DNA of 37,292 nucleotides from Desulfobacteraceae bacterium (GTDB taxonomy: Bacteria; Desulfobacterota; Desulfobacteria; Desulfobacterales; ETH-SRB1). Numbering within the stretch: the stretch's first letter is position 1; each line of letters opens with the position of its first letter. Of the stretch, positions 1 to 37,292 are shown one piece after another. The stretch spans positions 1 to 37,292 of the forward strand of contig JAPVVG010000133.1 in NCBI GenBank assembly GCA_028571455.1. Direction: 5' to 3'. The position numbers were made by a program, and so were the translations under genes. The notes below the pieces were generated by a model that saw only the letters and a program-made list of their open reading frames with translations, did not search any database and had not been told where the DNA came from.

Positions 1-2
1 AG

Positions 3-89
3 ATAAAAAGATACCAGGATGAATTGTCTGAATTGCAAAAGGAAATAATTAATATTTTAGGAATATCAGAAAATGAGTACTGGTTATAA
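3..89 (+). CDS. C-terminal tail of an unidentified protein (5' end outside window)
   Basis: A frame is open from the first bases of the window to a TAA at 87-89. It encodes 28 residues ending in ISENEYWL. The peptide is helical and charged (YQDELSELQKEII), resembling the leucine- and glutamate-rich tail of large restriction-modification methylases of the Eco57I type. The match is too short to name, and only the position at the window edge and the clean stop support it. The next gene is on the same strand but about 240 bases away. Confidence 0.3.
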   Translation: MKRYQDELSELQKEIINILGISENEYWL

Positions 90-332
90 ATCCAAATATG
101 AAAAGTCGAGATTTTTGAGATTTTTATGTGCGGAAAGTGGGTTATAATCTTGGTGATTTTGTGACTTTGTAGCTGAAATATTACAAAAAAAGAAAAAATA
201 TCAGTGATGATCAGCGTAGATCGGTGGCTGAATAGTTACATTTTTTCTTTATTTTTATACAAAAGTATTGTATCTACCAGATACAATATCTGCTATAGAT
301 TATGTATATAACAAATACATGTCAGGTGGTTC
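90..332. other. AT-rich intergenic region upstream of the DUF4143 ATPase
   Basis: No gene is seen here. The stretch around 195-232 reads like a fragment of a dispersed intergenic repeat (two GATCAGCGTAGATC-like units). The remainder is A/T-rich and carries the inverted repeat at 266-288 just upstream of the ATPase start. Confidence 0.4.
266..288. promoter_or_regulatory. 10-bp perfect inverted repeat, candidate operator
   Basis: TATTGTATCT and AGATACAATA are separated by ACC, giving a perfect 10-bp dyad 45 bases before the ATPase start codon. A partly matching sequence (shared CAAAAGT, then ATCTACCA, then AGATA) lies upstream of the nucleotidyltransferase gene near 3520-3550. The position suggests a binding site for a regulator, but none is identified. 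It is not followed by a T-run, so a terminator is unlikely. Confidence 0.4.
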
Positions 333-1725
333 ATGGAAATTTCGTTTCAGCTTTTACAGCAACATAACCCATGGTGGTTTCGTGAAGAACTGATACTGGA
401 CGATGAAAAGATAGCAGACTACGAGCGGGAAAGCTATCAGTACATTCCTCCTGTAATGTTTGAGTATCCCGAGGATACAGATGCAATTTTGACGCTTCGG
501 GGGCCGCGGCAAATTGGGAAAAGCACAAGCATGAAGCTGCTTATTCGCAGACTTTTACTTGAATTACGAATACCCAGAAAGCATGTTTTCTATTTTTCAT
601 TAGACAGGATTGAAGATTTTAATCAGCTTTATGAATTGATTGACTGCTATCTTCGAAATATAAGGCCTGGGAACCCACAGCGCCTCTATATTTTTCTCGA
701 TGAGATATCATTTGTGCGAAAGTGGCAGCGAGGAGTAAAAGCGCTGGCAGATGAAGGAAAACTTAAAAATGTAACCCTCCTGCTTACCGGTTCAAATTTG
801 CTTGATATTCGTAAAGGGGCCGAGCGGATGCCTGGTCGAAGAGGAAAGATTTCTAAAATCGATTTTGAACAACTGCCTATGACGTTTGTCGAATTTATAA
901 GTTTGATCGAACCCAAGATTGAATTAACCGATATCGACAGTCTTATATATCACAAAGACCTTCTTTTACGCCGTTTTAAGGAGTATCTGATAACTGGTGG
1001 CTTTCCTCTTTCAGTAAACCTTTTTTTTTCCAGAGGCCACATTTCTTCCTATGTGTATCAGCTTTACTTAAGTTGGATTGAAGGAGACATAGGGCGTGCA
1101 GGCAAGTTAGAGCGGAATCTTTACCAGATAATGTCCAGGATACTGGCACATATATCTACCGGAATTAGCTGGTACAGCCTTAGCAGAGAATCAGGAATAG
1201 CCTCCCATGCCACAGTACAGGAGTATGTTGAGATTCTGGAAAGGATGTATGTGTTACGGTCTGTTCCGTTCATCGATTTATCAAAAAAATTGCCGATGTA
1301 CAGAAAGAATAAAAAGCTCTATTTTCAGGACCCACTGATTTTTTCATTGTTTTTCAGGGAAAAACAGCGGAATAGGAGACAATTTTTTCACGGAATGCCA
1401 AAGATTTTTAAACGATCCTGCGAGTGAATCAAAATTAGTGGAATCGGTCGTGGGAATGCATATTTTCAGATATTATAAGAATTGTTTTTACTGGCAGGGA
1501 CAAAAAGAAATCGATTTTGTTGCCAAAAAGGGTAGCAAGCTGAAATTTTTCGAGGTCAAATATCAGGAGAAGGTCTTTGCCGGAGAGTTTCAATGGTTTA
1601 CAAAAATAAGCTCTAAAAAGGATCATCTGAATGTTATCACAAAACAAGATATTGAGAATCGCAAATCAATATCCTTGCTTCCAGTTCCGATTTTTCTGAT
1701 CCAGCTTGGGCAGGGAAATAAGTAA
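333..1725 (+). pseudogene. DUF4143 / AAA_14 family ATPase, split by a frameshift
   Basis: The first part (333-1427, 364 aa) has a Walker A motif GPRQIGKS at residues 57-64, a Walker B motif YIFLDE ending at E124 and a sensor-like LLTGSN stretch, as in the AAA_14/DUF4143 family of DEXX-box-like ATPases. Its C-terminal DUF4143 half continues in the +1 frame. Reading that frame from about 1402 gives FLNDPASESKLVESVVG and then the usual nuclease-like tail (QKEIDFVAKKG, FFEVKYQEK), ending at 1725. The frame change falls somewhere in 1380-1410. Such genes are common orphan accessory genes with uncertain function. A start at ATG 333 fits an AGGTGG ribosome site 4 bases upstream. Either the gene is recently inactivated or there is a one-base sequencing error. 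Confidence 0.8.
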
Positions 1726-1842
1726 TACTTCAAAAACGCCGGCAGAAATATCTTGACAGAAGCATATTCTATTCTTTTTATAACCATTAGTTAATTTTAG
1801 TTTAAACTATATCTTACAAAAAAATAATTATAGTGTGAAATC

Positions 1843-2007
1843 ATGAAAAGAGATGATTTCCCGGGGCTAAAAGCCTTCTGCGACATGTACCCGGAAACGC
1901 ACACACCATTTCTTATCAACTTGGGCAGGCAGGAACAGGATAAAAAATACAAGCTCATTCTGCCTTATGATCTAAAGATCGTTGGTTCGGCATGGGAATG
2001 GCGCTGA
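1843..2007 (+). pseudogene. Remnant: DUF4143-ATPase-like tail running into a galE-like 3' end
   Basis: A 54-residue frame begins MKRDDFPGLKAFCDMYPE and includes TPFLINLG and LILPYDL. This is the style of the C-terminal nuclease-like end of DUF4143 ATPases, but it differs from the gene just upstream. The last part, IVGSAWEWR followed after the stop by KNPR, resembles the galE end TAWEWHRKHPN found at 3448-3477. The frame therefore looks like two fused scraps rather than a gene. No clear ribosome site is seen. Confidence 0.4.
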
Positions 2008-2072
2008 AAGAATCCGAGAACTCTAACCTGACCCTGAGGACCATGTTTTTTAGGGTAAAATAAATGAAATAG

Positions 2073-2240
2073 GGAATTTTTGTGCTTTCAATAGAAGAGA
2101 CAAGAGAAATAAGCGTTGCGTTAGGGGTGTCGAAACGCACCATAATCAACTGGATAAACCGCCTGATAGACAGGAATATGGTGGAACCAACATCTGAAAA
2201 TCGAAATGATCCAAACTGCAGGTACAGGCTTAGATATTAA
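2073..2240 (+). pseudogene. Winged-helix/HTH C-terminal fragment
   Basis: This short open frame, possibly starting at GTG 2082, encodes LSIEETREISVALGVSKRT followed by IINWINRLIDRNMVE and ends CRYRLRY. The pattern helix, turn, GVSKRTIINWI, then a basic wing is a textbook DNA-binding winged helix. It is similar to the C-terminal HTH of Fic-type or ATPase-linked proteins. No upstream domain remains, so it is most likely the surviving end of a larger gene. A palindromic triple half-site follows the stop directly. Confidence 0.45.
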
Positions 2241-2269
2241 CTGTGCATGCACAGTTCCTGCACAGTTAA
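2237..2269. promoter_or_regulatory. Triple TGCACAGTT half-site palindrome
   Basis: Bases 2239-2256 form an 18-bp perfect palindrome (AACTGTGCATGCACAGTT). A third TGCACAGTT copy follows at 2259-2267, exactly 11 bp from the second. The outer arms (2237-2247 and 2259-2269) are also perfectly complementary. Spacing of one helical turn is typical of a multimeric protein-binding site. There is no T-run, so a simple terminator is less likely. Confidence 0.5.
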
Positions 2270-2327
2270 ACATGAAATGAGACCTTTGAAAAATGCTTCC
2301 GCCAGAGTACCTTGGCGGGCAGACCAT

Positions 2328-2364
2328 CTGGACTCCGGTTTTCACCGGAGTGACGACTTTTTAC
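2328..2364. repeat. Partial MITE-like end (right half)
   Basis: This stretch, with CTGGACTCCGGTTTTCACC and then GGAGTGACGACTTTTTAC, is nearly identical to the right half of the complete element at 12572-12706. The left half is absent here. It abuts the related element beginning at 2378. Confidence 0.6.
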
Positions 2365-2377
2365 AAGATTGTCAATT

Positions 2378-2522
2378 TTGATGGCTTCGTAAAAAGTTAT
2401 ATTCATCCACTATGTCATTTCGACCGAAGGGAGAAATCTTATGTTTTCAGCATGTTGCGCAATAAAGATTTCTCGTTCCACTCGAAATGACAGATTAGAA
2501 AGACTTTTTACGAGGCCATCAA
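2378..2522. repeat. MITE-like element with about 20-bp terminal inverted repeats
   Basis: The ends TTGATGGCTTCGTAAAAAGT and the reverse complement of ACTTTTTACGAGGCCATCAA match at all but one base. Inside lies a second inverted repeat (CATTTCGACCGAAGGGAGAA against the complement of CTCGTTCCACTCGAAATG), so the whole 145 bp can fold as a nested hairpin. There is no coding capacity. The same terminal motif (TCGTAAAAAGT) ends the element at 12572-12706, and a solo copy lies near 27545-27568. Confidence 0.65.
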
Positions 2523-2546
2523 CCATCGCTCATTTAGAATTTTCCC

Positions 2547-2575
2547 TTGACTTGTACCCCTATTGGGGGTACATA
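2547..2575 (+). promoter_or_regulatory. Promoter with embedded palindromic operator for the toxin-antitoxin pair
   Basis: TTGACT (2547-2552) and TACATA (2570-2575) are spaced by 17 bp. Between them GTACCCC-TATTG-GGGGTAC (2554-2572) is a perfect 7-bp-arm inverted repeat. This layout fits autoregulation by the XRE antitoxin. The -10 is only 8 bases before the toxin ATG, so the transcript would be nearly leaderless. Confidence 0.5.
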
Positions 2576-2583
2576 CCAAATAT

Positions 2584-2850
2584 ATGAAATACAATATTGT
2601 CATAAAAAAGAAAGTGGCAAAAGGGTTAAGAAAACTTCCTGTGTGGGTACAAAAGAAAATGGCAATATTGGCCAATGACTTAAAAGATAAGGGTCCGGAA
2701 CAACCAACTTGGCAGAACTACAGCAAACTCAGCCATACAGAATACCATTGTCATCTGGGAACGTCTTGGGTGGCTTGCTGGAAACATCAAAACGAGACAA
2801 CAATTATAGAGGTGTATTATGTTGGCAGTCGTGAAAAAGCCCCATACTAA
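2584..2850 (+). CDS. RelE/HigB-type toxin
   Basis: The 88-residue protein starting at MKYNIVIKKKVAKGLRKLP has the RelE/HigB fold signature: an early basic helix (KKVAKGLRKLPVWVQKKM), a middle YSKLSHTEYHCHLG strand pair and a final strand IIEVYYVGSREKAPY. Members are usually ribosome-dependent mRNA endonucleases. An upstream in-frame TTG would lengthen the protein but would lie inside the operator, so ATG 2584 is preferred. The gene overlaps the downstream XRE antitoxin by 32 bp. Toxin first, antitoxin second is the HigBA order. The gene appears intact. Confidence 0.75.
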   Translation: MKYNIVIKKKVAKGLRKLPVWVQKKMAILANDLKDKGPEQPTWQNYSKLSHTEYHCHLGTSWVACWKHQNETTIIEVYYVGSREKAPY

Positions 2851-3193
2851 GACCACGCTATTCGAGATCAAAGGAAATATCCCGGCTGGAATCATGGAAT
2901 ATCTTCATCGAGAATTTGGACAGAACGTTGAGATCGTTGACGAGAATGAAGAACTTGTAAATATTTTTGATACACACTGGTATAAAGCCATCAAAAAAAC
3001 CATAAATCCAGGAGATACTCTAAGAATTTATCGCCAAAATCTTGGACTAACCCAAACGGAGTTAGGGCAACAACTTGGGAAATTCACACGGCAAAAGATT
3101 TCTGACATGGAAAACAACAAGCGTAGCATTAGTAAAGCTGTTGCCAAAAAACTTAGCAAGATATTTGACGTTCAGGTTGATAGGTTTCTTTAA
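2819..3193 (+). CDS. XRE-family antitoxin with N-terminal extension
   Basis: The 124-residue protein has a C-terminal Cro/C1-type helix-turn-helix (about residues 68-122: LRIYRQNLGLTQTELGQQLG, then FTRQKISDMENNKRSISKAVAKKL). It follows an N-terminal part (FEIKGNIPAGIMEYLHREFG) that would bind the toxin. The start ATG lies inside the toxin reading frame, which couples their translation. It would neutralise the toxin and bind the palindrome at 2554-2572. The stop at 3193 lies only 8 bases before the galE remnant, suggesting the module sits in or next to a disrupted galE. Calling it HigA-like is an inference from gene order. Confidence 0.75.
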   Translation: MLAVVKKPHTKTTLFEIKGNIPAGIMEYLHREFGQNVEIVDENEELVNIFDTHWYKAIKKTINPGDTLRIYRQNLGLTQTELGQQLGKFTRQKISDMENNKRSISKAVAKKLSKIFDVQVDRFL

Positions 3194-3201
3194 CATGCTG
3201 A

Positions 3202-3477
3202 GCAAGCTTGGAAAATCTGGATAAACATCCCAACGGCAAATATAACATGGGAAATGGACAGGGATTTTCGAACCTTGAAGTAGTCAAAACCGTGGAGCTG
3301 GTAACCGGCAGAAAGATCCCTTATGAATTTGCGCCACGCAGGCCGGGAGATCCGGCAGTCCTTATAGCCTCTTCAGATCTGGCTCAACAGGAACTGGGCT
3401 GGAACCCAAAACATCCAAAACTGGAAGATATCGTCTCCACTGCCTGGGAATGGCACCGAAAGCATCCGAATTTTTAA
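3202..3477 (+). pseudogene. galE: UDP-glucose 4-epimerase, C-terminal fragment
   Basis: The frame encodes the last 91 or so residues of a GalE-type short-chain dehydrogenase. Signatures are ENLDKHPNGKYNMGNGQGFS, VTGRKIPYEFAPRRPGDPA and ELGWNPKHPKLEDIV ending TAWEWHRKHPNF, all typical of the end of the roughly 330-residue family. The NAD-binding and catalytic parts are missing and an in-frame TGA at 3199 precedes it, so it cannot be functional. The toxin-antitoxin genes occupy the position of the lost 5' part, and a second scrap of the same 3' end seems to lie at 1975-2020. Confidence 0.85.
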
Positions 3478-3510
3478 TTCTATTCTTTCCGGCCTAATCT
3501 TCTTGTTCTC

Positions 3511-3549
3511 TTGACATTCAAAAGTGTTTTGTAATATCTACCAAGATAT
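3511..3549 (+). promoter_or_regulatory. Possible promoter/operator of the MNT-HEPN pair
   Basis: TTGACA at 3511-3516 is followed after 15 bp by TAATAT (3532-3537). A short dyad ATATCT-ACCA-AGATAT (3534-3549) overlaps the -10. Spacing is slightly short. Its sequence partly matches the region around the inverted repeat at 266-288. Confidence 0.35.
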
Positions 3550-3592
3550 AGAGTAAAGAAGCTTTACTCTATGCAGATAGAGAAAAAGGGCA

Positions 3593-3916
3593 ATGAATAG
3601 ATTAAACAGGGTTGAAGAATCTATTGTTAAAACATTTATACATCTAATAATTACTGATTATCGCAAGGCCATTCAAAAAATAATTCTTTTTGGTTCAAGG
3701 GCAAGAGGAGTTGCACGGCCTAGCTCAGATTATGATCTGCTTATTATAACGAATGAAAAAAGATCCTGTAATAAAAGAGAAACTTTATGGCGAAGCATAT
3801 GAGTTTTTTTGTCCAGCTTGGCTGATATCTCATTGAAAATCACCTCGGAGAGTGACTGGAAAACCATGAAACATCGAAACAGCCATTTTTATAAGATAAT
3901 AAAAAAGAAGGGATAA
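3593..3916 (+). pseudogene. MNT-type nucleotidyltransferase (minimal), two frameshifts
   Basis: Residues 1-57 show the nucleotidyltransferase motif FGSRARGVARPSSDYDLLI (GSRARG plus SDYDLLI with two metal-binding aspartates). The frame then breaks in an A-run near 3757-3761. The next frame gives KDPVIKEKLYGEAYEFF, and a second break at a T-run near 3804-3810 restores the first frame, giving LSSLADISLKITSESDW and ending YKIIKKEG at 3916. The three pieces join into a normal MNT antitoxin of about 108 residues. The HEPN partner starts 4 bases downstream. Both breaks fall in homopolymers, so sequencing error is a fair alternative to true decay. Confidence 0.75.
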
Positions 3917-3920
3917 CCTT

Positions 3921-4337
3921 ATGGACCCAATAGTTATTGAGGAAATTTCTCAAATGATAAGAAAATCAAGACAAAAGATAGAAGCAGCTCGACACTGTCT
4001 GGCTGCTGGAGATATTGATGATGCTGTTTCAAGAGCCTATTATACAGTATTTCATGCAGCAAAAGCTGCCCTTTTGATTGCCGGGATAAATGTTTACACC
4101 CATGATGGTTTAAAACAAATGTTTGGGTTACATCTGGTTAAAAACAATCTTATTGAGAAAGAGTTTGGAAAGATATTGAACAGCTTAAAGGAAGACGGAG
4201 AGAATGGCGATTATGATCTGATCACCTATTTTGATGAAGAAGAGGTGAGGGATTCTATTGAAAAGGCTGATCGATTTATCAAAAGGATTCTTTTGTTTTT
4301 AAAAGAAAGAGGAATTGAAACAGAGGACATACTATGA
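3921..4337 (+). CDS. HEPN-domain protein (partner of MNT nucleotidyltransferase)
   Basis: The 138-residue, fully helical protein carries the HEPN signature R-x6-H (R38 to H45 in RAYYTVFHAAKAALL), which in active members is the RNase centre. The rest has typical features: AARHCLAAGDIDDAVSRAYY, a mid-helix LHLVKNNLIEKEFGKIL and an acidic DYDLITYFDEEEV turn. In MNT/HEPN pairs the nucleotidyltransferase blocks the HEPN RNase by adding AMP at its tyrosine motif. Here Y40 and Y41 lie next to the catalytic centre. The gene is intact and follows the broken MNT gene by 4 bases, so an unrestrained toxin, or a naturally inactive one, is possible. Confidence 0.8.
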   Translation: MDPIVIEEISQMIRKSRQKIEAARHCLAAGDIDDAVSRAYYTVFHAAKAALLIAGINVYTHDGLKQMFGLHLVKNNLIEKEFGKILNSLKEDGENGDYDLITYFDEEEVRDSIEKADRFIKRILLFLKERGIETEDIL

Positions 4338-4832
4338 GCATAAACTTAGAGGTGCGAGGGTGCACTGCAACTCTCTGCACAAGTATTCACAACCAGGCGC
4401 CAATTAAAAACATACTATAGAATATATCTTTAACCCCGTAGCTTCAGTCCCATAGAGCCTACGCCCATGAGGGCAAGTTACGGGGAATGTGCTTGCGGTT
4501 TCAGTTCAAGTTTGGATTTTTAAGATGTGAGCCATTTTACTACCGGCTTTATCTGCCAACAAAAATCCAGAAGATGCTGAAAGACGCAGGGCGAATAAGG
4601 ATACAACTGCTGTAAAAATACAGGCATAAAGGCACAAAGGGGGAACCCCTGGCCTCTGAACTCCCTGGAGTAATCTATAAAATCTATGAAATCTGCGAAA
4701 CCTGCCCGCTATGCCTGAAGACGAGCATAAACCAAGTGGGGGCGTTATATAGCAATGCTGAAGCATCTATAACCACATTAGTGAAAGCTTTGGCAGGCGG
4801 GTCTGTGGATTAAACATTGTCTTGGAGAGCCG
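4338..4832. other. Intergenic region with one folded segment, no gene recognised
   Basis: The segment 4434-4485 can fold: CCCCGTA pairs with TACGGGG, and inside it GCCC-ATGA-GGGC forms a second small stem. The rest contains repetitive phrases (AATCTATAAAATCTATGAAATC near 4673) but no frame that resembles a protein. A minus-strand frame at 4506-4766 has no family features. The strand of any RNA made here is unknown. Confidence 0.35.
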
Positions 4833-6308
4833 ATGGAAGTCAATATTTCTGATTTAACCTGGGATCAGTTCATCTATCCGAGAGGAGGTAAAAGCGAGAA
4901 AACCATTAATGCCTATGTCGAGGCCCTTGCGATCGGAGCTCAATTTCCACCAATCAAGATTCAAAGGGTTTTTAACTATGTAGATGGCAATGAAACAACC
5001 GAGGCGACCATAATTTTAGACGGCATCCACCGCTGGTCTGCGTTTAAGGAAAAGGGAATCAAAGAGATTGCGGCCGTTGAATGGAAGGACAAGCCCCTTG
5101 ATTACGAGAAAAACAAAGTAGCGCTTCTCCTTGAATCCGCTCAATGCAATACCAGCCATGGCGATCGATTAAGCTCAAACGATAAAAAGCGGATCGCCCG
5201 TGATATTGCATCAACAGACCCGGAATGTAAATGTACTGAAGATACGCTTGCAGAAAAACTCGGTGTCAGTCAACAGACCGTCAACGCATGGATCACTGAT
5301 ATCCGTGCCCGGCAAAAAACAAACAGAAACAGCATTATCATCAAGCTCAGCCGCCTTGGATGGTCCCAGGAAAAAATTGCAAAAATAGCGGGGTTAAGCC
5401 AAAACCGCATATCAGAAATTATCGGAAATACCAGTTTCAGTAATATCGATAATTTGCTCTCCCAGGGCCATGACATGGAATACATTGCCAGACATTACCA
5501 CATGGACCTTGCACTCGCCTGGGCCTTAAGATTAGAAGGAAAGACTGATCAGGAAAAATTCAAAGAGCTTGGGTGGGGACTTCGCACATGGGATCAGTGG
5601 AATTTTAACGAATGCGATGAACGATTCGGAGACGACTGGCCCGGGCGGATACCGGCCCAGCTAATTGCGCACACACTGTTCTATTTCACAAAACCCGGCG
5701 ACCTTGTCCTTGATCCAATGGCCGGAGGAGGCGTTGTAACCGACGCATGCCTTCTCTTTGAGCGGAAATGCCAGGCATTTGATCTTGTATCCCGGGATAA
5801 GCGACCGGAGATAGAGTACCACCATTGGGATCCCCAAAAAGGGACATGGCCCGTCACAAAAAAACCGGATCTGATCTTTTTTGATCCACCCTATTACACT
5901 AAAAAAGAGAAAGGATACGAGAAAAAAGCAAATAAGAGCACCCCTTCTATATCATCCTATACAAAGGAGGACTATGAGAGGTTTTTTAAAGATTTCTTCC
6001 TGCTGGCCCATAAAAACGCAAAACCAACAACAATCCTGGCCTTCCTGAATGCCGACTGGCGGAATTTTAAATCCACACCAGCTTCAAAAGAAAAGCCTGA
6101 TAAATCAATCACAATATTTGATTACCACAGGCTTCTATCAAAAACCGGATGGAAAACAACCCATAGAATAGAGTGTCCCCTGTCCTCTGAACGTCTGAGC
6201 GGGAATCACCTGCCTGTGCGGTACACGCAGACAGGGGTACAGAGAATGCAGGACAAACGTATCTTAGGAACTGTTGGAAGAACACTGCTAATCGCAAAAA
6301 GATCATAA
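4833..6308 (+). CDS. ParB/sulfiredoxin-like domain + HTH + DNA methyltransferase fusion
   Basis: This 491-residue protein has three parts. Residues 1-100 resemble a ParB-N/Srx domain with the diagnostic LDGIHRW motif (62-68). Residues 134-155 and 174-196 are two helix-turn-helix segments (LAEKLGVSQQTVNAWI and KIAKIAGLSQNRISEII). Residues 285-490 form an adenine/cytosine-N methyltransferase: VLDPMAGGGVV (292-302) is the S-adenosylmethionine motif and FFDPPYY (349-355) is the catalytic motif. The SAM motif comes before DPPYY. It starts at ATG 4833 after a GGAGAG site. No restriction nuclease is adjacent, so an orphan methyltransferase with its own DNA-targeting module, as seen in phages and integrative elements, is the best reading. 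The ParB-like part may recognise DNA or hydrolyse nucleotides; the sequence does not settle this. Confidence 0.8.
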   Translation: MEVNISDLTWDQFIYPRGGKSEKTINAYVEALAIGAQFPPIKIQRVFNYVDGNETTEATIILDGIHRWSAFKEKGIKEIAAVEWKDKPLDYEKNKVALLLESAQCNTSHGDRLSSNDKKRIARDIASTDPECKCTEDTLAEKLGVSQQTVNAWITDIRARQKTNRNSIIIKLSRLGWSQEKIAKIAGLSQNRISEIIGNTSFSNIDNLLSQGHDMEYIARHYHMDLALAWALRLEGKTDQEKFKELGWGLRTWDQWNFNECDERFGDDWPGRIPAQLIAHTLFYFTKPGDLVLDPMAGGGVVTDACLLFERKCQAFDLVSRDKRPEIEYHHWDPQKGTWPVTKKPDLIFFDPPYYTKKEKGYEKKANKSTPSISSYTKEDYERFFKDFFLLAHKNAKPTTILAFLNADWRNFKSTPASKEKPDKSITIFDYHRLLSKTGWKTTHRIECPLSSERLSGNHLPVRYTQTGVQRMQDKRILGTVGRTLLIAKRS

Positions 6309-6394
6309 TGAAGCAGTGCTCGCTCCTCGGTAACTATAATGACACTTGGAAAGCGAATATATGCCATAAGGTCAGAAGGTAACAACGTCCCCCA

Positions 6395-7025
6395 TTACTC
6401 GCCCTTATCTTTGTTTTCCTTATGGCCGGTTTCGTCGACATTTACTTGTTCCTCCAAAGGCAGACGATATAGCAGTTCACTGTATGGCGCTTCCAGAGAC
6501 TGACTCACCTTCTCGATTACTTTCCGCAAATATCCCCGGGAAACCTTTTCTCCAAGGACGTCTCGGATGAATTTTCTGACATTTCTCGCACCATACCGGA
6601 TACGAACAATGTTCTTCTTTGATTATCGGAATTTCAAGCAGTTCCATTTGCTGGATGATACGAGGAGGCGCTTCAAGTATACTGACTTCGCCATTACATA
6701 CCGGACAAGCGGTTAGTATGTATGGATGAGTCTTGTCGATCTCATCTTCGCTGAAAGGAGGGCGAACATGCCTTTCGTGTCCGGGTTGTCCTCCGATCTT
6801 ACGTTTTCCCCTTTTTTTCATCTTTTTGTTTTTTGGCTTTGTGATGTCATCAGAAGAGGGGCGTTTACTGGAATTGGAAGAGTTCTTTAAAAGTTTGGCA
6901 ATCTTGTTTTCCAAGATATTAATTCTATTTTCAAGAGAGCCTATGGTATCGCAGAATTCACATAGAGTTTTAACCACAACTTCCGGACCGGCATGATATA
7001 TTGCCAAAGCATCATCAGGCAGCAT
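6395..7025 (-). pseudogene. IS66-family transposase (TnpC), N-terminal half, decayed
   Basis: Residues 1-150 show the IS66 TnpC layout: a coiled coil (TIGSLENRINILENKIAKLL), a Ser/Lys-rich linker (NSSNSSKRPSSDD and KKMKKRGKRKIGGQPGHERH) and a zinc-binding zf-IS66 segment (CPVCNGE and CEKCQK). From about 6590 the family continues in another frame as VLGEKVSRGYLRKVIEKVSQSLEAPY and then NVDETGHKENKD, which holds the first catalytic Asp of the DDE triad, before a stop at 6395. About 50 residues between the zinc segment and the core, and the whole 3' half, are missing. The start codon overlaps the end of the DUF4338 gene, so the two were one transcription unit. Confidence 0.8.
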
Positions 7026-7912
7026 GGCATAACTCCTGGCGAAAGTTTCCGGTTAAGGGATGGACATAACACAGCCTTTTTGGAAAGCACCGGTTGATGC
7101 GACTTGCTGAGCTTATCCTGACCGGTTGTTTCTCCGACGTGAATCCAATTATCTGCTTTATAGCAAGTTCCGCGGTAACGTTGGGTATCAACAAATGTTT
7201 CAACTAAATGAATCGGATGGTGGTATAATCGTTGCCAATCTTGTGACAGGCAATGACGGTTCAACGCCAATAGATATGACGCTAAACAGGAAACTTGAAC
7301 CCAAGGCAGTATCAAAAAACGGATGTTATTGATAATCAGATGAAGATTCTTCTCTCTGATCTCTCTGGACCAGCCAATGAAACGGTCTCTTGCGCCAACA
7401 TACCATGGCGCTGAACCCCATGTCAGGCACGCAATAGGGCGGTCATCGGAAAATGCAACATATTTGAGATGTTCTCCAACCGGTTGAGTATAACCAAGAT
7501 AGTGGTGTTCACTTACAAGACCGTTGAATATTTTCTCAAAACGAGTTCTGCGTACTTGTTCAAGCCTGACAGGAAACAGATCACTGATAGGAGATTGAAT
7601 AGGAGTTTGGTCAATGACTATCCTGGCCGGCTTCTTTCGGTTTGCAAGAGGATTGGCTGGTATACATTTTTGGGAAGGCAGTTTGATAAAGCCCTTTGAT
7701 TCCAAAAGGAGAAGCAGACTTCGGCAGACCATATCTTTAAGAACGCCATTAGGTTGTCTCCAGTCCCATACCCTGCAAACTTCTTGAGAAATAAAGCGTC
7801 TGCTTTTATCAGGATGTGTTGCAATAATCCTCGTGACGGTTGCGATATCTTGCCTGGTGACAGATCGTCTCCGATATGTTATGATTATTTTTATTCCTGA
7901 AACTATAAACCA
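7015..7912 (-). pseudogene. DUF4338 (DruA-like) protein of an IS66-type element, frameshifted
   Basis: The reading frame, open from 7912, gives TYRRRSVTRQDIATVTRII, then SRRFISQEVCRVWDWRQPN and LKDMVCRSLL, which is the N-terminal signature of the DUF4338 family. The central part (HHYLGYTQPVGEHLKYVAF, ACLTWGSAPWYVGARDRFIGW) and WIHVGETTG are also typical. Near 7090-7130 the frame shifts and the family ending (CYVHPLTGNFRQELCHAA) is read from the 7015 frame. No ATG is found where the family starts; the codon may have decayed to ATA. The 3' end overlaps the IS66 transposase start by 11 bp. DruA of the Druantia defence system belongs to the same family, but the role inside transposons is not established. 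Confidence 0.8.
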
Positions 7913-7948
7913 TCAGGAATTGGAACGTAAATCATTTCTCAAAAAAAC

Positions 7949-8761
7949 TTACGGTGAGGTGTTAAATCTTAAACTTAAAGCGATTATTGCCCGTGAACGG
8001 TTACAAAATTCTTTTATATTCATTTTCCCCTGAAGAATTTTGCTTACGGTCTTTATATCTTCCGGACGGTCTACGCCTATACTTTTGTGATTTGTTATTA
8101 CAACATGTATTGGAATTCCGTTTTCAAGCAGGCGAAGCTGTTCAAGCTTTTCAATGGCCTCAAGACGGCTCTGACCAAGAATAACAAATTGTCTTAAAAT
8201 CCTCATGCGGAAGGCATACAAACCGATGTGACCATACAGATCGTCTTCCTTGCCGTTGCGGCTTACAGGTATAGGAGCGCGTGAAAAATATAGAGCTTTA
8301 TGATCTTTAGCAAAGACTACCTTGACAAGATCAGGATTTTCAGCTTGCTTTGGATGAATTTTTCTTGCCAGAGTGGTTACATGAATTTCCGGCGATTCAA
8401 AGGGTTGGACTAGTTCGCTAAGCATAGCCGGTTCAAGTGTGGGTTCATCTCCCTGTATGTTAACAACAACCGCGTCTTCAGGCACACAAAGTTTTTCTGC
8501 CGCTTCCAACACGCGGTCGGTGCCGCTTATGTGGTTATTACGTGTCATGACAACAGGCACATTCAGTGATTTTGCGCTTGAGACAATCCGGTCATCATCT
8601 GTGGCCAGTACAATTTGGGATAGTTCCGAACACTTTCTGGCGCGCTCATAAACATGCCAGAACATGGGTTTTCCAAGTATCTTGGCCAGTGGTTTGCCCT
8701 GAAAACGCTTGGAACCATAACGTGCCGGAATTATGCCATAAAATATTGGAAGTTCATTCAT
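7949..8761 (-). CDS. kdsB: 3-deoxy-manno-octulosonate cytidylyltransferase (CMP-Kdo synthetase)
   Basis: This cytoplasmic enzyme activates Kdo with CTP, giving CMP-Kdo for WaaA. The 270-residue protein shows the KdsB signatures: [18 protein letters not shown] (residues 9-26, nucleotide binding), ATDDDRI, the VNIQGDEP motif, [11 protein letters not shown] and HIGLYAFR, and finally [15 protein letters not shown]. Its C terminus (from about residue 245) extends past the E. coli enzyme by some 20 residues of unusual sequence ([15 protein letters not shown]). The extension borders the DUF4338 element and may be replaced sequence. The start ATG overlaps the waaA stop (ATGAATGA), so the two genes are translationally coupled in one operon. 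Confidence 0.93.
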
Positions 8762-10058
8762 TGCAGGAAAGTTCCTTATATTTTTTATTTAGAATTTCTG
8801 TTATAATATTACATGTTTGGGCTGTACCACCCTGGCGCTTTTTTAGATACATGAGAACTTTGTTAAGCACATCTTCATGTGAAGAAGGCTTTTTTGTATT
8901 TTCTATCAGGATATCAGCAACTTCCCTCCAGTCCGAAGCAATGCGAACAAGACCATGTTTTATTATCTCATTGCCTACCCAGTAAAAATTTTCCCAGTAA
9001 GGTCCGATAACAGGGATAACTCCACTTGTTAAAGCTTCCAGAAAATTTTGTCCGCCCAGAGGCGCAAGACTTCCGCCAACGAAAGCTGCTTTTGAATGCC
9101 TGTATGCAAAGTTCAGCTCACCAAATGTATCCCATAATATAATTGTGCCGGGCTGAACATGAGCCTTTGCATTTGAACACAATATAAAGGGGATTGATAA
9201 GCTGTCTAAGGCATTTTCCCAGTATTTTATTCTTTGCAGATGTCTTGGAAACAGACCAACAACTGTATCTGGCTGCCTGCGCCGGATATCAAGGATGATT
9301 TTTTCAACCGCAGGTTCCTCCTCTTGTCTGACAGAACCCAGTATTATTAAATACGTACCAGGCGCAATGATTAATTTGAGGGTGTCTGACGTATCGGAAA
9401 GACTTTCAGTATAGCCAAAGCGATCGAATTTTATATTCGGCATAACATTTACGTTATTAAAGCCAAATAATTTGGCAAATCGACTCGCATCCTTTTCAGA
9501 TATAGCGAAAATTTTATCCGGCCTGATAGTTCGCCATATTAAGGGCCATGCAAGGTACCTCCGCAAACTTTTCTGAGTTATTCTGCCGTTTATAATAATT
9601 GTTATACAACCATGTTGTTTTAACGCATATAGAAGGCCCGGCCAGATTTCAGATTCCAGAAGAACCATTATTTTGGGGCAGACCTGACTTACAGCTTTTT
9701 TCATAATAGACGGCTTGTCAAAAGGGAAATATGCCAGAGATAGGCTTGTTTCTCTGTGATCCTTGATAATATCTATAATCGATCGTTCAAGGATTTCTAA
9801 TCCTTGATGAGTATTGGTCGTTACTATAACCTTAATTGGATATGACGGCCTTAAATTTTTCAGGATTTCACATGCCAGATATGATTCACCAACTGAAGCA
9901 GCCTGAATCCACAGATCCGCTTTTGGTAACTTTTTTTTAAGTATCCTCTGATCATATCCTCCGGCAAGACCTTTGTTTAATCTAAGTACCGGTATAACTA
10001 TTTTCCAGATTAAGTTATAAAACCAAAAGGCAGCCTTTATTGCTGATCTGTGAGAAAT
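8754..10058 (-). CDS. waaA: Kdo transferase (first copy), likely ATT start
   Basis: WaaA moves Kdo from CMP-Kdo to lipid A at the inner membrane. The frame is open from about 10082 and contains the family landmarks [21 protein letters not shown], the [19 protein letters not shown]-terminal glycosyltransferase motif, [32 protein letters not shown] and, near the end, [21 protein letters not shown]. Read from the first ATG (9704) it would be 316 residues and lack the N-terminal domain. No in-frame ATG, GTG or TTG exists upstream, but ATT at 10056-10058 lies 7 bases after AGGAG and gives 434 residues, close to the usual 420-440. Several residues differ from the copy at 35020-36333, so this is a distinct paralogue. 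It overlaps kdsB by 8 bp. Confidence 0.85.
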
Positions 10059-10072
10059 AGTTCTTCTCCTGT
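10056..10072 (-). promoter_or_regulatory. Ribosome site that decides the waaA start
   Basis: On the minus strand AGGAG is followed by AAGAACT and then ATT. Spacing of 7 bases is optimal for initiation at ATT, a rare start codon known for infC and pcnB in E. coli. A mutated ATG (for example ATA a little downstream, in ATAAAGGCTGCC) is the alternative. Confidence 0.45.
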
Positions 10073-10116
10073 TTTGAAATATTTATATAGTGCTTAAACA
10101 AAAACTATCCAAAATT

Positions 10117-10195
10117 GTTATTTCGATCGGAGCGAAAAATCTTATGGAGTTAAAAATACGTGAGTTTAAAAATTTCTCCCTTCGGTCGAAATGAC
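10117..10195. repeat. Long imperfect hairpin repeat
   Basis: GTTATTTCGATCGGAGCGAA at the left pairs with the complement of TTCTCCCTTCGGTCGAAATGAC at the right. The same arms (GTCATTTCGACCGAAGGGAG) make up the inner stem of the element at 2378-2522, so this is a second copy of the stem without the outer terminal repeats. Confidence 0.55.
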
Positions 10196-10220
10196 AAAAA
10201 GATGGGTTTTTTGTTTAAAT

Positions 10221-10313
10221 ATTATATCATAAAAGATTATTAAAAAATAGCTGTTTCGAAAAAAGTCTGATTTTGCCCACTTTAGAGAGCAATTTCTTGG
10301 TTCATAATTCCGC
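10221..10313. repeat. 93-bp direct repeat, copy 1
   Basis: It matches 12708-12800 without gaps and with only a few mismatches; both include AAATAGCTGTTTCGAAAAAA and TTTGCCCACTTTAGAGAGC. It ends at TTCCGC, after which the two copies differ. Confidence 0.75.
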
Positions 10314-10331
10314 TGGCTAAATCTCGAAAAC

Positions 10332-10421
10332 TCAGACCAATACCCTCAAACAGTTTGCGATATTAACGCCAGTCTCATCCTGAACCTTTTTTATTTTAGC
10401 CTCAGTCGTTGTTATTGACAT
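10332..10421 (-). pseudogene. Start of an HdrC-like iron-sulfur gene, truncated
   Basis: Read on the minus strand from ATG 10421, the first 24 codons give MSITTTEAKIKKV and then QDETGVNIANC. This matches the N terminus of heterodisulfide-reductase C-type ferredoxin subunits, in which VNxxxC is followed by YQCGKC. Here the match ends directly after the first cysteine and a TGA follows five codons later. The same first 18 codons lie at 15088-15141. Identification rests on a short stretch and is tentative. Confidence 0.4.
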
Positions 10422-10530
10422 ACAGTATTGAAATTAATAGTGTATCGACGAAACAACATCCCTCTAAATCCCCCTTCAAAGGGGACTTTAAAGGAACAGC
10501 CCTTAAGCTAATGACATTGATTATCAAAGG
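10369..10530. repeat. 162-bp direct repeat, copy 1 (LPS operon leader)
   Basis: It is identical to 15089-15250 except for three single-base differences. The second copy runs straight into the glycosyltransferase start at 15256, so copy 1 is the leader of a lost duplicate. A palindromic AATCCCCCTTCAAAGGGGACT patch lies within it. Confidence 0.9.
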
Positions 10531-10547
10531 GGTGTAATTCACGACCG

Positions 10548-11501
10548 TTGATGGAGTACGAAACGGCTGGTGATCCTATGACCGGTTTAAAATGGACAAG
10601 GAAAACAACTCAAAAGGTAACTCATGAAATTAAACCATTGGGTATAAAGGAGATTAATAGGACGTCTGTTGGCCGACTTTTGAAAGATCTTGGCTATTCA
10701 TTGAAAGTCAATCACAAGAAGAAGGCTTTAGGTATAAAAAAAACGCCCGAAGCAAGGGCGCAGCGGGACAAACAGTTTAAGTATATCAGTGGTGTTCGCA
10801 CTCAGTTTACCGATGAGGGCAATTCTGTTATTAGTGTAGACGCCAAGAAAAAAGAAATGGTAGGCGATTTCAAAAACAACGGATCCGCATGGCGCAAAAA
10901 AGCATTTGAAGTAGGCGATCACGACTTCAGACAGTATGCCGAAGGAATCGCCATAGGCTATGGTATTTATGATATTCTGGCCAATAGGGGTTCAATGTTT
11001 GTTGGCATTGATCACGATACGCCTGCCTTTGCAGTGGAATCAATTGCCAAATGGTGGAAGCAGGACGGCTCAAAAAAATATAAGGGATGCAAAAAGCTTC
11101 TCATTCTGGCAGATGCGGGAGGAAGTAATGGATATCGCCCAAGAGCATGGAAATATGAGTTGCAAAAGAAGCTATGTGATCCATTCGAGCTCTGCGTAAT
11201 TGAACATCGCCTATACGGTTTGTCACTATCCGCCAGGTGCATCAAAATGGAACCCGTTAGCGCCATCAGCAATAACTGGAAAGGGGTGCCCCTGAATAGC
11301 TACGAAACAATAATCAAATATTTGAGAAAGACGAAAACAACTCCTAAGAAAGGCCCTGGATTAAAAGTAAAAGCAACCTTGGTTCGGAAGAGATATAAAA
11401 ATGGCCAAAAAGTTTCTGATAAGGAAATGTCTCAACTTCAATTAGAAAATCATGATACTTTGCCTAATTGGAATTACACGATTTCGCCAACAAAAATGTG
11501 A
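10548..11501 (+). pseudogene. ISAzo13-family transposase, truncated and degraded
   Basis: The 317-residue frame matches the Rhodopirellula/ISAzo13 type: GDPMTGLKWTRKTTQKV, VISVDAKKKEMVGDF (first catalytic Asp), LLILADAGGSNGYRPRAWK (second Asp) and the tail YLVRKRYKNGQKV-like segment followed by HDTLPNWNYTI. About 95 N-terminal residues are absent. Around 11190-11270 the normal CHYPPGASKWNP is read from a neighbouring frame (bases 11203-11250) and the expected EHRLF with its catalytic Glu is displaced or deleted. No terminal repeats are seen. It sits exactly where a glycosyltransferase and most of a kinase gene were lost. Confidence 0.8.
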
Positions 11502-11520
11502 AGTTATTTATTGTTGACTC

Positions 11521-11646
11521 CTTAATGCATGGGACAGGCTGCAATGGCTCTGGATCAAGAGAAAAACAGCTCTAATTAAGAGGCACACTGAAAAGATGAT
11601 GACCCGAAGAAAAGAAAGAAGGCAAAGGGGATTGATTGAAAGATAA
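11521..11646 (+). pseudogene. 3' end of an LPS core kinase gene (duplicate of 16383-17282)
   Basis: The frame encodes LNAWDRLQWLWIKRKTALIK followed by RHTEKMMTRRKERRQRGLIER and a TAA. The last 42 codons of the intact kinase at 17157-17282 encode nearly the same peptide, with DNA similarity high at the start and lower at the end. The two are clear paralogues by duplication, and divergence here exceeds that of the 162-bp leader. Confidence 0.85.
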
Positions 11647-11776
11647 GAGAACCCTATTTATATCAAAAGGGGGAAACTCAGCATCCATACGCTATAGAGC
11701 GCTCGCCTATTTTAGTTCCCTGAGAATTTTTATTCTTACCGCGGGGTTCGTATTGCTCAGCGGTGCGAACTCGTGA
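11636..11776 (+). pseudogene. 5' end of a GT4-type glycosyltransferase gene
   Basis: Starting at TTG 11636 and overlapping the kinase stop, the frame reads KRTLFISKGGNSASIRYRAL and then AYFSSLRIF. The RTLFISKG strand followed by SASIRYRAL is the N terminus of a GT-B family 4 glycosyltransferase; the gene at 21385 begins with a similar SSRYRVLQY. The frame stops at 11774 after only 46 codons. It shows which gene once followed the kinase in the lost copy. Confidence 0.5.
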
Positions 11777-12365
11777 GCATCCGATACAGCATTTTGTTGT
11801 GCGGGTAGGTTGCCAACAGCGTCGACTCGAAACGTTGCCATTTTCTTAGTATCTTCTTTTTTGCGAAAAAATTGATGTAATTACAGATAGGAATAAAGTC
11901 AGAATTGCCTATGTTATCAACAATTAATAGGATTCCTTCTGTATAATTGATTCTTTTATAAACTATATTTTTTGCTTTCAGAGTCATAGTAATAACTTTT
12001 TCTTGAATCAAAAAACATTTCAGAGAAGGAATCGCCTTTGATAAACCGCAAGAATTAAATTTTGTCTCTTCAGCAGAAGATAAGTAATGTTCTAAAGTCT
12101 TTGAGACCTCGCCATCATAATCTCTAATTAAATCAAAAACCGCACCGAAACCAAGATTGGTTTCTACGTTACCATAGAATTTGGGCAACATTTTCCAAGA
12201 AACATTATGCTTCTCAAGAAATTCATAATAAGCCTGTTCGCGTAGCGTCTCACTATCACAACCAGCCACAACAATCTTAATGCAAAGATTACTGTTTTCT
12301 GGATGAATATAGCATTCTCTATGTAATCCTTTTCCTATCAGAAGGGATGAGTGAAGTTTATACAT
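11757..12365 (-). CDS. YrbL-family (PhoP-regulated) kinase-like protein
   Basis: The 202-residue protein matches the YrbL-PhoP_reg family: LLIGKGLHRECYIHPENS, NLCIKIVV, a short Lys-containing strand, KFYGNVETNLGFGAVFDLIR and DYDGEVSKTLEHYL. The family has a kinase-like fold of unknown biochemical role and is often found in LPS or polysaccharide loci. In many bacteria it is controlled by PhoP. The length is normal and the frame is unbroken. It faces the decayed + strand copy of the LPS island and overlaps its last fragment by 20 bp, with an IS on the far side, so it was probably brought in by rearrangement. Confidence 0.75.
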   Translation of the reverse strand: MYKLHSSLLIGKGLHRECYIHPENSNLCIKIVVAGCDSETLREQAYYEFLEKHNVSWKMLPKFYGNVETNLGFGAVFDLIRDYDGEVSKTLEHYLSSAEETKFNSCGLSKAIPSLKCFLIQEKVITMTLKAKNIVYKRINYTEGILLIVDNIGNSDFIPICNYINFFAKKKILRKWQRFESTLLATYPHNKMLYRMLTSSHR

Positions 12366-12571
12366 AAATTCTCTTTGAAACTTTATTATGGTTTTTCAAT
12401 ACCCAATCCGCTTGCGGTGGGGTAAAATACGCGGGAGGGGGTTTGGGGGAAACTACGTGTTCCCCATAATCTAAATTGGTTTTTAACCCGCCTTGATACT
12501 CAGTCCGCCTATATTTGCGGCGTGGAGCTTCATTAAAAGTTTCTTTGATACCACAATGAAAAATTTAACAT

Positions 12572-12706
12572 TGATGAACTCGTAAAAAGTCGAAAAGTAC
12601 CATTTTTCGTCATTCCGGCGAAAGCCGGATTCCAGTCTATTCAACTACTTACGAGGGCTCTGGACTCCGGTTTTCACTGGAGTGACGACTTTTTACGAAT
12701 ACATCA
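12572..12706. repeat. MITE-like element, 135 bp
   Basis: The left end TGATGAACTCGTAAAAAGTCG and the complement of the right end CGACTTTTTACGAATACATCA match over 21 bases with three differences. It has a second inner pair (CATTCCGGCGAAAGCCGG and GACTCCGGTTTTCACTGGAG). It lacks genes. A partial copy lies at 2328-2364. Confidence 0.7.
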
Positions 12707-12707
12707 A

Positions 12708-12800
12708 ATTATATCATAAAAAATTATTGAAAAATAGCTGTTTCGAAAAAAGTCTGATTTTGCCCACTTTAGAGAGCAATTTCTTGGTTCATGATTCCGC
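12708..12800. repeat. 93-bp direct repeat, copy 2
   Basis: It matches 10221-10313 at a constant offset of 2487 bases with no gaps. It starts directly after the MITE at 12706, which shows the MITE lies at the left border of the repeated block or was inserted there. Confidence 0.75.
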
Positions 12801-12824
12801 AGGCAAAATCCACTGTAGTGAATT

Positions 12825-12864
12825 GTGTACGCCCGGCATGGGCGTGAACTTATGGGGTGAAAGT
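12825..12864 (+). mobile_element. Possible 5' terminal fragment of a group II intron
   Basis: GTGTACGCCCGGCATGGGCG followed by TGAACTTATGGGGTGAAAGT has the look of the first bases of bacterial group II introns: a GTGYG start, a GCCC-GGCAT-GGGC stem, and a GGGGTGAAAGTC-type element. The sequence is cut by the IS21 end at 12865 and nothing of the intron or its reverse transcriptase remains on the other side. The assignment is made from memory of the motif and is unsure. Confidence 0.4.
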
Positions 12865-13004
12865 TGTAGATGGTCGTGATAAATTGAGCCAAAAATGGTC
12901 GTTTTAAATTGAGCCACCTGGATAGAGATCTGGGTTTAATGTTATGGAAAGAAATTTAAACTCAGCATGGAACAGGAGGTTAATTTGAAAAAAAGGAGAC
13001 CATT

Positions 13005-14262
13005 TTGGACATCATTACGATGCACAGAAAAGGACTAAAGCAGCGAGCCATCGCCCGGAAGCTGGGTATCAGCCGCAATACAGTTAAAAAGCACATTGAA
13101 AATCCGAATCTGGTATTTGAACCGCCACAGTCCCGCAATCGAAAAAGCCTGCTTGACCCCTACGGCGACAACATAAAGGCATGGATTGAGGAAGACAGCG
13201 ATTACACTGCCACTTGGCTCTATGATCGCTTGAGCAATATGGGATTTGCCGGGAGTTACGAGATTGTCAAACGAAGAGTTAGCCGAATCAAAGAGAATTA
13301 CCGTAAAGTGGCCTACATGCGTTTTGAGACCGAGCCCGGCTATCAAGCCCAGGTGGATTTCGGTGAATTTCAAGTGGAGAAGCCTGATGGTAGTGTGACA
13401 AAGTTATTTTTGTTCTCGATGATATTGGGCTACTCCCGAAAAATGTATGCGGAGCTAATTGAATGCTGTGATTTGCCGACTTTTCTTGATTGTCATATCC
13501 ATGCATTTGATTATTTTGGCGGCGTTCCCGAGCAGATTCTGTACGACCGGATGAAGAACGTCTATATCGGCAAAATTGTGGGGAAAATGAAATTCAACGA
13601 CACCCTGATGGGGTTTGCGCTGCATTATGGCTTTAAACCGGAAGTTGCGCCTGCGTATGCTGCCTGGGTTAAAGGAAAGATCGAACGTCCCTACAGTTTT
13701 ATCCGTGAAGGGTTCTGGCGTGGATACGGGTTTATCTGTCTTGATACCGCCAATCGGGATCTTTTGACATGGTTTTCCAAAAAGGATGAACGGGTTCACG
13801 GCACGACGCACGAAGTTGTACAAGACCGTTTTTACCGTGAAAAGCCTCATTTGAATATGCTGTCGCGCAAAGCATTTGATACGTCCTATCGGATCTATCG
13901 CAAGGTGTTTAAAGACTGCACAGTTCGCTATGAAGGCAACAGTTATGTCGTTGCGCATGAATCTTGTCGGCAAACAGATAATACTGCGTGTCAAAGACAG
14001 CAAGATGAGGATCTTTTACAACGATTGCCTGGTGGTAACCTACGACACCCCTGAAGGGAAAGGTCATTTAGTTCAAGACAAACGATTCTATGAAGCTTTA
14101 AGAAAAGATCGTGAGATGAACAAGCATAAATATAAAAGCGGTCGTCGTATCAAGGGTCGGGCCAAATACACGATCAGTCCGAGCAAACCACAATATGCCA
14201 TGGACGTTGAGGTTCGTCCCCTCTCAATCTATGACCAATCAGTCGAGGAGGTGCGGCCATGA
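13005..14262 (+). pseudogene. istA: IstA transposase of IS21, single frameshift
   Basis: The N terminus carries the helix-turn-helix LKQRAIARKLGISRNTVKKH. The integrase core follows, with QAQVDFGEFQVE (first catalytic Asp near residue 118), MKNVYIGK and a Glu after WVKGKIERPYSF. From about 13955 one extra G (GCGCATGAATCTTGTC) breaks the frame. The original frame runs to a stop at 14054, while the true end is read from the next frame (LVGKQIILRVKD to VRPLSIYDQSVEEVRP, stop at 14262). With the G removed the protein would be about 418 residues. The istB start overlaps the end by 4 bp, so translation coupling is normal. Confidence 0.88.
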
Positions 14263-15035
14263 GCAATACGCTTGTCTTGAATCGGATTGAGTCCAACCTG
14301 GCACGCCTGCGCTTGCCGAGAATCAAAGAGATATTGGAATGTGTTCTCAAGGTAGCCGAAAAGCAGGATAAAAGCCATCTCGGTTTTTTGGATGAGCTCC
14401 TTGAAGAGGAAGTGGCGCATAAGGAGCAAAGACGGGTTGAAACCTCCCTGAAGATCTCCGGATTGCCGTTTATCAAGAGCATCGATGAATTTGACTTTAC
14501 GTTCCAGCCCAGGCTGGATCGACAAAAAGTCATGTCACTGTTTGATCTCACGTTTATCCAGCAAAAAGGGAATGTGATCTTTCTTGGACCGCCCGGTGTC
14601 GGCAAAACACACCTGGCCGTTTCGTTGGCATTAAAAGCCTGTCAGTTTGGGATGAGCATCTACTTTACCAACATGGAAGATTTGGTCAAGAAGCTAAAAA
14701 AGGATCATGAAGCCGGGCGACCAGGCAAGGGACGCAGCTATTGCAAATCGGCTTTGGTCGTCGTTGATGAAGTAGGGTATACGCCCATCGATCGTGAAGA
14801 ATGCAATCTGTTCTTTCGGTTCATTGCCAACAGGTATGAAAAGGCCAGCACGGTCATTACCTCGAATAAGGCATTCTCTGACTGGGCGGAATTGTTCCAC
14901 GATCCGATTATTATCACGGCGATATTGGACCGGCTATTACACCATAGTGTTGTGATCAATATTAAAGGAAACAGTTATCGTCTGAGAGGCAAGGTAAAAG
15001 ACAATGAGGTGAATGAGCTTCAGAAGGTAAATTAA
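14259..15035 (+). CDS. istB: IstB ATP-binding transposition helper
   Basis: The 258-residue AAA+ protein has Walker A GPPGVGKTHLA (residues 110-120), Walker B LVVVDEVGY (166-174) and sensor ITSNKAFSDWAELF. These match IstB of IS21, which loads and regulates the IstA transposase on DNA. N-terminal LRLPRIKEILECVL is also typical. It starts at ATG 14259 inside the last codons of istA. The gene is intact, but with istA frameshifted the element may not move by itself. Confidence 0.93.
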   Translation: MSNTLVLNRIESNLARLRLPRIKEILECVLKVAEKQDKSHLGFLDELLEEEVAHKEQRRVETSLKISGLPFIKSIDEFDFTFQPRLDRQKVMSLFDLTFIQQKGNVIFLGPPGVGKTHLAVSLALKACQFGMSIYFTNMEDLVKKLKKDHEAGRPGKGRSYCKSALVVVDEVGYTPIDREECNLFFRFIANRYEKASTVITSNKAFSDWAELFHDPIIITAILDRLLHHSVVINIKGNSYRLRGKVKDNEVNELQKVN

Positions 15036-15088
15036 TGTGGCTCAATTCTCACGACCGAAAATGGCTCAATTTTAAACGACCGTTGACA

Positions 15089-15250
15089 CCAGTCTCATCC
15101 TGAACCTTTTTTATTTTAGCCTCAGTGGTTGTTATTGACATACAGTATTGAAATTAATAGTGTATCGACGAAACAACATCCCTCTAAATCCACCTTCAAA
15201 GGGGACTTTAAAGGAACAGCCCTTAAGCTAATGACATTGACTATCAAAGG
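15089..15250. repeat. 162-bp direct repeat, copy 2 (leader of the intact LPS genes)
   Basis: The sequence matches 10369-10530 with three mismatches. On the minus strand it keeps the first 18 codons of the HdrC-like start (MSITTTEAKIKKVQDETG), cut by the IS21 right end. On the plus strand it holds TTGACA (15135-15140), a good -35, with a weak -10 about 17 bases on, and would serve as the leader of the glycosyltransferase gene. Confidence 0.9.
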
Positions 15251-15255
15251 CTATA

Positions 15256-16380
15256 ATGAAAGTTGCACTTGTATGTAAAAAATACTCTCTGCAAGAGGGC
15301 GGCCTTGAAAGATATACATATTTTTTAAGCCGCGAATTGATTCGTGCAGGCCACGAAGTTCACGTTTTTGCAAACACCTGGCAGGAAGAGCCTGGTATCA
15401 TTATTCATCGTGTACCAATGGTTCGCCTGTCTTCGCCTGCTAAGAACCTCTCTTTTGCCTTTTTTACAAACAGGGCTCTATCGGAAATAAAATTCGATAT
15501 TATTCACAGCATGGAAAGGATTTTTTATCAGGACATATTCAGGGTTTCAGATGGCATTAACCCTGTCCAAATGCAGCAAAAATATCCTCATCCTGTTGTT
15601 CGCTTTATTAAAAAAATTGGTCCAAGACGGCTGGCCCTGAGTTATCTGGAGTACAGAATATTTGTGGATAAAGGCTGCAAGATCGTCATGACTAATTCCG
15701 AGCTGGTCAAAAGAAATATTATTGAGCATTACATGATGGATCCTGAAAAGATAGTTGTAATTTACAATGGGGTAGATATATCAAGATTCAATCCCAAAGT
15801 AAAAGAGAAATACAGAAAGAGTTTAAGAGAAAGGTACAGCATAAAAAAAGATGAAATAGTCCTTGTCTTTGTATCAAATAATTTTAAGCTGAAAAGGCTT
15901 GATTTGGTTTTAGAAGCCATGGCTCTTTTGAAAAATAATAGAATCAGGCTTTTTGTTATAGGGGCTGATAACCATAGGACATACCAAAGGTGGGTTGTTA
16001 ACAATGGCCTGACTGATCAGGTTTTATTTCTTGGGCCAAAAAGAAATATAGAAAAATATTACGCTGCCAGCGATATATTTGTTTTACCTACACTTTATGA
16101 TGCCTTTGCTAATGTCTGCTTAGAAGCAATGGCCTGTGGATTGCCTGTAATTACTACTGATTCCAATGGAGCCGCAGACCTTATTCTAGATAGAGAGAAT
16201 GGTTATATACTTCAAACACAAAGGGCAGATGAACTCGCCGCCAGAATAAAGGCTCTTGAATCTGAGTCAGACAGGGTGAAGATGGGTACCGCTGCTGCTG
16301 CTGAAGCAGCAACTTTTACAATGAAAAAACATCTGTCTGAGGTGCTGAAACTTTACGGAAGAGTCAGGGGCAAAGGCTGA
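15256..16380 (+). CDS. GT4 glycosyltransferase, WaaG-like (LPS core)
   Basis: The 374-residue GT-B enzyme has an N-terminal donor/acceptor half with GGLERYTYFLSRELIRAGHE (residues 15-34) and a C-terminal nucleotide-sugar half. The retaining-enzyme motif is PTLYDAFANVCLEAMACGLP (residues 278-297). The closest described type is WaaG, which adds glucose to heptose of the inner core; donor and acceptor here are not proven. The start ATG follows an AAAGG site. It is separated by two bases from the kinase gene downstream, giving an operon. It is the intact counterpart of the lost gene replaced by the ISAzo13 remnant. Confidence 0.8.
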   Translation: MKVALVCKKYSLQEGGLERYTYFLSRELIRAGHEVHVFANTWQEEPGIIIHRVPMVRLSSPAKNLSFAFFTNRALSEIKFDIIHSMERIFYQDIFRVSDGINPVQMQQKYPHPVVRFIKKIGPRRLALSYLEYRIFVDKGCKIVMTNSELVKRNIIEHYMMDPEKIVVIYNGVDISRFNPKVKEKYRKSLRERYSIKKDEIVLVFVSNNFKLKRLDLVLEAMALLKNNRIRLFVIGADNHRTYQRWVVNNGLTDQVLFLGPKRNIEKYYAASDIFVLPTLYDAFANVCLEAMACGLPVITTDSNGAADLILDRENGYILQTQRADELAARIKALESESDRVKMGTAAAAEAATFTMKKHLSEVLKLYGRVRGKG

Positions 16381-16382
16381 GA

Positions 16383-17282
16383 ATGAAGGACTTTTCTTCA
16401 TCCATAAATCGCATAGAAAAGAACCATATGATACTAAACAGGGATTACCTGGATCTCCTTAAAAATATTCAGTTTAATTCCTTTGAATCTGTTTGGGAAT
16501 ACTTGGGCGGTAAAACCATAAAAAAAATAAAAGCAAGGTCTGTAATACGTTTTGAAATTCAAATCGCTGGCCGAAAAAGGGTTTTTTATTTAAAACGTCA
16601 CAATACTAAATTTGCTGGCCTGCAAAGGATTCTGGCATTATTTACCCCAAAACTGATTTCTTCGGAAGGAAAAAGAGAATTTGAAAATATATGTGATTTT
16701 CGGGAAGGTGGCCTTGGGACAGTTTCACCTGTTGCGGCAGGGGAAAGATTCGTTAAGTTTTGTTGGGCACAGTCTTTTCTCATAACAGAAGATTTTTCTC
16801 CCTTTATTTCTCTTGAGTATATGTTAAGGGACAACCCTGAGTTTTTTATGGGAGAAAAGGGCTCTTACAGAAAAAGAAATTTGATTAATAAGATCGGTAT
16901 GTTTGCCAGAGAAATGCATAAAAAAGGGTTTAATCACTGCGATTTCAATGCCACCCATATATTGCTTCATTACAAAGACGAATCCGATGCCCCCGATATA
17001 GCTCTTTTTGATCTTCAGAGAGTGGACAGAAGCTCTGCCACACGGTTTAGATGGGTAATAAAGAGCCTTTCAGAGCTAAACTACACCTTGACTGAGGGTA
17101 TTTTTCGCGAAGAAGATAGAATTTCCCTTTTATTATCTTACAAAGGTAAAAAAAAGCTTAATGCATGGGACAGGCTGCAATGGCTCTGGATAAAGAGAAA
17201 AACAGCAAGAATCAAAAGACATACTGAAAAGATACTCGCAAGAAGAGCTGAAAGAAGGAGAAAAGGGATAGTAGAAAGATAA
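16383..17282 (+). CDS. LPS core kinase, WaaP/InaA-like
   Basis: The 299-residue protein has the lipopolysaccharide kinase pattern: an ATP-lysine in VFYLKRHN (Lys 71), the catalytic loop HCDFNATHILL (His 185 to Leu 195, with Asp 187 as base) and the metal loop FDLQRVD (209-215). WaaP phosphorylates heptose in the inner core using ATP. The C terminus (from about 258) is a basic tail that recurs as a duplicated scrap at 11521-11646. The gene follows the WaaG-like gene at two bases. The exact sugar target cannot be told from sequence. Confidence 0.8.
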   Translation: MKDFSSSINRIEKNHMILNRDYLDLLKNIQFNSFESVWEYLGGKTIKKIKARSVIRFEIQIAGRKRVFYLKRHNTKFAGLQRILALFTPKLISSEGKREFENICDFREGGLGTVSPVAAGERFVKFCWAQSFLITEDFSPFISLEYMLRDNPEFFMGEKGSYRKRNLINKIGMFAREMHKKGFNHCDFNATHILLHYKDESDAPDIALFDLQRVDRSSATRFRWVIKSLSELNYTLTEGIFREEDRISLLLSYKGKKKLNAWDRLQWLWIKRKTARIKRHTEKILARRAERRRKGIVER

Positions 17283-17285
17283 TTC

Positions 17286-17313
17286 GGGTCATTGATGTCC
17301 TGGCATATGACCC
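17286..17313. terminator. Hairpin between two convergent genes
   Basis: GGGTCAT (17286-17292) pairs with ATGACCC (17307-17313) with a 14-base loop. The kinase ends at 17282 and the minus-strand gene ends at 17315, so it could stop transcripts from both sides. There is no proper T-run on either side, so support is modest. Confidence 0.35.
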
Positions 17314-17314
17314 C

Positions 17315-18349
17315 CTATAAAATTTTTGCCCAGGGAGTGTCATAACTGCCTGTTTCAATCAGGTCAAGCATATGCCTGGCCATCTTTTCAGCATTAAATT
17401 CACTGTGAGCTCTTTTCATACCTGCTTCAGCAATTTTTTCCCGCTCCTGTTCATGTTTGAGATACCAATCAGCCAATTTAAAGAATTCATCAGCAGTATC
17501 AAAGTATCTTACATGCTCGCCGTCCTTAAAGAGCAGATCTGTATCCGGAACCCTTTTGGCTAATGTAAACGTGCCGCAGGAAATATAATTAATAAACCTG
17601 TCAGAATGATATAGCCTTACGTCATTTGCGATATTTATGCTCAAGCCTATTTTTGCGCCGCTAATGGCATAAAAGTAATCTATGCCTTCAACTCGCGGGA
17701 TGCCAAAAGCTCCGTAAACTCTCGCGTTGGACATTTGACTAAGCCGCTGGACAAGATTGTATCGCTCGTTATAACGGTCAAGCCTGGTATGTGCAGGTTT
17801 ACCTGTAAATATTATATCTGTTTTCCATTTTTCTTGGACCTGGTACCAGTATTGTATATCAGGGTCGCATATATTCGGCAAAAACGCGCAGCAAGGCACA
17901 CCCTGGTCTTTATAAGCTTTCATAAACCTGCCGCAACTTGTTGTCATTACGATATCGGTCTGTTTAGCTGTTGCTATACGGCCCGGATTCTTTTCGGGAA
18001 ACGGGTCATCGTCTCTGCTGATAAAAACAGCATCCCTGGCCGCATTGCGCATTTCCAAGACACTTTCAGCGTCGAGATACTTCATGCTTAATATAAGTAC
18101 AATGTCCGGGTGATAGTGTTTGATCTGCTCTGCTAAAAGCACATCGGTTTTTTTCTTGGCAAAACGCCTGGCAATCTTTTTACTGGAGAAAGGACTGCAC
18201 TGCATCATTATATTTCTGTAGCTAAATCTCTGGACATCGTGCCCAAGCCTGATCAACCCCTTTATCCACATTCGCGGTGACATCCGAATGGACTTAGGCG
18301 ACTCATCCTTAAAGTCAGCTATTACAAATATTTTTTTTGGTTTTTGCAT
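17315..18349 (-). CDS. CgeB-like glycosyltransferase
   Basis: This 344-residue protein resembles CgeB/DUF3880 glycosyltransferases of the GT-B type. Features are an N-terminal strand IFVIADFKD, then ISRDDDPFPEKNP, FLPNICDPDIQ, a DIIFTGKP segment and a C-terminal half with HSDRFINYISCGTFTLAKRV and KDGEHVRYFDT, as in the Glyco_trans_1_2 domain. Such enzymes act on cell-surface or spore polysaccharides. It is the last gene of the long minus-strand LPS cluster and begins 9 bases after the small methyltransferase gene. The substrate is unknown. Confidence 0.7.
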   Translation of the reverse strand: MQKPKKIFVIADFKDESPKSIRMSPRMWIKGLIRLGHDVQRFSYRNIMMQCSPFSSKKIARRFAKKKTDVLLAEQIKHYHPDIVLILSMKYLDAESVLEMRNAARDAVFISRDDDPFPEKNPGRIATAKQTDIVMTTSCGRFMKAYKDQGVPCCAFLPNICDPDIQYWYQVQEKWKTDIIFTGKPAHTRLDRYNERYNLVQRLSQMSNARVYGAFGIPRVEGIDYFYAISGAKIGLSINIANDVRLYHSDRFINYISCGTFTLAKRVPDTDLLFKDGEHVRYFDTADEFFKLADWYLKHEQEREKIAEAGMKRAHSEFNAEKMARHMLDLIETGSYDTPWAKIL

Positions 18350-18358
18350 AAGTTACGA

Positions 18359-19018
18359 CTAAATGGCCAAGTTGTCTGAATGAATTCTGATGATGTCATC
18401 TTTCACTTCAAAAATCCAATCGGGATGAATCTTCCGTATAAAGTTTTTCAATACATGTAGGGTCGGATAATCGTTTTCCCCCATAAAGCACCGTGCGTCA
18501 TCAATAAGGAGAACATGGTTCTCCGCGTTTCTGTGATTTAATATACATTTCAACTCCTGTATGATAGGTGTTTCCAGTTCACCTTTTGTGGTGGATCCGC
18601 CTGACCAATGGGCATCAAGCCAGAATATACAGGGTTGCATTACGTTCCTTAGTATTTCCGGCAGAAGTTCTCCGCTTTGGCCACACATAATATGAACATG
18701 ACTATAGCCCGAGAATTTCTTCTTGGCTTTTTCGAATAGAATATGGCTCAACTCAATTGAGAATATTTCTTTGAATCGATTAAGCATTGCATCAACCATA
18801 TCGCCTCTGTAGGTTCCGGTTTCAATAAAGATTGCCGGGGAGAACCGTTCAGCATATTCTGCAAGCACCATTTGCTTCCCAAAATGCGGCATTGGCTGCA
18901 CAGAGCCTTTTTTCTTCCACTCAGAATACTTTTTCTCAAATCTCTTGTGTCGTCTACGTCTTGCAAGAGATCCCAAAAAAGTCGTTCGTTCTAGGAAACT
19001 TTTTAACGTCGCGTACAT
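18359..19018 (-). CDS. SAM-dependent methyltransferase-like protein of the LPS cluster
   Basis: The 219-residue protein has the class I methyltransferase start IFIETGTYRGDMVDAML (residues 64-79, the SAM loop) and FSIELSHILFEKAKKKF (acidic E at about 89). A second strand, CIFWLDAHWSGG, and LLIDDARCF follow. These give a Rossmann fold, but the GxGxG glycine motif is GTYRG. A basic N terminus (LARRRRHKRFEKK) is a possible membrane or nucleic-acid contact. The neighbours (sugar methyltransferase, CgeB-like protein) suggest methylation of surface sugar. Confidence 0.6.
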   Translation of the reverse strand: MYATLKSFLERTTFLGSLARRRRHKRFEKKYSEWKKKGSVQPMPHFGKQMVLAEYAERFSPAIFIETGTYRGDMVDAMLNRFKEIFSIELSHILFEKAKKKFSGYSHVHIMCGQSGELLPEILRNVMQPCIFWLDAHWSGGSTTKGELETPIIQELKCILNHRNAENHVLLIDDARCFMGENDYPTLHVLKNFIRKIHPDWIFEVKDDIIRIHSDNLAI

Positions 19019-19086
19019 TTTAACACCTCGCCAATAAAACGTGGTAGACTTATTTATCTGTTTTTCTTATGACTACCAGATAGTTG

Positions 19087-19338
19087 TTATGGTTCTGTAG
19101 TTGCAAGAAAATTTGTGGTTCTAAATTGTTCACATAGTTCTTTATAAGAATCTACTGGATAAAGGTATCCTGAAGGTGTAATTCGGGATATCTTCATGTT
19201 AACATCTTGAAAAAAGTAATAAAAGTCTTGAAAAAATGAACGGGTATCAATATTACATCCTCCAAATTCAAATGTAACAATAGGCTGCCATTTCGTTTGG
19301 AGTAAAACTCTATGAGTTGTCAGCCTTTTTCCCAACAA
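19087..19338 (-). pseudogene. FkbM-family methyltransferase, C-terminal fragment
   Basis: The 83-residue frame contains QPIVTFEFGGCNIDTRSFFQ, DFYYFFQDVNMKI and ITPSGYLYPVDSYKE followed by FRTTNFLATTEP. This is the typical end of FkbM-type SAM methyltransferases. No SAM-binding part is present in frame. Its first 29 bases overlap the 3' end of the sugar O-methyltransferase-like gene in another frame, so it is a leftover of a larger gene that was joined there. Confidence 0.65.
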
Positions 19339-20302
19339 GATAGTTGTTGCCGGGTATATGTTTGATCTGCCAATTATGCCAAATAATGGCTCTGTTAGTA
19401 TCTTTCCATTTGCTAAAAAAATCTACATTATTTACTTCTCCAAATTTTTCTTGATAAGCGAGGAGAAAAGATTTGAATTCTGATGTTAGAGATAAAACCG
19501 AATCTCTAATAGTGATTGGGGCCTCGCTTATTGACCATGTGGCAATAAACATGGAGTTACTTACTTCAATGTGATCTGTGATCAACAATTTTAATTGTTC
19601 AATATCCGATAGACATATTACTCCAGTTTTTGACTTTATAAATGTATCTAATGAATGGACTGGTAGTCCAATAGCCTTGAGAAAATACCTTTGTAATGCG
19701 GAAAATGATGGCAGATCAAAAATTATGTATTTCCCATGGAATCCCAAGTTGAAAAACAACCGACACATGCTCCCATAGCCACCCCCGAATTCAAAAACAT
19801 AATCCGTATTATGAATATGGGCTCCGGTTTTTTCTTCAAATTGGGCCACATGATAAGCGTGATGGATCAAGTTACCACTGCTGTCTGGATAAAAGAGGTA
19901 AGGAAGAGGATGGCCTGTGGGAGATTCTTTGATTGCTGTGCGCCAGCGTGTATCCCAGTCCGTACGCTGCTTAACATAGTTTAACTCTGTTAAGATATAA
20001 CGAGCCTTAGCAACAAACATAGTTCCAGAAATGACACCCCAACGCAAAAACTCTCTGGGGTTATGATTCAAAACAAGTGATCGCAAACGGTTCATATTGT
20101 TCACCCATTCCGCTTCCGAAGGGAGTAGGTTTTTAGTCTTCAATACTGGCAATTCACGAAAAGCCGTTTGGAGTTCAGAAAGAAACTCTTCTTCTTTGCT
20201 TGACGGAGCCGGCAACGCCTTATCCTTATTAAGGAGAACATACAACATTTTCTTAATCATACGCTGGAGCATTACTGTCACCTTAAGTATTTGTAATATC
20301 AA
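19310..20302 (-). CDS. Putative sugar O-methyltransferase
   Basis: The 330-residue protein holds an SAM-binding motif VFEFGGGYGSMCRLF (residues 169-183), preceded by helical regions (HPLPYLFYPDSSGNLIHHAYH) and followed by YIIFDLPSFSALQRYFL and SMFIATWSISEAP. This is the layout of the putative sugar O-methyltransferase family linked to O-antigen and LPS loci. The start at 20302 may be late: MLQRMIKK at residue 11 is an alternative. Its 3' end overlaps the FkbM fragment. Confidence 0.65.
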   Translation of the reverse strand: MILQILKVTVMLQRMIKKMLYVLLNKDKALPAPSSKEEEFLSELQTAFRELPVLKTKNLLPSEAEWVNNMNRLRSLVLNHNPREFLRWGVISGTMFVAKARYILTELNYVKQRTDWDTRWRTAIKESPTGHPLPYLFYPDSSGNLIHHAYHVAQFEEKTGAHIHNTDYVFEFGGGYGSMCRLFFNLGFHGKYIIFDLPSFSALQRYFLKAIGLPVHSLDTFIKSKTGVICLSDIEQLKLLITDHIEVSNSMFIATWSISEAPITIRDSVLSLTSEFKSFLLAYQEKFGEVNNVDFFSKWKDTNRAIIWHNWQIKHIPGNNYLVGKKADNS

Positions 20303-20344
20303 TTTTACATGAAGACTTTTTAATATGTCCCTGTTCCTACGTTG

Positions 20345-21277
20345 CTAATTTTTTATTAGCCTAAAAGCCTTACTTCCGCAATGGGTCTCTTGCGGCTTGT
20401 CTTTTTCAATCGCCTCAATGTCAACACTGTAGCCTTCCTCGTATTGCCTGTTCAATGTTTCAACCGTATACTTTGCCAAGCCATCATACTCATTGGAGTC
20501 CTGATTAGTTGTGGTATTGACCATATTTACCTGTATCGCACTGGCGCAGTTTTTTTGGAAATAAAGCCGCGCAGGGAACTGGTTACTATTGTTCTGGCAC
20601 CAGCGGCAATTCCATGACTCAAGTGTGTTTGGATTATAGAAATAACCAAATTTTTTCAAGATAGAATGTTTTTTAAAAACCTTGCCAAGGATATTCACCA
20701 CTGGCGAGCTGGGTGCAAATATCTTTTCAATCAGACAGTTATTTTTACGACTGCATTTTATGATATTCTTGACAAGTTCGGACCTGTAAATCGTAGCGCA
20801 TAGCTCGAAAGGGTATCGAGTACTCGGTGTTCGGCCTTGATTCCAGTTTATACTGTAAACAGTTTGGCCGGCAACAGTACTTTCGCTGATAGGGTCGTTA
20901 CCTTTCTTTATGCTTTCCTCGCTGAATCTGAGTGAAAAGCCAAAAATATCCTCAGAGCGCTTGTCAAATGTTTCATCAATAACTTTGAAATCAACCGAGT
21001 CAAAATAGACCACATCATCAATGCCAAATAAAATATACTTTGTATCAACCTGATTTATAATTTTTAAAAGGTCGCCTTGGAAATCATTTTCCTTGATCAC
21101 CAAGCAATCCGGGTATTTGCTGAAAAGCTGCTGGTATTGTTCTGCGAACAGCTCCTGCTTATAAATGACGTAAGTCTGTATCAATTCAGCCGGAAAATAT
21201 CTGTACAAGCTTTCGAGGTAACCGTCGAGCTGTAGGGGACGATTTTTAGTAAACACAATGTTGCTTATTATCTTCAT
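20345..21277 (-). CDS. Putative glycosyltransferase, GT-A type
   Basis: The 310-residue protein begins ISNIVFTKNRPLQLDGYLES, a GT2-like first strand and helix, and later has FGIDDVVYFDSVDF (about residues 84-97), in which D87 and D88 may be the metal-binding DxD-like site. The C-terminal half has CRWCQNNSNQFPARLYF. Only the fold is suggested. It stands between a sugar methyltransferase and a GT4 in the same direction, which supports a role in LPS outer-core or O-antigen synthesis. Confidence 0.5.
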   Translation of the reverse strand: MKIISNIVFTKNRPLQLDGYLESLYRYFPAELIQTYVIYKQELFAEQYQQLFSKYPDCLVIKENDFQGDLLKIINQVDTKYILFGIDDVVYFDSVDFKVIDETFDKRSEDIFGFSLRFSEESIKKGNDPISESTVAGQTVYSINWNQGRTPSTRYPFELCATIYRSELVKNIIKCSRKNNCLIEKIFAPSSPVVNILGKVFKKHSILKKFGYFYNPNTLESWNCRWCQNNSNQFPARLYFQKNCASAIQVNMVNTTTNQDSNEYDGLAKYTVETLNRQYEEGYSVDIEAIEKDKPQETHCGSKAFRLIKN

Positions 21278-21384
21278 GTCTTGTTGATCTAATGAATCAT
21301 CCGTGAGTATCTCACGGATTGTCTATGGCAATATAACTTCGTCACGAGTCGATGACATTGGTTATAGAATACCAGAGTAAATTT

Positions 21385-22398
21385 TTATACCGCTGCTTTT
21401 TGTTTATGCGGGTAGCCTGTTATCTTCGAAAATAGATTCCCCATTTTTTGGCTGTGCAGGCTTAAGGAATAATCTCTTTTTATAAACTTCCGCCCATTTT
21501 TCCCTATACGTTTTCTCAGATCAGCTTGCTGAATAAAGAGCTTCAGCCACTTGAGCCATTCATCTTCATTGTGTGCCAAAAAACCATTTTCGTGGTTATG
21601 CACAATCTCACAGTTCATCCCTACCGGCGAGGCCACTACCGGCACTCCAACAGCCATACATTGTAAAAGTTTAAAGGCGCATTTGCCGCGGCTCCATGGG
21701 TCATCCGACAGTGGCATAAGTCCTATGTCAAAACTGTGAAGGTCTTCGATCTCCTCCTCGTATTTCCAGAGCTTTTTGATTACTTTTAAGTGCCGGCAAT
21801 CAAAAAAAGTATCGCATACGATTTTTAGTTGAACATCATCAAATTCCCGGCCAATCTCTTCCAGAACTCCTTTTAAATCCGCAAGATATGCCAGGGTACT
21901 TTTGCTTCCGATCCAGCCCAGGGTTACCGTTTTTTTTTCATCGTGATAAATTTTGGCACGATATCGTTTCATATCAATCGGGGTTGGTATAATACTAACC
22001 CTGCTGTGAGGAACCTCTTCACGCAGGTACCGGTTGCCGGCTATCACCCAATCAGCGTTATTCACCGTCCGGATAAACCGTTGCCTTCTCTGCCATGAAT
22101 ATGAGTTCATATGCTTTGAGTCCCTGTACATTACCGCATCGTCAAAGTCATATATGAGCGACTTACTGTGGCAACGGAGCAGCCGAAATTCAAGCGGGCC
22201 AAGCAGTTTTTTTTGTAACACTACCAGATCAAACCGGGACATTTTACGGAAAGCAATAAACCGTGTATAAAGTCTATGCGGAATTCTCAAAACCGTGCAA
22301 ACATGCCCCATCTCCTCGAGATGAGGAATATATTGAAGAACCCGATAGCGACTGCTCGGAGCCCCGAATCTTTTTATTAAAAAAGCAATTCGCATCAT
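21385..22398 (-). CDS. GT4-type glycosyltransferase
   Basis: The 337-residue GT-B protein starts IAFLIKRFGAPSSRYRVLQY and includes LIYDFDDAVMYRDSK, SIIPTPIDMKRY, LGWIGSKSTLAYL and the donor-site motif FKLLQCMAVGVPVVASPVGMN. This is the family-4 type that often acts on core or O-antigen sugars. Its stop lies 107 bases before the preceding gene. It starts 42 bases after the fusion protein's stop. The donor sugar is unknown. Confidence 0.75.
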   Translation of the reverse strand: MMRIAFLIKRFGAPSSRYRVLQYIPHLEEMGHVCTVLRIPHRLYTRFIAFRKMSRFDLVVLQKKLLGPLEFRLLRCHSKSLIYDFDDAVMYRDSKHMNSYSWQRRQRFIRTVNNADWVIAGNRYLREEVPHSRVSIIPTPIDMKRYRAKIYHDEKKTVTLGWIGSKSTLAYLADLKGVLEEIGREFDDVQLKIVCDTFFDCRHLKVIKKLWKYEEEIEDLHSFDIGLMPLSDDPWSRGKCAFKLLQCMAVGVPVVASPVGMNCEIVHNHENGFLAHNEDEWLKWLKLFIQQADLRKRIGKNGRKFIKRDYSLSLHSQKMGNLFSKITGYPHKQKAAV

Positions 22399-22439
22399 TT
22401 AATACAGCGACAAAAGGCGTTCCGCCTCTCAAACCGTTC

Positions 22440-24926
22440 CTACCCTTTCTTGGGGCCCTTAACCAATTCCACTTCCATGCCCTCACCCTTGCCAAACCAG
22501 CAAGCAATGCGCGTTAAAGGAGAGGCAATATAGTGTAGCCTTTTTCTTCTTCCCTTTTTTTGTTTTGCGAAAATCTGTTTCCGCTCCAGAAAATCTTCCG
22601 GCAAGATTCGTCCCTGTCCCATAATATATTGCAGACTCTTGTCAAAATAGCGCGGCTGTACCAGCATAAATATTTGCTTCACTCTCAATCCCGCCATCTC
22701 AGCTAACCGGCGTATGGTTTTTGGAGAAAACAACACCAAATGACGAGGAGCTTCAAGGGGATACCAACAGTTGCCAAACAACAAAAAGCCAAGGCTCTCT
22801 ATATTGGGAGTGCTGACAAGGATCTTTCCGCCCGGCGCCAGGAACTCGGCTGTTTTCCTTAAGATCCCAACCGGGTCAGGGACATGCTCGATAACCTGGC
22901 GAAGAGTGATAACATCAAAAGAGGCCTTATCATAATCAGCAGAAAAAACATCTCCATGATGGACTTTTAACCCTTGTCGCCGGCATGTCTCACAGGCGTT
23001 TTGGCTGAAATCTATACCCCGAACATGCCAGCCTAACTGTTGATGTCTATATAGAAACTTACCTCCCCCACAGCCTACATCAAGCAATCGATTTTCACCA
23101 AACGGAGAGAGTGTTCTTTTCATAACAACGCAGGAAAGTTGCGAAAATAGAAAGCGTATAAGCGCCCCTCCCTCAGGCTTGTCCACTGAGAAATGATATC
23201 GTATGGCAAGCCGGTTGATTGGTGATTGTTTCTTTTTTGGATAGGCAGCGTGACAGCTATAGTCCTCTGGATAATACCTCCCTACGTCAACCGGGACAGG
23301 ATCGAGATAAACCAGTGAACAGGAAGCGCAACGCACATAGTTGAAATTCTCTTGCCGGGGGACCAATCGGTCATATGCCCGCACAAAGAACTCTTTTTGG
23401 GTATTTTTACAAAGGGGACAACTTTGGGTTGTGATTGTTATTTTATGCTGAATCTTGAATGCCTGATCTACCAGATCTTCCGGGGTCCAGGACAGAAGGC
23501 GGGTTGGCAAGACGGGTAAACAGGCGTCGACAAAATCGACCATCTCTTGATGGTTAAAACAGGAAACCAGCGTGCGAGTGATTCTCAAGAGACTGTTTTT
23601 CAGCAACGCCGGAGAGCCCTTCCAGAAAATGGCTATCTCGTCGGTGTCAATCAGGTAAAACTCAAATTTTGAGTCAGTATCCCTGACCAGAATATTGGAG
23701 CCTTTGAGATCCATGTGATAGACTCCACGGTAAAACATTTTTTTCAGAAAAATTGCCAGTGCTTGCAGACACCTTTTTTGTTTTTCTTCAGATGCTTCCC
23801 GCATATAAAGCACTATATTACAGGCAGAATCAACAAACCGGCTCAGGTAAAAGGAATCGCCACCACGGCCTTCAATGTAGCACAATGGCTCAGGGGTTGT
23901 TATAAAACGATATATCATAGCAAGGGACCATCGAAAACTCTTCTTCCCCTTACTCACCCCCAACAAACTCTTGAGCGAATCCTTGGGGCTGCGCCGTTTA
24001 TAATATTTGATACAAATATCCTGATGCCTGACCACCCGTACTGACCGGGAATCCTTGAGTACCTCAACCTGGTTTCCGTAAATGAATTTCAGGGGCGAAG
24101 ACAGAAAAGATTCGGGGATCAGGTGCTGATTTTTTCTAAGATAAACACCCCGGTACCGGGAGGATTGAAGCGTTAACCGATCAAAGTATTTATTGATTTT
24201 TCGAAACTTACGTACCTTTCGGTCGGCTACGATACTGGAACGCTTGAGAATGAGACGCTCAAGCTGCTTTCCATCATGCCGGATAAAAACCCGCGCTTCC
24301 TGACAACTCCCCAGGTATCCTGTCAAAAAAACCAATTGTTCTTTAACTCCCAGACGGAAAAAATGTGAGAGCGCCAAATCAGCCAGATTTTTTAGTCTTC
24401 TGCTATCAGTGATTTTTTTGAAACCGCCTCTTTGAAAGTCGGCCATCTTCAGATCAGGGCCGCTCTTGTCAAGGCGGAGGATGAAATTCCCTCCGTGCAG
24501 GTCCCCATGATAAAAACCGGTTTCATGCATGTTGTGCACTACTTCTCCAAGCCTTTTAAGTACCTGAACCCTTGCTTTATAGTCCAGGGCGTCAAACATA
24601 GTATTGAGCGGAGCATACTCATCATGGGCCACGGAGACAAGATAAGCCAGGCCTCCGGCAATGCCCATGGCAATTGGGACGATAGTAGGGAGACCTTCCT
24701 CAAAAAGTCTTATCCAGTTTTGCCATTCTTTTTTTGCCTTCCTGGTACGCATGCGCTTGATATAGAACCCGCCGGCCTGGTGAAAATAGACACCCCTTTC
24801 ATGACCTTCTTTGATTACCCTACCTTCTTTGATTAGAGATTCAGGGTCCTCTAAACTATATTTGTTGAAGAGGTGAGTTTGAGCTTCCGGGATTTTCCAG
24901 TGGATATTGTTGGCGTGCGATGTCAT
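22440..24926 (-). CDS. Tri-modular LPS kinase - kinase - zinc ribbon/methyltransferase fusion
   Basis: The 828-residue protein has three catalytic modules. Module 1 (about 35-240) is a WaaP/Kdo-kinase-like fold with YHGDLHGGNFIL (139-150) and ADFQRGG (162-168). Module 2 (about 255-490) is a second such kinase with VYHMDLKGSNILV (402-414) and YLIDTDEI (424-431). Module 3 (about 500-815) starts with a Cys4 site (C503, C506, C533, C536) and continues with a class I SAM methyltransferase: LLDVGCGGGKFL (614-625), IEHVPDPVGIL and LAPGGKILVSTPN. Both catalytic Asp sites and the Asn of the kinase loop are kept (D142/N147, D406/N411). The position between two glycosyltransferases suggests it phosphorylates two positions and methylates one. 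I recognise the parts but not a described gene with this order. Confidence 0.75.
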   Translation of the reverse strand: MTSHANNIHWKIPEAQTHLFNKYSLEDPESLIKEGRVIKEGHERGVYFHQAGGFYIKRMRTRKAKKEWQNWIRLFEEGLPTIVPIAMGIAGGLAYLVSVAHDEYAPLNTMFDALDYKARVQVLKRLGEVVHNMHETGFYHGDLHGGNFILRLDKSGPDLKMADFQRGGFKKITDSRRLKNLADLALSHFFRLGVKEQLVFLTGYLGSCQEARVFIRHDGKQLERLILKRSSIVADRKVRKFRKINKYFDRLTLQSSRYRGVYLRKNQHLIPESFLSSPLKFIYGNQVEVLKDSRSVRVVRHQDICIKYYKRRSPKDSLKSLLGVSKGKKSFRWSLAMIYRFITTPEPLCYIEGRGGDSFYLSRFVDSACNIVLYMREASEEKQKRCLQALAIFLKKMFYRGVYHMDLKGSNILVRDTDSKFEFYLIDTDEIAIFWKGSPALLKNSLLRITRTLVSCFNHQEMVDFVDACLPVLPTRLLSWTPEDLVDQAFKIQHKITITTQSCPLCKNTQKEFFVRAYDRLVPRQENFNYVRCASCSLVYLDPVPVDVGRYYPEDYSCHAAYPKKKQSPINRLAIRYHFSVDKPEGGALIRFLFSQLSCVVMKRTLSPFGENRLLDVGCGGGKFLYRHQQLGWHVRGIDFSQNACETCRRQGLKVHHGDVFSADYDKASFDVITLRQVIEHVPDPVGILRKTAEFLAPGGKILVSTPNIESLGFLLFGNCWYPLEAPRHLVLFSPKTIRRLAEMAGLRVKQIFMLVQPRYFDKSLQYIMGQGRILPEDFLERKQIFAKQKKGRRKRLHYIASPLTRIACWFGKGEGMEVELVKGPKKG

Positions 24927-25147
24927 CTCTGTCAGAAAGTCCTTTTTTCGCTTGTGTGACTACTCAGGTTGTTAGGCTCAAGGTTTACGGAAGAACCATC
25001 TGATTTCAGAAGAACTTTGAAGGGAGCTTCTGCATTCCGTCCCAGAGAACGAAGATATTGTGTGTTAACAGTTTCCAATGACCTTATTCGTGTATAGCTT
25101 GTCTCGTATTAGAATACAGCGCTCAACTTTGAGCGAGCCGTTTAGGT

Positions 25148-25960
25148 TTAATTATCAAGAGAATCATCCATAAGTATTTGTTCAGTGTTTAAATCCTTTA
25201 GAGCTTTATTGATGCGTGTCAGACCTTTTTTGATAGTGCTTTTCCTGGCGCCTAATTCCGGATGAAGCACCATGGTGGCGTGATTTAGATGTATGACGTA
25301 TTTACTGAGGAATGCTGATTCAAGAAAAACCATTTTATAGCCATTATCTTCAAGCTTTTTATGCATTATCTTGCCGGCGGTGTCTTTGCCATCAGAAAAC
25401 GAGAGATTGTTTTTTCTTATTAAGTCCATCCGGTAAAGGGCCAAATGGCTTCGCAGGTATAAGTAGTTTTTTCCTTTTCCTTCCAGGGCGTGATCTGTTT
25501 TGCCGATCAGGCGGTAGTAAACGCTTTCCCACTGGTACTCAATAGCCTTGGCCAGTCTTTTAATAAAAGGTTTATTCTCAAGTTTCCATGAACCGACTCC
25601 GGCAACAATTGATTCTTTTTCTATTTCTGCCAATAAAACATCAAGCCAGTCCGGATGTTTAACAAAGGTATCTGTATGCATGGAAAGAACATAAGGCGTG
25701 GTAACCTTTTCCAGTGCAAGGTCAAGAGCTCTTGCGTGAGATAAAGATGGACTGTCGTCCTGTTTTTTCTTTCTTTCAATGAGCGTCATGTATTTAAGGC
25801 TTTTCAGATATTCCAAAGATTCGTCTTGAGAATCATTATCAATGACGATTATGCTGATTTTTTTCGGATCAGTATATTTGCGCAAAAGGCGCAGGCATAG
25901 CTTGGTGACTTTAAGTGTTTTATAGTTCGGTATTAAGGCTGTTACTATTGGATTAGACAT
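25148..25960 (-). CDS. GT2 family glycosyltransferase
   Basis: The 270-residue protein has the GT-A fold marks of family 2: VTALIPNYKTLKVTKLCLRL, IIVIDNDSQDESLEYL (residues 37-52), and MHTDTFV with the H95-T-D97 metal site. A later KYVIHLNHATMVLHPELG carries His residues. It follows the ArnT-like gene and precedes the fusion gene. It likely adds a sugar to the core or to an undecaprenyl intermediate. Which sugar cannot be told. Confidence 0.75.
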   Translation of the reverse strand: MSNPIVTALIPNYKTLKVTKLCLRLLRKYTDPKKISIIVIDNDSQDESLEYLKSLKYMTLIERKKKQDDSPSLSHARALDLALEKVTTPYVLSMHTDTFVKHPDWLDVLLAEIEKESIVAGVGSWKLENKPFIKRLAKAIEYQWESVYYRLIGKTDHALEGKGKNYLYLRSHLALYRMDLIRKNNLSFSDGKDTAGKIMHKKLEDNGYKMVFLESAFLSKYVIHLNHATMVLHPELGARKSTIKKGLTRINKALKDLNTEQILMDDSLDN

Positions 25961-25995
25961 ATTGGCATATATGGAAAATTGTAAGCCGTGAACGG

Positions 25996-27528
25996 CTACT
26001 TATTTTTTATAAACTCGAAAACAGCAATCATGTCCCCTTCTTTATTCGCAAATATTTTGCCGGGTTCGAGTTTTAGCGTTAATAATGTGTTTTTTATTTT
26101 TTCATAATGCTTTTGTTTTGTTTTTAAAGCAACAAAATCATCAGATGACCACTGCGGTATTGTAAGATTATCAGAAACATCCCATTGCATAAATTTTTCT
26201 CCGGCATAATATGATAGCCGGGAATTATTTGTATAAAGATTTGATTGCTCTGGCCTGTTGTCTCTTAGCCATGTACCGGCCGAGACAATATAGGCCTTTG
26301 ATTGTTTGGGTGGTATAAATGCATAAACAAACATAATTAAGAAAGCAAGTGCGAGTGCAGGAAATAAAAAATTATCTTTAAAGACAGCTTTTTTATCCAG
26401 CCATTTCTGCATAATATAATAAAGGCTGAATGGTGCCCAGAGCAGCAAAAGCAGGCTTGCAGGCATTAAAAAGCGGGATGATATGAAAAACTTTTGGCCT
26501 AAAAATATGGCAGGTATAACTAAATTCAATATCGAAAAATATATTATCACTTTTTTTATGCCTTTATCCGCAGGCATAAGTCTTTTCCAAAAAGCGTGGC
26601 CGAAAAGCAATGTATGTACAGGCCAGAGAGTCGCCACCAGTTTGTATAAATATATCCCGGTCAGCCCGGATATGACCATGGTTAAACCAAATTTCTTTGA
26701 ATATTTGTTAAGAACCGTCTGGCTGATAATTGCTGCTTTTTCATTGATATTGGTACTTAACAATATTAGGCCATTTTGCAGTTGATACCAAAATTCGCTT
26801 AACCTTCCAAGCTGGGCAATATCTCTATTCGGTATATTGAGCCACCAAACAATTATTATGGATATTGCTATGATATTGAGACTATATGCTTTAAGAGTAT
26901 TTCCAAATTTATTCCAGAATGCTGTTTCCTTTCGGAATAGGAGAACCAGAGGGCCGAAGCAGCATAGCACCAAGCCTTCAGGCCGAAACAATATTGCAAC
27001 GCTTATAAATATTCCCCAGCCCAAGGCATGGCGCCATTTTAGGTGTTTATAAAAACGAATAAAATTTAAGAGGGCTAATAAAGAGAACGCCCAATAACCA
27101 AACCCCCGAACAATATAGTGCTGATAGTGATGTAATTGCGGATGGCTAAGAATAATAAGTGCGCCTATAAATTGCACGATACGTGAACCGCCCAATTCCT
27201 TGATAAGAGTGATAAAACTGGTTACTATTATAACAAGAAGAGCCGCATTCAATACATAGGTTGAGTTTTCGAAAGATAAATGGGTTAGTTTGGACAGCCA
27301 CGCGATAAGTATTGAATAAAAAGGCCAGCTATAATGTTTTATCGCCTCTTGCCACCCACTGTTTGCAAAAGCCTCAGCAGTTTGCAAATATAGAATTCCG
27401 TCATTATTTATGGGGTTCTGGGTGTTGACAGCGATGAACAGGGTTATCAGGCTTAATATCCCCGCAATCGGCCGGATATAATTAAACTGATCAATCAGGT
27501 AAATGCCGCGTTTTATGTGGTCTTTCAT
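25996..27528 (-). CDS. Membrane glycosyltransferase of the PMT/ArnT type (GT-C)
   Basis: The 510-residue protein has about ten hydrophobic helices (for example PIAGILSLITLFIAV, AALLVIIVTSFITLI, FIGALIILSHP, ALGWGIFISVAILF). The first loop contains NNDGILYLQTAEAFANSGW, with acidic residues where GT-C enzymes bind the lipid-linked sugar. The C terminus is a soluble periplasmic segment. Family members move a sugar (such as aminoarabinose or mannose) from a polyprenyl phosphate carrier to lipid A or to a protein. LPS context favours lipid A or core modification. It is not a close ArnT match. Confidence 0.65.
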   Translation of the reverse strand: MKDHIKRGIYLIDQFNYIRPIAGILSLITLFIAVNTQNPINNDGILYLQTAEAFANSGWQEAIKHYSWPFYSILIAWLSKLTHLSFENSTYVLNAALLVIIVTSFITLIKELGGSRIVQFIGALIILSHPQLHHYQHYIVRGFGYWAFSLLALLNFIRFYKHLKWRHALGWGIFISVAILFRPEGLVLCCFGPLVLLFRKETAFWNKFGNTLKAYSLNIIAISIIIVWWLNIPNRDIAQLGRLSEFWYQLQNGLILLSTNINEKAAIISQTVLNKYSKKFGLTMVISGLTGIYLYKLVATLWPVHTLLFGHAFWKRLMPADKGIKKVIIYFSILNLVIPAIFLGQKFFISSRFLMPASLLLLLWAPFSLYYIMQKWLDKKAVFKDNFLFPALALAFLIMFVYAFIPPKQSKAYIVSAGTWLRDNRPEQSNLYTNNSRLSYYAGEKFMQWDVSDNLTIPQWSSDDFVALKTKQKHYEKIKNTLLTLKLEPGKIFANKEGDMIAVFEFIKNK

Positions 27529-27578
27529 TTATTATCTTTTCAAAGTTGACGGCTTCGTAAAAAAGTCTTTTGCGAAAA

Positions 27579-28574
27579 TCATCGCTTTTTTTTACCACGT
27601 GCTCTTCTTTTATCTCTTTGGCGCTGGCGTCTGGCCAGATCTTCAGGATACAGTTCTGGATAGTGCCTTTTCCATCGTTTGTGAAACCATAACCATTGCT
27701 CTGGATATAAGCTAACAATTTTTTCAACAGAGTCTGTCATAATCTGTGTATTTGTGCGCAAGTCGCGGCGCACGTCATCAGTTTTATTTAATTTTAATGG
27801 GGGCTCCACAACAACTGTTAGCTCAGTATCGGATTCTCTTATACAGTAAACTGGCAGAACCTGACAATTATATCTTGCGGCCAACAAGGAGGCTGCATAT
27901 GTGGCATTGGTATTACGGCCAAAAAAAGTGACGTCAACTCCTTCTCTGCGAGAAGTCCCCTGGTCGATCAGCAAGCCCACCATTTTGCCTTTACGTAAGG
28001 TCCGAACCAGTTTGATCATGGCTCCTTTTTTTCTGATAATGGTATTCCCTGTACTTGTTCTGAGCTTATGAATTATCCGTTCAATAATATAAGGCTGATT
28101 TTGCGCTACCACTACTTGTGACTTTTGTAAATAACTTGACAAAAAAAGATGGCACATCTCCCAGTTTCCTATGTGAGCTGAGATCATAATAACGCCTTTA
28201 GGGCTTTTTATCGTATTTAACAGATTTTCTTTTCCTCTTATTCTAACTTTTTGCAAAATATCTTCTTTTGAAAAACAAGTCATTTGACAGATTTCCAAAA
28301 CAGTAATTCCCATGTTTTGAAAAATACGAAGAGTGAGTTTTCTTATATGATCTTCCGACCACTGTGGGTGAGTAAATTTTAAATTGCGTCCCACAATGCG
28401 CCTGTGGCGCGCATCAAGCAGGTATGCAAGACCCCCTAATATATTTCCCGCTTCGACAATATACTTTTTGGGTATACCAACAATTAAAGTTTTTATTGTT
28501 CCTGAAAGACCATTGAGTTTTGACATTTTCGATTGGCGCTGCATTTCATTTTTTCCAGACATATATTTCAACAA
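27579..28574 (-). CDS. LpxL/LpxM-like lipid A acyltransferase
   Basis: The 331-residue protein carries the acyltransferase motif SAHIGNWEM (H134 to E139, H-x4-E) and, later, LLIDQGTSRREGVDVTFFGR and PEQWLWFHKRWK, all signatures of the HtrB family. An N-terminal amphipathic or hydrophobic segment (ILGGLAYLLD) would attach it to the inner membrane. The last 20 residues are a lysine/arginine-rich tail (RRQRQRDKRRARGKKKR). The start could be any of the first three ATG codons. A second paralogue lies at 32079-32984, so one may add the first and the other the second secondary acyl chain. Confidence 0.85.
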   Translation of the reverse strand: MLKYMSGKNEMQRQSKMSKLNGLSGTIKTLIVGIPKKYIVEAGNILGGLAYLLDARHRRIVGRNLKFTHPQWSEDHIRKLTLRIFQNMGITVLEICQMTCFSKEDILQKVRIRGKENLLNTIKSPKGVIMISAHIGNWEMCHLFLSSYLQKSQVVVAQNQPYIIERIIHKLRTSTGNTIIRKKGAMIKLVRTLRKGKMVGLLIDQGTSRREGVDVTFFGRNTNATYAASLLAARYNCQVLPVYCIRESDTELTVVVEPPLKLNKTDDVRRDLRTNTQIMTDSVEKIVSLYPEQWLWFHKRWKRHYPELYPEDLARRQRQRDKRRARGKKKR

Positions 28575-28588
28575 AAACCGAGCATTTA

Positions 28589-29632
28589 TTACGAGAATAT
28601 AGAATTTACCGCATCCATTACTTGTTCCACGCTGATCTGTTTCATACAGTCAATTGTGTTGCACTGCCTTTTAAAGCATGGGCTGCATTCCAGGTCTGCC
28701 CTGATAATTTTATGGCCATCACCAAACGGGCCGGTTCTCCCCGGCGCTGTGGGCCCGAAAAGAGCCACAACAGGCGTTCCTATGGCTGCGGCGAGATGCA
28801 TGGGGCCTGTGTCGGTTGAAACAACAATGGATGTTTTTTCATAAAGCGCAGCCAGTGTTTTCAAGTCGGTCTTGCCGGCAAGATTGGCGGCCCTGTTTTT
28901 CATGTTTGAAATAATATCCTCGATTCCTTTGCTATCTTCCCGGCTTCCTGTAAAAATTACATCAGCCTTTGCCTGCTCAATCAGTCTGTCTGCAAGGTTT
29001 GCAAATTTCAGATTATCCCAGAGCTTTGTTTCCCATTTAGCCATTGGATTTATTGCAACAAGGAGCTCAGGTGTTTTTATGCCGCAGTGCATCAGCAGAT
29101 CATTTGCAGCATCGCGATCCTGGTCGGAAACCGGAAGATTAAACACAACCTCACGAGATTGAATCCCAATAGATTCTAAAAGCATCATCCCCCTGGTCAG
29201 AGCATGAACCTCCATGTCAACCGGCTTAATACATTCATTTAAGAATATATAACTGTGTTCCTGGTGCTCCATGCCTTTGTCAAAGCCGATTTTTCTTTTG
29301 CCTTTAGCCAGTCCTATTAAAACTCCGCTTTTAAGCAGGACCTGGAAATCAAGTATTATGTCGTAGTTAGTATCACGCAACTGCTTAATAAAACTGCAGG
29401 CCTCTCTGATATTTTTAAGGGGAGAACGCCCGGCAAGACCTTTCAGCCATGTCTTTCTTTTTGAAACAATTATCCTGTCAAGCGCTCTGTGCCCTTTGAT
29501 AACGTCATGTGCCGCCTCTTCCACCAGCCATGTAATATGTGCGTCAGGATACTGTTTTCTAACAGCATTCAGAGCAGGAAGGGTATGGATCACATCGCCG
29601 ATGGCGCTCAATTTTACAATGAGTATCTTCAC
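28589..29632 (-). CDS. waaC: LPS heptosyltransferase I
   Basis: The 347-residue GT9 enzyme begins ILIVKLSAIGDVIHTLPAL, the Rossmann start shared by WaaC, and has WLVEEAAHDVIKGHRALDR, VSTDTGPMHLAAAIGTPVVA (donor site) and ALFGPTAPGRTGPFG. The SAIGD and VEE features point to heptosyltransferase I rather than II. It transfers L-glycero-D-manno-heptose from ADP-heptose to Kdo. The gene is 14 bases upstream of the acyltransferase and in the same operon. Confidence 0.88.
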   Translation of the reverse strand: MKILIVKLSAIGDVIHTLPALNAVRKQYPDAHITWLVEEAAHDVIKGHRALDRIIVSKRKTWLKGLAGRSPLKNIREACSFIKQLRDTNYDIILDFQVLLKSGVLIGLAKGKRKIGFDKGMEHQEHSYIFLNECIKPVDMEVHALTRGMMLLESIGIQSREVVFNLPVSDQDRDAANDLLMHCGIKTPELLVAINPMAKWETKLWDNLKFANLADRLIEQAKADVIFTGSREDSKGIEDIISNMKNRAANLAGKTDLKTLAALYEKTSIVVSTDTGPMHLAAAIGTPVVALFGPTAPGRTGPFGDGHKIIRADLECSPCFKRQCNTIDCMKQISVEQVMDAVNSIFS

Positions 29633-29702
29633 AAAATCTTAACCTGTGCGGTTAGTATTTATCGTGTTTTGTCAATGAGTTGTTGATTATGAAGGAAGCA
29701 TC

Positions 29703-29761
29703 GTAGGGGCGGCTTTACGCCGCCCACCAAATCGATTCGGGCGGGGTAAACCCGCCCCTAC
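29703..29761. repeat. GC-rich hairpin (REP-like element)
   Basis: GTAGGGGCGGCTTTACGCCG at the left pairs with the complement of CGGGTTTACCCCGCCC-type bases at the right (GGGCGGGGTAAACCCGCCCC). Similar hairpins are dispersed in many bacterial genomes. It lies between waaC and the AAA ATPase gene and has no T-run. Confidence 0.65.
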
Positions 29762-29798
29762 TCACTCTTTAACCGTGAACTGGGAACGGTTACCTTTG

Positions 29799-30905
29799 TC
29801 AGAGTCTTTGAATCCATTTTTTAAACATAACGTCCTGTATATTGTATCTGTCGTTTTTTGATATTATATCCTTTTTAGTCAGGCTATCCAATGCCTTCGA
29901 TATTTGAGATCCGCTTTTTAAACCCGCTCTTTGAATAGCATCTGCATAAAATATGTCTTTGCCGGCATTTTGGATAATGAGCTTTAATGTCTTTTTCTGA
30001 TTTAACGTCAAAGAATCCCAAAGATTCAAAAATTCATTTTCATGGCGATCTATAAGCTGGGTTTCAATTTTACTGATAAGTTCCATGTCCAATTCTTTTT
30101 CATCCCATAAATGAAAAAAGAACTGCTGAATATACATTGGATGATTTTCGCATACTTGAATCGCTCTTTCGATCAATTCTTTATCAATATCAAATTTTTT
30201 TCCGGCAAAGAGTTTTTTCACCCACGAAACATAATGGCTGGTCCCAATTTTTTCCAGGGGATAACTTTCAGCCAGCTTGTAAAAAGCTCTGCTGCTGGAA
30301 TTAAACATTTGCGACAGGATGTGCCTTTGGCTGCCGGCAAATATATAACAAACATCTTTATGCTTCTGAATTATTTTTCTTAATCTTTTTTCAAACTCAT
30401 CAACCGCATAATTAGAAATTTCCTGAAACTCATCAAAAACAACCACTATCTTTCTCTTTTTTGAATAATCGGCAACAACCTGCATTACTTCTTCCAATAA
30501 TAAACTTTTGTCACCTGAATCAAAAGCAGGTGTTATTGTGGGCAGATTTGTTGCAGGATCAACTGAAAAGCTGAATCTTGCTGAGCGAAAAATATTTTTT
30601 GCAAGATTTAAAAGCTTTTCAACTCTGGATTCTATTTGTCCAAAACTTCCAAACATAGCGGAAATAAAGTCTTTTTCAGTTAAAGTTCCGTATAGATCAA
30701 TATAGATTTTTCCTATGCGGCTTTTCTTTTCATCAAGTTTTTTAAAAACCTGATAAATAAGGGATGTCTTTCCAAATCTTCTGTGTGAATAAAGCAGAAC
30801 ATTTTGAGAATTATTTATGTATTTCAGCAAATCATTTTGCTCTTTTTTGCGATTGCAAAAAGAATCACCGCTAACAATATTAGTGTATGAAAAAGGGTTA
30901 TCCAT
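29799..30905 (-). CDS. AAA ATPase of the archaeal-type (STAND-like) family
   Basis: The 368-residue protein has Walker A YSHRRFGKTSL (residues 39-49), Walker B VVVFDEFQEIS (154-164), an arginine-rich sensor (FAGSQRHILSQMF) and a C-terminal winged helix (ADAIQRAGLKSGSQISKALD, DRYNIQDVMFKKWI). This is the layout of the archaeal ATPase family, often seen in accessory DNA. It has no known LPS function. It lies between waaC and waaF with its own good ribosome site (GAGGTG) and a likely promoter. It looks like an insertion into the heptosyltransferase operon. Confidence 0.8.
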   Translation of the reverse strand: MDNPFSYTNIVSGDSFCNRKKEQNDLLKYINNSQNVLLYSHRRFGKTSLIYQVFKKLDEKKSRIGKIYIDLYGTLTEKDFISAMFGSFGQIESRVEKLLNLAKNIFRSARFSFSVDPATNLPTITPAFDSGDKSLLLEEVMQVVADYSKKRKIVVVFDEFQEISNYAVDEFEKRLRKIIQKHKDVCYIFAGSQRHILSQMFNSSSRAFYKLAESYPLEKIGTSHYVSWVKKLFAGKKFDIDKELIERAIQVCENHPMYIQQFFFHLWDEKELDMELISKIETQLIDRHENEFLNLWDSLTLNQKKTLKLIIQNAGKDIFYADAIQRAGLKSGSQISKALDSLTKKDIISKNDRYNIQDVMFKKWIQRL

Positions 30906-30938
30906 TTTTCACCTCAAGTTAGTTGTATCTATGTAAAC

Positions 30939-30967
30939 TATATAATACATCATTGGTGAAATAACAA
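30939..30967 (-). promoter_or_regulatory. Promoter of the AAA ATPase gene
   Basis: On the minus strand TTGTTA (30967-30962) and TATATA (30944-30939) are spaced by 17 bases. The start codon at 30905 follows after about 33 bases, with GAGGTG just before it. Confidence 0.4.
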
Positions 30968-30975
30968 GATGAATT

Positions 30976-32022
30976 TTACAAAAGTTCCTTTACAACTTCA
31001 AAAACCATATCAACGTCTATCTGATCCATGCACTTTAAATGACCTTTGGGGCATTCTGGTTTCAGGCATGGGCTGCAATCGATTGGAACGCGCACAATCC
31101 TGCTGTTTAAGCCTTTTGGTCCTGTTGTGACAGGATTTGTGGAGCCGAATATGGCGATCAAATGGATATCAAGGGCGGCCGCGACATGCATCAAGCCTGA
31201 ATCGTTTGTAATAAAGAGATTGCACATATTTATCAAGGCTATTGCCTCTTCAAGTTTGGTTTTACCGCAGAGGTCAACCGGCGGATGCTGCATCATCTGT
31301 GAAATTCTTATACCCAGTTCTCTATCTCCTGGACCGCCAAAAAGAAGTATGTTAGCCCCAAAAACTTCATGTATTTTATCAGACAAATCAGCATAACGCT
31401 CCGGAAACCACTGTTTGGCCGGCCCAAAAGTGGCGCTTGGGTTAATTCCAACCAATCTATCTGCCCTTGATATGCCATGTTCTTCCAAAATTTTTGCGGC
31501 GCGCTTTTGATCCTTGTTATTCACAACAAGATCCAGCCTCGGGCCGTCTGTATCCAGACCTACTCCCTGAAGAATGCCGAGATAATATCCGGTTTGATGT
31601 ATCTTCTTGATTTGAGGCCTGCAGGGAACAGAGTGGGTCAGCAAAAAACCTCTTACATCTCTATTATACCCGATTCTGCATGGAATGCCTGCAAAAAATG
31701 TAATGAGAGCGGCTTCAAAGGCGTTTTGCAGCAGGATTGCCGCATCAAAACCGTGTTGTTTCAAATCCTTTGCAAGCTGCATTTTACCGGCAATCCCCTT
31801 ATGCTTTCCTACTTCGTCATATATCAACAGTTTATCCACATAAGGACTGTTTGAAAAAATCGGCGCAACCCATGGCTTGGTTAATATGCTGATTTCGGCA
31901 TCAGGAAAGTTTTTCCGGATCGCCCGGACAGCAGGTGTGGTCATAACAGCGTCGCCAATCCAGTTTGTTGAACGGATAAGGAGTCGCTTGATATTTTTTA
32001 TTTGTATTGGTTTTATCGCCAT
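30976..32022 (-). CDS. waaF: LPS heptosyltransferase II
   Basis: The GT9 enzyme starts at ATG 32022 with MAIKPIQIKNIKRLL. Signatures are LLIRSTNWIGDAVMTTPAVR (the typical WaaF start), ILTKPWVAPIFSNSP, GINPSATFGPAKQWFPERYA, LFITNDSGLMHVAAALDIHL and FGSTNPVTTGP. It adds the second heptose to the first. The upstream in-frame extension to 32142 overlaps the acyltransferase end and includes a repeat phrase, so the start at 32022 is preferred. The operon then continues to the AAA ATPase. Confidence 0.9.
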   Translation of the reverse strand: MAIKPIQIKNIKRLLIRSTNWIGDAVMTTPAVRAIRKNFPDAEISILTKPWVAPIFSNSPYVDKLLIYDEVGKHKGIAGKMQLAKDLKQHGFDAAILLQNAFEAALITFFAGIPCRIGYNRDVRGFLLTHSVPCRPQIKKIHQTGYYLGILQGVGLDTDGPRLDLVVNNKDQKRAAKILEEHGISRADRLVGINPSATFGPAKQWFPERYADLSDKIHEVFGANILLFGGPGDRELGIRISQMMQHPPVDLCGKTKLEEAIALINMCNLFITNDSGLMHVAAALDIHLIAIFGSTNPVTTGPKGLNSRIVRVPIDCSPCLKPECPKGHLKCMDQIDVDMVFEVVKELL

Positions 32023-32024
32023 TT

Positions 32025-32076
32025 TTATGGAACACGGATGACACGGATTTTCATTGTCTTGTCTGTATGGGTCTGC
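32025..32076. repeat. Short dispersed intergenic repeat
   Basis: On the minus strand the phrase CGCAGACCCATACAGACAAG with a following GTGTCATCCGTGTTCCAT reads like a genome-wide intergenic repeat. The phrase at 195-232 (GATCAGCGTAGATC) may be of the same class. It fills the small gap between the acyltransferase stop and waaF. Confidence 0.3.
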
Positions 32077-32078
32077 GG

Positions 32079-32984
32079 CTAAATCTTTCTTGGCCATTGG
32101 CAGTATGGTTTTGTCTTCCAGCGTTGATGAACCCAGAACCACTGATCAGGGTATTGACGGATAATTGATTCTATAACCCTGTTATACTGCTGTGTGTTTG
32201 CTTCAATATCTTTTGTCTTGTCTTCTGTTTTTATCAGAGGCACTTCGCGACAGAATTTTGCTTTAAAGCCCAGTCCTTCACGCACTAAAAAAACCGGAAT
32301 AACCGGCGCTTCAGTCTTTAGGGCCAGGAGGGCCAATCCTTTATTAGTGCAAGCTCTGGCGCCAAAAAAATCGACAAAAACCCCTTCATACCAATCAACG
32401 TTCTGATCAAGTAAAATGACAACCCCTTCCCCTTTTTTTAAACTGCTTAGAATCTTGCGCATTGAATGCCTTGCAGGGATCAATTTTGCTCCAAAACGGG
32501 TCCGGGTATTTATAAAAATCGTATCCAGGGGTAAAAAATCAAGGGGACGAAAGACTATGTTGATATTGCGGCCGGTCATGGCCCCAATAACGGGCAGAAG
32601 TTCCCAGTTTCCGATATGAGCGGTAAGAAACAAAACGCCTTTGCCCTTTTCAAAAGCAGCTTTGAAGTTGGATAATCCATTGATGCAAAAATGTTTGTTA
32701 AAATCTTTGCTGTTTAGCCTAAAAGACCATCCTATTTCAAAAAGAATTTGGCTGAAATTTTTAAAAACACTCCTGGCAAGAGCTTTAATCTCATATGAAC
32801 CTTTTTCACGGCCAAAAGAACGTGTCAGGTTGTTTAGCGCTATTTTCCGGTGCTTTTTATCAAATAAAAACAGAATTCGCCCGATAAAGTTGCCCAGCTT
32901 GAATGCCGTCTTGCGAGGGATAAGGCCCAAAAGTTTAAACAGACCGGCAATGACTTTGTATGTAATCTCTTGTAAATTAAACAT
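32079..32984 (-). CDS. LpxL-like lipid A acyltransferase (second paralogue)
   Basis: The enzyme begins MFNLQEITYKVIAGL at 32984; this start overlaps the preceding GT2 stop by 8 bases (ATGTTTAA). It has the acyltransferase motif LTAHIGNWELL (H123 to E128, numbered from this start), then VILLDQNVDWYEGVFVDFFG and DQWFWVHQRWK. This is the HtrB/LpxL family that transfers a fatty acid from acyl-ACP to Kdo-lipid A. A longer start at 33026 would lie inside the GT2 gene. It is only moderately similar to the gene at 27579. Confidence 0.87.
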   Translation of the reverse strand: MFNLQEITYKVIAGLFKLLGLIPRKTAFKLGNFIGRILFLFDKKHRKIALNNLTRSFGREKGSYEIKALARSVFKNFSQILFEIGWSFRLNSKDFNKHFCINGLSNFKAAFEKGKGVLFLTAHIGNWELLPVIGAMTGRNINIVFRPLDFLPLDTIFINTRTRFGAKLIPARHSMRKILSSLKKGEGVVILLDQNVDWYEGVFVDFFGARACTNKGLALLALKTEAPVIPVFLVREGLGFKAKFCREVPLIKTEDKTKDIEANTQQYNRVIESIIRQYPDQWFWVHQRWKTKPYCQWPRKI

Positions 32985-33726
32985 GCAGGCCCGACTCCCA
33001 TGCCTTGGCGTGCTTAAGAAAGACATACCATGCTGAATTCATGGCAATAACAAGCCCGGGGATGCCGTCTAAAAAACCGAGTTTCCATAAATAACACTCA
33101 ACAAATTTGCCAAGGGCATGAACTGTCCCGGCCAAAACAAACCAGCCGCCTGTGGGGCCGCGATCAACGGAATAAATATCGGAAAACCTGTTAATTGTTG
33201 CAACATGATCTGAAATATTCCGGTAAACATGATGAAGAATCGGTTCAGAGAGCTGCTTTATCTTTCCATTAACAATTAGCTGTTCGTGAAGGCCCTCCCC
33301 TTCCCACATGCCTTTGCCCCTGCGGACAAGACGCACCTTGCGATCAGGGTACCATCCGCCATGTTTTATCCATTTGCCGAGATATCTGGATAGTCTCGGC
33401 ATGGAAAAGCCGGATACATCAGAGCCGGCATTTTTAATGGCATGCTGCATCTCTCTTGCAAAAGAGTCTGATATTTCCTCATCAGCGTCAAAGTTGAGTA
33501 TCCATTCACACGAAGTATGCTCCATCGCAAACTGTTTTTGAGCAGCATATCCGGCCCATTCATGAAAAACTACTTTTGCTCCAAGCTTTTTGCAGAGATC
33601 CTGAGTGCCGTCAATGCTTCCGGAATCCACAACAATCACTTCATCGGCAAACTTTGCACTATTGAGCAGACGACCGATCCGATCTGCCTCGTTTTTTGCA
33701 ATAACAGCTATGCTTATTTTTTTCAT
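32977..33726 (-). CDS. GT2 glycosyltransferase, WaaE/KdtX-like
   Basis: The 249-residue protein opens ISIAVIAKNEADRIGRLLNS and has VIVVDSGSIDGTQDL, ILNFDADEEISDSF (metal site D80-x-D82), the product-site block GWYPDRKVRLVRRGKGMWEG, and YLWKLGFLDGIPGLVIAM near the C terminus. These match the WaaE/KdtX (beta-glucosyl/inner-core) type, usually next to lpxK and waaA, as here. It likely adds a hexose to heptose I or to lipid A-core. The C-terminal membrane segment suggests inner-membrane attachment. Confidence 0.82.
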   Translation of the reverse strand: MKKISIAVIAKNEADRIGRLLNSAKFADEVIVVDSGSIDGTQDLCKKLGAKVVFHEWAGYAAQKQFAMEHTSCEWILNFDADEEISDSFAREMQHAIKNAGSDVSGFSMPRLSRYLGKWIKHGGWYPDRKVRLVRRGKGMWEGEGLHEQLIVNGKIKQLSEPILHHVYRNISDHVATINRFSDIYSVDRGPTGGWFVLAGTVHALGKFVECYLWKLGFLDGIPGLVIAMNSAWYVFLKHAKAWESGLHV

Positions 33727-33758
33727 AGTAATAGTTCAGCCACTAAAGCCTGTATATA

Positions 33759-33790
33759 GTCGACCACTCGACTACTCGACTACTCGACTA
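33759..33790. repeat. 9-bp tandem array 1
   Basis: Four partly exact units of CTCGACTAC (complement GTAGTCGAG) end inside the lpxK 3' end. The last residues of lpxK (IVE) and its TAG stop are encoded here. Confidence 0.8.
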
Positions 33791-34973
33791 TCCCTTCAAG
33801 CCTGTTTTTAATAAAATCAACAAAAGCATTTTCATCCTCTCCGAGGGAAAGCTCTATGCCGACAACAACAAGTTCTACAGGCCATGAAGTTTTGCCGGAA
33901 ATCCGCACATAGTCCTTTTCAGTTGTGAGGATAAATTCAGCCTGAGCATTAATTGACGATTGCATGATTGTTTGCAGATCAGTTTTCGTATATTTATGGT
34001 GGTCCGGAAATTCAAAAAAATCGATTAAATCGCATTTAAGGTTTTCAACTGTTCTACGAAAATCATTATTTCCTGCCAACCCTGAAAATGCAATGACTCT
34101 GCGTCCATGTAACAAACCAGAATCAAAGTTTTGCAGCTCGATTGCATAGGAATTTCCTTTTTTCACCCCCTCCCAAACCATCCCCCTTGAAGGGGGAGGG
34201 CAGGATGGGGGTTTATAAAGATTAGGAACATAAAAAGACCTGAAAACAGGTTTGCCTGGCGCCAGGTTTTTAATTTTATCCATAGTAACTTGTCTGATGT
34301 AATCGGGAACAAAATCAGACCTTGTTAAAACAAATGTATCACCTCGCTTTAATGCAGAAATCGGCTCTCTTAAAATGCCTCTTGGCAGCAGATAGTTGTT
34401 GCCAAAAGGATGCCCGCAATCCAAAAGGACAATATCAATGTCTCGCTTCAGATTAAGATGCTGGAAAGCATCATCAAGCACAATAACATCAGGATTAAAT
34501 TCCTTTATGGCCAGCCAGCCTGCCTTGTATCTGTTTTGACCTACAACGACAGGTATGTTATTCACCTTTGCGGCCATCATAAATGGTTCATCACCCGCCT
34601 TTTCAGACTCCATTAATATAGTATGCCCGTTGCTTACAATTCCTCCTGTTTTTTCCGCTCCACCCTTATATCCTCTGCTGATTATGGCTACCTTATAACC
34701 AAGGCTTTTAACAAGTTTTGCCATATATATAGTCATAGGGGTCTTGCCTGTACCACCAACCGTCAAATTGCCTATGGATATCACAATGCAGGGAAGTTTT
34801 TTGGGCTTTAAAATACTATTTTTGTAGAAAGCCTCTCTTAGCCTTACAGCTCCCCCATAAAAAAGAGAAGCCATAAACAAAAAAGACCCAAAAGAGAATA
34901 ATCGGTCTTTTCTGTTCCCTGTCATAATTGTTTCTATCTTTTTTCTGATCCTTGCCATCACCTGATTATCCAT
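33780..34973 (-). CDS. lpxK: Tetraacyldisaccharide 4'-kinase
   Basis: LpxK phosphorylates the 4' position of the lipid A precursor at the inner membrane. The 397-residue protein has a membrane segment near the N terminus (FGSFLFMASLFYGGAVRL), the P-loop GNLTVGGTGKTPMT (residues 68-81), IISRGYKGG (98-105), VVVGQNRYKA, VIVLDDAFQHLNLKRDIDIVLLD (164-186) and GLAGN followed by FFEFPDHHKYT, all standard. Residues 254-273 (KPPSCPPPSRGMVWEGVKKG) are not part of the family and coincide with a repeat-like DNA patch at 34155-34214. The C terminus is made from the 9-bp array. The next gene upstream is waaA. Confidence 0.92.
   Translation of the reverse strand: MDNQVMARIRKKIETIMTGNRKDRLFSFGSFLFMASLFYGGAVRLREAFYKNSILKPKKLPCIVISIGNLTVGGTGKTPMTIYMAKLVKSLGYKVAIISRGYKGGAEKTGGIVSNGHTILMESEKAGDEPFMMAAKVNNIPVVVGQNRYKAGWLAIKEFNPDVIVLDDAFQHLNLKRDIDIVLLDCGHPFGNNYLLPRGILREPISALKRGDTFVLTRSDFVPDYIRQVTMDKIKNLAPGKPVFRSFYVPNLYKPPSCPPPSRGMVWEGVKKGNSYAIELQNFDSGLLHGRRVIAFSGLAGNNDFRRTVENLKCDLIDFFEFPDHHKYTKTDLQTIMQSSINAQAEFILTTEKDYVRISGKTSWPVELVVVGIELSLGEDENAFVDFIKNRLEGIVE
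34155..34214. repeat. Palindromic repeat patch inside lpxK
   Basis: TCCCCCTTGAAGGGGGA (34181-34197) is a perfect 8-bp-arm palindrome. It lies in a C/G-rich stretch (CACCCCCTCCCAAACCATCC, GGAGGGCAGGATGGGGG) resembling the AATCCCCCTT-type intergenic element also seen near 10465-10490 and 15185-15210. It is read through in frame, 20 codons without a stop. Confidence 0.75.
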
Positions 34974-34982
34974 TTGACATGG

Positions 34983-35038
34983 GTCGAGTGGTCGAGTGGG
35001 AAATTGGTCGAGTGGTTGATTACTCGACTACTTGACTA
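34983..35038. repeat. 9-bp tandem array 2
   Basis: Copies of GGTCGAGTG and GATTACTCGACTACTTGACT-type units lie between lpxK and waaA. The array contributes the last residues (SQVVE) and the TAA stop of waaA. Confidence 0.8.
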
Positions 35039-36333
35039 TTTACAAACTTTATCACATTCAAAGTTTTTTTAACAGCTCCTTTGTTGGCATTAAAGACTTT
35101 GAAAGCCATGCTTCCCATTTCTCCAGCTTTCTGATTGTCAGTCAGCAATTCCAATACAATGTTATATATGCCTTCTGCATCATTCACAGAAATAGCTCCT
35201 CCTGATTCGACAAGCATATCTGATATATCTGCGAAATCGCTCATGTCCGTCCCAAAGATAATCGGTCTGGAAAATGCCGCAGGCTCAAGAGGATTGTGGC
35301 CGCCACATTTTACAAGGCTTCCCCCCACAAAGGCTATATCTGCTATGGCGTAAAGCATTTTTAATATCCCTATCCTGTCAACAACAATTACATCCGGTTC
35401 AGGCTTTTTTTCTTCAAGATCAGACATTGTAACCGCAAAAAAACCCGCTGATTTACAAATTCGGCATACTGATGCAGCGCGATCCGGATTTCTGGGGACA
35501 ATAATAAGGATAAGGTCAAGATATTTCTTTTTTAGTCTTGAAAACGCGTCAAGAAGTATTGCTTCTTCCCCGGAATGCGTGCTTCCTGCCAGCAGGATTT
35601 GTTGAGACGGCTTGACAAGCAAAGATTGTCTTAATTTATTTAGTTCTTTCCGGCCGGCAAAATCGTATTGCTGGTCAAATTTTATGTTTCCGGTTATTGT
35701 TATCCTGCCCGGCGGGATCCCGAGGAGGCTGAAGCGATGGGCATCCTCCGAAGACTGAACGCAAATTTTTGAAAAGGATAAAAAAAGTCTTTTAGAAAAG
35801 AATAAAAACCGTTTGTATCCAAAATATGATTTTTTTGAAAGCCTTGCGTTTACGAGGATCACAGGAACATTGCGCCTTTTCATTTCAAACATAAAATTCG
35901 GCCATATATCAGACTCAACAATAATAACGATGGCCGGCTCAACCTTTGCCGCAATATGTTTTACCGAAACCAGCAAATCATAGGGAAAGAAAAATATTGA
36001 ATCTACATTTCCTTTTAAAAGATTATTTGCTATTTCAAACCCTGTTTTTGTGGAGGCTGAAAAAACAATATCCTGATGTTTGAAACAACTCTTTATTTTT
36101 TTAATTAGAGGGACAGCGGAAACAACCTCGCCAACAGAAAGAGCATGTATCCATATCGGTCTGTTGTTGCCCTTTTGTAATCTGTTTTGGCTTATGGCTT
36201 TTGGAAGCGGTGAAATCCCCAGCCTGTGAAGAATCGTTTTCCGCCTTTTATCACTTGTAAGCACAAGCGGAATTATCAGGGGAAGCCCAATGGTAATTCC
36301 TATTACAAGAAGCATATTATATAAAAGAATCAA
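35020..36333 (-). CDS. waaA: Kdo transferase (second copy)
   Basis: The 437-residue GT30 enzyme has an N-terminal membrane helix (MLLVIGITIGLPLIIPLVL), the N-domain motif IWIHALSVGEVVSAVPLIKKI, FSASTKTGFEIANNLL, FFFPYDLLVSVKHI, IIVESDIWPNFMFEMKRRNV and a C-terminal block FVGGSLVKCGGHNPLEPAAF. These are canonical, with start at ATG 36333. It differs clearly from the copy at 8754-10058 (SVGE and SDIWPN in this copy, ESEIWPG in that one), so the genome has two Kdo transferase genes. It is next to lpxK, as usual in many operons. The last five residues come from the 9-bp repeat. Confidence 0.92.
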   Translation of the reverse strand: MILLYNMLLVIGITIGLPLIIPLVLTSDKRRKTILHRLGISPLPKAISQNRLQKGNNRPIWIHALSVGEVVSAVPLIKKIKSCFKHQDIVFSASTKTGFEIANNLLKGNVDSIFFFPYDLLVSVKHIAAKVEPAIVIIVESDIWPNFMFEMKRRNVPVILVNARLSKKSYFGYKRFLFFSKRLFLSFSKICVQSSEDAHRFSLLGIPPGRITITGNIKFDQQYDFAGRKELNKLRQSLLVKPSQQILLAGSTHSGEEAILLDAFSRLKKKYLDLILIIVPRNPDRAASVCRICKSAGFFAVTMSDLEEKKPEPDVIVVDRIGILKMLYAIADIAFVGGSLVKCGGHNPLEPAAFSRPIIFGTDMSDFADISDMLVESGGAISVNDAEGIYNIVLELLTDNQKAGEMGSMAFKVFNANKGAVKKTLNVIKFVNSQVVE

Positions 36334-36348
36334 GGCTTTCGCTCCGCT

Positions 36349-36394
36349 AGTAGTCGAGTAGTCGAGTGGTCGAGTGGTCGAGTGGTCAAGTGGC
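36349..36394. repeat. 9-bp tandem array 3
   Basis: About five units of TCGAGTGGT or TCGAGTAGT (TCGAGTAGTCGAGTGGTCGA followed by more) between the four-helix-bundle gene stop and waaA. Confidence 0.8.
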
Positions 36395-36771
36395 TATTTC
36401 CTTTCTTTTTGAGTTTTCAGGTATTTTATGTATCCATTTAAAAGTCGAATAGCAGAAACAACTTCATTGATTAAATATTCACATTCTTCCTGGTCAATAT
36501 ATTCACACTCCTCTGCTGTGAGAATATGGTCCATTAATTCATAAAGTGAACCACGGGATTGTCTGCAAAATTGTATGTTCTCCTGAAAATGATAACGTCC
36601 GTAGCCTTCTGCAATATTAGCAGTTGAAGACCTGGAGGCACGGATCATCTGATCAACTAATCGGTATTTTTCTTCTGCAGTAAACTTTTTGCATAATTTC
36701 CATATAGTGACTCTAATATCACGACACTTTTGCCAAACCTTCAACTCACGGAAATCGTTCTTTAACTCCAT
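36394..36771 (-). CDS. Four-helix-bundle protein (S23/IVS-type)
   Basis: From the start at ATG 36771 the protein has 125 residues (MELKNDFRELKVWQKCRDIR, VTIWKLCKKFTAEEKYRLVD) and contains DQMIRASRSSTANIAEGYGR, the hallmark of the four-helix-bundle family of rRNA intervening sequences. A longer frame to 36942 reads through the tandem array and out of the lptG region, so it is not the real start. Family members carry no known enzymatic activity and are often mobile-like insertions. Arrays flank it on both sides. Confidence 0.85.
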   Translation of the reverse strand: MELKNDFRELKVWQKCRDIRVTIWKLCKKFTAEEKYRLVDQMIRASRSSTANIAEGYGRYHFQENIQFCRQSRGSLYELMDHILTAEECEYIDQEECEYLINEVVSAIRLLNGYIKYLKTQKERK

Positions 36772-36781
36772 ATTTATCCCC

Positions 36782-36831
36782 CACTCGACCATTTCCCTAC
36801 TCGACCACTCGACCACTTCCCTACTCGACCA
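36782..36831. repeat. 9-bp tandem array 4
   Basis: Units of CTCGACCAC alternate with CATTTCCCTA spacers. It lies between the four-helix-bundle gene and lptG, in the same frame as the false N-terminal extension of the former. Confidence 0.8.
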
Positions 36832-36850
36832 ATTGCGAAGCGAAGCTGAG

Positions 36851-37292
36851 CTATTCGGCATTAAGCAATATAAGTGCGCCAAAACATAAAAAAATAAGGT
36901 TTGCCGCCCATGCGGCAATAACAGGAGGAAGCATTTCTCCATATCCGAGCGATATACAAAAGCTATAAGAAATCCAGTAAAGAAATGCTATCCCTATGCC
37001 GCATGCAATGATGACGGGAAGACCTTCCTTGATTTTTTCTCTTACAGCAATGCCTGTGCCTATCATGCACATAATAATGCAAACAAAGGGAAAGGCTGTC
37101 TTGGCATAAAGATCCACTCTGTAACTTGTAGCATCATATCCTTCTGCTTCAATCTTTCTGATATATGAGATCAGCTCCGTGAAACTCATATCTTCCGATT
37201 TTTTTACAACCCTCATTAAATCATCAGGCATGAAATCCAACTTCTCAATAATCTTTTCATGAAAGCTTATCGCGTAGTTATCATCTTTCTTA
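36851..37292 (-). CDS. lptG: LPS export permease LptG, C-terminal part (cut by window)
   Basis: The frame is open to the window end (37292) and codes for the C-terminal part of an LptF/LptG permease: a periplasmic segment (DDNYAISFHEKIIEKLDFMPD), then MSFTELISYIRKIEAEGYDA, and three membrane helices (FPFVCIIMCMIGTGIAV, IACGIGIAFLYWISYSFCI, AAWAANLIFLCFGALILL). LptFG with LptB lifts LPS from the inner membrane. LptG rather than LptF is chosen from its being the last gene of the export set before lpxK; LptF is possible. The gene start is not in this window. Confidence 0.75.
   Translation of the reverse strand, partial: KKDDNYAISFHEKIIEKLDFMPDDLMRVVKKSEDMSFTELISYIRKIEAEGYDATSYRVDLYAKTAFPFVCIIMCMIGTGIAVREKIKEGLPVIIACGIGIAFLYWISYSFCISLGYGEMLPPVIAAWAANLIFLCFGALILLNAE

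Follow-up and report, generated by a model that had tools for sequence, protein, structure and literature searches.

The locus described here raises the question whether a single polypeptide may unite two LPS kinases with a methyltransferase, and what such a protein would contribute to the assembly of the LPS. The window, i.e. the whole stretch of DNA that was analyzed, comprises the 37,292 nucleotides of contig JAPVVG010000133.1 of a Desulfobacteraceae bacterium. An earlier note had proposed a single 828-residue chain with three modules within an LPS gene cluster, and the open reading frame, the Pfam matches and the neighbouring genes bear this out; the strand, which had been left unstated, is the minus strand, with an ATG at 24926 and a stop at 22440. 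The reading we favour, with fair confidence, is that a tandem WaaP-like LPS kinase has genuinely been fused here to a Cys4 SAM methyltransferase such as core-LPS clusters contain, that the protein has a role in the core LPS, and that the gene stands at the site where relatives have their usual tandem kinase gene. The layout is as follows.

22440..24926, minus strand: fusion gene, 828 aa, K1 - K2 - Cys4 methyltransferase (open reading frame, Pfam, motifs)
24231..24926, minus strand: K1, residues 1-232, WaaP-like kinase with E67, H140, D142, N147 and D163
23445..24230, minus strand: K2, residues 233-494, WaaP-like kinase with K307, H404, D406, N411 and D427, and Ser330 at the alphaC Glu position
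22443..23444, minus strand: methyltransferase including its Cys4 N-terminal part, residues 495-828
23319..23420, minus strand: Cys4 segment C503, C506, C533 and C536, part of the methyltransferase family

A domain search of the full chain returned the Pfam family Kdo/WaaP (PF06293) in two stretches and Methyltransf_23 once (residues 608-750, 92.9 bits, cut-off 27). When the modules were scored singly in a search of the organism's own genome, PF06293 reached 43.3 and 30.2 bits, both above the family cut-off of 21.3 bits. The genome holds three PF06293 matches, all of them inside the window: K1, K2 and a separate kinase gene at 16383-17282 (85.9 bits). The whole chain found one match in its own genome, and the five further matches were to the methyltransferase part only. 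The catalytic motifs are readily recognized, with HGDLHGGN from residue 140 and DFQ at 163 in K1, and HMDLKGSN from residue 404 and DTD at 427 in K2.

The earlier note had allowed that one kinase module might lack a real ATP-binding fold. A model of the K1-K2 half, made with an alignment of 24 sequences (mean pLDDT 88.2, pTM 0.70), has WaaP as its top PDB match (Foldseek E 6.4e-11). More specifically, K1 (residues 8-231) superimposes on WaaP (6dfl) with Z 19.7 and rmsd 4.0 over 217 aligned residues, the K2 region (residues 272-473) superimposes on the Rio1 kinase (1zth) with Z 14.4 and rmsd 4.2 over 184, and the tandem-kinase profile matches WaaP over residues 291-464 with E 1.1e-16. On the basis of these structure and profile matches both modules are predicted to have the kinase fold. 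A model of the full chain (mean pLDDT 68.9, pTM 0.47) is of low quality over the kinases and too weak to show how the domains are arranged; its ten-residue blocks from 611 to 760, in the methyltransferase, score 89 or more.

The key residues described for WaaP are K51, the alphaC Glu E78, HRD and DFG (PMC6147952). K1 has equivalents of all of these, its lysine being K57, which was placed by eye in a column that is unconserved (K in 3/20) and probably misaligned. The alphaC Glu of K1 is E67, and a Glu is found there in all 30 tandem relatives. K2 carries Ser330 where K1 and WaaP have this Glu. There is no Glu among the 23 letters of that column in the 24-row alignment, nor in any of the 30 tandem relatives, which have S (22), T (2), G (2), A (2), C (1) or V (1). 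Eight other positions (E67, D142, N147, D163, K307, D406, N411 and D427) are kept in 30/30 of these relatives, and D142, D163, K307, D406 and D427 fall in conserved alignment columns. The assertion that both modules keep the key residues thus holds for K1 and for most residues of K2, but not for the alphaC Glu of the latter; that neither module is dead is likely, with the same reservation for K2. Because the column is consistently non-Glu while the catalytic positions are invariant, K2 does not look like a decayed copy and belongs to a conserved class that lacks the alphaC Glu.

The same serine could be taken to mean that catalysis is left to K1 alone, with K2 serving as a pseudokinase-like or regulatory domain for the binding of ATP or the acceptor, as Ser330 occupies the position of WaaP E78 (PMC6147952) and Glu is absent there throughout the tandem relatives. 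We consider this unlikely, though it deserves attention: the positions of K307, D406, N411 and D427 have been kept in 30/30, and a relative of K2 occurs as a gene of its own in genome G173, which together suggest that K2 is active.

The kinase half by itself is not new. Matches to K1-K2 were found in 77 of the 389 genomes of the order at E 1e-3, the own genome included, and many of them are single frames of ~480-550 aa that cover both kinase domains. At the level of the phylum, frames of mostly 548-605 aa match about residues 60-450 with E 1e-24 to 6e-21. Tandem WaaP-like kinases of ~470-605 aa thus recur in the order and the phylum, which gives no support to the implied novelty of two LPS-kinase domains per chain; an alignment could be made of 30 tandem kinases from other genomes, none of which had a methyltransferase match. 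These proteins are not known to have a name. In a tree of 78 domains, K1 groups with the N-domains and K2 with the C-domains of one broad tandem subtype, at forks of moderate support (ultrafast bootstrap about 82-96). The tandem kinases of the organism's own family sit in other clades, with 100/100 support, that include neither K1 nor K2. The N- and C-domains do not each form one clean group, as 4 of the 30 N-domains lie on the C-domain side of the tree. The sequence nearest to K2 is that of G173 (53%); it forms a gene of its own that ends in a stop codon and comes immediately behind a relative of the single kinase of the window. Such a relative also precedes the sequence nearest to K1 (G077, 48%), which is cut off by the end of its contig. 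We also observed, in locus L060 (G112:C192, 2843-5179, minus strand), a 778-aa frame whose 5' end is open and in which three stretches resemble kinases, a possible triple LPS kinase.

The methyltransferase half has its own relatives. The four cysteines had been described as a segment ahead of the methyltransferase; however, the Cys4 motif and the SAM loop GxGxG are both invariant in 13/13 aligned methyltransferases, and by this alignment the Cys4 segment is part of the methyltransferase family and not a separate module. The best folds for residues of about 500-828 are those of TcaB9, MtmC and KijD1 (Z 19.6-20.7 over 229-238 residues), and the next has Z 16.8. TcaB9, MtmC and KijD1 carry an N-terminal zinc site. 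The nine closest relatives within the order (G118, G032, G072, G270, G011, G037, G084, G365 and G363; 30-37% identity) are all separate genes. Within the stretches fetched, a WaaP-like kinase gene lies near eight of the nine, G365 being the one without, and G011, G118, G072 and G037 have the order single kinase - methyltransferase - GT4. Near twelve more distant methyltransferases (those of ranks 11-20 plus two with long frames) no kinase gene was found at E 1e-5, two of them being on contigs of only 3.6 and 4.9 kb. The link is weaker at the phylum level than within the order, with a kinase gene in 2 of 8 methyltransferase neighbourhoods (G600 and G587). Viewed from the kinases, 5 of 12 phylum-level stretches (L127, L132, L134, L135 and L136) have a relative of the GT4 gene at 21385 within ~1.5 kb of the tandem kinase, and all of these except L136 also carry a small methyltransferase-like ORF. 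Elsewhere in the window, at 19310-20302 on the minus strand, NanM (TIGR04371), a family of putative sugar O-methyltransferases, is matched weakly (28.2 bits, below the cut-off of 44).

Since separate genes of both kinds lie near each other in relatives, and the fusion is seen in a single genome, a draft assembly in 267 contigs, the frame might be an artefact in which a sequencing or assembly error joined an adjacent tandem kinase and methyltransferase. The junction makes this very improbable. There is no in-frame ATG, GTG or TTG between residues 473 (TTG) and 515 (GTG), and the 29 codons before the first Cys of the methyltransferase are devoid of such a start, which is our argument for a real fusion. 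In fact, the 87 bases before the first Cys codon contain no ATG, GTG or TTG in any frame, except for a TTG that overlaps that codon; CTG, which is present in frame at 478 and 485, was left out of this count. The stand-alone methyltransferases start 5-46 residues before the first Cys, according to mechanically assigned starts. Moreover, when the three frames were scored for coding in sliding windows of 60 codons, frame 0 came first in 26/26, both junctions included. Finally, K2 runs up to the last residues it has in common with the G173 relative (KIQ) and the methyltransferase is preserved from the first Cys onwards, so that nothing has been cut at the join. The start codons and the coding score thus speak against the accidental joining of separate genes that the earlier note had named as a possible refutation.

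How rare is this fusion? Of the 1107 ORFs of at least 150 aa in 148 loci, 69 match the kinase and 86 the methyltransferase (E 1e-3), and only three copies of the window gene match both; a check with 959 ORFs had the same outcome. Queries with K1, K2 and the methyltransferase yielded no second kinase-methyltransferase fusion among the long frames listed, at either E 1e-3 or 0.1. Ten long methyltransferase frames showed in Pfam a glycosyltransferase (2), a radical SAM domain (2) or nothing further (6), and no kinase domain. A single-protein scan of the genome contigs gave no close relative of the whole chain, and a scan with the K2 alignment matched the G173 contig alone (JAUWMN010000224.1, Desulfobacterales bacterium isolate CSMAG_2399). 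The viral contigs had no match to the chain, and none of the 103 plasmid records that matched it had one place covering 80% or more. The genome searches sum to 1739 look-ups in overlapping sets. Thus, the covalent join, for which the earlier note knew no precedent, is indeed unusual, as the same architecture was not met elsewhere among the matches listed, whereas the parts it links are ordinary and its tandem kinase half is common. As only copies of the window gene carry both parts among the ORFs and genomes searched, the K1-K2-methyltransferase architecture appears to be rare and is perhaps confined to this lineage. With one draft genome of 267 contigs showing it, the fusion may possibly also be a private event without function. 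A partial literature search that covered few subscription journals found no paper on an LPS kinase-methyltransferase gene fusion, and no description of the kinase-methyltransferase pairing or of a tandem kinase class without alphaC Glu; among the LPS kinase papers listed, 'two kinase domains' was not found.

The surroundings of the gene bear on both its history and its function.

21385..22398, minus strand: GT4-type glycosyltransferase, relatives of which adjoin the stand-alone methyltransferase in several genomes
24941..25078, minus strand: remnant of the tandem kinase usual in the family, corresponding to its first 31-44 codons; it is out of frame with the fusion gene, whose ATG follows after 14 bases
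25148..25960, minus strand: GT2 glycosyltransferase, relatives of which lie ahead of the usual tandem kinase in three genomes, G013, G016 (where it is shortened) and G072
25996..27528, minus strand: 510-aa protein with seven hydrophobic segments; five genomes of the family have it, strongly conserved, upstream of their tandem kinase
27579..28574, minus strand: lipid A acyltransferase
28589..29632, minus strand: heptosyltransferase (GT9)
30976..32142, minus strand: heptosyltransferase (GT9)
32079..33026, minus strand: lipid A acyltransferase
33780..34973, minus strand: LpxK
35020..36333, minus strand: Kdo transferase
15256..16380, plus strand: GT4 glycosyltransferase beside the single kinase
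16383..17282, plus strand: single WaaP-like kinase (Pfam)

In G008, G013, G014, G015 and G016, all of the same family, the gene of the 510-aa protein (no Pfam match at E 1e-4 or NCBIfam match at E 1e-3) is followed by a tandem kinase of 483-497 aa, with the GT2 gene also ahead of the kinase in G013 and, shortened, in G016. The window has the GT2 gene, then the remnant (25078-24941) and then the fusion ATG. The remnant aligns over 31-44 residues with the five tandem kinases of the family at 48-55% identity (E 2e-7 to 9e-10), the next-best match in the window having E 0.10. Because this 5' end of the usual tandem kinase lies just upstream, the fusion gene occupies the place of that kinase. Its GC content (0.45-0.47; GC3 0.45-0.51) lies at the top of, or beyond, the range spanned by 15 neighbouring genes (0.37-0.45; GC3 0.34-0.47), which fits an acquisition and proves nothing. 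An inversion that moved the methyltransferase and the GT4 gene behind the kinase locus would explain the gene order relative to G118 and G072; we set this guess aside, there being no second remnant in the window. Transposase-type genes (ISAZ013-like DDE, rve integrase and IstB) lie beside LPS genes at 10548-15035, and are a possible cause of rearranged order.

With a Kdo transferase, LpxK, two acyltransferases and two heptosyltransferases as neighbours, the fusion is placed in core-lipid A assembly. Relatives of the single kinase directly precede the stand-alone methyltransferase (G011, G118, G072 and G037), the K2 relative (G173) or the K1 relative (G077). Several other genes of the window should be mentioned. 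An AAA ATPase gene (29799-30905, minus strand) separates the two heptosyltransferase genes, which are adjacent in L095; in G008 (L030) an ORF of weak similarity precedes the acyltransferase. A second Kdo-transferase-like gene (8754-9704, minus strand) adjoins a cytidylyltransferase gene (7949-8761) and is probably N-terminally shortened, since its Pfam match starts only at profile position 82. Near the LPS genes are also a DruA-like protein (PF14236, 6941-7732, minus strand) and a YrbL-like protein (PF10707, PhoP regulatory network, 11757-12365, minus strand).

From this neighbourhood we infer a putative core-heptose kinase function. The K1-K2 pair would phosphorylate one or two inner-core sugars (heptose or Kdo) of the nascent lipid A-core in the cytoplasm, K1 presumably being the canonical enzyme of the two, whereas K2 would represent the class without alphaC Glu. 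The tethered methyltransferase, held near the same acceptor, may then methylate a core sugar. By their fusion, steps that separate proteins carry out in relatives would be held in a fixed ratio and in one place. A bolder version, in which one chain adds two phosphates at two unlike kinase sites, one of them without alphaC Glu, and subsequently methylates the same core-LPS acceptor, possibly at the phosphate, seems to us distinctly unlikely. To our knowledge, a methylated phospho-core of this kind occurs in no LPS core. Of the two targets suggested earlier for the methyl group, phosphate or sugar, we do not favour the phosphate, although it is possible: the folds that come nearest belong to sugar C-methyltransferases, and the domain order is the reverse of that in WbdD and Klebsiella O7 ORF6. 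Considering that the fusion joins two families that recur as neighbours in the core-LPS clusters of the order, a shared acceptor is predicted for the tandem kinases and Cys4 methyltransferases that are separate proteins there. The fusion also draws attention to tandem WaaP-like kinases, with a second domain that lacks the alphaC Glu, as a widespread class.

WbdD and ORF6 are both known makers of methyl-phosphate in which the methyltransferase precedes the kinase; WbdD of E. coli O9a has its methyltransferase at 1-210 and its kinase at 211-459, followed by a C-terminal part with a coiled coil. A chain of kinase and methyltransferase that acts on LPS glycans has therefore already been published, and by analogy the fusion protein could be a chain terminator, its kinase phosphorylating the end of the O-antigen chain and its methyltransferase capping the phosphate. 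We give this little credence. The fusion has the order kinase-kinase-methyltransferase, opposite to that described for WbdD, and two WaaP-like kinases instead of one; its neighbours include core and lipid A genes, and its methyltransferase folds most like sugar C-methyltransferases. The genome has no Wzt_C match, although this is a 97%-complete draft and the model found only 3 of 14 control genomes. WbdD was absent among the listed matches of the sequence and fold searches, which is no evidence against kinship.

A role in the core LPS, as favoured here, can be set against the known systems. WbdD and Klebsiella O7 ORF6 likewise combine kinase and methyltransferase in one chain for LPS glycan targets (those of the fusion being presumed), yet they have the methyltransferase first, a single kinase, a coiled coil and the end of the O-chain as target. 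The core heptose I kinase WaaP/RfaP (PF06293, 6dfl) shares with the modules the kinase fold, the catalytic Lys, the HxD loop, the metal Asp and the location in an LPS gene cluster, whereas the fusion has two tandem domains, a Ser at the alphaC Glu position of K2, an attached methyltransferase and a presumed acceptor. The sugar C-3 methyltransferases TcaB9, MtmC and KijD1 are the closest folds to the methyltransferase part, but comprise about 394-419 residues in their structures, which are complexes with dTDP-sugars, and have no kinase. The stand-alone Cys4 SAM methyltransferases (e.g. those of G011 and G118) have the same invariant Cys4 and SAM loop and several of them adjoin GT4 and kinase genes, but they are separate genes with their own start. 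Finally, the tandem WaaP-like kinases of the order and the phylum share with the fusion the K1-K2 order, the catalytic pattern with a non-Glu alphaC position in K2 and the LPS-type neighbours, and differ from it in that their chain carries no methyltransferase.
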